DNA from: Ochromonas danica
Taxonomy: Eukaryota; Sar; Chrysophyceae; Chromulinales; Chromulinaceae
Assembly: GCA_015146655.1 (NCBI GenBank)
Contig: VKHL01000019.1
Location: forward strand, 1 to 64,000
Direction: 5' to 3'
DNA: 64,000 bases
The position numbers and the translations under genes are program-made. The notes under the pieces are model-generated. The model was not told the DNA's origin. It searched no databases and was given only the letters and a program-made list of their open reading frames with translations. Shown here piece by piece: positions 1 to 64,000 of the stretch. Within the stretch, counting starts at the first letter, position 1. Each line of letters starts with the position of its first letter.

Positions 1-67
1 CGCTTTGCCCTCTTAGTCCAGGAGACAACGAATCGAAATCCACTTCCTGGACTAAGAGGGCAAAGCG
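1..67. repeat. Perfect 23-bp inverted repeat (hairpin)
   Basis: Bases 1-23 are the exact reverse complement of bases 45-67, separated by a 21-base spacer. The arms begin CGCTTTGCCC and end in the reverse complement of it. The left arm starts at the first base of the window, so the repeat may extend beyond it. No gene overlaps. It could be a strong cruciform, the tip of an inverted-repeat element or a fold-back sequencing or assembly artefact at a contig edge; the sequence alone does not decide. Confidence 0.85.
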
Positions 68-205
68 TCTCCGGCGTACTCCACGTTCCGCATATTAAAA
101 GAAGAGTACTGACGTGCAAGTATCCACATTTCCACAGAAGAAAATAATGAACAAGGAAAGAAAATATTAAACTTTAGTACCATCACAAAAAGAAGGACGA
201 GGATA

Positions 206-838
206 TTAATGCGCAACACAGTTAGGGCAAAGCCGATATTCGAATGTTTGTGAATAGTCTACCACAGTACATAATCTGCATACCACCATATAGCATTTTT
301 CACATTGAATCAAACATGGGTTAGACGTTCGAAAGGCTTTTTGAGGACAAAGCCTATTATCTTGCGAGGATATGGACAGAGCACAACAGGGACGAGCGCA
401 TGTGCCACACAGCGTTGCCGTCTTATCCAATGGCTTCTGACACGTCCAACAACAGTGAGAACTTCCATCTTTACCTTTGCTATTACTGAAATATCGATAA
501 GGCCATAAAAATGAGCCATTGTTTGTGTTTGTCACAGTGGTAACTTCGTCAACAATAGGCACGGGTCGTAACAGAAGATTATAATCATCATGTTCCAAAC
601 GACTACACTGGGAAATATCACTCGAAGAGTCATCAATACCGCCAGAAGAAAGAGAGGCAGCACACTGGGTGAACTTGAAGGACGGCTGGAAAGAGGAGGA
701 TAAAGGACAGGGGGTGGACAAATCCTCACACACCATCTCAGATTCGTCATCCGCATCATCTCGAGCCTTCTTTCTCATTAGGAAATGAGTGAAGAGATCG
801 GAACTCTCAGTGGGTCCTCTGCGCTTGTTTCGAAGCAT
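206..838 (-). CDS. Siva-like cysteine-rich zinc-binding protein
   Basis: Single-exon protein of about 210 aa; the first ATG in frame is at 838. The N-terminal half is acidic and Ser-rich with a basic start (MLRNKRRG). The C-terminal third is a dense Cys cluster: CWTCQ, LCGTCARPCC, CEKCYMVVCRLC and RLCPNC. Order and spacing fit the C-terminal domain of the animal apoptosis regulator Siva (CxxC, CGQC, CWGCGSVACTLC, LCTSC), including the conserved V-D-x-S stretch between the last two clusters. In animals this region binds zinc and receptor tails; a role in an alga is unknown. A roughly 20-residue stretch separates the first and second cluster groups. The assignment rests on recalled family patterns, not on a search. 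Confidence 0.65.
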   Translation of the reverse strand: MLRNKRRGPTESSDLFTHFLMRKKARDDADDESEMVCEDLSTPCPLSSSFQPSFKFTQCAASLSSGGIDDSSSDISQCSRLEHDDYNLLLRPVPIVDEVTTVTNTNNGSFLWPYRYFSNSKGKDGSSHCCWTCQKPLDKTATLCGTCARPCCALSISSQDNRLCPQKAFRTSNPCLIQCEKCYMVVCRLCTVVDYSQTFEYRLCPNCVAH

Positions 839-1098
839 TTCTTTCAACCCCTACGGAACCAATGCAAATCAAATTTGAACATACTCATCTGGCCTGGGAA
901 TCTGAGAATCTGAAATCTGGAAATCTAGACCTTGTTTTTGGATTTAATTTCGAAAGACCAACCGTCTAATAGTCTAGTATGATGATTATCGTCTATAGAT
1001 TACAAGTTCAAGGGCATTAATTTCATCGAAAAGAAATAACCCAGCCAAGGGATTTTATGAGTTTTGTACAGGGCAATATCTTTTCCAGACGACAGTCG

Positions 1099-1852
1099 TC
1101 ATCTTCTTCGTCCCAGCCACAGCGCCAAACCACCTGCCGCTGCGAGTCCCAGACCAGCTAATGTCCACATCAACGCTGGATCCTGCTGACACTTCGCTGG
1201 AGCCTTCACTGTTGTGTGCACTTCCTCAACGGACGATACCCTCTCAGAAGACATTCCCTCCGCCATATTGAGAACTTGTGCAGGTTCAGTTTCGATAACT
1301 GCTTCCGTCTCACTCTTAACGGGCTTTTCCATTAAAGAACAATCACAACTATCAGCCGTACGGGCGGTATAAATTGATTCCGCAATAGTCGATAAAAAGG
1401 ACATGTCAACGGAAGTCAAAACTTCTGTCGAGGGCTTGACCGGGAAGGCCTTCTCGGGAACAGCGAGTTCGTTATCTGCAGGATCAACAGTTTCAGCTGA
1501 TTTCTCAACAAGCTTGACCTTGGTTGCATCTGTATCAACGACCATCTTGATGGCAGTTTCAACATTCGTCGCTGAGCTTGATTGAGCCTCACCAGCATCT
1601 TGAAAACTTGCTTCAATCCAGGAAACACCCAAGCCTCCAACAACCATCTCATAGCCTTCATCATCATCGTCGAACCCGGCTGTCTCTTCTTCTTCTTCCT
1701 CTGCTTGACTTGCTCGGATAGCCAATAAGTCTGTCTCCACCATCTTGCGAGCAATGGGATGGTACCTGTACAACCAAAAGACAAGAAATATCAATAATCA
1801 CCACAAACACAACACACATCTACAGTAGTACAATACTACAATGATTTTCCCC

Positions 1853-1918
<66 letters not shown>

Positions 1919-4192
1919 AAATAAATCAATCGTTCGCTCTCCCACTTACATGTTCTTATTCTCCTCAAACGCCTTCCAAGCGTACTTGCGGCCCACCTTC
2001 GACTGAGCCAACTTGCGATACAGAGGTCGAACAAACTTCATGCGTCCCTGACTCGTGATAAACTGAACCACGAAAGGAACGATGTAGTCCATCTCGCTGC
2101 GCAAGCACAACCCCTGCCAACGAAACTGGACCTCGGCGTTGCCACTCGCAGAGAAGTGGTACGCCGCGTCCAACTGGAGTAGGAAGCGAGAGCTGAACAC
2201 ACTGCCCTCTGGGAGAGGGTAATTCGCAAAAGCCTCTAAAAACAGCTGCACTTGCTGAGACGTCCATCCAGACATGTCGCTGGGACTGTAGGCGATATGA
2301 TCCTTCTCTCGATTCTCAATCCAATACTGCGCGAGCTTCTCCGCCGTCTCCGACAACGAGTTCTTGTAATCCGGAACAGTCTTCAACATGCCGGGAGTCA
2401 AGAACAACTCCACCCATGGAAGACTCTCCACTCGCTTCACGATCTCCTCCGTCACTGTCACAACAGGAAGGGGAACTGGGGTCGACTGCTTGTTCTTCTT
2501 CTTCTTGTTCTTCTTCTCACCTCCAGTCGAGGTTTGAGCTGCAGCCAATGCTGCGGTCTCCGCCTCATGACTCTTCTTGATATACTCAACAAAGAAATCA
2601 CGGAAAGCTCCAGTCGTCACGGTCACGAATTTGAACTTGTCGATGTAGGCTTGAGCGAAGCCTTCAAACACCTCTCTTCCCACAATGCTCTCCAAATACA
2701 TCAATAAATTGAAGCCCTGTGCACACATAAAAAGCCCAAGCAATACACAAGTGTCAGTCCTCAACATTCATAATGCATCTGCATTGCTAATACCACCAGC
2801 GCACTAACAGAAACGTCTACTGATAACGTCATCCCATAATATAACCAAATAGGATCAGACTAACGTGCAAAATGAGTCCTCACAACCAGAAGCATGTCAA
2901 CACTTCCATCAGAGAAGGAATTCAAGATTACTTATCATCACACCCTCAACACATACTTTCAAACACACGCACACACTCACACAATCCTATCCACATTTAC
3001 TTACCTTCTCATATGGCACTGAGCTGAATGCGTCGTCTGGATCCTCGCCATGCAAGCGCCACACCGCACATGTGAAGATATTGTCTGCACCCATGTGCTC
3101 AATATCATCCTTCAAATGCTTCAGATTGATCTCTGCTGATAGCTTTCCCACCTCATCGTTCTTCTTCACAAGAGAAGTGACCTTCCTCTCCAACCACACG
3201 GTCCATCCCTCATTCAACCAGAAATGGTCCCATGTATGGTTCGTCACCAAGTTGCCTGTCCAGCTGTGGGCTATCTCATGGGCTATCACATCAGCTAAAG
3301 ATCTGTCGCCTGCTAACAGTGTTGGTGTCACGAATGTCAAGCAAGGGTTCTCTGCACCACCGTACGCAAAAGCAGGTGGGAGACACAACACATCATAACG
3401 ATGCCATTTGTAAGGACAGTTCGTTAAAGTCTCTGCCGCCACCAAAAACTCTTCCGTCTCGGAAAACTCAAACGAAGCATCTGCGATCACCTCTGGCTCA
3501 GCCCAAATGCGCACTCGAGGACTGATATCATGAGACGATAAATTGCCTGCAGCTAAGGCGATCAAGTACGCGGAGGTTGGGTTAGGTTGGGTCCAAGTGA
3601 ATACGTTGTGAATATCTCCTTCCTCGGTCGAGTTCTCCTGCAATGCGCTCATTAGTACCGTGCACCATTTCGGAGCAGTGATACGAGCAGTATAAGGAGC
3701 TTTTACGCCAGGACTGTCCTGGCAAGGAAGCAGAGAGCGAGCGTGAATTGCTTGACACTGAGTATAAACATAAGGATGTTGGCCTCCTTTCGTGGCGCTC
3801 GCTGGAAGCCATTGAACAGCTGTTGCTGTGCTGTCAATGGAATAGAAAAACTTCACTGTAAACACTGACCCAGCGATGCGAAACTGATCGGGAATCGTTA
3901 CGGAGATCTTCGTGCCCAATGCAGGGTGCTTGTCAGAGCAGGTATAAGTACCCACCACTCCATTCACCAACACATCTCCCAATAGATTGATATTCGAGCT
4001 ATCAAACGACACCTGGTAAGCTTTGTCATTTACCACTTTCACCACATGTTCAACTGAACCAGAAATCGATTGTTTCTCGAAATCCAGGTTCCAATCTAAG
4101 CTAATATTCGTTGTCACTGCTTCCAAGGGATTGGAAAAGGAAGACCAATCCACAGTATTGTAAAGAGGTTCTTCTTCAGCTTTCACCGTCAT
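1099..4192 (-). CDS. LTA4H: Leukotriene A4 hydrolase-type M1 aminopeptidase with C-terminal membrane anchor
   Basis: Three exons: 4192-3005, 2716-1950 and 1765-1099, with GTAAGT donors and CAG acceptors in matching phases, giving about 873 aa. The N-terminal beta domain is followed by the zinc site HEIAH (305-309) with Glu328 in WLNEG, and by the GxEN motif as GGAEN (278-282) where LTA4H has GGMEN. The segment before the first intron, DPDDAFSSVPYEK, keeps the proton-donor Tyr (Y394, Y383 in human) and has Phe where vertebrates have Tyr378. Exons 2 and 3 carry the helical LTA4H C-terminal domain, ending at MYHPIARKMVETDL. A Lys-rich insert (KKNKKKKNK) interrupts it. Beyond the usual end, an acidic tail of about 200 aa ends in a hydrophobic segment and RRR, a tail-anchor layout. 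Vertebrate enzymes (about 611 aa) lack this tail. Peptidase activity is likely; leukotriene synthesis is not implied. Confidence 0.9.
1854..1930. repeat. (CAAT)n microsatellite in intron
   Basis: About fifteen uninterrupted CAAT/AATC units pass into AATA units. The array lies inside the second intron of the aminopeptidase gene, between the donor at 1949 and the acceptor at 1766. Confidence 0.95.
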
Positions 4193-4354
4193 TTCTCGGC
4201 AGGTTGAGAAGGAGAAGATTGTGGGTCTTGAAGCAACACCCGAAGGTACTAGACGAGGCGGTCAATGTAGTTGGCGTTATGAGAAGAACAGCTTGAACTC
4301 GTTATTGTTGCAGTACTGCTCTCTTGAGATGAGGAGAAGGCCAGGCTCTCCAGG

Positions 4355-4420
4355 TCTCTAGCTTTCTAGCTTGCTAGCTTTCTAGCGTTCTAGCTTTCTA
4401 GCTTTCTGAAGTTCTAGCTC
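4355..4420. repeat. Degenerate CTAGCTTT repeat in divergent promoter
   Basis: Seven or so imperfect copies of TCTAGCTT lie between the divergent starts of the aminopeptidase (4192) and the M41-like protease (4474). It is probably a decayed simple repeat; a regulatory role is not shown. Confidence 0.7.
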
Positions 4421-4473
4421 CCTGACTCTCTGAGTCAGCGGCCGTGTGGAGAAGTCATTCCCAGTTAATTGGT

Positions 4474-6606
4474 ATGAGAAGAATGATAATGACCTCGAAG
4501 CCTCTCCTGCTCTTCCTTTTGCTCTTCGTATCTTGGACTATTTCATCCTATTCTTGGCGTCCACACTATGGAGTGCAAGTAGGGAGACGATCAAGATTCA
4601 ATACTGCCTTGTCTGTCTTGAAATTAAGTCATGTTGAACTGGAAGAAGCCTTGCAGAACAATGACTATGAACTAGCTTATCAAATTCTGAAAAGAAATCC
4701 TATGCTTCAAGTCAAGAAAGATGATGTACAAGCATTGCTCAATAATATTGAGAAATGTGAGAAACCAGCGGAAACCAAAGAGAAATATCAAAAACAGGTT
4801 AAATCTTAACTCTGCCTGTCTGCCTGCCTGTCTGCCTGCCTGCCTGCCTGCCTGTATAGACTGACTAGGCACAACATACATACTAGTCCAGCACACAACT
4901 TATACATATCCTTTCACACGTACTAACTACTGTCAAACATTACTATTACACTTACACACACACACGAACAAACATAACCAACCCAACCAACACACATCCC
5001 GCACTCTGTCTCTCTGACCTAATTTAACCTGATCCTTCTTCTCTTGTTGACTTGATGTAATGGACAATGGGTGTTGTTTAGCTTACAGACATTAGTGTCT
5101 TTCTGTTTCGAAGATTGGAGCGTCAGAATGTTTTGCGAGGTTTCAATTGCGTGCATGAAGACTACCCCTTCCAGAATACTGACATTACTCCTGCCAAGCT
5201 CGAACAACTCACCGGTTTGAGTATATCTGCATTGACCCCAAAAACACGCGTTACAAATTGGCGACTAGCAGGCATTGCCCTCTGTGTTGCAGAGTATTTC
5301 TTGGGGAGGGAGTTGGGCATCGATCCACTTGTTACCATCATTCCCGGCACCTTTCTATTGTTTGGTCTTGACCAACTTATCTTCCGTGGCGCTTATTTTG
5401 AGTCTGTTTATCGAGCACTTGCTCCTGAATATAAGAAAAAGGTTATCAATCATGAAGCTGGGCATTTCTTGATTGCTTATCTTCTGGGTCTTCCAATCAG
5501 AGCAGTGGCCACCAGTGCCTTTGATGCCTTGAAATATCCTGAAATTAAAGGGCAAGCAGGAACCATATTCTTTGATGCGAAAATGGCTGAGGAAATAGCA
5601 TCAGGAAAATTGACTCGCAAGAGTTTAGATCGTCTGAGCGTTGTATTGATGGCTGGAATTGCTGCTGAGGCTGCAATCTTTGGCAACAGTGAAGGTGGCA
5701 TAGCAGATGAACAGGCTTTAATCTCCGCTTTGACTTCTGTGTCTCCTCCTTGGAATATCCTGCGCATTCAAAGCCAAGCACGATGGGGTGTTCTGCAAGC
5801 CATTTCGTTGATTCAGGAGCACCGCGCAGCATTCGATGCTCTAGCTAAGGCATTAGAGGAAGGCAAAGGTGTTGGCGATGCTGTGCGTGCAATTGAAGAC
5901 AATCTCCCTAAGGAGCTCCCTGCTTATCTTCGCCATTTAGAGAGGCAGGAAGAGCGCAAGATTGAGGAGCACAATCAATTGTTGCGATTTGTGCAGAAGA
6001 TGACGTGGAAAGTTGGAGGTGTAGAAAATGTTCCACTTTTTGAAACTGAGAATAAAGAGGAAGGAATGGTATTTGACAATCCTTTCGTTGAACCCACCGC
6101 GGATGCACCATCTCGTAAAGAGGTTGCGGAGAGTTTTTCGAGGAAGTTGGAGATGCTGGAGAAGGCTGTATCAAAGGGTGATATCAATGTGAATGAGGCC
6201 AAGGATGGCGTTTGGTTAAATGGATTGAAGTCTTTGCGGCCTCAAGAAGATTCGACAGGAACTGCAGCTCTGCCAAAACCTGTTGAGAATTATGAAGAAA
6301 ATATACGCAAGTTGGCTATTCAAGACGGTTTGCTGTCCAGCGCTAATTCCACGAGTCGCTCTTTCCGTGTGGAGGACTTCTTGCATTCCCATGCTGGCTA
6401 CCAGATGAAACAAATCGAGCTGGATGAGCAATTTCAACGAAATAAGGTAATGAATTTACAAGCCACTTTGCCACTTCCCAGCCAATGCCTTAATCGTCTA
6501 TTTCTTCTATGATCAGATCGCAGAGTTGGATGCCAAGCTTATCGAAGCCCGCAAAGGCCTCGCAGGATGGGATGTTCGTCTCACTTCCTCGATTAACTTA
6601 CACTAA
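4474..6606 (+). CDS. Plastid M41-like zinc metalloprotease lacking the AAA domain (VIR3/FtsHi-related)
   Basis: First ATG at 4474. Best model: exon 1 to 4797, exon 2 5082-6446, exon 3 6517-6606, about 592 aa and in frame throughout. The second intron (GTAATG to CAG) is clear. The first is less certain: a GTGAGA donor after 4756 with an acceptor at 5088 also keeps the frame. The N-terminus is a signal peptide ending SSYS followed by WRPHYG, the aromatic-at-cleavage pattern of heterokont plastid import. Two hydrophobic segments (RLAGIALCVAEYFL, TIIPGTFLLFGL) precede HEAGHFLIAYLLGLP, the HExxH zinc motif of FtsH proteases, followed by an FtsH M41-like helical region and the acidic segment GGIADEQAL. 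There is no AAA ATPase domain. Related plastid proteins in plants are membrane metalloproteases of poorly known function. Confidence 0.75.
4811..4855. repeat. (CTGC/CTGT)n tetranucleotide repeat
   Basis: About eleven tetranucleotide units of CTGC and CTGT sit in the first intron of the M41-like protease gene. The long first intron otherwise shows CA-rich, low-complexity sequence. Confidence 0.9.
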
Positions 6607-6694
6607 GCGCATATATCTTGACCATTGGGCATGTTGTATATAAATTATCTATGGTATCTTAGCTGCTGTCGTGATATTGCTCACAGTGTGTGAA

Positions 6695-7504
6695 TTAGTT
6701 CGCAACAGGCGCGCTTGGCCCTGGGCCCATGGAAACAACAACTAATGCAGGGCGAACACACTTGTTCCCCATCTTATACCCCACCTGATATTCCTTGCAA
6801 ACCAAGTCTTTGGCATATTCCGTGGAGGGAGCAGTCATGATGGCCTCCATCGTGTTGAAGTCAAAAGGCTGACCCACGCTCTCCACACGAGTCACACCAA
6901 ACCCTTCGATAATCTTGCTAAATGACTGAAAGATCTCATCATAGACAGCATGGATCTTCTCTTCATTCTCACTTTCTGGTGGTAAGAAAGCTCCCTTAGC
7001 ACGGAAGTAGTTGTCAGTGATAGGCAGCACTTCTTTGAGCGCATCAATTTTGGCCTTGTTTGACACATCGATGGCTTCCTCATAAGAACGCTCACGAATA
7101 CGTGCAAATTCTTTCTTAATACGAGCAATCTCACCACCATATTCTTCATCTAATTTCTGCAATTGAATACGATCTTCTGCAATCTCTTTCTCGACACTGT
7201 CTTTCTGTTTGTGCAATTCTACAATCTTATGCAATAGTCTTCTGATTTCATGAGAGGTGACCTCCTCCTCCACTACCTGCTGCTGCTCTTCAATAACAGC
7301 AGACTCAGGAGAGGCGGTAGAAGGTGCAGTCGCTGTTGCTGTGGCCTGGCCCTCCTGTGCAGTGTCACTCTCTGGCGTGGCTGAGCACGACAAACCAACA
7401 ATAGCACGATTCAACCTCACACCCAGATAGCCTGGCCGGGGGATAAATCCCTGTACATAGAGAACAAAGAAGGAGAGAGCAAGCAATCTGAATACTGTGG
7501 TCAT
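6695..7504 (-). CDS. grpE: Plastid GrpE nucleotide-exchange factor
   Basis: Single exon, 269 aa from the ATG at 7504; this start gives a clean signal peptide. MTTVFRLLALSFFVLYVQG is followed by FIPRPGYLG, the signal-peptide plus Phe motif of heterokont plastid proteins. An Ala/Thr/Glu-rich linker leads into a long coiled coil (about residues 85-150, ELHKQKDSVEKEIAEDRIQL), then the GrpE head with ALKEVLPITDNYFRA, FGVTRVESVGQPFDFNTMEAI and the beta-wing end KMGNKCVRPALVVVS. GrpE exchanges ADP on Hsp70 (DnaK); here it should act in the plastid stroma. It converges with the M41-like protease gene (88 bp between stops). Confidence 0.92.
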   Translation of the reverse strand: MTTVFRLLALSFFVLYVQGFIPRPGYLGVRLNRAIVGLSCSATPESDTAQEGQATATATAPSTASPESAVIEEQQQVVEEEVTSHEIRRLLHKIVELHKQKDSVEKEIAEDRIQLQKLDEEYGGEIARIKKEFARIRERSYEEAIDVSNKAKIDALKEVLPITDNYFRAKGAFLPPESENEEKIHAVYDEIFQSFSKIIEGFGVTRVESVGQPFDFNTMEAIMTAPSTEYAKDLVCKEYQVGYKMGNKCVRPALVVVSMGPGPSAPVAN

Positions 7505-7697
7505 TCCTTCTTCTGCAAGGAAAAGCAATGCAAGTTGTCGCTGTTCACAGCCTTTCCAGAACCAAACCTGCATACCTACCAGCTTTACACATTTCCTTTG
7601 CAAGAGGAGGAGAGGATTTACATAAAATCGCCACTGTGTAAATACATAGAACCAATTAAGGAATTGTATAATAGATCACTATGGTGTGGGAAAGTGG

Positions 7698-8471
7698 ATG
7701 AGAACAATTAGAAGGATGCTTCTCTCAAGAGCTATTACTCCAACTCTTTCTAAGCGGGTAGCTGTTGGGTCTTTGAAGACTTCATCTCGTTCATTCTGGA
7801 GCAATAACAATCGTGGGGGATGGAGAAAACCAAACATTCTTAGCAACAATCCCGACAATCTGCTGTGGGGTATTGTAGGTACGAATGTTCTTGTCTTTTG
7901 TACTTGGAAGATGGCAGAAGGTGATCGTCGACTCTATCGTTTCATGATGCAACACTTCACATGCTCGGGGGTGGGTGTCTACAAGCTACACAACTATCAC
8001 ACAGTGATCACCGCCACTTTCTCACACAAAGACATCGTCCATCTCCTTTTCAATATGGTTACCTTCTTCACCTTTGGAAGAGAGCTAGTCTATGCCTTGG
8101 GTAGTGCAAGGTTTCTAGCGCTGTATTTAGGTGGCGGAGTGATTTCCTCGGTTTGTCAAACACTCTGGCCACGAATTGTTCCGCGTTCTTGGCCTGCTTG
8201 GAGAGATGCCAGCCCCTACACTGTCAGCTTAGGTGCATCAGGTGCTATCAACGCTGTGGTGGCATGGAGTATCTTGGCATATCCACGCAATATGCTGTTC
8301 CTCTATGGCATCCTGCCCGTGCCCGCGGCGCTGCTTGGCTTGGGATTCATTGGCGTGGACGCATACAACCTTTACTATGGAGGATCAGGGATGGGAAATG
8401 CTGCACATCTCTCTGGAGCAATCTTTGGAGGGATAATGTTTGCTCTTTCTAGAGGAAGACGCAGATTCTAA
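7698..8471 (+). CDS. Mitochondrial rhomboid-family intramembrane protease
   Basis: Single exon, 257 aa from the ATG at 7698. The N-terminus is Arg/Ser-rich without acidic residues (MRTIRRMLLSRAITPTLSKR), a mitochondrial presequence pattern. About six membrane segments follow. Rhomboid signatures are present: HNYHTVITATFSHKDIVHLLFNM in the region of the H-x-x-x-N motif, the catalytic serine in LGASGAIN (GxSG) and the catalytic histidine in NAAHLSGAIFGG. A Trp/Pro-rich loop precedes the GxSG helix. Rhomboids cleave substrates within the membrane; by presequence and size this belongs with the mitochondrial group, but the exact subfamily (PARL or another) is not settled. It shares a divergent 193-bp promoter with grpE. 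Confidence 0.9.
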   Translation: MRTIRRMLLSRAITPTLSKRVAVGSLKTSSRSFWSNNNRGGWRKPNILSNNPDNLLWGIVGTNVLVFCTWKMAEGDRRLYRFMMQHFTCSGVGVYKLHNYHTVITATFSHKDIVHLLFNMVTFFTFGRELVYALGSARFLALYLGGGVISSVCQTLWPRIVPRSWPAWRDASPYTVSLGASGAINAVVAWSILAYPRNMLFLYGILPVPAALLGLGFIGVDAYNLYYGGSGMGNAAHLSGAIFGGIMFALSRGRRRF

Positions 8472-8586
8472 ACCAACAATAGCAATAACCAATACCTACA
8501 CTTGACATTATTACCACAACAATCATAATCATCATCATCTTCTTCTTCCTCTATTCCTTCTTCCCTATTCAATCTACCATATTATT

Positions 8587-11544
8587 CTATTTCTGCACTG
8601 CTGTCTCAATCCAGGCTTGTTCTGCAGCACTTGCTCTAGTAACATTGGCCTTTGTCAGCGCAATGGGACTGTGCAGGTAAACTGCCGCCTCTCGACTTTT
8701 GTCCACTTTAGGCTTCACTCGTTGAGCCATGCCAACTTCAAAGTTACGCAGCGATGCCCCAAGGGTTCTACGCCCTGGAACTACTAAATTGCTGCTAAAC
8801 AGAGCCTTTGATAGATATAAGGCATCCAGAAGCGCTTGATTCGCCCCCTGGCCTTTAAATGGAGACATCGGATGCGCGGCATCTCCAATAAGAGTGACGG
8901 CTGACTCTGCGTTGAGGCAGGGAACACCTGTCCCTTCAATATTACGGTCATAGACAGGATGACCATGAATCAAACTCTCGTCAGCATTCTCTATCATCGC
9001 TAACAACGTGGGATCCCAGCCAGCACAGCGGCGCAAAGCCTCGGCTTTTAGTCGACGACCGACTGGCTCTGAGCAGCGCTCTCCCACTCCCCCCATGCTA
9101 CTCATCCGAAATGCTTCTTCTTCCGTCAAGGGGAAGGAAAGCTGCCACATGGAGTGGTCGTTGTCAAAGGGCATCGTAAAGACCCTTGTGCTACCATCCA
9201 GCCATTGCCTCTGACACAAGACTTTGCCATCTCGACTACTTTTGATATTCACTATTCCTAATACAACCATCAGGTTTAAATACGTTAAGTCCAGAGGTCG
9301 CCTTGATTCCTCTGTAGCAGAACTTCTCGCTTTAGCCAGATACAGCTCATCGGCTATTTGTCTCCTCACCCCAGAGAAGATTCCGTCAGCACCGACCAAG
9401 GCACTTAATTCAAAGGATGTTTGATCGGCAAACCGAACCTCCACTCGCCCACCACTCTCCTCAAATCTCGCAAACCGTTTATCCCAATGAATGCGCCGAC
9501 TGTCGATCTTGTCCAACATGAGCTCTCTCAGTCGTTGTCTGGGGATATGAATGTTGTGGCGAGACAGTACCTTCCTAGCATCATTAGCACCATGGTCCAC
9601 CCATTTCCGATCATACAAGCGGCCATCCAGCTCCTCTTGGGATGTCTTTGAGCAGGATGTTGACGCCAAGGCCTCTAAACCAACAGCCACACCGTATGCA
9701 CCCAGCGGATGGCCGTGCTGATCGTAAGAATAGTGACCTAATGACGTGGCGCTATTAGCCAAGACTGAAGAGGACAACTCAAGCTCATTCAATGCCATAG
9801 AAGCTTGTTGGATGGTAAGAGCGTATCCTTGCTTGCGAAAGGCGAAGCTGTTGTCTCGTTCGAAGAGGAGATAAGGCATCTTTTGTTTCTCCAGCGCGAC
9901 TGCCAAAGCACATCCAGCAATACCACCTCCCACAATGCCAACAGGTAGAGGAGCACTGCTATGAGCAAAGAGGCCATAGTTCACCGATGAGTCGCTGGAA
10001 GAGTCTTTCATCCCTTTATCGCCGTCGCCTTGGAGGTCGAAGTCTTGTTTGATCCACAGACCCTGTAGAACAGCATCTGAAGAGACATTAGGGGCAGGTA
10101 GAGACTCTGCCTTAGCTAGAGCGAAGGCATGAGTCCTTCTTCTTTCTTGAGTAGCCCATAAAGGGAAGTACTTCATAAGGTGGAAGCCAGACTGCTGCAA
10201 CGAATGTTTCCAAGAAGTGAGAAATGTGGTCTGGTTGTACAAAGCATCTATACTCGATTTGCCACGTCCAAAGACACTATCCTTCTCTATTATCAAGAGT
10301 ATACCTGCCATATGAGGGTTCTCATTGGAAGTGGCTGGGCTAGAGGGAGGAGGAGGTGAGCGAAGCAGCGCACGAGCCGTGGCGATCATTTGCTCGCGCT
10401 TATCCGGTGAAGGAAGATAAGACAAAACTAACGACATAGTTACAGCATCAAATGACTCTGCAGGTAACTGCTTGACTCGTTTAAACTGAGGGTTTTGTGG
10501 GTCGACTTCAATGATCGGCAAGGAATCTTTTTCTCCCACCTGCAACTTGAGAAAGTCACACTGATAGACTGAGGGATCTCCAGGATACAAATCTACAGCT
10601 GTAACATCCAAATTACTACCACATGGACCATTTTGTAATGGGTTATAACAACTTCCAACGTCTAGCACTTTGATCTTACGATTGTACGGCTGGCCATTAG
10701 CAGAGGCCTCACCGGGTACAAACATCAGATTGCGCGTCAGATTCAAAGCTGTTCGACAAGGCTTTACTGCGGGAGTCGCATTGGATAGTAGTTTAATGTA
10801 ATACTTCATAGCACCACCATTCATGAAATAGTTGACAATGAAAGTCGCCATCCAGTCGTTGGCTTCTTTCACCCAAGATTTCTGTCCCATTGCCACAGCT
10901 GAGTCCGCATATCCTTTCAAGGCATCCTCATCTGTCATTGCACTATCCCAAGGTAGCTCTGTCAAGCGGCGATGATGTTCAATTATGCTGCTAAAGATAG
11001 CCTGTCCCTCCTCTGCATGGGCAGTGAGGGCTGAGAAGAGACTGTCCATTTCCGCCTCACCACTCGCTACCTGTCGAATATCTTCAGGTGGAAAGACAGA
11101 AATAGCCTTTGAGAGGAGGCGCACAGCTCGATCAAGATTCGCATTAGAGGAGATGACGTCTTTGTCCTGGAAGAGGCGGCGCACCAATTGCTCGGCCACG
11201 TCGGACGCCTCAGAGGCATAGACTGTCTTCTCGAAGACTTCTTGGACATTACTACGAATGGCATTCTGAGCGAAGTCAACTAATCGTGGGGATAGATGGC
11301 TTGTCACAGGGTCCGTGCTGGGTGAGGATGGTGACGAGGTTGTACTGCACAACCTCCAAGACCTCTGAAAGATGTTCAATGAAGAACTTGGACTTCTCAA
11401 AGAACTTCTCAGTTTCGGAAGGGTTTGAATAACTTGAAAGGCACTTATTCGCATGATAAAGGTTAGTATGAGGAGGAATGGCCAGGATAACTGCATGAGA
11501 CGACTTGGATGGAAGAAGTGCAAGGAGACGATGCCACCATCCAT
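8587..11544 (-). CDS. SAMTOR/BMT2-like methyltransferase fused to an FAD-dependent monooxygenase
   Basis: A single uninterrupted frame encodes about 985 aa from the ATG at 11544. The ATG at 11496 gives a cleaner signal peptide (MQLSWPFLLILTFIMRISA then FQV) and fits a candidate promoter motif only 9 bp before 11544. Residues 80-460 match SAMTOR/BMT2: LDVGSCYNPL (SAM-binding loop), SVYQCDFLKLQ, FDAVTMSLVLSYLPSP, ILLIIEKDS, and the family's end motif in GLWIKQDFD. After a Ser/Gly-rich linker, residues 510-985 form an FAD hydroxylase: GIVGGGIAGCALAVAL (Rossmann), LVGADGIFSGVR (DG motif) and LIGDAAHPMSPFKGQGANQA (GD motif). The FAD part resembles plastid epoxidase and salicylate-hydroxylase-like enzymes; its substrate is unknown. 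The Phe after the signal suggests plastid import. No stop or intron signal separates the halves. Confidence 0.85.
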   Translation of the reverse strand: MDGGIVSLHFFHPSRLMQLSWPFLLILTFIMRISAFQVIQTLPKLRSSLRSPSSSLNIFQRSWRLCSTTSSPSSPSTDPVTSHLSPRLVDFAQNAIRSNVQEVFEKTVYASEASDVAEQLVRRLFQDKDVISSNANLDRAVRLLSKAISVFPPEDIRQVASGEAEMDSLFSALTAHAEEGQAIFSSIIEHHRRLTELPWDSAMTDEDALKGYADSAVAMGQKSWVKEANDWMATFIVNYFMNGGAMKYYIKLLSNATPAVKPCRTALNLTRNLMFVPGEASANGQPYNRKIKVLDVGSCYNPLQNGPCGSNLDVTAVDLYPGDPSVYQCDFLKLQVGEKDSLPIIEVDPQNPQFKRVKQLPAESFDAVTMSLVLSYLPSPDKREQMIATARALLRSPPPPSSPATSNENPHMAGILLIIEKDSVFGRGKSSIDALYNQTTFLTSWKHSLQQSGFHLMKYFPLWATQERRRTHAFALAKAESLPAPNVSSDAVLQGLWIKQDFDLQGDGDKGMKDSSSDSSVNYGLFAHSSAPLPVGIVGGGIAGCALAVALEKQKMPYLLFERDNSFAFRKQGYALTIQQASMALNELELSSSVLANSATSLGHYSYDQHGHPLGAYGVAVGLEALASTSCSKTSQEELDGRLYDRKWVDHGANDARKVLSRHNIHIPRQRLRELMLDKIDSRRIHWDKRFARFEESGGRVEVRFADQTSFELSALVGADGIFSGVRRQIADELYLAKARSSATEESRRPLDLTYLNLMVVLGIVNIKSSRDGKVLCQRQWLDGSTRVFTMPFDNDHSMWQLSFPLTEEEAFRMSSMGGVGERCSEPVGRRLKAEALRRCAGWDPTLLAMIENADESLIHGHPVYDRNIEGTGVPCLNAESAVTLIGDAAHPMSPFKGQGANQALLDALYLSKALFSSNLVVPGRRTLGASLRNFEVGMAQRVKPKVDKSREAAVYLHSPIALTKANVTRASAAEQAWIETAVQK

Positions 11545-11552
11545 CCTCACCT

Positions 11553-11563
11553 CTTAAGTTAAC
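11553..11563 (-). promoter_or_regulatory. Candidate promoter motif GTTAACTTAAG
   Basis: One copy of the recurring motif in the divergent interval, on the strand of the SAMTOR-monooxygenase gene, 57 bp before its ATG at 11496. Function is inferred only from recurrence near gene starts. Confidence 0.35.
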
Positions 11564-11573
11564 ACCCCCCAAA

Positions 11574-11581
11574 AACGCGTT
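11574..11581. promoter_or_regulatory. Palindrome AACGCGTT in divergent promoter
   Basis: An eight-base palindrome containing ACGCGT, between the divergent starts at 11544 and 11699. ACGCGT is the core of the yeast MCB cell-cycle element; the equivalence here is speculative. Confidence 0.3.
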
Positions 11582-11698
11582 GGGAGAAAGCTGAAAGTGT
11601 TTCTGACACGTCACTCAGGCAGCGGCATCAGCGCTCCAGGTAAGGAGAGGAAACAGAATTGAATACCACCAGGCTTGCCAACAGAACATAAAGCAATC

Positions 11699-14371
11699 AT
11701 GCAAACAATACCGCTCTTTATAATACTTATGAGCGTTCAACTCCTCTTCTCCAGTTGGGCGTATCGCTTCTCTCTAAGTGCTTCAAAATATGCAAGAACA
11801 AGTCGACTACTGATGTCAACAGATGTCAAGAAAGATCGCAACCTGGTGAATCAGGTTAGTAGTGCCTCAATAGCCTCTGCTGCTGCTGTAGCGGCGGCTG
11901 CAGTCAACGCTGCAGTGAGCATGCGCCCGCTTTCGGCACCGGATGGTTCGAAGACCTTCGTCTTCAAAGATGGCGCTGCCGCCAATCGCACTGGAAAGGT
12001 GGATGAAGTCGGTTTGCCGCTAATTTATGACAAGGAGTTAATTGAAGCTTATTGGAAGAAGCAAGGCTCTGCTCTATCTCGTCGATGGACGGAGTTCCTG
12101 GGCTATTCTGTGCCCTACCTCACCAAGGTCATAACCATGGTGGTTTCTGGCGGGTCTGAGGAGCTTAAAGCCAATTCTGGAGTCTTAGCGAAAGATGCTA
12201 GGTTAATATTTGAGAAGTTGGGGCCAACCTACATCAAGATGGGGCAGATGATGTCTGTGAGACCCGACGTGTTGCCCGCCGAGGCCATGCAAGAACTGAA
12301 GGCACTGCAAGATTCTGTGCAGCCTTTTGACACTCCCACGGCTGTCGGTATGATTGAAAAAGAACTTGGTGCTCCGCTAGGCCGTTTCTTTAGTGAAATC
12401 TCTGTTGAACCGGTTGCTGCGGCCTCATTAGCGCAAGTTTACAAAGCGAAGTTGGTTTCTAATGGGGAATGGGTTGCTGTTAAAGTTCAGCGCCCCGGCG
12501 TGTTGGAAGTTGTGTCAAAGGATTTATACGTTTTGCGCCGAGCTGCAGAAGTATATCAAGGTCTAATGGAGAGGTTTGCACCTCAGCAACGAACAAATTA
12601 TGTTGCATTGCTCAATGAATGGGCAGTTGGTTTCTACACCGAATTGGACTTTCTAAACGAGGCGGCGAATCAGATCCGATTAAAGGGATTGCTGATCAAA
12701 GAAAACGTGACGGGTGTTTATGTTCCAGAAGTCTACAAAGATCTTTGTACTCGTAGGCTGCTGGTGAGTGAATGGGTTGACGGTGTCAAACTGTCCGATT
12801 GCCCTTCAAATGTTATTGCAGATCTTATTCCAGATGCTCAGGAGGCATTTCTGACCCAATTATTGCAAATTGGGTTCTTTCATGCGGATCCTCACCCTGG
12901 AAATCTTCTTTATCTCCCAAACCCTCGAGGCAAGGCTAGGATCGCATTGCTCGATTTTGGTTTGGTAGCGTCAGTTACTCAGCAAGACATGGATACCATG
13001 GTATCAGCTCTGATTCACCTGGCAAACAAGGACTATACGAGCCTTGTGGATGATTTCATCGCTTTAGATGTTTTGCCAATGGATTGCGATCGCAGCAAGG
13101 TCGTTCCTCTGATGGACAAGGCGCTCACTCCCTATGTCAAGGGGGGTGGAGCAAAAGAATATGAGAAGGAGCTAAGACGTATATACGGTCTTGATCAACC
13201 TGGTGGTATGCGTGGTGGTTTCCAAGCTATGACTCAGGACGCCATAACTGTCTTCAATGACATTCCCTTCTCAATCCCTCCGTATTTCGCGCTACTCGGT
13301 AGGGCCATTGTGACATTGGAAGGGGTGGCATTGTCTGGTAATCCGCAATATGGTATCGTTATGGAGTCATATCCTTTTGTTGCGCGAAAGCTATTGCGAG
13401 AAGACAGACCAGCTATCCAGCGTGCTCTTCAACAGGTCCTGTACAACAAAGATGGCCTGCAAGCCAATCGTTTGTCGGTTCTTCTCAACTCTGCCCTGGG
13501 AGTGGTTGCCCATTCTTCAGATGCTTTCGTAGATTTTGATTCTTTGCCAGAAGATGGTGTGTCTTTGAAAGATTCCATCAAGTTCCTATTGTCCCCGTCT
13601 GCCTCGTCTCTGCGCAATATTCTAGTTAAGGAGGCTGTCCTTGCTATCGACATTTTGGCAAGACAGGCAACTCGCAAAGCATTTTCGGTCTGGATGGATC
13701 GCCTTCCCAGACCACCTTTCTTTCTCAAGAATCTGTTTCCACGGCCTCAAGATGTGGCTTTACCTTTTCTTGTTCCAGTCGAAGGTGCTTTCCCTTCAGA
13801 TAGCAATAAACTTGACAAATTGCGCTTGGACCAATTTACGCCCATTCTTGCCACTCCCTCGGAGATGGTCGAGGCTGGGGCTCCAAAGCTTTCTCGTGAG
13901 GAAGAGTTGTATGCTCTTTCTCTTTCTGACCTTGCTCGACAAACCCTTGGTGAAAACATAGCCAATATTGTGAGCGGAACTGTTCTGGTGGACCAACTTG
14001 CCGCTGGTAGAGCATTGGTGGCCTTTTCTGTGCTTTTGGATGACCAAGGTGTAAGGGATTGGTTGAAAGAATCCCAACTAGCTACTTTGTATGAGAGAGT
14101 GTTAAAACCTCTCCAGCGTGTGATCTCCTTCACGTCCGCGGGGGCCGTCCGAGGAAAGAGCTCTCTTGGAAAGGCTGATGAGAAGCACAACGACGACGTT
14201 GGCAAGGAAATGTTGGAAGCCGTTGAGGGGCTGTCGAGTGTTGAGCAAACAATCTTGCGGGAAACTGTTGAGGCCGTGCTTTGGGGGGCTGCTCAACGCC
14301 TCTTGGAGCGGCTGCATCCTTTGGCTAATCGACCTAGCGCATGGGAGCAAGCACTGGCTGAAGCTCAGTAA
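11699..14371 (+). CDS. Plastid ABC1/UbiB-family atypical kinase (ABC1K)
   Basis: Single exon, 890 aa from the ATG at 11699. MQTIPLFIILMSVQLLFSSWA followed by YRFSLS fits a signal peptide plus aromatic plastid motif. ABC1 signatures in order: KMGQMMSVRPDVLP (KxGQ), AAASLAQVYKAKL (Ala-rich loop replacing the Gly-rich loop), VAVKVQRPGV (ATP-binding Lys), FHADPHPGNLLYLP (catalytic loop) and LLDFGLVASV (DFG). The long C-terminal region of about 400 aa is typical of plastid ABC1K1/3-type proteins, which in plants affect prenylquinone and tocopherol metabolism in plastoglobules. The exact substrate is not inferable. It is divergent from the SAMTOR-monooxygenase gene with a 155-bp shared interval, so co-regulation is possible. 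Confidence 0.93.
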   Translation: MQTIPLFIILMSVQLLFSSWAYRFSLSASKYARTSRLLMSTDVKKDRNLVNQVSSASIASAAAVAAAAVNAAVSMRPLSAPDGSKTFVFKDGAAANRTGKVDEVGLPLIYDKELIEAYWKKQGSALSRRWTEFLGYSVPYLTKVITMVVSGGSEELKANSGVLAKDARLIFEKLGPTYIKMGQMMSVRPDVLPAEAMQELKALQDSVQPFDTPTAVGMIEKELGAPLGRFFSEISVEPVAAASLAQVYKAKLVSNGEWVAVKVQRPGVLEVVSKDLYVLRRAAEVYQGLMERFAPQQRTNYVALLNEWAVGFYTELDFLNEAANQIRLKGLLIKENVTGVYVPEVYKDLCTRRLLVSEWVDGVKLSDCPSNVIADLIPDAQEAFLTQLLQIGFFHADPHPGNLLYLPNPRGKARIALLDFGLVASVTQQDMDTMVSALIHLANKDYTSLVDDFIALDVLPMDCDRSKVVPLMDKALTPYVKGGGAKEYEKELRRIYGLDQPGGMRGGFQAMTQDAITVFNDIPFSIPPYFALLGRAIVTLEGVALSGNPQYGIVMESYPFVARKLLREDRPAIQRALQQVLYNKDGLQANRLSVLLNSALGVVAHSSDAFVDFDSLPEDGVSLKDSIKFLLSPSASSLRNILVKEAVLAIDILARQATRKAFSVWMDRLPRPPFFLKNLFPRPQDVALPFLVPVEGAFPSDSNKLDKLRLDQFTPILATPSEMVEAGAPKLSREEELYALSLSDLARQTLGENIANIVSGTVLVDQLAAGRALVAFSVLLDDQGVRDWLKESQLATLYERVLKPLQRVISFTSAGAVRGKSSLGKADEKHNDDVGKEMLEAVEGLSSVEQTILRETVEAVLWGAAQRLLERLHPLANRPSAWEQALAEAQ

Positions 14372-14486
14372 ATATGACTGAGCTGCTTGTAGATAGTTGT
14401 ATTTAGTGTCATGCCCGAGATAGTTAGGAGTTGTTGTGATGGTCTCTTTCTATTTACAATTATACTAACCAAAATCCATTACATTA

Positions 14487-15083
14487 TCAGCGCTGCAACG
14501 AGAAGCTAACAGATGCTCGCAAGTCAGGGCCTAGTGGAACAATAAATCCAGAATCTGTTGGTTGGCACTTCATCCCGCTTTCTCTCTCGAAGTCCTCCAA
14601 CATGCGAATGAAAAGGCGGAAGTTGGCCGTCTCGGAGGGACAGGAAGCAGTTTGAAGCCATTCCCCCACCGAACCTTTCTTTCGAATGACTTCTCGGCGA
14701 TTAAGAATCTCCGCAGGATCGTACCAGGTTTCTTTTTGCTCGTCTCTGACAGCATCTTCTCGTTTGCTGGGTTGTGGTTGTTCCAATACATCGTATAGGC
14801 GGTTGTAGTCGATGAAGCCTTCGCTTTGACCTTCGCTCTGCAACAAACGACTGAGATGTGCCATTTCCCTCCTAGAAACTGATTCAGGTCCAAATATCTC
14901 CATGAGCACATCTTCTAAGTCTGCGATGTGGATGATGCCGTCATTGTTCAGGTCCATTGTTTCACATTTGCTCACTATCGTAGAAATCTTGACATTTTTC
15001 CGTTTAATCTTCCCCGCCAAACCTCGAAGAGATGGGTCAATTGGAGCAGTTCCTTCTTTCTTTCCTTGAAGACTGTGTGACAT
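14487..15083 (-). CDS. EF-hand protein of unknown function
   Basis: Single exon, 198 aa with ATG at 15083. One good EF-hand loop is visible near residues 44-55 (DLNNDGIIHIAD: Asp, Asn, Asp, Gly and Ile in canonical places), followed by a helix and a second degenerate loop region (QSEGFIDYNRL). The C-terminal half (WLQTASCPSETANFRLFIRMLEDFERESG) has no domain I recognise. The protein has no signal peptide and no membrane segment. It converges with the ABC1K gene and diverges from the Na+/H+ exchanger across a promoter with two TTAACTTAAG copies. A calcium-responsive or cytoskeletal role is possible but not shown. Confidence 0.75.
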   Translation of the reverse strand: MSHSLQGKKEGTAPIDPSLRGLAGKIKRKNVKISTIVSKCETMDLNNDGIIHIADLEDVLMEIFGPESVSRREMAHLSRLLQSEGQSEGFIDYNRLYDVLEQPQPSKREDAVRDEQKETWYDPAEILNRREVIRKKGSVGEWLQTASCPSETANFRLFIRMLEDFERESGMKCQPTDSGFIVPLGPDLRASVSFSLQR

Positions 15084-15167
15084 AATGACGTAATCTATGT
15101 TTTGCTTTTGTTTTTGTTTTTGGAAAACGAAGTCAAACGGCCGGCTGCCAAATCTCCAGATCTGAAG

Positions 15168-15199
15168 GTTTAACTTAAGACAGTGGGGTTTAACTTAAG
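15168..15199 (+). promoter_or_regulatory. Two tandem GTTTAACTTAAG motifs
   Basis: Two identical 12-mers at 15168-15179 and 15188-15199, 20 bp apart, lie 62-93 bp before the exchanger ATG (15261) and 85-116 bp before the divergent EF-hand ATG (15083). The spacing is about two helical turns, so both would face the same side of the DNA. Confidence 0.4.
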
Positions 15200-15260
15200 A
15201 GGAGAATCCCATTGTCCTGTATTGATTCATCTTTTGCTAGTCTATTTGTTATTATTCATC

Positions 15261-17111
15261 ATGACAACAAATGGCGATATTGCCCATGAATTTGGGGCTT
15301 TAAATACTTTATTACTTGTGATTTTACTTGGTATCTGTATCTTTTTTGCTTATTTTGTGAAGAAGAATTCTTTATACTATCTGCCAGAGTCAGGTGTGAC
15401 AATTCTGGTGGGGATGGTCGTGGGGGCGTTAGTCAAGGTGGCCTACCCCTCCGTGGAAGAAATCAACTTCTTAAGCTTTGAACCTGAGCTCTTCTTCTTC
15501 CTTCTCTTACCATTGCTGATCTTTGAAGCAGGTTATTCCTTGAAGAAAAGAGATTTCTTTGCTAATTTCTGGACCATCTCTTTGTATGCTGTCTTTGGTA
15601 CTATCATCTCCACCTTTGTCATTGGATATACCATCTATTGGGCAGCTTTGATTGGCTTGGTGGACTTACCTACTAGTTCACCATTGGAACCCTTGATCTT
15701 TGGAGCCTTGATTAGTGCTGTGGACCCCGTGGCTACTTTGTCTATCATGGGCAACCCGGAGTTGAACTGTGAGCCATTGCTCTACTCCTTAGTCTTTGGA
15801 GAATCCGTTCTCAATGATGCCGTGGCAATTGTCCTCTTCAAAACCTTCATGGCATCCTATGAGTCTGGCAGGCAGTTCTCCGCGGAGGCACTGTATGTCA
15901 TTTTCAGCGATTTCGCCTATATCAGTTTAGGAAGTGTTTTGATGGGCGTCTTTATAGGTCTTGTCTGTTCTTATCTTTGCAAACATACACAGTTACGAGC
16001 TTACCCAGAATATGAGATTTCTCTGTTGTTCCTCTTTGCCTATGGATCGTATGCCTTCTCTGAGGCGCTTAACCTCTCGGGCATTTTGAGTCTTTTCTTC
16101 AATGGGGTAGTCCTCTCACATTATAATAGTTACAACCTATCTCCTATCTCACAGGTTACAGCACATAATATTTTCAAATCTCTTGCCACACTAGCTGAGA
16201 GTTTTGTGTATCTGTACATTGGCATGGGCATCTTTACTGGTCGCTTCAAGCATTTTCATTTCACTTTCTTTGCGATTTGTATCTTGGCCTGCCTGCTTGG
16301 AAGAGTTGCCAACATCTTTCCCCTGTCATTTCTAGCAAACTGCGTGCGTCGGCAGCAACCAATCCCTCTTCGCATGCAAGTTGTCATGTGGTTTTGCGGT
16401 CTACGTGGAGCTATTGCGTTTGCTTTGTCGCAAAACATGCCCTTTGAGCATCGTGAGCTTTATAGCTCTACCACACTTCTTGTGGTGATTGCCACAACCA
16501 TTGTCTGTGGAGCATTGACGGAGCCTATGATGTCAGCCATGGGTATGCGAGTTGAGAAACAAGATCCGCGCAATGGACTGGTGGTCAATGCTGGATCTAC
16601 TACAACTGCTTCTTCTGTATCCACATCTCCTGCAATCACTGGGAATCAGATAATGTCGACTGGAAGTAGCACGAGCACTGTGAGCAGCAAGAACGGAAAT
16701 AGCTCTTTGAGCAGCAGCGACGGGCTTTTCCGAGCGATCACTGGAATCTTCCATCGCACCTTGGGTTATCGCGCTCAAGGAGTAGAGTTGACGCCACCTG
16801 ATCGCTCTCAGTACGAGGTATCTATCCTCTCTATCTCTCATTGTGCGCATGTTGTTAGTCATTGTGTTTTGCATGGTTATGTTGCACAGGTTTGTACCAC
16901 ACAGCATTCTGATGATGATAGCGATTATCAAGTTTCTGGGTCGTTATCTCCTTCCAGACAGTCTTTTATTACTCGTATCGAGACAGAAATTATGAGCCCA
17001 GTCTTCGGCGGGCCTCAGAAACGTGCCGGTGAAGCGAAAGAGGATGATGCGGATCTACATTGCGCAGTGAATGAAATTCTCCAAGCACAAAAAGGAGATG
17101 AACATGCTTGA
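15261..17111 (+). CDS. Endosomal-type Na+(K+)/H+ exchanger (NHE/NHX, CPA1 family)
   Basis: The first in-frame ATG is at 15261. About twelve membrane segments fill residues 10-430. CPA1 signatures: FFFLLLPLLIFEAGYSL (amiloride-region motif), ISAVDPVATLSIMG, FGESVLNDAVAIVLF (Asn-Asp pair of electroneutral exchangers) and FCGLRGAIAFALS. These are closest to the organellar NHE6/7/9 and plant NHX5/6 group, which set endosome and Golgi pH. The cytosolic tail is Ser/Thr-rich. An intron of 72 bases very probably occupies 16818-16889 (GTATCT donor, GCACAG acceptor); it is a multiple of three and lacks stops, so unspliced RNA would encode 24 extra Cys/His/Val-rich residues. Spliced, the protein is about 592 aa; unspliced, 616. 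Confidence 0.9.
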   Translation: MTTNGDIAHEFGALNTLLLVILLGICIFFAYFVKKNSLYYLPESGVTILVGMVVGALVKVAYPSVEEINFLSFEPELFFFLLLPLLIFEAGYSLKKRDFFANFWTISLYAVFGTIISTFVIGYTIYWAALIGLVDLPTSSPLEPLIFGALISAVDPVATLSIMGNPELNCEPLLYSLVFGESVLNDAVAIVLFKTFMASYESGRQFSAEALYVIFSDFAYISLGSVLMGVFIGLVCSYLCKHTQLRAYPEYEISLLFLFAYGSYAFSEALNLSGILSLFFNGVVLSHYNSYNLSPISQVTAHNIFKSLATLAESFVYLYIGMGIFTGRFKHFHFTFFAICILACLLGRVANIFPLSFLANCVRRQQPIPLRMQVVMWFCGLRGAIAFALSQNMPFEHRELYSSTTLLVVIATTIVCGALTEPMMSAMGMRVEKQDPRNGLVVNAGSTTTASSVSTSPAITGNQIMSTGSSTSTVSSKNGNSSLSSSDGLFRAITGIFHRTLGYRAQGVELTPPDRSQYEVSILSISHCAHVVSHCVLHGYVAQVCTTQHSDDDSDYQVSGSLSPSRQSFITRIETEIMSPVFGGPQKRAGEAKEDDADLHCAVNEILQAQKGDEHA

Positions 17112-17325
17112 CTTCATAGATTATCTGTATATACTGTAGCATACTTGAAAGTTATATTCTAATGGCCCATACATGGCAATCCATGCAGTCTAGTCTATGA
17201 TGTGTTTATTCCGTATTTTGTGATCATACATGTCTATTTTGCGGAGTTTCACAAGGCATGGTAATAATAGTTGGCGTAAGTTTCTCCTTCGAGAATGACA
17301 ATCTGAATCCAAACTGTTGACGGCG

Positions 17326-19861
17326 ATGAAAGAGGTCTGGATTGTGGGCCTTGTTGCCACTATCATCTTCTCTGTCTATTTGAACACTTTGTCTCCTTCT
17401 ATTGCAGGTGGAGATAGTGGGGAAATAGTAGCTGAAGGATGCCAGTTGGGCATTGCTCATCCGCCGGGATATCCCATTATCACTCTGCTCATTCACGCGA
17501 TATCGAAACTTGATATCTCATTGCTGGGGTCTGTGGCCGCTCGAGTAAATACCTTTTGTGCACTCTGCACGTCACTAGCATGCTTTTGTCTCGGGCTGAC
17601 AGTGTCTTTCTTGTCGCCCTCCAGTGGCGGTGCGGCAGTCGCTCTGTCTGGAGTGATTGTTTCCATGTTGACCTTTGCTTTCTCTCCTCTCATCTGGCAA
17701 TATGCTATCACAGCTGAAGTGTTTCCATTGAACACTTTCTTTGCATCCCTGCTTCTCTTCCTCACGGTGTGGTTCAGTCAATCACCCAATACCAGCACAG
17801 CTTGTTTAGGAGCATTCTGCTGTGGTCTGGCTCTGTGCAACCAACATACTATCATCTTGTATGAAACACCATTAGTGCTTTGGATGCTCGTTCTTATGCG
17901 AAGAAGACTATTGAAAGATACGTGGTTGTTGGGCAAGTTGGCTGTGGCTTTCCTTGTTGGATTTTCTCCTTATCTGTATTTGCCACTTTCAGGGCTTTTC
18001 AATCCTCGGCAGGGGAGTTGGGGAGATGTGACAACTGTATCAGGGTTTCTGCATCACTTTCTTCGTCGAGATTATGGAACATTCCGACTTTTCAGTGGCG
18101 CTGCTGGGGCCAATGCTGAGGGCCTTTGGGAACGCAATCATGCCTATGTGAGAGACTTGCTGAATGCGCAAGCGTCTCCTGCTTATGGTATTCTGATTGC
18201 TCTTGGAATCATCGCTAGTCTTTTTCTACTGCCTTCGACTAGTCTGTCAAGCAATAGTCAGGTATCTATCAGCAATGCCCAACATCAACAACCGCCACAA
18301 CCACCACAACCATCCAAGTCATCAGTAGCTAAGAAACAGAAAAAGTCCAAGCCAGCAGAAAATGTGGTAGTGCATGCATCAGTGGTAGAGCCTTGTGATA
18401 CACTTGCTTTGAGTGCAGAAGCAGCGTGGACACCTTTCGTCCTTCTATTCAGTCAGCTCTGCTATTTCTTCATATTCCATTCCCTCTCCAATCTTCCTTT
18501 AAAAGACAAACTTCTCTATGGAGTTCATCAAAGATTTTGGATGCAACCAAATGTTCTGACATTCATTTGGCTAGGTGTAGGTTTCAATGTCATAGTCCAC
18601 ACGATTCTAGCACTTGTCAAGAAGATTTTCAAGAGAGACAAAGGGAGAATTAGTGGAATAATTGTTATGACAATGACAATCGTGGCAGTCATACTCGGCT
18701 ATAATCAATATTCGCGAAATCTCTTTGCAAGTGATCAACGAGATAACATGTTTTTCAATCAATACGCCACAGCAGTTCTTTCTCCTTTGCCATCCAACTC
18801 AATTCTACTGATTAACTATGACCAACAATGGACTTCTGTTCGATACATGCAGTTGTGTGAGAACTACCGCACTGATATAACAGCCATTCAGCTATCCATG
18901 ATGACTTACCAATGGTTTCAAACCAAAACTCGTCTGTACAACAACATTACATTTCCCGGCAGCTATCTCTCTCATCATGCCAACAGTCAGAGACTCATCA
19001 CTGATAAAGCATTCACACTCTTACAATTCCTTCAAGCGAACAAGAACAAGTCCATCTACTTGGGTGGGAAGCTGCTTCATGCAGATCCAGCACTTTCTCA
19101 GCAATATGACTTGCAGCCTGTGGGGCTGGTCTCGTTGTTTACGCCTCTTGACAAGGAACCACACGCTTCCTTCTATCGCAAACAAACCATTAAGTCATGG
19201 AGAGAAGTACTAAAGGTCCTGCCTATGCTTCCTAACGTGACCAAGTATCCTGAAGAGACTTGGGAGTGGACTATTGGAAGAGATTATAAAGATCGCCTAC
19301 AAGGTAAGATGCAAACAATCTAGTCGATTGATCTTCGATTACATACATTTAAAGCATTTCTTGTGTTTAAAGACACTGGAGCATATATGCTAGCCAATGC
19401 ACTCAAGTATGCTCATGAAGACCCACAGCCTCTAGTAGAAGCAATGTACTGGCTGGAGACTTCCATTTGGATGGAAGGAGGTCCGACCTTGGCGGCGAGC
19501 AGCTTGGTGAAGAATGCAGGACTTGGTCATGTCCACATGGTGCAGAACAAGCGACTGAGCAATGAAAAACCTCTTCCTAAACCTTCCGACATCCACCACT
19601 CCCTTCAACAGATAGACTGGCCAAGCACCAGGTAACACTGATCATGATCATCGCTTGTTGTCTTGTGGTCGTCATGCTTTGTCACTAAATGGTCATTATC
19701 CTCTTCTCTATAGGGGCTGGCAATCGTGGAGCAGCGACCACTTCATGCTTTATTGGAAAGAGTTCTTGGATCGACCAGACGCCAGCAATGATCCTCAGTA
19801 TAACACGATCAAACAGATGTATGAAACAGTGCGTCGTGCTACTGGAGGATCGCGTACATAG
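17326..19861 (+). CDS. TMEM260: TMEM260-like protein O-mannosyltransferase (DUF2723, GT117)
   Basis: Three exons, 17326-19303, 19373-19631 and 19714-19861, with GTAAGA and GTAACA donors and AAAG and TATAG acceptors; phases join cleanly to 794 aa. The N-terminus holds the DUF2723 signature: GGDSGEIVAEGCQLGIAHPP followed by GYPIITLL, in a luminal loop after the first membrane segment, with catalytic-type acidic residues. Around ten to twelve membrane segments follow, then a luminal C-terminal domain. Human TMEM260 is an ER O-mannosyltransferase for IPT domains of plexins and MET-type receptors; the algal substrate is unknown. A Gln/Pro/Lys-rich cytosolic-type insert (about 320-345) separates two membrane blocks. 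Confidence 0.88.
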
Positions 19862-19909
19862 TCATCACTAGTAGATAATACTAATTCTAGTAGTAGAATA
19901 CAGTACTTT

Positions 19910-20575
19910 CTATGATTTCTCCAGGTTTTCAATGATCTGCTTCATCTTCGGTTGACTGATCTATAACAGACAGAGAGAGGCTGTAAAGAGGAGTGGTGGA
20001 TGAGGTATGATATGATACGACTGGTGTAGTCTATTCTACGGCACAGAAATAGTCTAGTAGTGTGTCTAGTCTGGTCTGGTCTAGATAGTGTGCAATAGGG
20101 GACAGGGAAGCAGAGGGTCTACCTGGCCCAGGCCGTGCACATCCAGCACTGCGAAGAGATCTTGGCTATGGGACTTAGCATAACACGGTGCAATAGCCTG
20201 AAAAGTGAAGAAGAGATCATCTTGGGTGACGTAGCCTTTGTTCCTGCAGTCCAGCAGGGAGTAGAAGGTTTGTCTCGTGGGGAGGCCTCCACCTCGCTGG
20301 AGCACCTCTTCCACCACCGCACAAAAGCAGAGGAAGTCAACTCCATCCTCATGTGCCATGAACTTGGAAGTCTTCCAAAGCTGTGAGAGGCTGTGTCGCA
20401 GAGCTGGAGCAGACACAGTCTGTCCTGTGCCAGCGAGTACGGCAGCTTTCAGACGAGAATAAGGAATGAGATACACTCCCTCTTCTGAGGAGGAGGAGGA
20501 GGAAGAAGAAGAAGAAGACGGGAAAACTTGACAGTAACGATTGAACACTTCTCGGCAATGCTCCATATCAACCAT
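19910..20575 (-). CDS. Small EF-hand-like protein with polyserine tract
   Basis: Two exons: 20575-20123 and 19960-19910. The donor is GTAGAC and the acceptor TTATAG, phase 0, giving 167 aa that end ISQPKMKQIIENLEKS. The splice completes a second EF-hand-like unit (LFAVLDVHGLGQISQPKM). A first one is seen in LLDCRNKGYVTQDDLFFTF; both lack some calcium ligands. An uninterrupted run of about eleven serines near residue 20 is encoded by a GAG/GAA trinucleotide repeat on the other strand. There is no signal peptide. It resembles small EF-hand proteins of cilia and centrosomes, but I do not recognise a specific family. It converges tightly with the TMEM260-like gene (48 bp). Confidence 0.65.
20486..20519. 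repeat. Trinucleotide (GAG/GAA)n tract
   Basis: This purine tract encodes the polyserine run on the minus strand in the small EF-hand-like gene; it is likely length-variable. Confidence 0.85.
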
Positions 20576-20619
20576 TGTCGTGCTGCAGAGAATATTTTGG
20601 ACCTGCCTGTCATTCTCTT

Positions 20620-20642
20620 GTTAACTTAATGTTTAACTTAAG
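20620..20642 (+). promoter_or_regulatory. Two adjacent TTAACTTAA motifs
   Basis: GTTAACTTAAT at 20620-20630 and GTTTAACTTAAG at 20631-20642 lie head to tail, 45-67 bp upstream of the minus-strand ATG at 20575. These are further copies of the recurring candidate promoter motif. Confidence 0.4.
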
Positions 20643-20736
20643 AAAGAACTACAGTACCTAAAGTAGTTAAAACAGGTTTGAAGGAATTACGATCTAAACA
20701 AACTATTCTCTTCTCTAACTAACTATTAAGTCCTCT

Positions 20737-21951
20737 TCAAAGCTTGCGCTGATGAAAATCTCTTAGCAACAGGTCTATAAATCTGGGAGCTAAAGAGCGG
20801 ACCAGCACAGACATCATCAACGACCCCGCCTGCTGCACGAGGACACGCACGGGGAAGAATGACAGCTTGGAAGAAATATCTTTGCGAATAGGAACGTTAG
20901 AATCTACCCGAACTGTTAGCTTAGCTGTGACTACCAAGTGTTCCTGCTTGGCTAGGAAATCTCCTTTGTCCACATTCTTCTGGTAGACAACAATCTGTTG
21001 TGTTTCGCTGCTCTCTGCTCCATCTTGCTCTTGTTCATGATGGAGCTTATGACGATAAGATTTAGGTATCTTCCACTTTAGTTGAATGGCAATAGAAGGC
21101 TGCACAGATGACAGAACCTTTCCCTCTGTGACGATCGTGTTATTCTTCCCTCCCCACACCAGCCACGGAGGGAGTAGATCATCCACTCTTTCAGTTTCTC
21201 CCTCTAGATCCTTTGCTGTTTGGCTTTCATATTGGTAAGAGTGACGAGGTCTGGGTTGCAGACGAACCTCCCCACTGCCCATCTGAATGACCCCAGCATC
21301 TGGTGTGGCATTGACAAAGAGGGGCACCAGCAGGAAGATTGCTTTCTCGTGGAGACCACCCGTGCTAGTGAAGGCTTCCACTACGGAAGCAATCTCTGCG
21401 AGAGGGATGGCAAGCTCAAAGGAGCCGTCCATTGCTTTGCTCACCATGGACCGATCCAGCACTGAGTAGTTGGCCACGGGAAGGTTCAGATAGCGCATAG
21501 CTTTGGCTGTGTCGTTGAAAGTGATGCGTTTGCTGAATGAGGTGCTGAAGGAAAGGCGAACAGGTTCAAGAGGAAGAGAAGATGAGGAGGCGGAGGGTAG
21601 ATTGGCACTCTCTATCTCACTGAGAGGCAGACTATGACTATGACTATGACTGTGACTGTGACTATGATGGCTGTGATTGTGATGGTGATGTTGGTTGTGG
21701 TTGTGATTGTGATTGTTATGCTTTCTATCTCCTGACATGAAGTTGCTCACTGAAGCAGCTCGATTCAGCATGGCTTCGATCTGCTTGCTGGCTGCGGCGA
21801 AGTCCACCTGCTGGTCATCGCTATTCGACTGGTGGAGACCAAAGAAGTGCCGAGAGCCGAAATGACTGACTATTCTGTGCGTCTTCCATCCATTCACTAA
21901 TCTAATCTCGTAAAGCAGCAAGATAGTTGCAATATATATCCAGATCTTCAT
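20737..21951 (-). CDS. DUF1997 plastid protein with His-rich linker
   Basis: Single exon, 404 aa. The N-terminus MKIWIYIATILLLYEIRLVNG followed by WKTHR is a signal peptide with an aromatic residue at the cut, as in other plastid proteins here. A long His/Asn/Ser stretch, including repeated Ser-His pairs (about 85-115), is encoded by a short degenerate repeat. The conserved domain starts at about 140: FSTSFSKRITFNDTAKAMRY, LPVANYSVLDRSMV and FELAIPLAEI, typical of DUF1997 proteins of cyanobacteria and plastids. It ends with a basic-hydrophobic segment (VRSLAPRFIDLLLRDF). Function unknown; the family is lipid-binding-like in shape only by inference. The His stretch might bind metal. Confidence 0.75.
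   Translation of the reverse strand: MKIWIYIATILLLYEIRLVNGWKTHRIVSHFGSRHFFGLHQSNSDDQQVDFAAASKQIEAMLNRAASVSNFMSGDRKHNNHNHNHNQHHHHNHSHHSHSHSHSHSHSLPLSEIESANLPSASSSSLPLEPVRLSFSTSFSKRITFNDTAKAMRYLNLPVANYSVLDRSMVSKAMDGSFELAIPLAEIASVVEAFTSTGGLHEKAIFLLVPLFVNATPDAGVIQMGSGEVRLQPRPRHSYQYESQTAKDLEGETERVDDLLPPWLVWGGKNNTIVTEGKVLSSVQPSIAIQLKWKIPKSYRHKLHHEQEQDGAESSETQQIVVYQKNVDKGDFLAKQEHLVVTAKLTVRVDSNVPIRKDISSKLSFFPVRVLVQQAGSLMMSVLVRSLAPRFIDLLLRDFHQRKL
21630..21720. repeat. Degenerate hexanucleotide repeat encoding Ser-His and Asn-His pairs
   Basis: Repeats of the type GACTAT/GACTGT, grading into GATTGT and GGTTGT, encode the minus-strand His-rich linker of the DUF1997 protein. Confidence 0.85.
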
Positions 21952-22026
21952 ACTGTATGTCTTCTCATTTCATCTTGCACAGGTGATGATGGTGGTTGGT
22001 TTGGAGAAACGCATTTATTGCTAAAC

Positions 22027-22034
22027 AACGCGTT
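22027..22034. promoter_or_regulatory. Palindrome AACGCGTT in divergent promoter
   Basis: Found between divergent starts at 21951 and 22216. The flanking bases (CAACGCGTTTTA) are shared with the copy at 29796. Confidence 0.3.
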
Positions 22035-22215
22035 TTATCGCAATTGCATCTCGCAGGTTGTTGTTGAAGCGTCACTGTGTTTCCACGCAAATAATAATAT
22101 CTTCTCTGCTGTCTTCGGAATTCATCCCCGCTTGGCATCATCACAAGAAGATCCACTTGTCTCCTCTGGTGAGCCTGTTAACACAGAAGATCACCAAAGA
22201 GAAAGAGTTAGGGAA

Positions 22216-24027
22216 ATGATGGCCGCCTTTGCTTTGTTACTTGTGGTCTTCTCCTCTTGCTACTTGCTGAGCGAGGGGAAAACTATTAATCCCTCCAGTC
22301 GCATGCTGTTGGACAAGGTGCAGAATATCAAACGCATCGCCGAGCAGTACATGCATGACAATAAATTATCCTTTGCACCTTCCCCCGACTACCCGTAAGT
22401 TTCCCCATCATATCGTGAACAAGGCTGCTGGGTCTAATACATTTGTTTGTCTGTCGTGTCTTTTCAAGATACTGGAACTTTCTCCCCCAGCATGTGGCTA
22501 CTTTCGTCCCTGGTGGTGACTCTGTAGAATGGTCTTCACCATGTAAGCAAAGCTGTCATCTCCTTATCAGAGATATGTGTTCATTTCTTGTCAAATCTCA
22601 GGCTTCGGAAGTAACAAGGCCAAGGCTCAGTTCACTTCTGATAACACTGCCATTGAGATCACTGTGGTTTCTTCCAAGCCCACTACTTCTGATGGTCATT
22701 GTGAGGATATCTATGCAGCTCTTTCTACCGCTGCAACAAGCTGGTTCAACTCTATTCACACTAACAAGCTCCACACTGCCGTGACCACCACCATCACTTA
22801 CACTCTCCCCAGTGATATTACCGACTCAGAGACATGGGATGTCCAAAACAAGGGCGTGCGTTTCTTCCGATATCTGCTGCCTGCTGGTGAAACCCTTTCT
22901 AACCTCATCGTTACTTTGGAAACCTTCGTGCCAGAGGAGTTGCTCGAAGTCCCAAAGAAGTTTGCTGATATGGGCATTGATTTCATGTCCAAGTATGCTC
23001 ACTTCGATGTTTCCCCTCGTGATCCCGCCTTGAATCGCGTTCCCGATGAGTCTGAGGTCAAGTCTGGCGACTCGTTTTACTTGATGCGCTTCGATGGTTT
23101 GAATCCCATGCTCGCTTGGGCAATGGGCAGCACTACTGGACATGTTACCACTGCGCTTTGGATTGATGGTGAGTTGTATGTCTGTGAGAGCACTATCAAT
23201 AGTGCCTACTGGCCCACTGATCATGTCCAGAAAACTCCTTATCGCACTTGGATCAACCAGACCATTGCTGCTGATTTCCAAGTGGTTTATGTCAAGTTGA
23301 ACGACGAAGCTCGCAAGCGTTATAATGAAACAGCTGCTGTGGAATTTTTCAAGCAAAGTGAGGGTCTAGACTATGGCTTCAAAGCTATTATCTGGGGATG
23401 GCTCGATACAGAGAAAGACAACTTCCCCTGCCTCCCTCCTGACTTCTCTTCCAATTGTTTCCAGTGGGAACTTCTCGAGCCTGTTTTGGCTCATGCTGAT
23501 CGCGTGGACAATGATGTTGGTAATCTCATCTGGAACCCTGGCTTTGCTAAGCGTCTTGGTCTTCCTGACGACAACACCCAGCGCACTGCTGATCTCTACC
23601 GGGAAACTGCTCGCCAAAGTATGACAACCTCTCACGTTCTGACTATTCCTGAGCAAGACACATGGCTGTACAACACTACCCGCTATGATGAACCTGCTGT
23701 TGGAAGAGTTATGGTGTGCTGCGTGTTCGTTTGCTCAACTTGGAAGGCTGCAGGAGTGTTTGGCGACCTGACCGATCAGATCAACTGCGGCGAGCAAACT
23801 AACTGGGATGACGTAAGTGTCTGCCAATTTCTCATTTTCTCCTGATGCCTGTGTTAATTGTGCGTTTATGTCAGTATGCCCTCACCATCCATCAAGACAA
23901 GTTCGAGCAGATTGTGGGCACCTATTCCCTAGATCTCAATGACTTCCACACGAAGGATCCTTACGCCCACATTGCTGAGACCTGCCCTTCTCTCGCTCCT
24001 GACTATAAGAAGCCTGCCGACTGTTAA
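22216..24027 (+). CDS. Secreted protein with possible permuted papain-like (YiiX-type) fold
   Basis: Four exons: 22216-22394, 22469-22542, 22602-23812 and 23875-24027, with GTAAGT, GTAAGC and GTAAGT donors; total 538 aa in frame. The N-terminus is a signal peptide (MMAAFALLLVVFSSCYLLSEG). There are many Cys residues and several N-glycosylation sites (NQT, NET, NTT), so the protein is probably secreted or lysosomal. Around residues 280-310, GDSFYLMRFDG, a stretch then GHVTTALWIDGELYVCES, resemble the start of permuted NlpC/P60 hydrolases, where a His in a GH motif precedes the catalytic Cys; NCFQWELLEPV could supply that Cys. This is a weak structural analogy. The gene diverges from the DUF1997 gene. 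Confidence 0.75.
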
Positions 24028-24376
24028 ACACAGCACTATATTCATCAATGCATAACCTTCGCAGTTTATTTTCTTTCCTAACATTCTTCATCCCACCGTA
24101 TTGTATGACACGGCTCATTGCCATTGGTTGTTAGCCGAGCATGCCTGTCAACTTATAGATTAACCAGTAAGATAGATGGTATTGCTGTCATAACGATAAC
24201 TTTTCCTTGTTGCCTTCATTATAGATAGTCTTAAAATACAAATCTGAACAGAAATGGACTATTTTTTCAGACTACATAGCACACAAGCACATCTGCTGCA
24301 TGGCCTATCAGTGTGTGTGAAGAGGAAAAGTCACCACAAGACTATTCTAAAGCACCTACAGTTCTTTACATAACCC
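24028..24376. other. Convergent intergenic region, no gene seen
   Basis: This AT-rich sequence lies between the stops of the secreted-protein gene and the CDF gene. I see no coding pattern, tRNA-like cloverleaf or notable repeat; it should hold the two 3' UTRs. Confidence 0.7.
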
Positions 24377-25594
24377 TCAAGCATTAGTGGCAGTCTCTAT
24401 TGACAAATGTTGTAGTACAGGACTGACAGGAGAGCTACCGCCAGAAGGAGAAGGAGATCTGTCAGAAGCACTGGGATTGGTATTGTTGAGGCTCTTCAAG
24501 ACCAACTCTCTCTCAATCTTGTGCTCCAAACCATCTCTTCTCTCGTGATCCACATGCACAAATGCTCTCTCAACATCTTCCAATTCCTCGATCTTGTGCT
24601 GGACAGCCAAAGCAATATCGTGAGACTCTCTCACAGTCATCGATCCAGGCAGAACGATTTCCATCTCCACATTGTCTATTCAGCGGCCAAGAGTTATTAG
24701 GAGCGACCAGGAGCAAACAAAATTAAGACGATGTAACTTACATCGTGCTCCGAAATAGTACACGCGAGTGCAGTCCACGATGATGCGGTCGTCATGTGCC
24801 AAGGCGATCTTCTCGACCTCGTGAATGAACTCTGGAGGTGCAGTATGACCAACAATCTTCTTCACTTGTTCGTGAATGATAAAAACCCAACGATAAATGA
24901 TCACCAAGGAGATGATAATAGCACCCGCAGGATCAACCCACCAAGCGGTGGTATAGTATGCAACGACAACAGCGACGATTGCAGCAATATTGCTGATCAC
25001 ATCATTGAAGTGGTCCTCAGCCAAAGCAACCAACATGTCAGATTGGGCTACTTTATTAAGAGCAGTGCAGTAAATCCACAGCACGAACTTGAGGAAGATG
25101 CCAATGCCGGTAATGAGAAAGAGGACAATACCAACTTCTAATTCAGACTTCTTGCCTTCCAATCCATCAGCAATATCCTCCGCTGAATATTGAATAACCT
25201 CTACTGAGGCCATGCTCATAATAAATGCACAAGCAATGACTGAGAGAGCTTCCAAGCGGGATCTGCCCACAGGGTAGAGGTGGGAGTGTTTGGACATGTA
25301 CCTGTCCGCCAGAGAGAGAACAAACTGAGAGAGCAGGTCCACTGCAGAGTCGACAAGAGCTGCGGTCATGGCCTTGGAATGACTCATTCCCACAACCACC
25401 GCTTTGCCCACCAAGAGCAGCCAGTTGACTGCCCACGACGCATTGACAGCCAAAGCCAGAGATTTCGACTTGGACTCTGCCTTGGCGGAAACACTTTGAT
25501 TTTCATCATTGGGCGAGTTGGTATCCTTTAGGTTGTCAGATGGGAGAATTCCAGCTAAGAGAGGGTTCTTGTTGATACTATCAATGAAATCCAT
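24377..25594 (-). CDS. Cation diffusion facilitator, Mn-type (MTP8-11-like)
   Basis: Two exons, 25594-24742 and 24675-24377. The donor is GTAAGT and the acceptor AATAG; total 383 aa. The ATG at 25594 begins MDFIDSIN. Six membrane segments contain DSAVDLLSQ in segment 2 and AEDHFNDVISN in segment 5. Both metal sites read D-x-x-x-D, as in the manganese-type CDF group; zinc transporters have His in one. The splice rebuilds the cytosolic C-terminal domain: FGARYNVEMEIVLP, then MTVRESHDIA and VERAFVHVDHERRDGLEHK, a ferredoxin-like metal-sensing fold. It should export Mn2+ from the cytosol to a vacuole, Golgi or the outside. Confidence 0.9.
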
Positions 25595-25761
25595 TTCCTC
25601 TTCTTTCAATAATAGCAAGCACTATAATTTGCCTCAACAAGTTCCTTTCGCTTTCCAACCACATTCCACTCACTCCTTGGTGGGGTGACCAAACTGCGAA
25701 ATTACGATTTAAAACTAATAAGAACATTGGCAAAGTTTGAAACTCCAAAACTGCTAAAGTC

Positions 25762-25821
25762 AGAAACTGTTTCTGAGATGTGTTTGTTGTTTGTTGGTCA
25801 GGGCAGTGAGAAACTGTTTCT
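25762..25821. promoter_or_regulatory. Two copies of palindrome AGAAACTGTTTCT with shared flank
   Basis: The 13-base palindrome occurs at 25762-25774 and 25809-25821, 47 bp apart. Each copy is followed by a similar G-rich/T-rich flank (TGTGTTTGTTG and CGTGTTTGTTG). Both lie in the divergent promoter of the CDF and GT90 genes. This is either a binding-site pair or a short tandem duplication. Confidence 0.4.
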
Positions 25822-25850
25822 AGGACGTGTTTGTTGGTTTTGCTGTCAAA

Positions 25851-25874
25851 GGCAAGGCAAGGCAAGGCAAGGCA
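25851..25874. repeat. (GGCAA)n repeat abutting a start codon
   Basis: Four full GGCAA units plus GGCA run directly into the ATG of the GT90 gene at 25874. Confidence 0.9.
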
Positions 25875-28124
25875 TGAGAAAGGCGGCAGTCTATCGCAAC
25901 ATCTTCGCATATGAGGATGAGGACCCTGCCTGGAAGACAGTTCTTTCTCAGTTTCCCAATCACGTCCCTCGCTTTGAAGACAAGGCCAGTGCCACGGCCT
26001 TCACACAGAGTCACTGTCTCACCCACTCTAACCCCGACTACCCACAGCTGCAGCACTCGGTGACCACGCTGATCGACTGGAAGCAGATCGAGACTGTTCT
26101 TCTTCCTCGCATCAGAGAGTATGAACGACGATGGCCCTCTTCTTCTTCTTCCATGGAGTCCATGGATTCCGTGGAGAAGGGGGCAGGCCAGCTGGATGAG
26201 ATGGCAGAGAGTGTTCATAACTATGCACGCTCTCGTCTTAACTTGAAGATCCACCGTGAGATGAGTGAAGCATCTCGTATGAACACCTTGCGGTACCTCT
26301 TCTTTCACATGAAGTGTGGCATCTATGTCATGATCCGCAACAACTCTTTGGCCATCTTCGCTCCCTTCGTCAACAAGGACTACACCAACAGCTGGCGAGG
26401 TGAGCTGCGTATTGGTAGCATGGATGGTACCGTACAGTCTTATGTGGAGGAGAAGGCCGAGTACTACCGCGGCATCAAGATGCACTACCTCGACATGTCT
26501 GCGTGGTGGGCGAACGGTAACATCATCTGCAATGACTATGGAGGTGAAGAAGCTGCTGAGTCAAATCAGTTTTGGGGTGATCACTTTCTACTCCAATTGA
26601 AGGATATGTTCGCTGAGTTGTGTCGCACTCGTAAAGTGCCTGACTGCGAGTTCTTCATCAACAAGAGAGACTACCCGCAATTGAAGTACAACGGGTCGAC
26701 TGAGAGAGCTGTTGAACCCTATGGATTCATCTTTAACCGTGATGATAGAAGAGAAGACGAGGACCTACCCCTCCGCAGGTATTGCTACTCTTCATACGCG
26801 CCTATCATGTAAGTGTCATGGGTAGCTGGCTGCTGTACCTTGCTCTCTCAAAACTAACACACTGCACACTACTGTATGCACATACACGGCGCTCTGCTCT
26901 GCTCTGCTCTGCAACAACAGGTCATTCTACTCCTCTGAGCGCTTTGCTGACATTCCTATCCCTCCTACAGAAGATTGGGAGGCTGCCACAGGCTGCGTGT
27001 ACCCCGCCTCGTTCAAGTATAGCCGAGGAGCTGATGGCCAGCCTGAGGTCGCAGCACCGCGTGACCTCTTCACTCACTCTAACCTTGCACGCTTCGACAC
27101 TCCTTGGGAGAAGAAAGTCAACACAGCTTTCTTCCGAGGCACTGCCACTGGCGGTGGAGTATCCACAGAGACTAACCAGCGCCTGCACATCGCACAAGTC
27201 AGCTATGACTGGTCCCTCCTGCCCGACCTCAACGGCTCCAAACCCAACACTGTACCTTACCTTGACGCCAAGATTACTGGATGGAACTTGCGTGATAAGA
27301 AGATCTCCTCCACACCTATGACCTTCGTACACAGCCGCTCTTTCCCTTTTGAAGGCGATCGCAAGAAGAACTTCGTGGAGATCTACAAGCAGTCCACCTA
27401 TAAATACCTTCTCTATGTAGAAGGTCATTGTGCTGCGTGCCGCTATGGCTTCATGATGCAGCTGGGTAGCGTTATCTTGAAGGTGGAGAGTGCCTGTGTA
27501 GCGGACAGCATGTGGTACTTCCCGCTGCTCAAGCCATACGTCGACCATGTGCCAGTGAAGGCTGACCTCTCGGACCTACAGCAAGTGCTAGAGTGGTGTC
27601 ATAGTCACGATGTGGAATGCCGTCAGATTGCTGAGAGAGCGCGTGAGATCTATCGTCGCTACATATCCAGAGAGGGAATCATGGATTACTTACAGACAGT
27701 CTGTCGGGAAATCGCTCAGAGGTGGCGCTATCTACCTGCATGGTGTGCAGAGGCTCCTGAGGAATCACCTCCTCCTGCAGTTCCTCGTTACGAGGAGATC
27801 GTGGGCAGAATGCATGATTGCACAGGGAATCGTCAACTCTGCAGTTACTGCGAGGAGATGGCTGAGAAGGAGAAAGCAAACGCTCTCAACAAACAAAGCA
27901 ATACCATCAAGAAAAACGGTGCAGACAGTGCTAACGATGCGTTGCGTAAAGCAAGAAATGCCCAGCTGAAGGACAGGAGGAAAGGGATTCGAGTGCAGGA
28001 GACGCCATCTGCTGCTCTTCCCCAACAGAACCAGAAACAAGAGAGTGAATTGGGTAAGCGCAGTCGTGACGATGAACCAGAGGAGGTTGAAGAAATAGTG
28101 GACACGGACTACCGCGATGACTAG
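25874..28124 (+). CDS. CAP10-type glycosyltransferase (GT90)
   Basis: Two exons, 25874-26808 and 26921-28124 (GTAAGT donor, AACAG acceptor), giving 712 aa. The open frame extends upstream of 25874 without a convincing start. The N-terminal half (KAAVYRNIFAYEDEDPAW) holds WRGELRIGSMDGTVQSYVEE. The C-terminal half carries the CAP10 pattern: FRGTATGGGVSTETNQRL, FVHSRSFPFEGDRKKNFVEI, YKYLLYVEGHCAACRYGFMM, LGSVILKVES, MWYFPLLKPYVDHVPVKADL. These enzymes are usually secretory-pathway xylosyl- or glucosyltransferases. No signal peptide or N-terminal anchor is visible here, which is odd. The C-terminus is Lys/Glu-rich with a short Cys pair (CSYCEEM). The intron contains a (GCTCT)n repeat at 26890-26911. 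Confidence 0.82.
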
Positions 28125-28225
28125 AGTAGACTAGTTAGAATCAACAATCATTACTTTTTAAGAGAGCTCCGCCTCGGAGAGATGACAGCTTCTATATACA
28201 ATGGAGAGATGGCCACCTAGCTACC

Positions 28226-29662
28226 TCACTGCAGGCCTCGCACTAGCGCAACGTCAGCCTCCAGCGCTGCCTGTGCCCTGCGACTCAACCGTCCAGACCC
28301 TGGCGTGCTTCCTCCTCCTGCACCATTACTGCGTGCGGATGTCATACCTGCATTATAGGGGGCGAAGTTAAAGTTAGCGTTGCTATAGGAGGTGTAGTCC
28401 ATTCCTCCTCCGCCTCCGCCACTGCCTTCCGTACGGCTGGAAAGGGGCAGACGCAGACTGTTGGCGCCTGCAGAGGCCATGGCGGTACTAGCAGCGAGTG
28501 CACCACCACTATTCTGCCGCGACGAGGTCAGCTGCTGTTGTTGGTTGTTGTTGTTGGAGGATGAGGTTGGAGTGCGATCTTCCTGTTGGTTGTGCTGGTT
28601 ATGCCACGATTCTGACCGACTGGCAATGCCTGTAGACGACTGAGGAAATATTGAATTTCCTCCTGCTTGTGCTTGTGTCGAACCTGGTTTGGCACGTACT
28701 CTAGCAGGCACAGTGGGTATTTTAATAATATCAGGAGGCACGAGAGGAGCGACGACAGGCGGCAGCACTTCTCCAGGGTCCAGCGCTTGGTAGACAGGCT
28801 GCAGAGGATTCGTACAGCGCTGGGTTATGATACTGTGCTTGATCGAGTCAGCATGCGCTCCTTCAATGTCTCCCAAGTAGTTGATATGGCGCACTTCCTT
28901 GCGAGGAAAGGGACTGGCATAGCGACTGCCCGCCTCGGCGCCTGAGATGTCCTTGGTCTGCAAGAGAAAGTTGTTGATCTGCTTTGGCTGAGGCTTAGGC
29001 TTGGATAGCGGGTCATCACGAATCTCCATACCGTTGACGAGGTATTGCGGGGCGTTAGGGTCAGTCACCCGAGAAGTGCGATCGACGTAGCGCTGCTTGG
29101 CGGAGATATCCTGCACATCCAAAATGTTCTTCGTCTCGATGGCATTCAGCTTGAGCGTCTGCTTGAGACCTGTTCGAGCTCCTTCAATATCTTGAATAGA
29201 CATGATGTCTCTTGTGGCAAACTCTTTCTTTGGTTTGGGCTTCGTGCCTTCAATGTCCGACACGTCGATGTTGTCTCGAAGGAAAGTTGGCTGAGAAGCC
29301 TCTAGTGGTGCGTAGCTGGGCAGCTGGTAGACTGGCTCAAGAGGGTTGACGTGGCGATTGGTTCGCATCATGCGGTCTTTGATCATTCGCCGCGTGCCTT
29401 CGATGTCGTCGATATAGAGAGAGTTGTCTCTTGTGTTGCGACCGTGGCAGAGCACCTTGGAGGTCGAGCCTGGGATGTCCGCCTGGGTGAAGACAGGCTT
29501 GTTGGTGTAGAGTCGATAAGAAGGTGCCGCGTGCGCGCCGTCGATGTCGGAGATGTCGTTGGTTTGCTTCATTGCGAAGCGCTTGCCATCTGAGCGAGGT
29601 AAAGTGGCTGGCCCAGGGGTCGCAATAGACATCGTCTGATATGGATTGTCATCTCCTTGCAT
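28226..29662 (-). CDS. Repeat protein with D-I-(E/S)-G-(A/T) motifs, probable axonemal or cytoskeletal protein
   Basis: Single exon, 478 aa. The first 290 residues hold at least seven degenerate repeats centred on D-I-x-G-A/T: ISDIDGAHA, YIDDIEGTRR, VSDIEGTKP, IQDIEGARTG, VQDISAKQR, TKDISGAEAG and LGDIEGAHAD. A second motif recurs between them: VNPLEPVYQLP, TDPNAPQYLV and TNPLQPVYQ. The C-terminal 190 residues are low-complexity Ser/Asn/Gln/Gly-rich. Repeats of this kind occur in microtubule-binding ciliary proteins of protists, but I cannot name a family. No signal peptide or membrane segment. It is divergent from the SLC44-like gene, with AACGCGTT and a TAACTTAA motif between. Confidence 0.75.
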   Translation of the reverse strand: MQGDDNPYQTMSIATPGPATLPRSDGKRFAMKQTNDISDIDGAHAAPSYRLYTNKPVFTQADIPGSTSKVLCHGRNTRDNSLYIDDIEGTRRMIKDRMMRTNRHVNPLEPVYQLPSYAPLEASQPTFLRDNIDVSDIEGTKPKPKKEFATRDIMSIQDIEGARTGLKQTLKLNAIETKNILDVQDISAKQRYVDRTSRVTDPNAPQYLVNGMEIRDDPLSKPKPQPKQINNFLLQTKDISGAEAGSRYASPFPRKEVRHINYLGDIEGAHADSIKHSIITQRCTNPLQPVYQALDPGEVLPPVVAPLVPPDIIKIPTVPARVRAKPGSTQAQAGGNSIFPQSSTGIASRSESWHNQHNQQEDRTPTSSSNNNNQQQQLTSSRQNSGGALAASTAMASAGANSLRLPLSSRTEGSGGGGGGMDYTSYSNANFNFAPYNAGMTSARSNGAGGGSTPGSGRLSRRAQAALEADVALVRGLQ

Positions 29663-29795
29663 TCTTCTAGTGCTCTATATTTCACAGTCTTTTCTATGGG
29701 AAGGATAAAGAAGACCACCACCAGGGCAGAGGCTGAGACTACTGGGCAGAGCGATTGAAACGATCACCTGCTGTGATGGAACGAAACCGTCCAAC

Positions 29796-29803
29796 AACGC
29801 GTT
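29796..29803. promoter_or_regulatory. Palindrome AACGCGTT in divergent promoter
   Basis: Located between starts at 29662 and 29891. The flank CAACGCGTTTTA is identical to that at 22027. A weaker relative of the TTAACTTAA motif (ATAACTTAAC) follows at 29824-29833, 58 bp before the plus-strand ATG. Confidence 0.3.
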
Positions 29804-29890
29804 TTAACGGGAAACCAGTTTTGATAACTTAACAAGAAGTACTCCCACCTGCTGCCCATCTCCCTCATCTCAGCAGTGTTGATAATAACA

Positions 29891-31864
29891 ATGCCGACAG
29901 TCGTAGTGCTGGACTTCCTTCCACTTCTCTTTGTAGGACTGGGTGTTCTGCTATTGGGCATTGGTTCGTGTGCATGTTGCTGTTGTTGTTTATGCGGTCC
30001 CGCCCTTCTCGCGATCTTCCGTGGCCGACACAAACCTTCCTCTTCATCTTCCTGGCACGATGACTGCTCCTCGCATGGCGCCTATCAGATGATTGCTACA
30101 CGACCTGCTCCTTCTTCTCCTTTCCTAGGAGCGGCTGCTAACGTCTATGTCCCCTCAGAGCCTGAAGCAGTCCCTCTGGCCGAGGCCTTCGTGTTGCCTC
30201 CACTGGCCGCAGTGAACCCCAAGGCCTCCTCCTCCACCGCACCCACTCTGCTCGATGAAACTGTCGTCCATCCTGTGACTCAGACAGGCTTCCGAGATAT
30301 CTGGATGGCGGTGTTCTTCCTCCTGCACCTCCTCGTCGTGCTCGCAGTGGCGGGGCAGGCCATTGGGTCGTCTTCTTCCTCTCCTGCACACCCTCTCGAC
30401 CCCAACGCTACCTCTTCCACCAGGTCTCTCTATGCTCTGATTGCTCTGTTTGTCTTGATCATGACTATTGCCGCGAGCTTTGCCTCCTCTCTCGTGTTGG
30501 TCTTGGTGGTGAGTCAGGCCTCACGGGTTATCTGGCTGATGCTGTGGTGGAACATCCTCTCTCTCGGTGCACTCTCTGTGCTCTCTTTACTTTCCATGCA
30601 GCTACTGCCTGCAGTGTTTCTGGGTGTGCTCACAGCGCTCAGCTATTGCTATTACCACAGCGTGAAGGATCGCATTCCCTTCACCTCCGCTGTCTTAGCC
30701 ACGGCCTGTGCGGGGCTGAAGGATCGACTGTTGACTCTCTTGACCACTTCCGCAGGAGTAGCGTTGCTACAAGCAGCTTGGATCGCTGTGTGGTCTGCCA
30801 TGGTCTTCGCGATTGGCAAGCGCTATGAGGGCTACGATGACGACCTCAATCTACCGGGGCCGCTGCTCGCTCTGCTCTTGTTCTCGCTCTTCTGGACCGC
30901 TCAAGTCATTTCATATACTCTCTATTCCACCTCTTCTGGTGTAGTGGCATGCTGGTACTTCCAGCCTGGACATCCCGCGCCAGTGCGAGGATCTCTCTTT
31001 CGAGCGTTGACCACCTCGTTCGGATCCATCGTCTTCGCGGCTCTGACTGTCGCGATAGTCACCACGTTACGCGCTCTCTTGCATATTCTTCGTCGCAGAC
31101 AGGAGGAGGACAGCGATCGACGCAGAAGGCGAGGAGAGCGCGACGCTGGAGACGATCTGGTGCGACTGGTGGTGAGCTGCTTCTTGATGATCTTGGAAGG
31201 CCTTCTGCGTGGACTGGAAGATACTTTGCGTTATCTCAATCGCTATGCTCTCGTCTACGTCGCAGCATATGGCACAGACTTTCTCACTTCTGGCAAGCTG
31301 GTAATGGATCTCTTCCAGAGGAAAGGCTGGACGATGCTCATCAACGACAACTTGCTCTCCACCTGCCTCACCATGGTAGCAGCTCTTCTGGGACTGGTAG
31401 GAGCTGTGACAGGTGCAGCGGTACTTCCTCTTCTGATTTATTCGGGAGGATGGCGAGCTGCTCTGGGACAAGACTACGAGGACACTGCCCCATTGGCATG
31501 GTGTGCCATTGGAGGAGCTGCAGGAGGTCTGATTGCTTTGGCGGTGGGGAGTGGATTGGTTTATATGGTGGACAGTGCGGCTGCTATGATTTTCGTGTGC
31601 TTTGCAGAGGATGCTGCCATGCTGCAGGCCACACACCCTCAAGACTACGACAATCTCGTCACGGCCTGGCTGCGTGCACATCCAGAGGCACCTATTGAAG
31701 GTGTGGCTTCCAGGCTGGGAGGAGGATGTGAAGGAGATCGAGATGTGGAGCTGCAGGCCTATGCCTATCCTTATTCTCCCTCCATCTCTCCAACAGCGCC
31801 AACCATGCCCCACTCGACAGCTCTGTCTCAGCCCCCACCTTTCAACCCTTCCTACTATAGATAG
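29891..31864 (+). CDS. Choline transporter-like protein (SLC44/CTL/PNS1 family)
   Basis: Single exon, 657 aa from the ATG at 29891. A first membrane segment runs into a Cys-rich cluster (CACCCCCLCG), followed by a Ser/Pro-rich loop and about ten further membrane segments. Family signatures are in the second half: SGVVACWYF, FGSIVFAAL, YLNRYALVYVAAYGTDFLTS, LINDNLLSTCL and SAAAMIFVCFAEDAAML, the last just before the cytosolic end. SLC44 proteins transport choline (and in some cases ethanolamine) at plasma and organelle membranes; substrate here is inferred from the family. The Cys-rich cluster may be palmitoylated. Confidence 0.88.
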   Translation: MPTVVVLDFLPLLFVGLGVLLLGIGSCACCCCCLCGPALLAIFRGRHKPSSSSSWHDDCSSHGAYQMIATRPAPSSPFLGAAANVYVPSEPEAVPLAEAFVLPPLAAVNPKASSSTAPTLLDETVVHPVTQTGFRDIWMAVFFLLHLLVVLAVAGQAIGSSSSSPAHPLDPNATSSTRSLYALIALFVLIMTIAASFASSLVLVLVVSQASRVIWLMLWWNILSLGALSVLSLLSMQLLPAVFLGVLTALSYCYYHSVKDRIPFTSAVLATACAGLKDRLLTLLTTSAGVALLQAAWIAVWSAMVFAIGKRYEGYDDDLNLPGPLLALLLFSLFWTAQVISYTLYSTSSGVVACWYFQPGHPAPVRGSLFRALTTSFGSIVFAALTVAIVTTLRALLHILRRRQEEDSDRRRRRGERDAGDDLVRLVVSCFLMILEGLLRGLEDTLRYLNRYALVYVAAYGTDFLTSGKLVMDLFQRKGWTMLINDNLLSTCLTMVAALLGLVGAVTGAAVLPLLIYSGGWRAALGQDYEDTAPLAWCAIGGAAGGLIALAVGSGLVYMVDSAAAMIFVCFAEDAAMLQATHPQDYDNLVTAWLRAHPEAPIEGVASRLGGGCEGDRDVELQAYAYPYSPSISPTAPTMPHSTALSQPPPFNPSYYR

Positions 31865-32114
31865 ACTACTTCTCTTTCCTCACCTAATCTCTATTGTTCA
31901 TAGCTCAAAGCAGAGTGAGTGACTGAGTGGTCCATGTTTTATATGACTTAATTACACAATTCCTCTAATTAATTATGAAATTCCTCCTAATGTAACACTA
32001 CCTCTGCATCGCAACTGTGTGTTGTGGTGTGACTGTCGAGTGAGAGCAGTCACCCTCACTGCTCGCTGCTGCTCTTGCATCCCCCCACAATAAGAAAAGA
32101 TCCAAAACAGAGAA

Positions 32115-32820
32115 ATGCTCTACGTCACTGTCGCTATTGTCTTCCTCGCTCTCATTGCTGGTACTTCTCAGGCTGGAAAGGTCAAGCCTTCCCCCAAGCT
32201 TGACACCGCAGGCGATCCTCGCAAGTTCCACGCGGACACCAAGTTGATCGTCAACAAGGACCCCCTGCCAAACATTCCAAAGTAAGCTCCTCGTCCATTC
32301 AGCCACCACCTCCTGTGCTAAATTCTGTTTTTCTGACTTGGTGACTAGGAATGTCTCTGTGTCCTACAGCAGCAACGGCTGGGTGGAGTACAAGCAGTGC
32401 GACTCCCGCTGGGCTTACCAACAGCTGGGATGGTGCTCTGGTGTCACCATCTGCTCTGCAGGCTGTGCCATGTCCTCTGTGGCCATGATGCTCGCCACCA
32501 AAGGCGTGGACGTCAACCCCGGCTCTCTCGACGAATGGCTGAGCAACAATGGCGGCTATGCCAATGGCTGTGACATCTATTGGGGCAGTGTCGACGCCTT
32601 TGGAGTGACCTCTTTCCAAGGCCTCGAATATGCGAGTGAGAGCGCCATCTGCAACGGTCTGGCCCAGGGCCACGGAATCATCGCTAACGTCAATAATGGC
32701 GGCCATTGGGTTCTTCTCACTGGCTGCCAGGGTGGCGGAGTCTTTCAGGTGAACGATCCCGGATACAATCGTGCTACCTATTCTATGAGTGAGATCTTGG
32801 TCGAGGCGGTTTACCATTAG
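32115..32820 (+). CDS. Small secreted C39-like (papain-fold) peptidase
   Basis: Two exons, 32115-32281 and 32349-32820 (GTAAGC donor, ACTAG acceptor), giving 212 aa. The signal peptide is MLYVTVAIVFLALIAGTSQA. The mature domain follows the peptidase C39-like pattern: YKQCDSRWAYQQLG, then the cysteine region SAGCAMSSVAMMLA, DIYWGSVDAFG, and the catalytic His in NGGHWVLLTG followed by FQVNDPGYNR with the Asn/Asp. This family is most common in bacteria (phage-like or peptidoglycan-acting hydrolases) and occurs sporadically in protists. A bacterial origin by transfer is plausible but the gene has gained an intron. A role in digesting ingested bacteria would be speculation. Confidence 0.82.
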
Positions 32821-33445
32821 GTCAACACAGCCATCTATCATAATCTGGTCGAAGTTTTACAATGGTTGGTTTGAAGAATGCTAATGTGAGAGTGTGGAGA
32901 AGGCAATGCTAAGTAAGTCTCTTGTTGAGCATGCTATTTATGTGTGTCTACACGTACTGGCTGCCAGTAGAGCAAATATTATGATATTTCATTAAGGCAA
33001 CTATAAACTATAACATACATCATCAATACTTCATCTCTTCTGCTTGCACTAAACGCATAACAGCCGCCAGTCATGAAGAGGTAATACTTTCTCGCCTCAC
33101 CCAAAGGCTCCTTCTCTCCAACTGTAGAGTCGTTGCACTGTTTAGTGTAAGTCTGCAGCTAAAGAGTGTTAGTAGCGGAATAAATAGGGTTAGGGTAGAG
33201 CGTTGTCCAGCCAAGACAATTTACTCACTATCGTTACTGGAAGACTCCTATAGACTTCTACTCCAGATACCATGTGGAGCACTGCCCACCTAAAACAATT
33301 AGACTAGTCCATGTATTACACCAACCTCTAGATCTCTAGATCTGTAAATTTGGCGGAAGAAGATCCTTGTTCTGCTGGTTGTCTTGTTGTTCTGTCATCT
33401 GCTGGAAGTGTTACTGTACTGTAGTTGTAGTTGTAGGAGCTGGCC
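32821..33445. other. Intergenic region, no gene seen
   Basis: This interval separates two plus-strand genes. It holds one short telomere-like stretch (TAGGGTTAGGG near 33185) and a small CTCTAGAT repeat near 33328. No coding frame, tRNA or other RNA could be supported. Confidence 0.65.
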
Positions 33446-34609
33446 ATGTTGAAGCATGACACTATCTATGAAAACGATGATCTCATCAAAGTGAACCTGC
33501 CTCTGACCTCAGAGCTGCGCGAACATCATCCAGGAGGGAACTTTCCTTTGCTGATTGACCCGGTCGAGAGCCAGCAGACTGCCATTATCGGCATGTTCGT
33601 GCTTCGCCCTGCTGTGGGCGGACCTTTTGTAGGCGATCTTCTGGGAGAGAAGGGAGGCGAGGTGGAGAGTGTCTACGGGGCGGGGCTGGACTGGGCCTTC
33701 AATGTCGACGGACTGGACGGCGGCTGGCTGGTGGCCGCTGGCAGTGCCGTGGATGCCTTCCGCCTGGGCATGCAGTATGGGATCTCTGATGCGGTCATTG
33801 TAAGCAGCTATACAGTGGTTGCCGAAGGTCTGGACCGCCCCAATCGCCCTGCCTACCTCTGGCAGGCCAGTGGACCTCTCGGCTGGCCGCATGTCAAAGC
33901 TGCAGACAGCGACCTCGTCTCCAAAGTGCAGCGACAACGAGCTGAATGGCAACGCTTGGGATACCTCTCAAGCAGAGCCTATCCAGCGCAGATCGTCTAC
34001 AGCTGGAGTGGTGACTGCCAAGGAGAAGATTTCTTGCGAGGCGCGATTTTCCACGCGAAACACCCGACAGGCGAACCTTTTGAATGTTACATTATCACCT
34101 CGTCACAAGGTGCAGAGAAAATCAGAGCGAGAGCTAGTCTGCATGATCTGCAGGATCGTATCGAGCAGATGTTGATTGTCTTGCCCACTGTGTCGGAAGA
34201 CAGCGTCACTCCCGATCTCTCCCTCCTGCCACAGCTACTCTACAAGAAATACGATATACGCATTGCCAATCATGATGGAGGACAGCATGTCCTGAGAGCC
34301 TTTAGCAAGGCAGGTGCTTTGCATCAGCTGAACCTCACGCTGGGTCGACAACGCAATCTACAGAAAGTGTTGGAAGATATCGTGACATCTCCTCCAGACC
34401 ATCTCAAACACGATCAGAATCTCTTGAAAACTTGTCTTGAAGAGTTACCACAGAGACTAAGCTACTTCTTTGCTCGTGATAACGCGGGGTCGGATGGCCA
34501 TGGTCTGCCCCGCAGTCTGCAAGTGGCGAGTTTGCTAACAGACCGCAACGATCAAGTTTGCATTGCAGTGCTCAAACCACCTGTTGGAGAATTCAATTGG
34601 TGGCCTTAG
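33446..34609 (+). CDS. RibD C-terminal (DHFR-fold)-like protein
   Basis: Single exon, 387 aa. The layout resembles the RibD C-terminal / dihydrofolate-reductase-like fold: an N-terminal strand region (TAIIGMFVLRPAVGG), AAGSAVDAFRLGMQYGISDAVIVSSYTVV (like the RibD 'aDAvlvGsgTvra' element), and IANHDGGQHVLRAFSKAGALHQLNLTLG (like the 'EGG..l...l..gLvDEl' element). The normal riboflavin-pathway deaminase half is absent, and the key Gly-rich NADPH motif is altered, so the substrate may differ. No targeting peptide is evident. Riboflavin reductase is one possibility; a pigment or antibiotic reductase another. Identification is by pattern only. Confidence 0.6.
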   Translation: MLKHDTIYENDDLIKVNLPLTSELREHHPGGNFPLLIDPVESQQTAIIGMFVLRPAVGGPFVGDLLGEKGGEVESVYGAGLDWAFNVDGLDGGWLVAAGSAVDAFRLGMQYGISDAVIVSSYTVVAEGLDRPNRPAYLWQASGPLGWPHVKAADSDLVSKVQRQRAEWQRLGYLSSRAYPAQIVYSWSGDCQGEDFLRGAIFHAKHPTGEPFECYIITSSQGAEKIRARASLHDLQDRIEQMLIVLPTVSEDSVTPDLSLLPQLLYKKYDIRIANHDGGQHVLRAFSKAGALHQLNLTLGRQRNLQKVLEDIVTSPPDHLKHDQNLLKTCLEELPQRLSYFFARDNAGSDGHGLPRSLQVASLLTDRNDQVCIAVLKPPVGEFNWWP

Positions 34610-34835
34610 CTTAGCTTAGATAGAGAAAGAAACAAACAGATGTGTATTGCATGTCATTGATTTGCGTATGAAATTGTATTGGTAGAAGATATTGACATAT
34701 TGATGCCTAGAATACTTTACAGTGAAGATGTTATTGTAAATAATGTCTTCTCCTTCTCCTTCTCTTCAGCTCTTGACCTTTCCTCCGGCACTTGATCTAC
34801 TACTAACAGATTGAGCAACGGGCATATTACCACCA

Positions 34836-37800
34836 CTATATTACAACATGGCCAGCAACAGCAAGTTCGACCTGTCCACATCGCTCTTGTTCTATGACTT
34901 TGTCATGAGATGATTGACGGCTGCGCTCAACAACTTTCACTCTCCACAGCCAATAAAACAACAACAAAACCACCACAATCAATATCCCTATCCATGCCAA
35001 TACAAAATATAGTCCTTCCCATCCACCTCCTTGGTCTCCTGCAGTATCAAATACATAGCAGGCGTAGAAGAAGGGAATGAGGACAAGCAGCGGCTGCCCT
35101 GCTCGGATGAGACCAGCGCGCATCTTTCCGCATTGCTCTCCCAACTCCAACAACACAGTCTTCCACGCTTTCTTCTCCTTCTCATCATCACGCTCGCCGA
35201 TGAAAGCGCATTCAAGAACTCGAAGCCATCCAATCTGAGTGAGGTAGGTATTCGAAATGATACTTAAACCAATCAAGACAGAGAGATAAGGCAAAACTGA
35301 TCCAAAGGTCAGCAAACATCCCAACATCATCGTCAGGCGGATGACATAATCTCCAGAGGAGAAACAGACAAAGCGTTGACCAACCGAAGGCGAAGGCGAT
35401 AGATTGGACGAACGATTTGCTGAAAAGGCATTAGACGACATTGTATCTTTGATGATTGGATTAATTGCTAATGGACTAACAATAGACTCATTCTCTTTTA
35501 CTGTCATTTGCAATTCTATTTGCTCTTCAACTCTCCACAATAAAGGCAGAATCTTTTCCAATCGTAGTAGCCGTGATGATGAAGAATGACTCTCACCGTC
35601 ACACTTCATTCTTCGCGTTCTCTTCCAATCTCCATACAATACAATGATCATAACGGACAGAGGATAGAGAATACCAATCAAGACATACTTGTAGACAAAG
35701 ACGTATGCATATTCAATCAATAGTGCAGAGCTGCATTGATACGTGTAGTTGAAGGGAGGAGCGAATTCAATGGAATACTCCGCAATCACCACTTCCTCAC
35801 AGCCTAAATCAGCAAACTGTGCACATTGCTGGAAAGGATAGGAAGACTTGATGGTGCTTGGAGAAGAGAAGACGAAGAAGAAGCAGTCAGAGCTGGCAAA
35901 CATAGTGGCCAGACATGGTGCAACGATTGTATTGAAGAGCATCAAACTGCTCACGAATCTCATATTCTCTTGGTGAAGGTCATTAGTTGACAAATGTTGT
36001 AAAGGTTGGAGGAAGCGGACAACACCTTGTTGCATCATCATACTCCAACATACTTTAAAGATTGACAAGGCCACTGAGAGCATCATCGCACTCCATTTCG
36101 GTATTTGTAAGTACAGATAGACGTAAAGACCATTAACAATGGAGACCAAGCCAATATTCACAATAGCCACACCAATCTTCATTGCTAACACTTTCCACCT
36201 CTCTAACTTCACGTCAGCAGGATCCGAGGACTTCGTTTTGTCAATATCCTCCATCGATCGGTCACTATCCGGCAGGTCAACTATCTGCTGGTTGTCACTT
36301 TCCAAATATGGTAGCCGATTGGTCTCATCGAAGCTATCAACTGGTGATATGCCCACTTCGTTTGAATCATTCACAGCCTCTAGTTTGTTGTCTATATCAC
36401 CTCTCTTATCATTGTTTCCATTCAATCTGATCGGCGCTTCACACAGACTCCTCCCAGCAGTTCCAATCGCTACTATCACTAATATAGTGAATAGCACGAG
36501 AAGCAGAGATACCGACACTTTCCCAGAAAGATAAGCAGCAGATAGTGTCCAAACATATTCGTGACTGTACGAGCCGTAAAACGCCGTTAAACAACCAAAA
36601 ATAGGGCTGCCAATACAAATTATCGTTGTCACCATATAAAATACAAAATATCGTATTTGATGCAATAATCTCCCATCCAAGACAATGTCTAACAATCCTT
36701 CCCTGTAATTAAAGGTACCATTGCTAGAAGAAGTAGTATTTACTATTTCGTGCCAAATCTCCTTCCAAAGCCCTTTCCTTTCCAGCATAGAACTTGTTTG
36801 ATTGCTATGAGAAGGAGTGATGATTTGGTCCCAATCAAACTGCTGCCAGAATATTAAACTATCCCACCAATGCTTTAGTTGATGATAGAAGTAATGCAGT
36901 AAAGTCTCATTCTGAGGAATCATTTGATTTTGGTTTTCTGCGAGATGAGAATCCAAGCGCTTCTTCTCGTGTTTGTTGTTAAAGAAGAGCAACACGACCG
37001 CGACGATGACGGCAATCACTAAACCTGTCCAAATTAACAACGCGATATTCAAGGCATCTGACCCACAGCCATATTGTCGATTGTATGGATCAGCTGTGGG
37101 AACATCACTTCTCAAAGCACTAGATGGACAAGAAAACATGCTACCTCGCAACATATTCAAATCCCCCGGGTCTACCAAACCTACATCATAGTAGAAGGAA
37201 GGGATACGACCTGATAGTCGGTTGATATTCAAATAGATAGAGGCATCTGAAGAAAAACCTGTCGACGTCGTGGATGAGTTGCTTGCATCGTCATTCAACT
37301 GCAACTCACCTTTCAATTTGTTGTAGCTTACATCTAACTGGAGCCATCTGCTTCCTCCACGTAGTGGTTGAGGCAGACTGCCTGTGAGGAAGTTATGGGA
37401 CAAAGAAAGATCATTCAAACGAGGTCCTAAGTCACTGTCTTCTGTCACTGGAATGCTCCCAGTGAGACCATTGCCAGCAAGATGAAGCGTTCTCAACTTT
37501 GGCATACTAAATAGACACTTTGGAATCTTGCCATGAATGGCATCTAAATTCAAACTGTAAGAGTGGATTTGAGGCAGAAAAGGTAAAATTGATTGTCGAC
37601 ATGATTTCGCCGTGGAGAGACCATCCAGAGCGAGCACCTGCAAGTGAGTGAGATTGCATAAACTCTCAGGAATAGTACCTGAGAAGCAATTCTGAACAGC
37701 AGCAAAGAAGCTGATATTATTAGGGGTACCAACAGTGAATTCGCCTGGCAATCGACCAGTTAGTTGATTGCTACTGACATCCACAATTTGAAGAAATTCA

Positions 37801-39506
37801 CTGACAACATCTCTCAGCCAGCTTTCTATGGGTCCATCTAGTATATTCGATTGAGCAAAGAAGTAATAAAGGGAGGACATGGAGGAGATGGAGGGTAGAG
37901 TGCCACTGAACAGATTGTTTGAAAAGTCCAGCACCACAGCCTGTGATAAATAAGAAACTCTATTCATGGAGCCTTCGAAATAGTTTTGAGTGACGTTAAA
38001 GAAACTAATGAAGATCAATCCCGGTGCTGGTATGAAGTCTAGTGATCCAGTGAAGCGATTGCATTGAAGCTGCAGCATGTCAAGGAAGGTCATGTTCACG
38101 AGAGAGACCTCGAAGCTCCCAGTGAAGAGATTACTGCCAAGACTCAAGTTATCTAAATAGGTTAGATTACTAATTGCCAATGGGATTCTTCCATGGAATA
38201 GGTTGTTGTTTAAGACGAGATGGAATAGGCCAGACATCTGCCCGAAGCTTTCAGAGACAGTTCCAGTCAACATGTTAAAATCAACCACCAAGCCTTGCCA
38301 TGCGCTTCTCATGAAAATATCCTCTGGAATAGTTCCTGTGAGCAGGTTAGAGCCAACATCCAAATCTATGAAATATCCGTTTGAATTTCCAAAGCCTGTC
38401 GGGATAGTGCCAGTGAGGTAAGCATTACTCACTGAGAGGTACTCTAGCTGAGACATGCTGACGATCTCCCTTGGTATTGTGCCTGTTAGATAATTATGTC
38501 CAATGTCGAGATCAAAGAAGATTCGCAATTGACCCAAAGAGGACGGAATGGTTCCTGTGAGACAATTGTGTGCTGCTTCGAAGACTGCTAATTCAGACAA
38601 GTTCCCAATTTGACGTGAAATAGACCCAGAGAATGCATTCCTCCCAACTGCAAGATGACTCAGACCTTTCAGTTGGTAGAATTGGAGAGGAATTTCTCCT
38701 TCCAACAAGTTCAGATAGAAGTCAAGATTGGAGATGTTCTTTCCCTCATACCACTCTGTGGGAAGTGGTCCCGTTAGAAGGTTCTCATACACAGAGAGGG
38801 TATAAAGTGAACGATTAGAACTTAGCCATCCATTAGGGATTGTTCCGTGGAAAGAGTTACGATCCCAAATGGCCATGTTCAAAACAGGGAGATTGACAAT
38901 GCTAGCAGGGATGTTTCCGTCAAATAGGTTATACCCCACACTCAAAGTCCTAAGACTATGCAAATTCTCTATGCTATTCGATATGGTACCATCTAGTATA
39001 TTGGATTGTAAGTCTAGCACCGTTAGGTTGGACAACTGGAAGAGTTCCTCAGGCAGAGATCCACTGAGGTAACTGTCGGAAATCTCTATTGACTCTAAAC
39101 TATGAAGCTTGCCGATACTGGAAGGAATAGTGCCTGATATGGAAGTGTAAAAGATGAGAAGACTCTGCAGAGCGCTGAGGTTTCCAATAGTGGCGGGCAG
39201 AGTTCCGCGCAGATCACCGTTAAAGTAGATGTACAGCACAGTCAAGGAGGAGAAGTCGCCAATCTCCGCTGGCAGAGTACCATCGAGGTTGACTTGGATA
39301 AAGTCTAGTTCAGTGACTACATCGTGGCAGGCAGTGGCATTGCATAGTTTCTCGCAATACACGCCTTGCCAATGCTCGCCACAAGGGTCTGGATCAGGTT
39401 CTGAGAAATTCCAAGGATTACCATAGCTATACGCCCAATTATCTCCATCAGTTGAATTATAAATAGCAAATAAAGAATTAAACTCCACCACTGGCAAAGA
39501 GGACAT
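34836..39506 (-). CDS. Giant LRR receptor-like protein with polytopic C-terminal domain
   Basis: Single exon, 1556 aa. An LRR N-cap (LFAIYNSTDGDNWAY, CGEHWQGVYC) is followed by some 27 leucine-rich repeats of plant type, with LTGTIP-like motifs at about 24-residue spacing (about 60-780). A membrane segment (IALLIWTGLVIAVIVAVVLLFF, about 822-845) leads to about 700 residues with roughly nine more hydrophobic segments, for example YFVFYMVTTIICIGSPIFG, LIEYAYVFVYKYVLIGILYP and FVLAWIGILIVVVLLLFYW. No kinase domain is present. The N-terminus as modelled lacks a signal peptide, and only 59 bp separate its ATG from the divergent DUF72 gene. Many NxS/T sites point to a glycosylated ectodomain. Function is unknown; sensing or adhesion is plausible. 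Confidence 0.85.
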   Translation of the reverse strand: MSSLPVVEFNSLFAIYNSTDGDNWAYSYGNPWNFSEPDPDPCGEHWQGVYCEKLCNATACHDVVTELDFIQVNLDGTLPAEIGDFSSLTVLYIYFNGDLRGTLPATIGNLSALQSLLIFYTSISGTIPSSIGKLHSLESIEISDSYLSGSLPEELFQLSNLTVLDLQSNILDGTISNSIENLHSLRTLSVGYNLFDGNIPASIVNLPVLNMAIWDRNSFHGTIPNGWLSSNRSLYTLSVYENLLTGPLPTEWYEGKNISNLDFYLNLLEGEIPLQFYQLKGLSHLAVGRNAFSGSISRQIGNLSELAVFEAAHNCLTGTIPSSLGQLRIFFDLDIGHNYLTGTIPREIVSMSQLEYLSVSNAYLTGTIPTGFGNSNGYFIDLDVGSNLLTGTIPEDIFMRSAWQGLVVDFNMLTGTVSESFGQMSGLFHLVLNNNLFHGRIPLAISNLTYLDNLSLGSNLFTGSFEVSLVNMTFLDMLQLQCNRFTGSLDFIPAPGLIFISFFNVTQNYFEGSMNRVSYLSQAVVLDFSNNLFSGTLPSISSMSSLYYFFAQSNILDGPIESWLRDVVSEFLQIVDVSSNQLTGRLPGEFTVGTPNNISFFAAVQNCFSGTIPESLCNLTHLQVLALDGLSTAKSCRQSILPFLPQIHSYSLNLDAIHGKIPKCLFSMPKLRTLHLAGNGLTGSIPVTEDSDLGPRLNDLSLSHNFLTGSLPQPLRGGSRWLQLDVSYNKLKGELQLNDDASNSSTTSTGFSSDASIYLNINRLSGRIPSFYYDVGLVDPGDLNMLRGSMFSCPSSALRSDVPTADPYNRQYGCGSDALNIALLIWTGLVIAVIVAVVLLFFNNKHEKKRLDSHLAENQNQMIPQNETLLHYFYHQLKHWWDSLIFWQQFDWDQIITPSHSNQTSSMLERKGLWKEIWHEIVNTTSSSNGTFNYREGLLDIVLDGRLLHQIRYFVFYMVTTIICIGSPIFGCLTAFYGSYSHEYVWTLSAAYLSGKVSVSLLLVLFTILVIVAIGTAGRSLCEAPIRLNGNNDKRGDIDNKLEAVNDSNEVGISPVDSFDETNRLPYLESDNQQIVDLPDSDRSMEDIDKTKSSDPADVKLERWKVLAMKIGVAIVNIGLVSIVNGLYVYLYLQIPKWSAMMLSVALSIFKVCWSMMMQQGVVRFLQPLQHLSTNDLHQENMRFVSSLMLFNTIVAPCLATMFASSDCFFFVFSSPSTIKSSYPFQQCAQFADLGCEEVVIAEYSIEFAPPFNYTYQCSSALLIEYAYVFVYKYVLIGILYPLSVMIIVLYGDWKRTRRMKCDGESHSSSSRLLRLEKILPLLWRVEEQIELQMTVKENESIVSPLAINPIIKDTMSSNAFSANRSSNLSPSPSVGQRFVCFSSGDYVIRLTMMLGCLLTFGSVLPYLSVLIGLSIISNTYLTQIGWLRVLECAFIGERDDEKEKKAWKTVLLELGEQCGKMRAGLIRAGQPLLVLIPFFYACYVFDTAGDQGGGWEGLYFVLAWIGILIVVVLLLFYWLWRVKVVERSRQSSHDKVIEQERCGQVELAVAGHVVI

Positions 39507-39565
39507 CTTTCATATCTTTTGATCTATTTTAATGGAACGGCCCAAACACTATTAACTTTAGAGAA

Positions 39566-40891
39566 ATGTTTGAGTTTATCATGCAAATGTTGGACTTTTC
39601 GAGGCCTCGAAGGGTTTTGCTTTGTGTTGGAATTGTCGTGATTTGGTTTAAATGGCTAGTCTTTCTCATGTCGCGAGAGACTGACCTCAACGTAACCTCT
39701 CAGCGGAGAGTCGTTCAAGGAACGTGCGGATGGAGCGATGCCTCTTTGGTGGAATGCGGTCGCCTCTATCCCAAGCGAAGTCTCACGGCGGCGGAGAAGT
39801 TGTCCATCTACTCGCGTCAGGGCCTCTTTGGCTGCGTGGAAGTGGACACATCCAATTACGGCATTCCTAAGGTAGAGAGTGTTCTAAGTTGGGTGAGAGC
39901 AACTCCTCCAGGCTTTGTCTTTCACTTCAAAGCCTATGGCCTGCTGGTCAACGGGGGAATGCCATTCCACGCGCTACCCAAAGACATTCGAGAAGACTTG
40001 GGCGAGGAGAAACCCCATGATGAATTCGTGACTTTGGAAGCGTTGGGTGAGAGGCGAGTTGGTCAACTGTGGGATCGCTTCCATCAAGCCTTGCAGCCTG
40101 CCATCGACGCCAACAAAATGGGCGTGGTGGTCTTCCAATTCCAACTCAATGTCATCCCTTCAGCTGAGGCGAGAGCACATGTTGAGGAATGTGCTCGTCG
40201 CCTCCGTGGAGATGTAAAGATGGCGATCGAGTTTCGCAGTAGACTGTGGATCGCACCGGATTGTGTTGATCACATGCTGGACTGGCTGCGCGGATTGCGA
40301 CCACCCACTGGCGCAGCCTTTATTTGCTGTGATGACTTGGTCTCTGAAGTCTACTTGACTAAGGAGGCCAAAGCAAAAGATCTTAAAGACCTCCCTCTCC
40401 CATGGAAGGACAACCATCTGCCCATCATCTTGACCGCCAGGCCTTGCTTGGACTTTGCTTATGTCAGACTTCATCGACGAATTGGCACTCATCGCCTTCT
40501 ATCCGACGAAGAAATATCTACGTGGTCTAACCGAATAGAGGAGTTCTTTCGAGAAAGCTCAGTGCGTGGTCCTCTCTACTTTCTGTGGGGAACTGACCAC
40601 GAAGATCAGCCCCTCATTAATGCCCAGCATTTGGCTGGAGCACTTCCACGCACTCTGACTCCTAATTGGGCTCTTCATCTTGAGCAAGCAGATAAACAGA
40701 GCATTCGAACATTCTTCTCTCGTGCTGCACAATCAGCTCCAAGTAATGAATCCCATCCATCCAAATCCACTTGTCCACAACCTCTTCAATGCTCGAGTGA
40801 GAAGAATGTGGACAACAAGAAGCGTGCTGTTTCGATTGCTACTTTCTTCTCTCCGTCTTCCAGCAACTCTCCAAACAAAAAGAAGAAATGA
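39566..40891 (+). CDS. DUF72 (YecE-type TIM-barrel) protein with PIP-box-like C-terminus
   Basis: Single exon, 441 aa. The ATG at 39566 gives a hydrophobic N-terminus (VLLCVGIVVIWFKWLVFLM); an ATG at 39668 would give a soluble form beginning MSRETDLNV just before the conserved core. DUF72 signatures: VQGTCGWSD, FGCVEVDTSNYGIP, FVFHFKAYGLL, VVVFQFQLN, AIEFRSRLWI, YVRLHRR and PLYFLWGTDH. The family is of unknown activity. The C-terminus is disordered and Ser/Lys-rich with two motifs, KQSIRTFF and AVSIATFFSPSSS followed by KKKK, which resemble PCNA-interacting (PIP) boxes apart from the leading Gln. This would fit a nuclear DNA-repair role if the short start is used. Confidence 0.85.
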   Translation: MFEFIMQMLDFSRPRRVLLCVGIVVIWFKWLVFLMSRETDLNVTSQRRVVQGTCGWSDASLVECGRLYPKRSLTAAEKLSIYSRQGLFGCVEVDTSNYGIPKVESVLSWVRATPPGFVFHFKAYGLLVNGGMPFHALPKDIREDLGEEKPHDEFVTLEALGERRVGQLWDRFHQALQPAIDANKMGVVVFQFQLNVIPSAEARAHVEECARRLRGDVKMAIEFRSRLWIAPDCVDHMLDWLRGLRPPTGAAFICCDDLVSEVYLTKEAKAKDLKDLPLPWKDNHLPIILTARPCLDFAYVRLHRRIGTHRLLSDEEISTWSNRIEEFFRESSVRGPLYFLWGTDHEDQPLINAQHLAGALPRTLTPNWALHLEQADKQSIRTFFSRAAQSAPSNESHPSKSTCPQPLQCSSEKNVDNKKRAVSIATFFSPSSSNSPNKKKK

Positions 40892-41553
40892 GCGTGTGCC
40901 TCTACAGTACATTAAACCGCCAGTCTGGAACAATGACAACTGATAGTAGCCACCCATGTGACCAGTACGCTAATATTATCGCACCATGTCGAAGTTAGAA
41001 AGGTTCTCCTCTCAGCAGGTACTGTATGTTATACTATTGTATTATGCATGTGAGGACGGTGTTAGCAGTAAGCAATTAATTCGAAATGCTCGAAATTCGT
41101 CTCAGAGCGAGGACTTTAGGAAAGCTTCTCGCTTATATAGTTAACCATGCCGTCTATTTCTACATCATGCTTATTCTTCTATTCTTTCAACTGCTTTCTC
41201 AGTACCACTTCCATCTGCAAGACATCAACTCTATGGAGTACATCAACACCATTGATGCGAAGTTGATTAGCTGAGAGCATTTGAAACAACAGAAGGGGAG
41301 AAGCATGATGCTGATAAGAATCCCAGCAGATCATTGAAGCTCTTCCAGGAAATACAGTAAGTATAGCACAGACAATGACTTCAAAAACTAATTTAAGATT
41401 CATTGTGTGGTTAACCTTCAACACAATGAATGACAGCGATTGGTGGCGATTGGTTTTGCTGACACAAAGGCTACAGATTAAGCGATAACTGATAGATACA
41501 GCACACATGTCCAAACTAACGTCTAATCACACGAGGAGGAGGCAATGGCCCTA
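40892..41553. other. Convergent intergenic region, no gene supported
   Basis: The sequence lies between the stops of the DUF72 gene and the YidD gene. A 62-codon hydrophobic frame at 41086-41274 (+) and a 111-codon frame on the other strand overlap each other; neither looks conserved. It is longer than most convergent intervals here. Confidence 0.6.
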
Positions 41554-42003
41554 TCAGAAGAACTTGGAGGTCGACCCAGCGCGATAGCCAGGAGGAGGCC
41601 AGACAGGAGGATCATAGCCACTACCACCTGTTGGGTTGCATCGTATCAATCTCCAAGCTGTGAGGATACCTCCTTTCCACGGACCGAAAGTGTCAATCGC
41701 CTGCAGTGCGTAAGAACTACACGATGGCAGGAAGCGACAGTTGGGGGGCATGATGGGAGACAAGGTGTCCTTGTACCACATGATCGAGCGCTTCATCATA
41801 TCCTTCAATTGCTTGGACTCATAGTGCAATTGGACGTGATTGTCAGAGTGTTGCAGGGAGGGAGGCAGGAAGTGAGTCAGAGGGACTGCATTGGACAAAT
41901 GCGACCTGATCTGACAGCCACAAGGCCTTCTCAAGCCTTGAACTGAGAAGGCCACGACTACAATAATAAAGAATAGCAGGTAGCTTAGATGATGAAGGAA
42001 CAT
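41554..42003 (-). CDS. yidD: Plastid YidD-family membrane protein insertion factor
   Basis: Single exon, 149 aa. A hydrophobic signal (LSYLLFFIIVVVAFSVQG) is followed by LRRP, a Leu-at-cleavage variant of the heterokont plastid signal. The conserved YidD domain is complete: YKDTLSPIMPPNCRFLPSCS, SYALQAIDTFGPWKG, AWRLIRCNPTGGSGYDPP. The paired Cys residues (NCRFLPSC and RCNP) are in the family's positions. Bacterial YidD helps YidC insert inner-membrane proteins; the plastid form probably assists thylakoid insertion by ALB3/YidC. The usual size is about 80-110 aa, so the extra length is the targeting part. Confidence 0.9.
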   Translation of the reverse strand: MFLHHLSYLLFFIIVVVAFSVQGLRRPCGCQIRSHLSNAVPLTHFLPPSLQHSDNHVQLHYESKQLKDMMKRSIMWYKDTLSPIMPPNCRFLPSCSSYALQAIDTFGPWKGGILTAWRLIRCNPTGGSGYDPPVWPPPGYRAGSTSKFF

Positions 42004-42123
42004 TATTTATTGCTTGAACAACATGATTTCCTTTCTGCTCTGGGCGACAGTAGATTAGTATAATGCTCAATAGAATTATGTATTAGCTTAACGTTATGCA
42101 TGAAAATCCCACGCCGTTACAAT

Positions 42124-42134
42124 GTTAACTTAAT
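42124..42134 (+). promoter_or_regulatory. Candidate promoter motif GTTAACTTAAT
   Basis: Mid-way in a divergent interval, 118 bp before the ATG at 42252 and 121 bp before the minus-strand ATG at 42003. Confidence 0.35.
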
Positions 42135-42251
42135 AAGATCCTGTGTGATGAGAAGAAGAGGTTTGGGGTGTGATGGATGGAAGAGATCAGATGGAATTGA
42201 ATGGTGATTATCACCCTTTCCATGGCAATACTGTGTCAAGAACTATAGTTC

Positions 42252-43478
42252 ATGAATCTGATAGTCACTTGCATGGTGGTTTTGAGTTCTTTTCTTCTTC
42301 ATGGCTCTAAGAGTCTCTCTTTTGTTCGTCAGTGTTGCAAAATGACTTCTTCGTCTACCACGACGAGGATGATGACGACCTGCTGCAGCGAGTCAAACCT
42401 TGTCGTTCAAGTCATTCCTGAGGAGACCTGGCGTGAAGCATCTCGTCAGCATGCTGCTGCTCTCAACAGCCTTCTCTATCCGCCAGGTGGCAGTAAGAAT
42501 CAAAGGCAGCACAGCATTCGCGACAATCCGCTGTACAACTTCTTGCATCGCTATTACAAGTTCAGTCGAGAGGAGATCCTGCGGTACAGTCCAGGTCTAG
42601 GCTATGGATTAGAAGGCGTGAGTCAGAGGGATATCGGCCAGAGCATCTCTTCTCAGTTTCTTTCTCTTTCCCACACAGCCGCTGCAGCTGCTGAGGATCA
42701 TCATAATGATGGCGGCGGTGATGGCGTGGCTGTAGCTGTCTATGACCCCGCCTTGCTCAAAGCACTGCTAACAGCTGATGGGAAGTATAAGACAGCCTAT
42801 CTCTATGCCAACAGAGAAATCCTGAGACGAACAATCTCTCGCACGCCCTTCTTCTCTTGCTATGGCATGCATGAGTGGGCCATGCTTTACTCTGGAGGAC
42901 CGCAATCCGAGCCCATGAAGCGACACCAAGAAGCAGCCAATCTTCGAGTCAGTCAGCAGCTCATTGATGAAGTAGTCGAAGCTGGGTGGTTGAAATGCAC
43001 TCATTTTGATGCCTGGAGGTTCTTCCATCCAGTAGCCCAGCCCATGAATATGTTACCCTCCCTCACAAGAGGCACTCAGAAAGTCTACGAACAGCCGGGA
43101 TGCCTACATGCCACGATGGACCTCTTCAAATATGCTTACCAGCTCTTCCCCTTTGTATCGTCAGATATCTTAAGAGAGACGGTGATCTTAGCTTTCCGTG
43201 CAAGACGTTTAGATATTCGTGGAAGTCCTTACGATGTGTCGGAGTATCTAGAAGGAGAGCCTCCCATCCGCGTGGAGACTGAAGAAGGTCGAGAGGAATA
43301 TGTTCGTGAACAAACCGCTCTAGCGGAGGCATCCATACCAGTGAGAAAGAAGTTATTGGAGATCTATGACAAAGTGTTAGATCTCCCTGCAGATCAACCA
43401 CTGTCTATGCCTTCTCGATCTGGTCACACTGAGTCAGCGAAGTGTTCAAAATCTTCGTGTTCATCATGTATGCAATAG
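42252..43478 (+). CDS. Plastid protein of the plant/cyanobacterial '3-methyladenine DNA glycosylase' (misnamed) family
   Basis: Single exon, 408 aa. A signal-like start (MNLIVTCMVVLSSFLLHGSKSLS) is followed by FVRQ, the Phe pattern. The conserved core has NPLYNFLHRYYKFSREEILR, SPGLG, FFSCYGMHEWAMLYSG, LKCTHFDAWRFFHPVAQPMN, EQPGCLHATMDLFKYAYQL and FRARRLDIRGSPYDV. I recognise these from a protein family in cyanobacteria and plants often labelled 3-methyladenine DNA glycosylase without evidence; real glycosylase motifs are absent. The Cys, His and Asp residues in the core could be a metal or active site. An Ala/His/Asp-rich low-complexity insert lies near 140-160. Confidence 0.7.
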   Translation: MNLIVTCMVVLSSFLLHGSKSLSFVRQCCKMTSSSTTTRMMTTCCSESNLVVQVIPEETWREASRQHAAALNSLLYPPGGSKNQRQHSIRDNPLYNFLHRYYKFSREEILRYSPGLGYGLEGVSQRDIGQSISSQFLSLSHTAAAAAEDHHNDGGGDGVAVAVYDPALLKALLTADGKYKTAYLYANREILRRTISRTPFFSCYGMHEWAMLYSGGPQSEPMKRHQEAANLRVSQQLIDEVVEAGWLKCTHFDAWRFFHPVAQPMNMLPSLTRGTQKVYEQPGCLHATMDLFKYAYQLFPFVSSDILRETVILAFRARRLDIRGSPYDVSEYLEGEPPIRVETEEGREEYVREQTALAEASIPVRKKLLEIYDKVLDLPADQPLSMPSRSGHTESAKCSKSSCSSCMQ

Positions 43479-43547
43479 ACTCAGTAGACTTTCTTATGTA
43501 AAATAGAAGTAACAAACACATGCAATAGATTAGTTCACAGGTTGGTC

Positions 43548-46388
43548 TCACTCCTCGTAGCTCGACTCGGTAGCTTCAAAGGGACTAAAAGGTGGAGACT
43601 GTGCTTTGTCCTCTTCCTTCTTCTCCTCCTTCAGCTCTTCAGTGGGATTCTCATTGTCTTCGCTTTTCGAGTGACTAATAACTTCAGGACAGCTGGCCAG
43701 GCGAGGCAGGGCTGGAATAGGCGATAGTGGAGTCACTCCCGCTGGGAGAGTTGTTGCCAACCTGCCCTTTTGACCAATTTTACTATCTTTACCCTTCTTC
43801 CGTGATGAAGGAGCAGATGAGACAGACGAAGGCTTCCTTCGAGACGGAGAGGAGGACGATCGCCCGGCTGTCGTTGTCGTGGCTGCTTCGTTCATTTCTG
43901 CAATCATCTCATCCTTCATGGGTGGATATCCTACTGCTTCTCCCAGATCTGACTCAATCTTTTGCAAGCAATTAGCAAGGAAATCACGATATTGTTTGGA
44001 GGAGGATTGAGCTGAGCTCGAGGCCATGCTGCCTGCGGTCTGGGCAGCTTGTGTCTGATGCTGATTTGGGTCATTTTCTTCTGCCAGAAGGAACTGTTGA
44101 AGAGCAGCTTGCTTCTTGGCACGAGTTTGTGCAGCCTGTATTGTTCGACGAGTTCGCAATGAACTGGGCAAGACAATCTCTCCGTTGATTGCATAGGGTA
44201 TTTCGGCACCGTAGGCCCCAAATTTGGCGTGTTTGTCAGATTTTTGATGACCGTATTTCTCTGGGAAAATGCTCTCTTGTGCAGCGGCAGCCTTAGACAT
44301 AAGGACACCACTTTGTTGGTCTACAAGCTGCAGTCGTTGTTGTGCAGTAATGAGATGCATGAGTGGATGTTGATCTTTGAGTTGCGGATTGAGTGAGATC
44401 TCTTTGAAGAAGCGTCTCTCGCGATCAGCTATCATCGCTTGCACCTTCTCACTATCATATCCATGCACCACGTCATGCAAAGACTGAGAACCAAAGTCCA
44501 ACAGACCGCCATTAAAAACATCATCTGCTTGGCTGCCATTGGTCGTCACGGATCCCATTGTGGTCAAAGCAGGTATTGTAAGTGGAGAAGCAGGAGATTC
44601 TGCTCCTTGAAACACGACTGAACGAAAAGCAAAACTATCTGTAGCGTTGCGGATAGGCGAAGGGACTTCAGGTTGTAGTCGTAAATCATCGGTACGCAAG
44701 CCGATGGCTCGATCCCGTGCTTCGTCCGCACGCTGCGTGGAGGCCGAAGCTGTACGGGAAAAGCCACTCACCGACTGGCGCGATTGACTCATGGCTGAAG
44801 AAATGGCTCGCCAATCAGCACTCGTAGGTCGCTGAAAAGCCGCACTTCTCATTCCTGATGATGCAGTCATAGGAGCAGCGGGATCAGGCGACAATAGCTT
44901 CTGCAAATTGCCTCCAACTCGTAACAGCATGGTGAGGAAGTCAGCATACACAAGGTAACATGCTTCGCACACTTGTAATGTTTTGTTTTGGAAAAGCGGA
45001 TCACTCTTGCACTTCGCATACGTATCCGCAGAAAGTTTTGGATGTAAAGCAGCGAGCATAGGAGGGATCTGAATGTCTCTCCAAGTGCGATAGCGCACAT
45101 GATGAAGATGATGCAGTGAGGCACTCGAATTCGACTCTTCTCGTTGTAAACAACCAAAACCCACACCACCCGCAGCTTTGATTAACTCTTTGTCTGGTGG
45201 CCATGGGACTACCACACCACCCTTCGCCGTGCTAGCGCGAGAATTCGATGCTGCACTTCCTGGCGGTGCAGAACTCGATCCAGTTAGTCCCAATACCTCA
45301 GCTGTCGTACCCGATGAGGTACGAAGGATGTAGATCACATGATCATAATGCTTGATCACAGCTTTGTAGCTGATGGGGTAGCGTAGATTGTCCAGGGTTT
45401 CTTCGTTGCATGAAAGACATCGCACGCGATCTGGAGGAGGTAATCGACTGTACGACTTTTGAGGATTCAAACAGATTTCTTCTGGCAGGCTGACAACACG
45501 ATCAATATTCAACAAATGTCGAGTAAGTGAAGCACCAGGTTGATGACTACCAGGACGAGCATTTAGCATGTCATCACATCGTATCGACGTGGAATACAAA
45601 AACCAAACTTTGTCTCTGGAATCCACTTTGAAGTTCAAGACAATTCGACTCACTTGCTTCTGTCCGTAGGTTACTTCTGAGATATGATAGACTATCGACT
45701 CGCAGATCTTTTGCAATTGTCCAGACAAGACAGGTCCGCGAAGAGGTGCGGAGGTGAAATAGTAGTCTGGTCCTTCATACACCACACAGCGTTCATACAT
45801 GCCATAGCGATGGTCATGCAGCTCATGGATATTCTCTGCTCGTTCTAACAGACATAGCTTAGGTGACCAGATGCTTCGAATTACTTCATTGTGTGTGCAC
45901 TTTGGTTCAATAAATCTCTGCAGAATGCCGTTGACGCCTTTCTTGTGATTGTAGAGGAAGTTCTGCAAGCCTTCGCGGTCAAAGTACTGGATGACAGTCT
46001 CTGGTACTACACTTGCCTCTCCACCTCCTCCTCCTCCTCCCCCAGCACTGCCTCGTCCATCATTGGCAGAAGAGGAAGAAGCCGAGCGCTCGTGTTCGCT
46101 GGACATGGTGATGAAATAGGCCAAGACATCATAGCCCAGCACATACTTGTTAAAGGCTTCTTCAATCTTGGCACTCACTAGATTCTGCTTATTCTTTCGC
46201 TTAATGCGTCCATTGACAGAGGTGAAGTACCAGGCCACGGGCTGGCCGTACTTGTAGACGACAGTGTCTGGAATGTTGAGATTGGGGCCAAAGTTTAACT
46301 CATCCTTTGCCCAGAGAAGCTTGAATATCTCTTCTGAGATTCCATCTCGATCTAAGGTAGATAGATTTTCTCGAGAAAAATCAGCCAT
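43548..46388 (-). CDS. Large protein of unknown function, possibly flagellar
   Basis: Single exon, 946 aa, not confidently recognised. The N-terminal 250 residues look globular and conserved: DELNFGPNLNIPDTVVYKYG, NFLYNHKKGVNGILQRFIEP, IRSIWSPKLCLLERAENIH and SRIVLNFKVDSRDKVWFLYS. A glycine run and Ser-rich insert break this region near 105-125. Two Cys pairs (RCLSCNEETL and QVCEACYLVYADFL) flank a loop and may bind zinc. The C-terminal 450 residues are mostly low-complexity with predicted coiled-coil stretches. No signal peptide or membrane segment. I have a loose recollection of similar proteins in flagellated protists, which is not evidence. It converges with the 42252 gene (69 bp). Confidence 0.7.
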   Translation of the reverse strand: MADFSRENLSTLDRDGISEEIFKLLWAKDELNFGPNLNIPDTVVYKYGQPVAWYFTSVNGRIKRKNKQNLVSAKIEEAFNKYVLGYDVLAYFITMSSEHERSASSSSANDGRGSAGGGGGGGGEASVVPETVIQYFDREGLQNFLYNHKKGVNGILQRFIEPKCTHNEVIRSIWSPKLCLLERAENIHELHDHRYGMYERCVVYEGPDYYFTSAPLRGPVLSGQLQKICESIVYHISEVTYGQKQVSRIVLNFKVDSRDKVWFLYSTSIRCDDMLNARPGSHQPGASLTRHLLNIDRVVSLPEEICLNPQKSYSRLPPPDRVRCLSCNEETLDNLRYPISYKAVIKHYDHVIYILRTSSGTTAEVLGLTGSSSAPPGSAASNSRASTAKGGVVVPWPPDKELIKAAGGVGFGCLQREESNSSASLHHLHHVRYRTWRDIQIPPMLAALHPKLSADTYAKCKSDPLFQNKTLQVCEACYLVYADFLTMLLRVGGNLQKLLSPDPAAPMTASSGMRSAAFQRPTSADWRAISSAMSQSRQSVSGFSRTASASTQRADEARDRAIGLRTDDLRLQPEVPSPIRNATDSFAFRSVVFQGAESPASPLTIPALTTMGSVTTNGSQADDVFNGGLLDFGSQSLHDVVHGYDSEKVQAMIADRERRFFKEISLNPQLKDQHPLMHLITAQQRLQLVDQQSGVLMSKAAAAQESIFPEKYGHQKSDKHAKFGAYGAEIPYAINGEIVLPSSLRTRRTIQAAQTRAKKQAALQQFLLAEENDPNQHQTQAAQTAGSMASSSAQSSSKQYRDFLANCLQKIESDLGEAVGYPPMKDEMIAEMNEAATTTTAGRSSSSPSRRKPSSVSSAPSSRKKGKDSKIGQKGRLATTLPAGVTPLSPIPALPRLASCPEVISHSKSEDNENPTEELKEEKKEEDKAQSPPFSPFEATESSYEE

Positions 46389-46562
46389 AGTATTTATTGT
46401 TTATGTTTATAAACTCAAACACTTCTCATGGCAGCACAGAGAGTGAGTGAGAGTGAGAAACCGTCAAGCTAGATGACCAGAATCTGGAAGACTGGAATCC
46501 TGGCGGACTGCCTGGCTGGCTGGCCGGCTGGTTGGTTGGGGATGAGATTCGCTTGACATTCG

Positions 46563-46594
46563 ATGGGATTGGATTGGATTGGATTGGATTGGAT
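46563..46594. repeat. (GGATT)n pentanucleotide repeat at a start codon
   Basis: Six GGATT units follow an in-frame ATG at 46563. If that ATG is used, the repeat encodes alternating GLDWI-type residues at the start of the PP2C protein. Confidence 0.9.
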
Positions 46595-46598
46595 TGAG

Positions 46599-47498
46599 AT
46601 GGAGAGGATCTGGTTAGTGCTGACTCTGTACAATCTCTTGTTCTTCTTGGTTGTTGCTGGATCAAGTGGTAGGCAAAGTCGCGTGGTGTTTAAGAGCAGT
46701 CTTCTCTCTGTGTCCAAAGATGGATCAGCAGAGGGAGGCGAGGATGCTGCCTGGGTCTTGCCGCAGGCCCTGGCAGTCTTCGATGGCGTGGGTGGGTGGA
46801 GTTTAGAAGGCATTAACAGTGGCATCTTCTCTCGCACACTAGCCAAGCATAGTCAACACAGTGTGAAGCTTCATCATCGAGTGCTGGGAGAAGAGAATGC
46901 CACGCGATTTCTCGTGCTCATGCTTCGCCAGGCACTCACACAATGCATCGAGTCGAACCTCACAGGCAGCTCTACTGCTTGTCTGGCATTCCTAGATGGT
47001 GCAAAGTCCATGCTGCATGTGGCTAATATAGGAGACTCTGGTTTGATGGTCTTGAGAAGAAAGGCACGGTACAATGCTGTGAGTCCAGGGGGTGGCGGGG
47101 ACTACGAGATGGTCTTCGAGACGCAACCTCAGTGGCACTCCTTCAACACCCCCTATCAGCTTGGTCATGACAGTCGAAACCCAACTAGTTTATATGATTC
47201 ACCAGAGTCTGGAAGACAGCACAGCATACGTGTACTGGAGGGAGATGTTGTTTTGCTCTGCACGGATGGGCTGCTGGACAACATCTTCACCAAGGACCTT
47301 ATAGCTATAATCAATCGGAATCAAGGCAAAGGAATTGCGTTCACACAAAGTGCGGTGAGAGAAATTGTGGAAACAGCGCGGTGTGCATCATTGGGAAGGA
47401 GCAATCAAACGCCATGGAGTGAGAGGGAGGGCAGAGGACGGCTGGGAGGGAAGCCCGACGACATAACAGTCATCGTTAGCCTCATCGAGTACGAATAA
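46599..47498 (+). CDS. PP2C-type protein phosphatase (PPTC7-like)
   Basis: Single exon, 299 aa from the ATG at 46599; a start at 46563 would add 12 residues from a GGATT repeat. MERIWLVLTLYNLLFFLVVAGSSG is a signal peptide or anchor. PP2C metal motifs: GGEDAAWVL (acidic ligand in motif 1), AVFDGVGGW (DG), NIGDSGL, LCTDGLLDN (DG) and KPDDITVIV (final Asp pair). The GED...DGVGGW layout is that of PPTC7 and bacterial-type short PP2C phosphatases, in other organisms mitochondrial or plastidial. The signal peptide here suggests the secretory route or plastid. It is divergent from the 946-aa gene with 174 bp between. Confidence 0.85.
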   Translation: MERIWLVLTLYNLLFFLVVAGSSGRQSRVVFKSSLLSVSKDGSAEGGEDAAWVLPQALAVFDGVGGWSLEGINSGIFSRTLAKHSQHSVKLHHRVLGEENATRFLVLMLRQALTQCIESNLTGSSTACLAFLDGAKSMLHVANIGDSGLMVLRRKARYNAVSPGGGGDYEMVFETQPQWHSFNTPYQLGHDSRNPTSLYDSPESGRQHSIRVLEGDVVLLCTDGLLDNIFTKDLIAIINRNQGKGIAFTQSAVREIVETARCASLGRSNQTPWSEREGRGRLGGKPDDITVIVSLIEYE

Positions 47499-47576
47499 CA
47501 GCCAAGGCGTATGAATACTAACAATGCAAATAACTATACTTATGTACAATGCTGATTGGATTCCACAGGTTTCGCA

Positions 47577-49391
47577 CTAGTGACTGTCTTGAAACATGAC
47601 CACCTCTTTGACGAAGAAATCATAGAGCAAGGTAGCTTTCTCATTGTCAAGCGGTTGTGAAGCGTGCTGGACGCCTTCGCGAGTGAGACGACCCAGTCGA
47701 TGTGCTTCACGAGCAATTGCCTCCTTGATGGCCAGGTAGTGGACCGGCAGCAGTGGCAAACGATCGCACAGATCAGCCTCCAATTTAGTCAGCTCGCCAC
47801 CCTCGAGAGCTTGTTGAATAGACTCCTTTAGAGTCAGATTTTCATGACGAGGACGCTTCTCGAAAGATCCTACCGCACAACAAGAAGGGCACATTAGAAG
47901 GGAACAAAGAGAGGGCAATCACTTCTTTTACCTATGGAGGCACCATCAGCGAAACTATCTTGAGTATGCTCCGCGGAACCAAACGACGCATTAGTTGAAG
48001 AGGAGGGATTTTTTGGTGGTCGACCACGCCGCTTCTTAAGCGTAGATTCTGAAGTAACGCTACCCCCATTTTGAGGAACAAGAGGAGCTCCAACAATTGC
48101 TTCATCTGGCCGTTGGAGATAAGAGGCTGATTGGCGCTGGAGTCGCGCTGTTAAGGCTTGATTCTTCTTCTGCAACTCATGCTCTCGCGCCTCCTCAAGT
48201 GTTCTTAGACCTAAAGCCTTATAATTACGATATAGTTCAATTTGAGCTTGTAAGCGACGAGCCTTCAGAATGCCGTCAACCAAGGCATCATAGTCTTCTG
48301 GTGACAGGAATCGAGCAAAGACCCGGAAACGTCCAGCCAGCTCACGTTCCTCCTTGGTCAGTCGCTTCTCCTTAGCCTGTTGGCTTTTAAAATCGATTAA
48401 CCCACGATCAATAACAAACCGCTTACGTCGATTGCGCTCTTCGAGCTTGCGATTGTAAATGCGCAGCACGGAGAGCTTTAACTCTGTCTCACTTGGATGG
48501 TCATCTGGATTAAACTCCATGTTCGCCAATACTTCTTCAGCATCATTTTCATACTCAACATCGAAGTCTTCGCGAAGCGGCATAAAGCCTGGCAAGTCTG
48601 CGCCAGGCAAAGCTGCGAGACGTTCTCGCACAGCCGCTTCGCTGACTTTGCCTGCCTTTCCTGCAGACTCCTTCGAACGCGCTAACTCACCTCTTTGATG
48701 AGTAATGTTGACCCCGATGCGATATAGGTCATCTTTGAGAGCTTCTTTGTAATAAGCATCAGTCTCGGCGAGCTTGGGAAGAACAGACTGCATGGTGAGA
48801 TCCGCCGAGCTGCAGGCAGGTAAGTCTTCCACAGCAGAAGGAAACAAAGATTCAGTATCTTTGTTTCCTTCAGAACTTAAGAATTGAGCGGGCAAGCAAT
48901 AGCCATGCACACCCATGTAGTGGTCCCAGTAGTGCTCCTCTACCTGTTTGGGAGATTTGGTCTCCATCGACTCAGAGATCACCCTCCAGTTGCCCATCCC
49001 ATGCTTCTCGATCACTAGAATAAACATCAAGGTAAGAATAAATATACAAGTAGTTTGCTATAGCAGCTATGGACAGAAGCTTTGCTCACATACATTCTAA
49101 GAGGAGGAGCTCCTCCTTCAAGGACCAGTCCTTGGAAAACACTATCACATTATCCAGGCAATCCGCCACATGATAAGGATGACTACTGTCATGTGGAGGA
49201 AGTCTAACGCCTGCCGAGAAACAGTCGTGGCAGAGCAGAATATTTTCACAGACGGCGCATTTGACAAAGAAAGCGCACCGACCCATCGCTCGAGTACAGA
49301 AAGAACATTTCACGCTGTTGCGAGCTTGCTCCACAGCTGACGGAAAGGGGGCAATAGACTTTTCAACCACATCGTTCAGGGAGTTTGACAT
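47577..49391 (-). CDS. ADA2: Transcriptional adaptor ADA2 (SAGA-type complex subunit)
   Basis: Three exons: 49391-49094, 49014-47932 and 47869-47577 (donors GTATGT and GTAAAA, acceptors CTAG and GTAG), 557 aa. Domain order is the ADA2 order. First, a ZZ zinc finger (CSFCTRAMGR, CAVCENILLCHDCF, then paired His in HDSSHPYHVAD). Second, a SANT domain (DWSLKEELLLLELIEKHGMG then NWRVIS), with the intron inside it, and VEEHYWDHYM. Third, the central ADA2 region (FMPLREDFDVEYENDAEEVL) and a C-terminal SWIRM domain (LTKLEADLCDRLPLLPVHYL). ADA2 activates the GCN5 histone acetyltransferase. A Lys/Arg-rich stretch (KKRRGRPPK, an AT-hook-like motif) precedes the SWIRM domain. Present in the nucleus. Confidence 0.93.
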
Positions 49392-49843
49392 CCTTTCTGT
49401 CGAAATACTCTCTGTTCACACTTTCTTGCCAACAAATCAAAGCGATCGCAACCCGTGACAACTTAACCCATCCAAACCCCCACTCTCTTATTAAGTTAAC
49501 GACTTCCCGGAGTTGTCCCCGACAGAGATTTTAGAGACCATACCATGCCATGCGATGATTTGGTGCCGGGGTTGAATGATTGCTTTCATCGCATCTTATC
49601 TTTGCTAATGTATAGTGAGCCCACAATAAAAAAATCTGGGGAAATAAGGATGTGAAAAATTTTCACATGTGTTAGCAAGCTTCCCATTTTATACACCGAA
49701 TCGAACGGTGTAAATGGAATGAGAAAGGGACACTGGGAAACACTCACACACAATACATATAGTGTCAAGTAGAACAATCTAGTCTACACAACAGTGCAAG
49801 GTTACTGAAGCATAAGTAACAACCCAAGCAAAAGAATACAACG
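49392..49843. other. Intergenic region with two small hairpins and promoter motif
   Basis: No gene is seen. GTTAACTTAAT lies on the minus strand at 49490-49500, 99 bp before the ADA2 ATG, with a partial copy at 49459. Two perfect inverted repeats, 49650-49668 (arms ATGTGAAAA) and 49692-49712 (arms TACACCG), lie in the 3' flank of the ABHD12-like gene. Confidence 0.6.
49490..49500 (-). promoter_or_regulatory. Candidate promoter motif GTTAACTTAAT
   Basis: On the coding strand of ADA2, 99-109 bp upstream of its ATG. Confidence 0.35.
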
Positions 49844-51187
49844 CTATCTTTTCTCCGCACACGAGACGAATGAGCGAATCAAATCAACCCAACCAGGGGC
49901 ATGGTAGACGTGATTGTGGTCAACATTGGGGAATATCCTGAGCTGAATAGGCAACGACCCCGCTCCCGCTGATCCTTCGACGTACTCTTGGTCAAAGCGT
50001 TCAATGGGTAGAGTAGAGTCATCGAGCGCGCTATTTCCATCTTTCGATAATAGTGCATCAACATTCTGCTCATTGGAAGCTGAATTTTCACTTGATTGAG
50101 CAGTTCGCTGAAGATCATAAGGACAGTATGCAGTGAAATCAGTCTCTAGAAAAGAGCTATTCGTCACGGCTCTTTGCAATAACCTCTCGGAGTTGTAGGG
50201 AGGCACTTTCCAGTCTTCGTCTCCATGGAGCAACAACGTTGGAATACCGACACGACCAATACGTTCATACGATGGATATACAAATTTCAAACGTTTTGAG
50301 AGAAAGTCCTGGATGATGGGGAAAATGCGAAAAATCAATCCAGCAGGGTGGGTCATGGCTGCTTCACGGAGTGACGTGAATGGAGCGTCCAAGATCAAAC
50401 CCGCAACTCGCGTATCATTCTGCTGACTTAAATCTTCTGCTAGAGCTGTTGCCACACCCGAGCCAAGACTGTGTCCATAGAGAAAAATAGGAGGCTTAGT
50501 TCGCTGAAGAGGAATATTTGCTTCAACCCAGCGAAGAGCCGCCCAAGCATCCAGATGAGTACCAGCTTCCGATGGCCAACCATCCGAGTCACCAAATCCT
50601 CGGTAATCAAATGCAATCACATGTGCATTTAGAGAAGAGGCGATCAATTGCGTCTTTTCGATGCGAAAGGGTAGAGCTCGTGTTCCTCCGCTGCCATGGA
50701 AATAGAGGAAAATCCGCTCAGCACTTTCCAAAGCGGGCAAAGAAGGAGAATTTTGAGGTGGATAGATATGATATCCGCGCAACAGGAGATTGTCTTGGGT
50801 AATAAGGTCGATATTATAGGCATTGGTAAGGTTGACGTAGCTGTGGTCCCGCAGATCGCCCGCTGGGAATCTCAGAAAGTGCATATAGGCCAAGACCGAT
50901 TGCAGAGTCTCCGAATAGGCGAAAAGGAGGCATATAGCCAGATAGAAGAGAAGGGGAAGTATCACCAACTTGCGAGTTATTCTCAATGGCCAATTATCAA
51001 CCTTCTTCGATTGCCCGATGGTGGATTTAGTGGTCTGGCTTCCACGATCTTGGAGAATTTTGAATGCAATAGAATCTTCAGATTCATCTTTACTCTTCTG
51101 ACCACTGTGACCAGATTTATTGTCAGGATAGCTTCTTCCTCTTATACCATCTGGACTTGATGATCCAACAGAAGTACTATTTCCCAT
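49844..51187 (-). CDS. ABHD12-like alpha/beta hydrolase (lysophospholipase)
   Basis: Single exon; the first ATG in frame at 51187 gives 447 aa beginning MGNSTSVGSSS, a good N-myristoylation signal (Gly2, Ser6-type context). A membrane segment (LVILPLLFYLAICLLFAYS) follows. The hydrolase domain shows FLYFHGSGGTRA (oxyanion region), AFDYRGFGDSDG, FLYGHSLGSGVATAL (GxSxG nucleophile), LILDAPFTS, LLLHGDEDWKVP (catalytic Asp) and NVDHNHVY (catalytic His). This matches ABHD12, in animals a membrane lysophosphatidylserine lipase. A Ser/Asp-rich insert lies before the final His. Membrane topology would differ if myristoylated on the cytosolic side. Confidence 0.88.
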   Translation of the reverse strand: MGNSTSVGSSSPDGIRGRSYPDNKSGHSGQKSKDESEDSIAFKILQDRGSQTTKSTIGQSKKVDNWPLRITRKLVILPLLFYLAICLLFAYSETLQSVLAYMHFLRFPAGDLRDHSYVNLTNAYNIDLITQDNLLLRGYHIYPPQNSPSLPALESAERIFLYFHGSGGTRALPFRIEKTQLIASSLNAHVIAFDYRGFGDSDGWPSEAGTHLDAWAALRWVEANIPLQRTKPPIFLYGHSLGSGVATALAEDLSQQNDTRVAGLILDAPFTSLREAAMTHPAGLIFRIFPIIQDFLSKRLKFVYPSYERIGRVGIPTLLLHGDEDWKVPPYNSERLLQRAVTNSSFLETDFTAYCPYDLQRTAQSSENSASNEQNVDALLSKDGNSALDDSTLPIERFDQEYVEGSAGAGSLPIQLRIFPNVDHNHVYHAPGWVDLIRSFVSCAEKR

Positions 51188-51381
51188 TTTGTTCTCTGTT
51201 GTTCTGAGAGTTGTTGGGCTAGGAATGTGTTGAATTCTTCCGTGCGGTTGTTCTCTCTTTTCGGTTTTCTCCGTTTTCGGTTTTGTTCCGGCAGCAGAGA
51301 GAGAAAACCCAAAACGCGGTGGGATTTTCCGTGATTTTTCGGTATTTTCCGATCGATGCGCTATGAATCTTCTATATGTTT

Positions 51382-51423
51382 GGGTCAAAAATGTCGAATA
51401 CCTTCTTGGTATGGGTCAAAAAT
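51382..51423. promoter_or_regulatory. Direct repeat GGGTCAAAAAT, two copies
   Basis: Identical 11-mers at 51382-51392 and 51413-51423, 31 bp apart (about three helical turns), in the divergent promoter and ending 7 bp before the ATG at 51431. Confidence 0.35.
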
Positions 51424-51430
51424 ACTGTAA

Positions 51431-53524
51431 ATGGCTCATCCATCACATCACATTAATAAATCACACCGCTTTGTGATAGATTTGTTTGATTGGGTTCGTA
51501 AACATGGGCTATCTGCGTCACATTTTCTGGCCACCGGAGAAACTTTCCTTGACAGTCACGGAGTGAGAAGATACTTGCACAATTGGCAGCCCGTCTATCA
51601 TAGCAATGACGAAGATGACTTTACAGAGGGAACGATACGCTTTCTCGCTCATCAAACAGGGTGTAAGAAGGTTATCGTTTCTTGCGAACAACCTATAACA
51701 CCCACTGCATCCACTGCGGATCAAAGCTCACGGAGCGACAAAATAAGCCGAACGGTTTACCACCCTGCAATCTTTCTGCAAGACTGGGAGCGGTTGTGGG
51801 CATTTCTTGAAATGGATAACGAAGATGAGATTGCCATTCAAGCGCCTTTGCTGCGTGCTTACGTTGAGTTCTTTTTCCATCAGAAGACTTGCTGGTTGAT
51901 GATCTCGCTCTATCTCTACAATCTTCTCGTGTTTCTCATTTTGGAGGCAAGTGTCGCACCTCCATGGGGAACGAAATTGGAGTTCCTATATGAGCACGTG
52001 TTGCTAGCTATTCAGCTGCTGGTATATTTGGCATTGATGCTGTTGTTTAAAGGCTACATTTTCTATCCTCCACCTCAGCACAGCTCGTGGGAAGAAGAAG
52101 ACCCAGAGGAAGGAATAAGACATGATATAGATAGTCAAAAGCATCCCGATCCAAGCAGTCTCTCATCCAAAAAGAAATCTCCTTCGGGAAAGATCATCTT
52201 TCATTCCGTTCAGTGGACGCGCACATTTGTACAATTAATCAATCGGGTACGCATTGAAATAAAAGAACTATGTATCACCAAGCCGCCACACCTTGGACAA
52301 CGTCAATTCCAACCTCTTCGTAAGAGAGTTTCGTATTATACCTTGATGAATATCGCTCTCAAGTTCTTGACTCGATATAATGGAATTGATCCTCAGAAGA
52401 TCAACTTTAATCGCAGATCCTATCGCTTAGTCTTATTATTTATTGTGACGGGTCTGCCCATCTACCAACTTGTAAACACTTATTTGTATCCTTACCTTTC
52501 GAAAGTGCGTAACTCATGCACCGATGATTTTGAAGGCTCTTATTGCCAGTATTATCTCTTAGAGTGCCTCATGACTGGGGGCATGATGACTCTCATTGTG
52601 ATGCAGTACATCTATGGTGCGTCTGTTTTCTTAAGTCTCGCTGGATTGGCTTATGGTGGTGAGATAACACATCGATTGGCGAACTCGTGGATGGAGAAGT
52701 TTTGTTGCTTGCGGAAGGTTCATCTTCGTCCAGGAAATGATAACGATGATGATGACAATGATCAAGACAATGGAAGTGAGGATGAAGGCGATGCGAATAG
52801 CGACAGTGACCAAGACAGTGCTTTTGATGAAATTGGAAGCAGTGTGAGAAGAGAAGTGAAGGCTTTTGTTCCCGATGAGAAAGAAGTATCAAAAAGAGAG
52901 GAAGAAAAGAAAAGTCGGGATGTTTGTGACCGTTCTCTTAATCCCATGATCTCAATTCATTCGGTGGTTGGAAGAGAAAGGAGTCAGCGAGTAATCACTG
53001 CGAGCAGAAAAGAAGGAGTTCTCTTCTCTTGCGGTTCAAGTGAATTGAAAGATCACCTCTTGCATGACGCAACAGAGCACTATCTCTTCATTCGTGAGGT
53101 CATGGCAGCTTGTGGTCACATTTGGTCGGTGGGGTTGACCGGTTTGTTTGCATTGGCTATCTATATTATTGTAGCCTATTCTACCTTCTCCGTCTATTTC
53201 TACAAGTTGGACAGTGGAGTGACAATATGGCAATTGATTATTGTCATGATTGTTCGCACCCTCTTGTTGATCATCTATCCCATTGCGAGTGTCTGTCATG
53301 CGAATACGTATATTTATGAGCTGCAGGAAACGTTCTCGATGGCGGCGCCTGATGACTTTAGTGTGCTGGGAGGACGAGATCGCTGGGTGGCACTTCTTCA
53401 ACAAAGTCCAGCGGTGTGGACTTACTATGGCCTGTGGATCACCTACGATCGTCTTCTGGGACTGGCTTGGACGATGATCGCGGCTCTGGCAGCTTATGTC
53501 TTCTCTGTGCTCTTCCGAAGCTAG
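51431..53524 (+). CDS. Polytopic membrane protein of unknown function
   Basis: Single exon, 697 aa. About 160 N-terminal cytosolic residues with a globular look (FVIDLFDWVRKHGLSASHFL) lead into paired membrane segments (LMISLYLYNLLVFLILEAS; LLAIQLLVYLALMLLF), a loop, more segments near 345-420, then an acidic Asp/Asn/Glu-rich loop (about 450-480), a conserved-looking stretch SLNPMISIHSVVGRERSQRV, and four or so segments to the end (GLFALAIYIIVAYSTFSVYF; LIIVMIVRTLLLIIYPIA; WTMIAALAAYVFSVLF). No family recognised. The tandem duplication breaks this gene near codon 499, and its last 199 codons recur at 60644-61242. Two copies of GGGTCAAAAAT lie just before the ATG. Confidence 0.8.
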   Translation: MAHPSHHINKSHRFVIDLFDWVRKHGLSASHFLATGETFLDSHGVRRYLHNWQPVYHSNDEDDFTEGTIRFLAHQTGCKKVIVSCEQPITPTASTADQSSRSDKISRTVYHPAIFLQDWERLWAFLEMDNEDEIAIQAPLLRAYVEFFFHQKTCWLMISLYLYNLLVFLILEASVAPPWGTKLEFLYEHVLLAIQLLVYLALMLLFKGYIFYPPPQHSSWEEEDPEEGIRHDIDSQKHPDPSSLSSKKKSPSGKIIFHSVQWTRTFVQLINRVRIEIKELCITKPPHLGQRQFQPLRKRVSYYTLMNIALKFLTRYNGIDPQKINFNRRSYRLVLLFIVTGLPIYQLVNTYLYPYLSKVRNSCTDDFEGSYCQYYLLECLMTGGMMTLIVMQYIYGASVFLSLAGLAYGGEITHRLANSWMEKFCCLRKVHLRPGNDNDDDDNDQDNGSEDEGDANSDSDQDSAFDEIGSSVRREVKAFVPDEKEVSKREEEKKSRDVCDRSLNPMISIHSVVGRERSQRVITASRKEGVLFSCGSSELKDHLLHDATEHYLFIREVMAACGHIWSVGLTGLFALAIYIIVAYSTFSVYFYKLDSGVTIWQLIIVMIVRTLLLIIYPIASVCHANTYIYELQETFSMAAPDDFSVLGGRDRWVALLQQSPAVWTYYGLWITYDRLLGLAWTMIAALAAYVFSVLFRS

Positions 53525-56282
53525 TGCCATGCACTACCATTACCGTACCTCTAGATTATAGGATTGCTTTCCAGAATTTGTCGTTTCATCAATCAGCCTC
53601 TTTGGCCAATAGTTTAAAGCTATATTAGTTAGCTACTAGTCAAGGTGTGGAAGAAAACACATACTGTAGCCTAGCTGTCTTCCTCCATCTCGTCTCCACT
53701 GCTGTCTTCTGGAATCTCTCCATGCAAAGCATAGGAAATGCGCTTCAACTCCATCTTCAACTGCCCAATCTGTTTCCTTACGCCTTCTATATCGGTCTTC
53801 CTCTGCTGGACACTGAGGTCCTTGATCTCTTCTCCATATGTGATGAGATGCTCTAAGGCAGTCTTCTCTGTGATGATTATTAGCAATGAACGAGATGAGA
53901 TCGCACAGATTCTCGAAGGAAAGAGATATGAAAAATAAAGGAGGGAAGATACCACTCACCTCGCTCAGTCTGATGCAGCTCATCAGTGTATTCCTTCGTT
54001 TTGTGCACGGGCTGCTCTCCAAATACATAGTTCATGTGCTGAGGAACTCGGTCCCTGGGATCCATTAGGCCGTGAGCATCTATCTTGTCGCCTCGACGAG
54101 AATAGAGTGTCCCACAAGCTACCTTCTTCTCGATGCAATACTTTCGGTATTGTGAAGCGGCGTGCAGAGTATCAAAAAGAATGCTTATGCCAAAGATGGC
54201 ATTGAAGATGGTGTCTCGCAGACCTTCTCTCTCAGTATCCAACCGCAACACATTGACAAGATATTGAGGATTGCCAGGAGCTGGTTCTCCATTGATTTGG
54301 ACGGATGGCAAAGGAAGCAGTCCCTGAGCTTTTTCTTCACTCGAACGTTCTCTCAAACTCCCCAAATTATTGCTGTTGCGAAACGTCATCGCAAATGGTT
54401 TGATGTGGCCTATGGCCCATGCTTTGACTCCTCGAGAGAAGAGTTCTTCAGCTATTTCATGAGTGGACACAATCCATGCATCCATATACTTCTGGGCATG
54501 ATATGAGAGGATGCGAGCCTCAGAAGGGTCATTAACATAGGCAAGGTCTACCAGCATGCCCAGTCCTCCACTATTGGATACCAACACAGGGTCAGGACCC
54601 TGGCTCTTGACGGCAGGCCTCGGAGCTGAACAGCGACCTTGCAAATGTCCCAGCTGACTCAATCGGTTCTGCCGCAGGCTGCGCAAAGTCTCTAGATCGT
54701 CCAAGGACTGGACTACCGTTTCGGAAACATTTGCCAGCTGAGCGTTACGTTGCTTCTTGAGCTCGTTAATCTGTGCCGCAAGTCCTTCGAAATGCCTTTC
54801 TTCCGCTCGCAGTCGCTGTAACTCTGTCTTCAACCTGGCTTGCTCTTCATCATAATGCTCACGGTCAGCATATTGGAAGGGGATTTCATGCCGCAGTTCA
54901 CCACGAGAGGTCTTCAGGAGAAAGCACAGGCCGTAAGTTCCCGCGGGACAACTCGAGCTTTGCTTGACGGAGATATCTTGAAAGCTAAATCCTTCTCCAT
55001 CCCATTTCGCTGTTAAGAGTCCACCTTCAGCATTTTCCAACAACGGCACGTCATTGCTGTTGGCAGAAACCGCAATGACCTGGCAAGTGAGCACCAGACT
55101 GTCCTCCTCCAAACTACACACGTTTCCATGCGCATCCATAACTTCGATGCGGGGTTTCCTGAGAATCAGGCGATGACCAGAGATCTCAGTATTAGTCACT
55201 ACACTGTTGACTGGGTGACCATTTGACCCAAAGTTCAATTTGGACGGACGAGCAGGCGAAATTTTCACCTTCACTTTTGCTGAATGCTCGCGTAGATCCT
55301 TCGGAAGATTAGCATATTCTACTCTAGACTCAGTGTAAGAGACCTTTATCTCATACTCACCGACTTTGGAGGTAAGGTTCTCAACTTGAGGTGTTCCATT
55401 GGATGACACTCGGATTGTTTGTGCTGCATCCAGAACTTCAGCGTCGAAAAGGTCTGAGAACTGCATCTTTTTCTTCTTGTTGCTTTCCGATTTGAATCTG
55501 AAGTGGAAGTCTGTCATGACATGTTTGAAAGGAGCGCCATTGTCTGTCATAGCCTGAATTCTGATATCAGGCCAGCGTGTTCCAGCTATCAAGTGAACAA
55601 TATAATTTTGTTCATCCTTCGTAACTTTGGTTCCTTCCTGTTGGGAGCATTCCTGAATAAACTTTATTTCTAGATTGTTGATATGATCACACCGTACAGG
55701 ATGACAACAAAGAACTGCTTCTGGTAACCTGTGCGTTGTTCCTTTTGTGTTGAAAGAGACCTCGAAATGCAGTTTGAACGTATTCAGATCCTCCTGGGTA
55801 TTAGGTGTTGCAGAGGCAGACTTCCTCCTGGCGTCAAATAAAGCCTTCATATCATAATCCAATGAAAGCGTGGTATAATGGGAATGAATGCGCTCAGGTT
55901 GATAAGGCACTTGATGCCCGTCATCAGTAGAAATTGTTAACTGCATATCTTGAACTCCGTTGAGTGACGCTTGTCCACCCGATGTATCAACCAAATGCAA
56001 AGCTATATCATCCAGCTTCGAGAAAACAGCCACGTTCACATCGGCAACAGAGGTAGCTTGGGCTATTTTCAAAGACTTGGAGGAAAGTCGGACGGAGGCC
56101 GGAATGCCACCACGAACAATGGTTTGCAAAGGAGATGCTTCGTGTAAAGGACAATCAGGTGTGCTTGCCGCAATGCGAATCCTCGTGTTGGGTTCAAACA
56201 GCTGTGAAAGGGATGCTTGAAGGGGTAGACTTAATCCAGCAATCTCCAGTGCTGGTTGTCCAAGTTCGGTTTCCACAGTCAG
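52926..56282 (+). repeat. Long direct repeat, left copy
   Basis: This 3357-bp segment recurs at 60644-64000 in the same orientation with no difference that I could find. The identity starts abruptly at 52926 and the right copy is still matching at the window end. The offset is constant at 7718 bp, also for every reading frame in the block. Confidence 0.97.
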
Positions 56283-59200
56283 CGGCCCAGGAACTAACTC
56301 CAATACTTGCATGCTCTCCTGGTCTTCCTTTCCACCTTCAGATTCGGTAGATATGGTCAGCTCTGCATTGCTCAATAAGTTATAGGGGAAGTCAGAAAGA
56401 AGATTGTCGTGCTTATCCACACAACCCAGTCCTCGAATCTTCTTCGCAAGATCCTCCTCATCCAAGGTTCGGATGCCATCTTCTAAGCTACAAGAAGAGA
56501 TGATCTTCAGACCACAAGGATCTCCAGGTAGGACACGAACATGCAAGGAATGGAAGAGCTCGATGTCTTTTGATAAGGAAAGCTCTAAATCAAAATGAAC
56601 CGTCTGGTGGGCGACTTCAGGCACAGTCAATTTGGGCAATACACCATCAGAAGGAATTTGCTCCTTCTTGCGCTTTCCGCGCTTTTTGACCAACCACGAA
56701 CATTCCAACGAAGATGTTCGATTGATATGATCAGATATGTCAGCGATGACCTTATTGGTGGCGTCAAGCAGCTCAAATGACAGATTGCTCAGGACAGCTC
56801 CAGCGACCAACTCGATTTCATCAGGCAAAACCTCTCCATCATGGCGCAACTGGATCTTGCAAGGCAGCTGAGAAGGAAGGAAGTGGAACTGCAAGTAAAG
56901 AGGCTCCACCAAACTGTCCATGGCTTCATCTCCAGTCGCAAGGCGTAATTCATAGCTCTCTTCCTCTCCTGATTCATCCACGGTGGGAAGGCTAGACAAC
57001 CACTCCAGCGAGAGATGAGTCTCTTCGTGGCCAGGACGCATCGATGCTTCCGAAGCAGCGAGCATCTTGCCACTCTTCAGCTGTATCCTCCATCGACTGT
57101 TTTCATCTGACCGCTGGGGAGCCACCGAGTTTCCCCATCGATCTCGAACGACAATGGTAAGCTTGGGGAGCTGACTTCCCATCTTGATTGGAATGGGGGG
57201 TGTCTCTTCTCCAACAACGACAAGATTCCTTGGATGTCCTGGGAGAATGGAGAACTCCACCTCTTTCCGAATAGTCAATGAAGAAGCCAAGACCACTTCA
57301 AACAATACTCGAACTTTGCTACCTTTCACGCCAATCGCTATGTCGTCATCACCTACCATCATGTTGGTCATCTCTACAAACCATGATCCTTTTCGAACTT
57401 CAAACTCGCCCCTCTGATCTCCTGACAACAAGTACTTCCCATCCCACCCTTCTCTCCGCACGACGGTGATACAATCTGATTGAGCTGTTGCGCTGACCAA
57501 CACTTCTCCGCTGTACAACACACCACCTTCGCTATCGTTGCTCAAGGACATAGTCAAAGTGGGAAGGGGATTGTCTAAATAAATGGGCTTCTTTGCTTCC
57601 GGACACTGAATGGTTAATGCCGTGGGATTAATAGATATAACACGCACGTCAACTTGCCCATCATAAACGACAACATCTTTACCCTCCAGTTTGGAAAGCA
57701 CTTTAACGATAAACTTATGATTGCCGGGATTTGCTATATTTATATCAACAAATTTGTAGCCGAGCTTGCTCATGTTAGAGTTCGTGATCGTTGCGACCTC
57801 GTCTTTCTTGTCTGGATCAAACAGCTTCTTATCCCGTCCCAAGTCTGCGGTTCGCCCTTCTTGATCCTCAATTTGTAATTCAACTTCATACCTGTGGCTT
57901 TTCCCATTTGGATGAAATGGGAGGCTGAAGACAGGATTGTCTTGAGCATCTCGAAGCATGAAGTACAAGTTATACTTCGCACAAGAGCCAACCAGGTATT
58001 CTTCCATGTTCCTGGCAGCCTGATTTTGAGGATCGAAAACAATAGCATCCCTGGCAACAATAATATCCGCAGGAAGTTTGTCCAGATAAGATTTCTCATC
58101 TTCTTCTGTGACCTACAAAGGATGACATTCATTAGTTAGAACTTCTATACTCAACGACCTGCGAGAACGACATGTGGAGAAGAATATGATACCCATCAGC
58201 AGCATACCTACCTTGCATTGTCCAGCATTATCTGCTGCGAAAAGTGCCGAGACACTAGCTTTATTCACTACTTCACCCAGGATATGGGAGGGTAGTAGCG
58301 AGTATCGAAAATAACCTGTGCCACAATAAGTTGCTTGGTCTAATGACAATGGTCTTGGGATCTCGAAGTCTATGATTTGTGCGTAGTACTCAATAGCAGA
58401 CTTCGCCTTCCATCTCACTTTGTCTCCAGCCACCAGTTTAATCTTACCTTGGCGCGAGTAGTTCATTTCTCGGAAATAGCTGCATAGAGATTCATAAGGC
58501 GGTGTTGCTCGTCTGTCGTCTGCCTTTATTCGCCCACTAAAATAAAATTCACGGTCAAACTGTCCGCACTTCACCAGAAAATCCATGAAGCGGTTGGCGC
58601 AATCTTTCGGTTTGACAAGCATCTTGTCTTTCACTTCCTTGGAGTTGACCCAGGTATTGAAATCAGGTGAAACAAGCAGACGAAGTTTGTTATTGGAGAT
58701 GTGATTGAAGGTCCAATCGAAGAATAGAAATCCCTGAATTCTCTTCGGCCAGTTCAACGCCACGCCCAGGTTAGACAGATTGGTCTTGGGATCGTTGAGC
58801 TTATCGAAGAAGGGTAGAGTAGACCAAGTGCTTTGAGGGACGAGTCGCCTTTGCCAATAAACAAAATATTTTGGTTGATTCACCGAAGACTCACCGCCAT
58901 CGCTTGTATTGTCATGATCAGGATGGGTCTCGTGATCATGGAAGTAAGGGTAATAGGAGATCATACCATAAACAGGACACCTCTTCACGGGATCTAGCTG
59001 GGAAAGCTGCGTTGAAATGCCACGCTCCGCTTGAGAAGGTGGAGAAGGATCCAAAACCTGCAGCTCGAACTTGAACGTGTCTCTACGCTCCTTGATGAAG
59101 AGATGACTGCGGCAGGTTTCATTGTCATTCAAGATAACCTCCTTCATGCTTTTCCCTCGACTGAACATGCGATAACTAATAAACGGAGAGATAGCTACAT

Positions 59201-60055
59201 CGTTTTGACTTCGATGATTGGGCATGGGCATAGCCTCGGGGTGCAGGTGGAAGTAGTAAATGTCTGCCAGGTCATTTCCCAGCTGCATTCCATCCTCTTC
59301 CATCTGTATGGATATTTCCTCGCGCAACTTGATCACAATCACAGTGAAGCTACTGCTTGACGCGAATTCGTGGATGGCTTCCCAGACACTCTGAGAATAG
59401 TCCAAAGGACAAGGTGGTTGTTCTTGCAAAGACCTCGTTGAAGCCAATCTGTAGACATTATCTGAGTAGATGTTTTGCTGAAGTCGATACCGATCCTCAA
59501 ACGTGCTTTCATCCATCGTGAAATAGAGCACATGGGGAGAGGAAGCAGACTTGGAGATTATGGAGATGCTGTGGCCCAGATAAAAGCCAGCCTGCTTCGC
59601 GCCAACGCCGAACTTCGAGATGTAGTGATGGTCAGATTCATCTGTCGGACTTATGTTGCGAGTTTTGCGATCTAGTGCGAATGTGGCGAAGGCTTTAATG
59701 TCATCAACATCCATACCACACCCATTGTCCGCCACCACGACGAAATTGGATGGTGAGTTTTGATGCGTTGAAATGGAAATCATGCTGTTATTGACATCTT
59801 TGGAGAACTGGATCGAATTGTCAATGAGCTCCGCCAAGGCATCAGCATGTCCTAGATGTCACGGAGAAACACAGGAAAGGAAAAGTAAACAGTCAAGCAG
59901 ACAGGGAAGAAAAGAGATGGAGGCTCAGTAGCCTGCTCATTCAATTTCATGGGGAGAGGGGAAAACTCACGATTGAAATGATGTCTTCCTTGCTCAGTGA
60001 CGGACTTGTAATGAGGCTCATATTGGATTGTTTCCATGGCATGGTCTTCTGTCAT
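53671..60055 (-). CDS. SMCHD1: SMCHD1/GMI1-like GHKL ATPase with SMC hinge
   Basis: Four exons: 60055-59971, 59851-58212, 58112-53960 and 53867-53671 (donors GTGAGT, GTAGGT and GTGAGT), 2024 aa, close to human SMCHD1 (2005). Residues 30-560 form the ATPase: ALAELIDNS (Glu36, Asn40), VVVADNGCGM (Asp70, Gly72, Gly74) and KFGVGAKQAGFYLG. A long middle part of Ig-like beta repeats follows (LPGHPRNLVV, LPGDPCGLKI type). A coiled coil (about 1660-1733) precedes an SMC hinge (about 1755-1940: LVDLAYVNDPSEARILSYHA, ASQYRKYCIEKKVACGTLYS) and a final coiled coil. In animals it silences the inactive X; plant relatives GMI1 and DMS3 act in repair and RNA-directed methylation. The N-terminal ubiquitin-like domain of animals is missing or lies in an unseen exon. 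Confidence 0.93.
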
Positions 60056-60138
60056 GGATATGTCACCAAGCTGTGGGTTGTCAACTCTGGAACTTGTTGC
60101 ATGCTGTGCAGTTAGTCGTTGGCTGGATACGCTACTCT

Positions 60139-60149
60139 CTTAAGTTAAC
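60139..60149 (-). promoter_or_regulatory. Candidate promoter motif GTTAACTTAAG
   Basis: On the strand of the SMCHD1-like gene, 84-94 bp before its ATG at 60055. Confidence 0.35.
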
Positions 60150-60230
60150 GTCTGCTTTCTCACGACCCCATAGCATAGTGCGTAAGGAAACGAGAATGCA
60201 AAGCATTTTTGCATCACCAAGATGTGACCA

Positions 60231-60280
60231 ACTCGTTGACTCCTTTCTCTTCCAACTACCGAATGAATAGAGATCATGGG
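60231..60280 (-). repeat. Inverted, diverged fragment of the membrane-protein gene
   Basis: The reverse complement of 60231-60280 matches 52943-52992 at 47 of 50 positions. Similarity continues with gaps to about 60316 (GGGATGTTT and an A-rich stretch shared with bases before 52926). So the fragment spans both sides of the duplication breakpoint and is clearly older than the identical direct repeat. Confidence 0.85.
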
Positions 60281-60643
60281 GTTATGAAACATCCCTACTT
60301 TTCTCCCTTTTGGATATTTATTTGGAAACGCATTTTCCAAAGAAACGCACTTTTAACGTTACTCCACATGTGCAATCCAGCAGCCATTCGGCATTGCATT
60401 GAAAAGTTGTCGTCATTTTGGTGTTGTCAGTTGTATGATCATCTTCAAAAGCTATATTTCCATCCATCTTGGTTACCTGGCCCCCCTCAGCCATCACCAC
60501 TTTGATCTCCTCCTCGCTTGTCACTAATAGATCTTCATCTTAACAACCAGCATTGAAGGATGACAAAAATGAGCAAAAGGATATCATAATCAGAACTAGT
60601 TAGGATTCAATTAGTTCCCATGTGCATTGCAATAAAGCGGTTG

Positions 60644-61242
60644 GTGACCGTTCTCTTAATCCCATGATCTCAATTCATTCGGTGGTTGGAAGAGAAAGGA
60701 GTCAGCGAGTAATCACTGCGAGCAGAAAAGAAGGAGTTCTCTTCTCTTGCGGTTCAAGTGAATTGAAAGATCACCTCTTGCATGACGCAACAGAGCACTA
60801 TCTCTTCATTCGTGAGGTCATGGCAGCTTGTGGTCACATTTGGTCGGTGGGGTTGACCGGTTTGTTTGCATTGGCTATCTATATTATTGTAGCCTATTCT
60901 ACCTTCTCCGTCTATTTCTACAAGTTGGACAGTGGAGTGACAATATGGCAATTGATTATTGTCATGATTGTTCGCACCCTCTTGTTGATCATCTATCCCA
61001 TTGCGAGTGTCTGTCATGCGAATACGTATATTTATGAGCTGCAGGAAACGTTCTCGATGGCGGCGCCTGATGACTTTAGTGTGCTGGGAGGACGAGATCG
61101 CTGGGTGGCACTTCTTCAACAAAGTCCAGCGGTGTGGACTTACTATGGCCTGTGGATCACCTACGATCGTCTTCTGGGACTGGCTTGGACGATGATCGCG
61201 GCTCTGGCAGCTTATGTCTTCTCTGTGCTCTTCCGAAGCTAG
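60644..61242 (+). pseudogene. 5'-truncated copy of the polytopic membrane-protein gene
   Basis: The last 199 codons of the 51431-53524 gene are repeated here without change, preceded by unrelated sequence. The frame continues upstream to 60622 without an ATG; the first in-frame ATG lies within the copied part (in NPMISIH). It would encode only the C-terminal three to four membrane segments. No decay is visible, so the truncation is recent. It is most likely non-functional, but a transcript from unrelated upstream sequence cannot be excluded. Confidence 0.85.
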
Positions 61243-61388
61243 TGCCATGCACTACCATTACCGTACCTCTAGATTATAGGATTGCTTTCCAGAATTTGTC
61301 GTTTCATCAATCAGCCTCTTTGGCCAATAGTTTAAAGCTATATTAGTTAGCTACTAGTCAAGGTGTGGAAGAAAACACATACTGTAGC

Positions 61389-64000
61389 CTAGCTGTCTTC
61401 CTCCATCTCGTCTCCACTGCTGTCTTCTGGAATCTCTCCATGCAAAGCATAGGAAATGCGCTTCAACTCCATCTTCAACTGCCCAATCTGTTTCCTTACG
61501 CCTTCTATATCGGTCTTCCTCTGCTGGACACTGAGGTCCTTGATCTCTTCTCCATATGTGATGAGATGCTCTAAGGCAGTCTTCTCTGTGATGATTATTA
61601 GCAATGAACGAGATGAGATCGCACAGATTCTCGAAGGAAAGAGATATGAAAAATAAAGGAGGGAAGATACCACTCACCTCGCTCAGTCTGATGCAGCTCA
61701 TCAGTGTATTCCTTCGTTTTGTGCACGGGCTGCTCTCCAAATACATAGTTCATGTGCTGAGGAACTCGGTCCCTGGGATCCATTAGGCCGTGAGCATCTA
61801 TCTTGTCGCCTCGACGAGAATAGAGTGTCCCACAAGCTACCTTCTTCTCGATGCAATACTTTCGGTATTGTGAAGCGGCGTGCAGAGTATCAAAAAGAAT
61901 GCTTATGCCAAAGATGGCATTGAAGATGGTGTCTCGCAGACCTTCTCTCTCAGTATCCAACCGCAACACATTGACAAGATATTGAGGATTGCCAGGAGCT
62001 GGTTCTCCATTGATTTGGACGGATGGCAAAGGAAGCAGTCCCTGAGCTTTTTCTTCACTCGAACGTTCTCTCAAACTCCCCAAATTATTGCTGTTGCGAA
62101 ACGTCATCGCAAATGGTTTGATGTGGCCTATGGCCCATGCTTTGACTCCTCGAGAGAAGAGTTCTTCAGCTATTTCATGAGTGGACACAATCCATGCATC
62201 CATATACTTCTGGGCATGATATGAGAGGATGCGAGCCTCAGAAGGGTCATTAACATAGGCAAGGTCTACCAGCATGCCCAGTCCTCCACTATTGGATACC
62301 AACACAGGGTCAGGACCCTGGCTCTTGACGGCAGGCCTCGGAGCTGAACAGCGACCTTGCAAATGTCCCAGCTGACTCAATCGGTTCTGCCGCAGGCTGC
62401 GCAAAGTCTCTAGATCGTCCAAGGACTGGACTACCGTTTCGGAAACATTTGCCAGCTGAGCGTTACGTTGCTTCTTGAGCTCGTTAATCTGTGCCGCAAG
62501 TCCTTCGAAATGCCTTTCTTCCGCTCGCAGTCGCTGTAACTCTGTCTTCAACCTGGCTTGCTCTTCATCATAATGCTCACGGTCAGCATATTGGAAGGGG
62601 ATTTCATGCCGCAGTTCACCACGAGAGGTCTTCAGGAGAAAGCACAGGCCGTAAGTTCCCGCGGGACAACTCGAGCTTTGCTTGACGGAGATATCTTGAA
62701 AGCTAAATCCTTCTCCATCCCATTTCGCTGTTAAGAGTCCACCTTCAGCATTTTCCAACAACGGCACGTCATTGCTGTTGGCAGAAACCGCAATGACCTG
62801 GCAAGTGAGCACCAGACTGTCCTCCTCCAAACTACACACGTTTCCATGCGCATCCATAACTTCGATGCGGGGTTTCCTGAGAATCAGGCGATGACCAGAG
62901 ATCTCAGTATTAGTCACTACACTGTTGACTGGGTGACCATTTGACCCAAAGTTCAATTTGGACGGACGAGCAGGCGAAATTTTCACCTTCACTTTTGCTG
63001 AATGCTCGCGTAGATCCTTCGGAAGATTAGCATATTCTACTCTAGACTCAGTGTAAGAGACCTTTATCTCATACTCACCGACTTTGGAGGTAAGGTTCTC
63101 AACTTGAGGTGTTCCATTGGATGACACTCGGATTGTTTGTGCTGCATCCAGAACTTCAGCGTCGAAAAGGTCTGAGAACTGCATCTTTTTCTTCTTGTTG
63201 CTTTCCGATTTGAATCTGAAGTGGAAGTCTGTCATGACATGTTTGAAAGGAGCGCCATTGTCTGTCATAGCCTGAATTCTGATATCAGGCCAGCGTGTTC
63301 CAGCTATCAAGTGAACAATATAATTTTGTTCATCCTTCGTAACTTTGGTTCCTTCCTGTTGGGAGCATTCCTGAATAAACTTTATTTCTAGATTGTTGAT
63401 ATGATCACACCGTACAGGATGACAACAAAGAACTGCTTCTGGTAACCTGTGCGTTGTTCCTTTTGTGTTGAAAGAGACCTCGAAATGCAGTTTGAACGTA
63501 TTCAGATCCTCCTGGGTATTAGGTGTTGCAGAGGCAGACTTCCTCCTGGCGTCAAATAAAGCCTTCATATCATAATCCAATGAAAGCGTGGTATAATGGG
63601 AATGAATGCGCTCAGGTTGATAAGGCACTTGATGCCCGTCATCAGTAGAAATTGTTAACTGCATATCTTGAACTCCGTTGAGTGACGCTTGTCCACCCGA
63701 TGTATCAACCAAATGCAAAGCTATATCATCCAGCTTCGAGAAAACAGCCACGTTCACATCGGCAACAGAGGTAGCTTGGGCTATTTTCAAAGACTTGGAG
63801 GAAAGTCGGACGGAGGCCGGAATGCCACCACGAACAATGGTTTGCAAAGGAGATGCTTCGTGTAAAGGACAATCAGGTGTGCTTGCCGCAATGCGAATCC
63901 TCGTGTTGGGTTCAAACAGCTGTGAAAGGGATGCTTGAAGGGGTAGACTTAATCCAGCAATCTCCAGTGCTGGTTGTCCAAGTTCGGTTTCCACAGTCAG
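61389..64000 (-). CDS. SMCHD1-like gene, second copy (3' part; 5' part outside window)
   Basis: Exon 4 at 61585-61389 and exon 3 from the window end to 61678 copy the first gene exactly, covering about residues 1186 to 2024: the last Ig-like repeats, the coiled coil, the hinge and the C-terminal coil. The splice sites are conserved. All reading is open to the window edge. If the duplication is tandem, a complete gene with its own promoter would follow to about 67773. Function as for the first copy. Confidence 0.85.

Follow-up and report, generated by a model that had tools for sequence, protein, structure and literature searches.

A perfect direct repeat in Ochromonas danica consistent with tandem duplication of a gene for an SMCHD1-like ATPase

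The window analyzed here is a stretch of 64,000 nt from Ochromonas danica, and toward its right end it carries two convergent genes, one for a probable membrane protein and one for an SMCHD1-like ATPase. The left neighbor gene is located at 51431–53524 on the plus strand, and it encodes a probable multi-pass membrane protein of 697 amino acid residues with six hydrophobic segments. No Pfam family was matched at an E-value of 0.01, and the AlphaFold2 model computed without an alignment (pLDDT 42) was set aside. Pfam matches elsewhere in the window included a TMEM260-like protein and an adaptor of ADA2 type, which, like the predicted GT–AG introns, are eukaryotic in character. A leucine-rich-repeat protein of 1556 amino acid residues is encoded in a single open frame at 34836–39506 (minus strand) with LRR families found in Pfam, and a frame of 987 residues at 8587–11550 (minus strand) appears to join a putative methyltransferase-type part to a following FAD monooxygenase-type part. 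Self-comparison revealed imperfect palindromic stretches at 1–67 and 48837–48871, the second of which lies inside the ADA2-like ORF. Plastid-type leader peptides, as read from several translated ORFs of the window, suggest a secondary plastid.

The SMCHD1-like gene (53671–60055, minus strand) was modeled from predicted splice sites and open reading frames as four exons (59971–60055, 58212–59851, 53960–58112 and 53671–53867) encoding a protein of 2025 amino acid residues. Its three introns, as predicted, measure 119, 99, and 92 bp and are all of the GT...AG type. Exon 2 matched the Pfam families SMCHD1_S5 (E-value 2.1e-16; 60.7 bits, with a cut-off of 27) and HATPase_c_3 (1.1e-13). The N-terminal part of the protein aligned with the SMCHD1 ATPase module of PDB entry 6mw7 (E-value 3.3e-18), and the C-terminal part of exon 3 aligned over 171 residues with the SMCHD1 hinge of entry 6n64 (E-value 2e-06), for which the source species is not given. 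These Pfam and PDB matches support the SMCHD1-like identity that the first-pass annotation had proposed. Pfam searches of exon 3 gave nothing above the cut-off, and no hinge family either.

The predicted protein resembles human SMCHD1, which consists of a GHKL ATPase, an S5/transducer domain, and an SMC hinge, and its length compares with the 2005 residues given for the human protein in the available part of PMC6620310. It differs from human SMCHD1 in that the modeled N-terminus has no ubiquitin-like domain and that exon 3 has no Pfam match above the cut-off. The same source assigns catalytic roles to Glu147, Asn151, and Lys525 of the human protein and reports an E147A crystal; 6mw7 appears to be this construct, since Ala occupies that place. 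In the alignment with 6mw7, which spans the ATPase and the transducer, Glu, Asn, and Lys are kept at the positions of Glu147, Asn151, and Lys525 (numbered by our own count), which correspond to the Glu and Asn of GHKL ATPase motif I and to the switch-loop lysine of the S5/transducer domain. Because these residues are kept at the catalytic positions, the SMCHD1-like ATPase is likely to be active, as judged from its sequence. Arabidopsis GMI1, described in PMC3707822 and PMC5651269 as combining an SMC hinge with a GHKL ATPase module, the layout also seen in the window protein, is proposed there as a plant counterpart of SMCHD1, the likely one according to PMC3707822, so that an SMCHD1-like layout in another eukaryote is unsurprising. 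No paper on SMCHD1 in protists or stramenopiles was found in the literature searched.

Exact comparison revealed that positions 52926–56282 (plus strand; the visible part of copy 1) are identical to positions 60644–64000 (plus strand; the visible part of copy 2, which continues past the window) at 3357 of 3357 bases with an offset of 7718, which agrees with the perfect 3.4-kb direct repeat claimed in the first-pass annotation. Chance is impossible as the source of an identity of this length. The left edge of the repeat is exact, the preceding base being T at 52925 and G at 60643, and on the right the match continues up to position 64000, where the window ends. Based on the offset and the sharp left boundary, a tandem unit of 7718 bp (copy 1) would extend over 52926–60643 (plus strand), its right boundary following from the tandem model, and the head-to-tail junction of the copies would lie at 60643/60644, where the sequences to the left of 60644 and of 52926 differ from the first base. 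The visible part of copy 2 thus comprises 3357 of 7718 bases, the remaining 4361 bases (57%) of its predicted length falling beyond the window.

Since the 64,000-nt window contains no N bases, there is no marked gap at 60643/60644. Exact microhomology was absent on the left side of the junction, the right side being beyond the window. Apart from the direct repeat, the plus-strand repeated 30-mers across the window derived only from a 4-bp microsatellite near 1855, and the three short arrays reported by Tandem Repeats Finder for 50000–64000 were not located at either repeat edge. When the 104 stop-to-stop frames of at least 100 amino acids in the window were compared with each other, five pairs matched at an E-value of 1e-4, and all five belonged to this direct repeat.

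Copy 2 opens with the duplicated 3′ tail of the left neighbor gene (60646–61242, plus strand), an open frame of 198 codons that lacks the neighbor gene's start and has no Pfam match. The frame of the left neighbor itself is open across the left edge of the unit, and an intact neighbor at copy 1 combined with its tail at copy 2 is what a tandem duplication usually leaves behind. The visible 3′ part of the second SMCHD1-like gene, placed by the offset of 7718, occupies 61389–64000 (minus strand) and includes exon 4, intron 3, and part of exon 3, with an identical open frame of 800 amino acids. The first-pass annotation had described the identity as including the introns; this holds for intron 3 (53868–53959 in copy 1), which is seen in both copies, whereas introns 1 and 2 of copy 2 would fall past 64000. 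It had also proposed two complete gene copies, for which the 3′ part of the second gene can be seen, but the 4361 bp of copy 2 outside the window, and possibly exons past 60643, would have to be added.

The whole SMCHD1-like model lies inside the inferred 7718-bp unit, with its start codon at 60055, 588 bp to the left of the junction. To this extent the entire gene with its promoter would be contained in the unit, as previously claimed, but the model starts at the ATPase domain and has no ubiquitin-like domain. Homology with 6mw7 begins at chain residue 94 (human residue 112 by our own count), 6 residues after the model start codon. In human SMCHD1, the ubiquitin-like domain (residues 25–109) precedes the ATPase, and SMCHD1 constructs without this domain fail to dimerize, as stated in the available text of PMC6620310. 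Either the ubiquitin-like domain is absent in this lineage or it is encoded in exons further upstream, and since the model starts at the ATPase without it, a 5′ exon beyond 60643 is possible.

Between the start codon at 60055 and the junction, the sole coding-like frame is an open frame of 73 codons (60321–60539, minus strand), and 104 bp separate its upstream end from the junction. At 6.0 bits over 72 codons, its codon score is one that genuine coding DNA also attains, which is suggestive and not decisive: 34% of 139 true coding stretches scored the same or lower, and none of 37 wrong-frame open stretches reached the score. Of 117 open stretches that overlap known coding sequence, 8 reached it, some of these being true exon frames or parts of the repeat counted twice. 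Among the other open stretches outside known genes, 4 of 62 scored higher. The translated frame gave no match in Pfam and one chance-level match in PDB (E-value 0.93), and the AlphaFold2 model made without an alignment (pLDDT 37) was uninformative. The frame may be the 3′ (last) exon of the next gene, possibly its cut tail, or a 5′ exon of the SMCHD1-like gene, or it may be open by chance.

The sequence upstream of the SMCHD1-like gene also contains a decayed inverted fragment of the left neighbor gene, a feature absent from the first-pass annotation. The fragment (60206–60342, minus strand; core 60231–60304) was aligned to 52863–53010 (plus strand) with a BLASTN E-value of 6e-16 and a 57-nt arm at 91% identity, and 108 of 121 aligned bases were identical in the gapped alignment, in which the reading frame is broken by an 11-bp gap and a stop. 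Seven of the 13 substitutions are synonymous versus 3.3 expected (p = 0.02, from one alignment with weak ends), and a run of 18 residues is unchanged. This synonymous excess and the unchanged run hint that much of the divergence accrued while the sequence was constrained as coding DNA, for example in a paralogue existing now or formerly elsewhere in the genome; its source would be either the left neighbor gene or a paralogue of it. With a divergence of 9–11%, the inverted fragment long predates the perfect repeat.

The left edge of the unit (52926) falls in the stretch that aligns with the inverted fragment, about a base or less away from the 11-bp alignment gap, and in the DNA fold the inverted arms now pair as a hairpin on either side of the junction (z −8.3). 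An origin of the duplication driven by the inverted repeat was considered and rejected: inverted arms offer no simple route to a direct duplication, the aligned fragment ends 301 bp before the right edge, and the left-edge coincidence was noticed post hoc.

In our view, the locus is best explained by the simple tandem duplication, head to tail, of a chromosomal block of 7718 bp (52926–60643), to which we give a probability of roughly 0.7. The assembled sequence shows two direct copies side by side, joined head to tail at a novel junction, and this reading is favored by the perfection of the repeat, by its one sharp edge, and by the absence of N at the junction. The tandem duplication of the first-pass annotation is accordingly kept as the simplest reading of identical adjacent direct copies, with the reservations that more than half of the predicted copy 2 is outside the window and that neither left-side microhomology at the junction nor a related contig in the collections searched was found. 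The locus resembles an ordinary segmental tandem duplication of a gene-sized block in its direct orientation, adjacency, identical copies, and inclusion of a gene tail, and it differs in that the right edge is beyond the window and that the event is known from the assembled sequence alone. The older inverted fragment, derived from the neighbor gene or a paralogue and lying 339 bp to the left of the junction, lends weak support, since it implies that the locus took up copied pieces earlier.

What is directly observed is the repeat with its identical copies, sharp left edge, and gene content; under a tandem duplication, copy 2 would extend to about 68361, and the junction would be present in the cell. 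The duplicated block would take in the SMCHD1-like gene as modeled together with the first 588 bp upstream of it, and from the convergent left neighbor only the 3′ tail. Such a duplication need disrupt no gene, as the left neighbor would stay intact at copy 1 and any gene crossing 60643 should remain intact at the right edge of copy 2. Its probable effect would be a raised dosage of the SMCHD1-like ATPase, or the decay of one copy to a pseudogene.

The perfect identity, together with a repeat end that lies beyond the window, is also compatible with an assembly artefact, a possibility already named in the first-pass annotation, in which a chimeric read or an error in filling a gap or resolving a loop caused one genomic copy to be written twice and the junction is absent in the cell; we regard this as the principal alternative, though an unlikely one. 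A wrong loop or fill can yield a perfect copy, and in the portion of PMC9516828 considered here, duplicates with no differing k-mers are counted as a class of false duplication, the homotype class including duplicates with no heterozygous k-mers. Same-scaffold false duplications are given there as 7–24% in previous assemblies and 61–92% in newer ones. According to the same portion, false duplications arise chiefly from divergent haplotypes and less often from read errors, with one assembly in which the other class was larger. Both of these sources should leave differences, and none was seen in 3357 bp, so that the copies carry neither the haplotype-like nor the error-like differences of the major and minor sources named. 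Moreover, false duplicates are described there as mostly separated by gaps, sometimes by a gap in read depth, whereas the junction at 60643/60644 contains no N.

A circle of 52926–60643 or an array would yield the same head-to-tail junction and offset, and the contig might partly incorporate either a circular extrachromosomal copy of 7.7 kb or an array with three or more units. The contig, however, joins the unit to unique left-hand DNA, so that at least one copy is chromosomal, and there is no sign of a circle in particular; we therefore give this reading very little weight. Equally improbable is a partial duplication in which copy 2 diverges between 64000 and 68361 and the second SMCHD1-like gene is a 5′-truncated fragment: it would fit the visible part of copy 2, which ends inside exon 3, but tandem duplication of the whole unit is the simplest account of a copy that lies next to the first and points the same way.

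With no difference in 3357 bp, the divergence between the copies is at most 0.089% (95% upper bound). At the 4.77e-10 base substitutions per site per generation reported for Phaeodactylum in the section of PMC6604790 used here, a borrowed diatom rate that may not be that of the host, the age of the duplication would be up to about 9.4 × 10^5 generations with a median of 2.2 × 10^5. The previous suggestion that total identity implies a very recent event was thus too strict; a fairly recent event fits, but the identity sets only a bound, within which about 9 × 10^5 generations are allowed. Gene conversion or assembly polishing could also sustain such identity.

Searches of two contig collections, in neither of which a eukaryote would be expected, gave no counterpart of the locus. 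The exact junction pattern had no match in viral_contigs and an exact within-unit pattern had none in genome_contigs, and tblastn confirmed no relative of the ATPase exon, whether among the 20 pattern matches from viral_contigs or among the 29 from genome_contigs.

A more elaborate scenario would have two SMCHD1-like ATPases carried and expressed from a locus that repeatedly acquires pieces, with copy 1 either placed under a rearranged 588-bp promoter that contains the decayed inverted piece of the neighbor or, being without the N-terminal dimerization domain, regulating a full-length copy; we regard it as speculative and improbable. On the plainest view, the repeat would reflect either an unremarkable change in copy number or an error of assembly. 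The locus also places an SMCHD1-like gene with ATPase, S5, and hinge parts in what, judged by gene content, is probably a plastid-bearing alga, and if the tandem duplication is real, it would constitute a natural change in the dosage of an SMCHD1-like ATPase, in the form of a young duplicate prone to loss or divergence.
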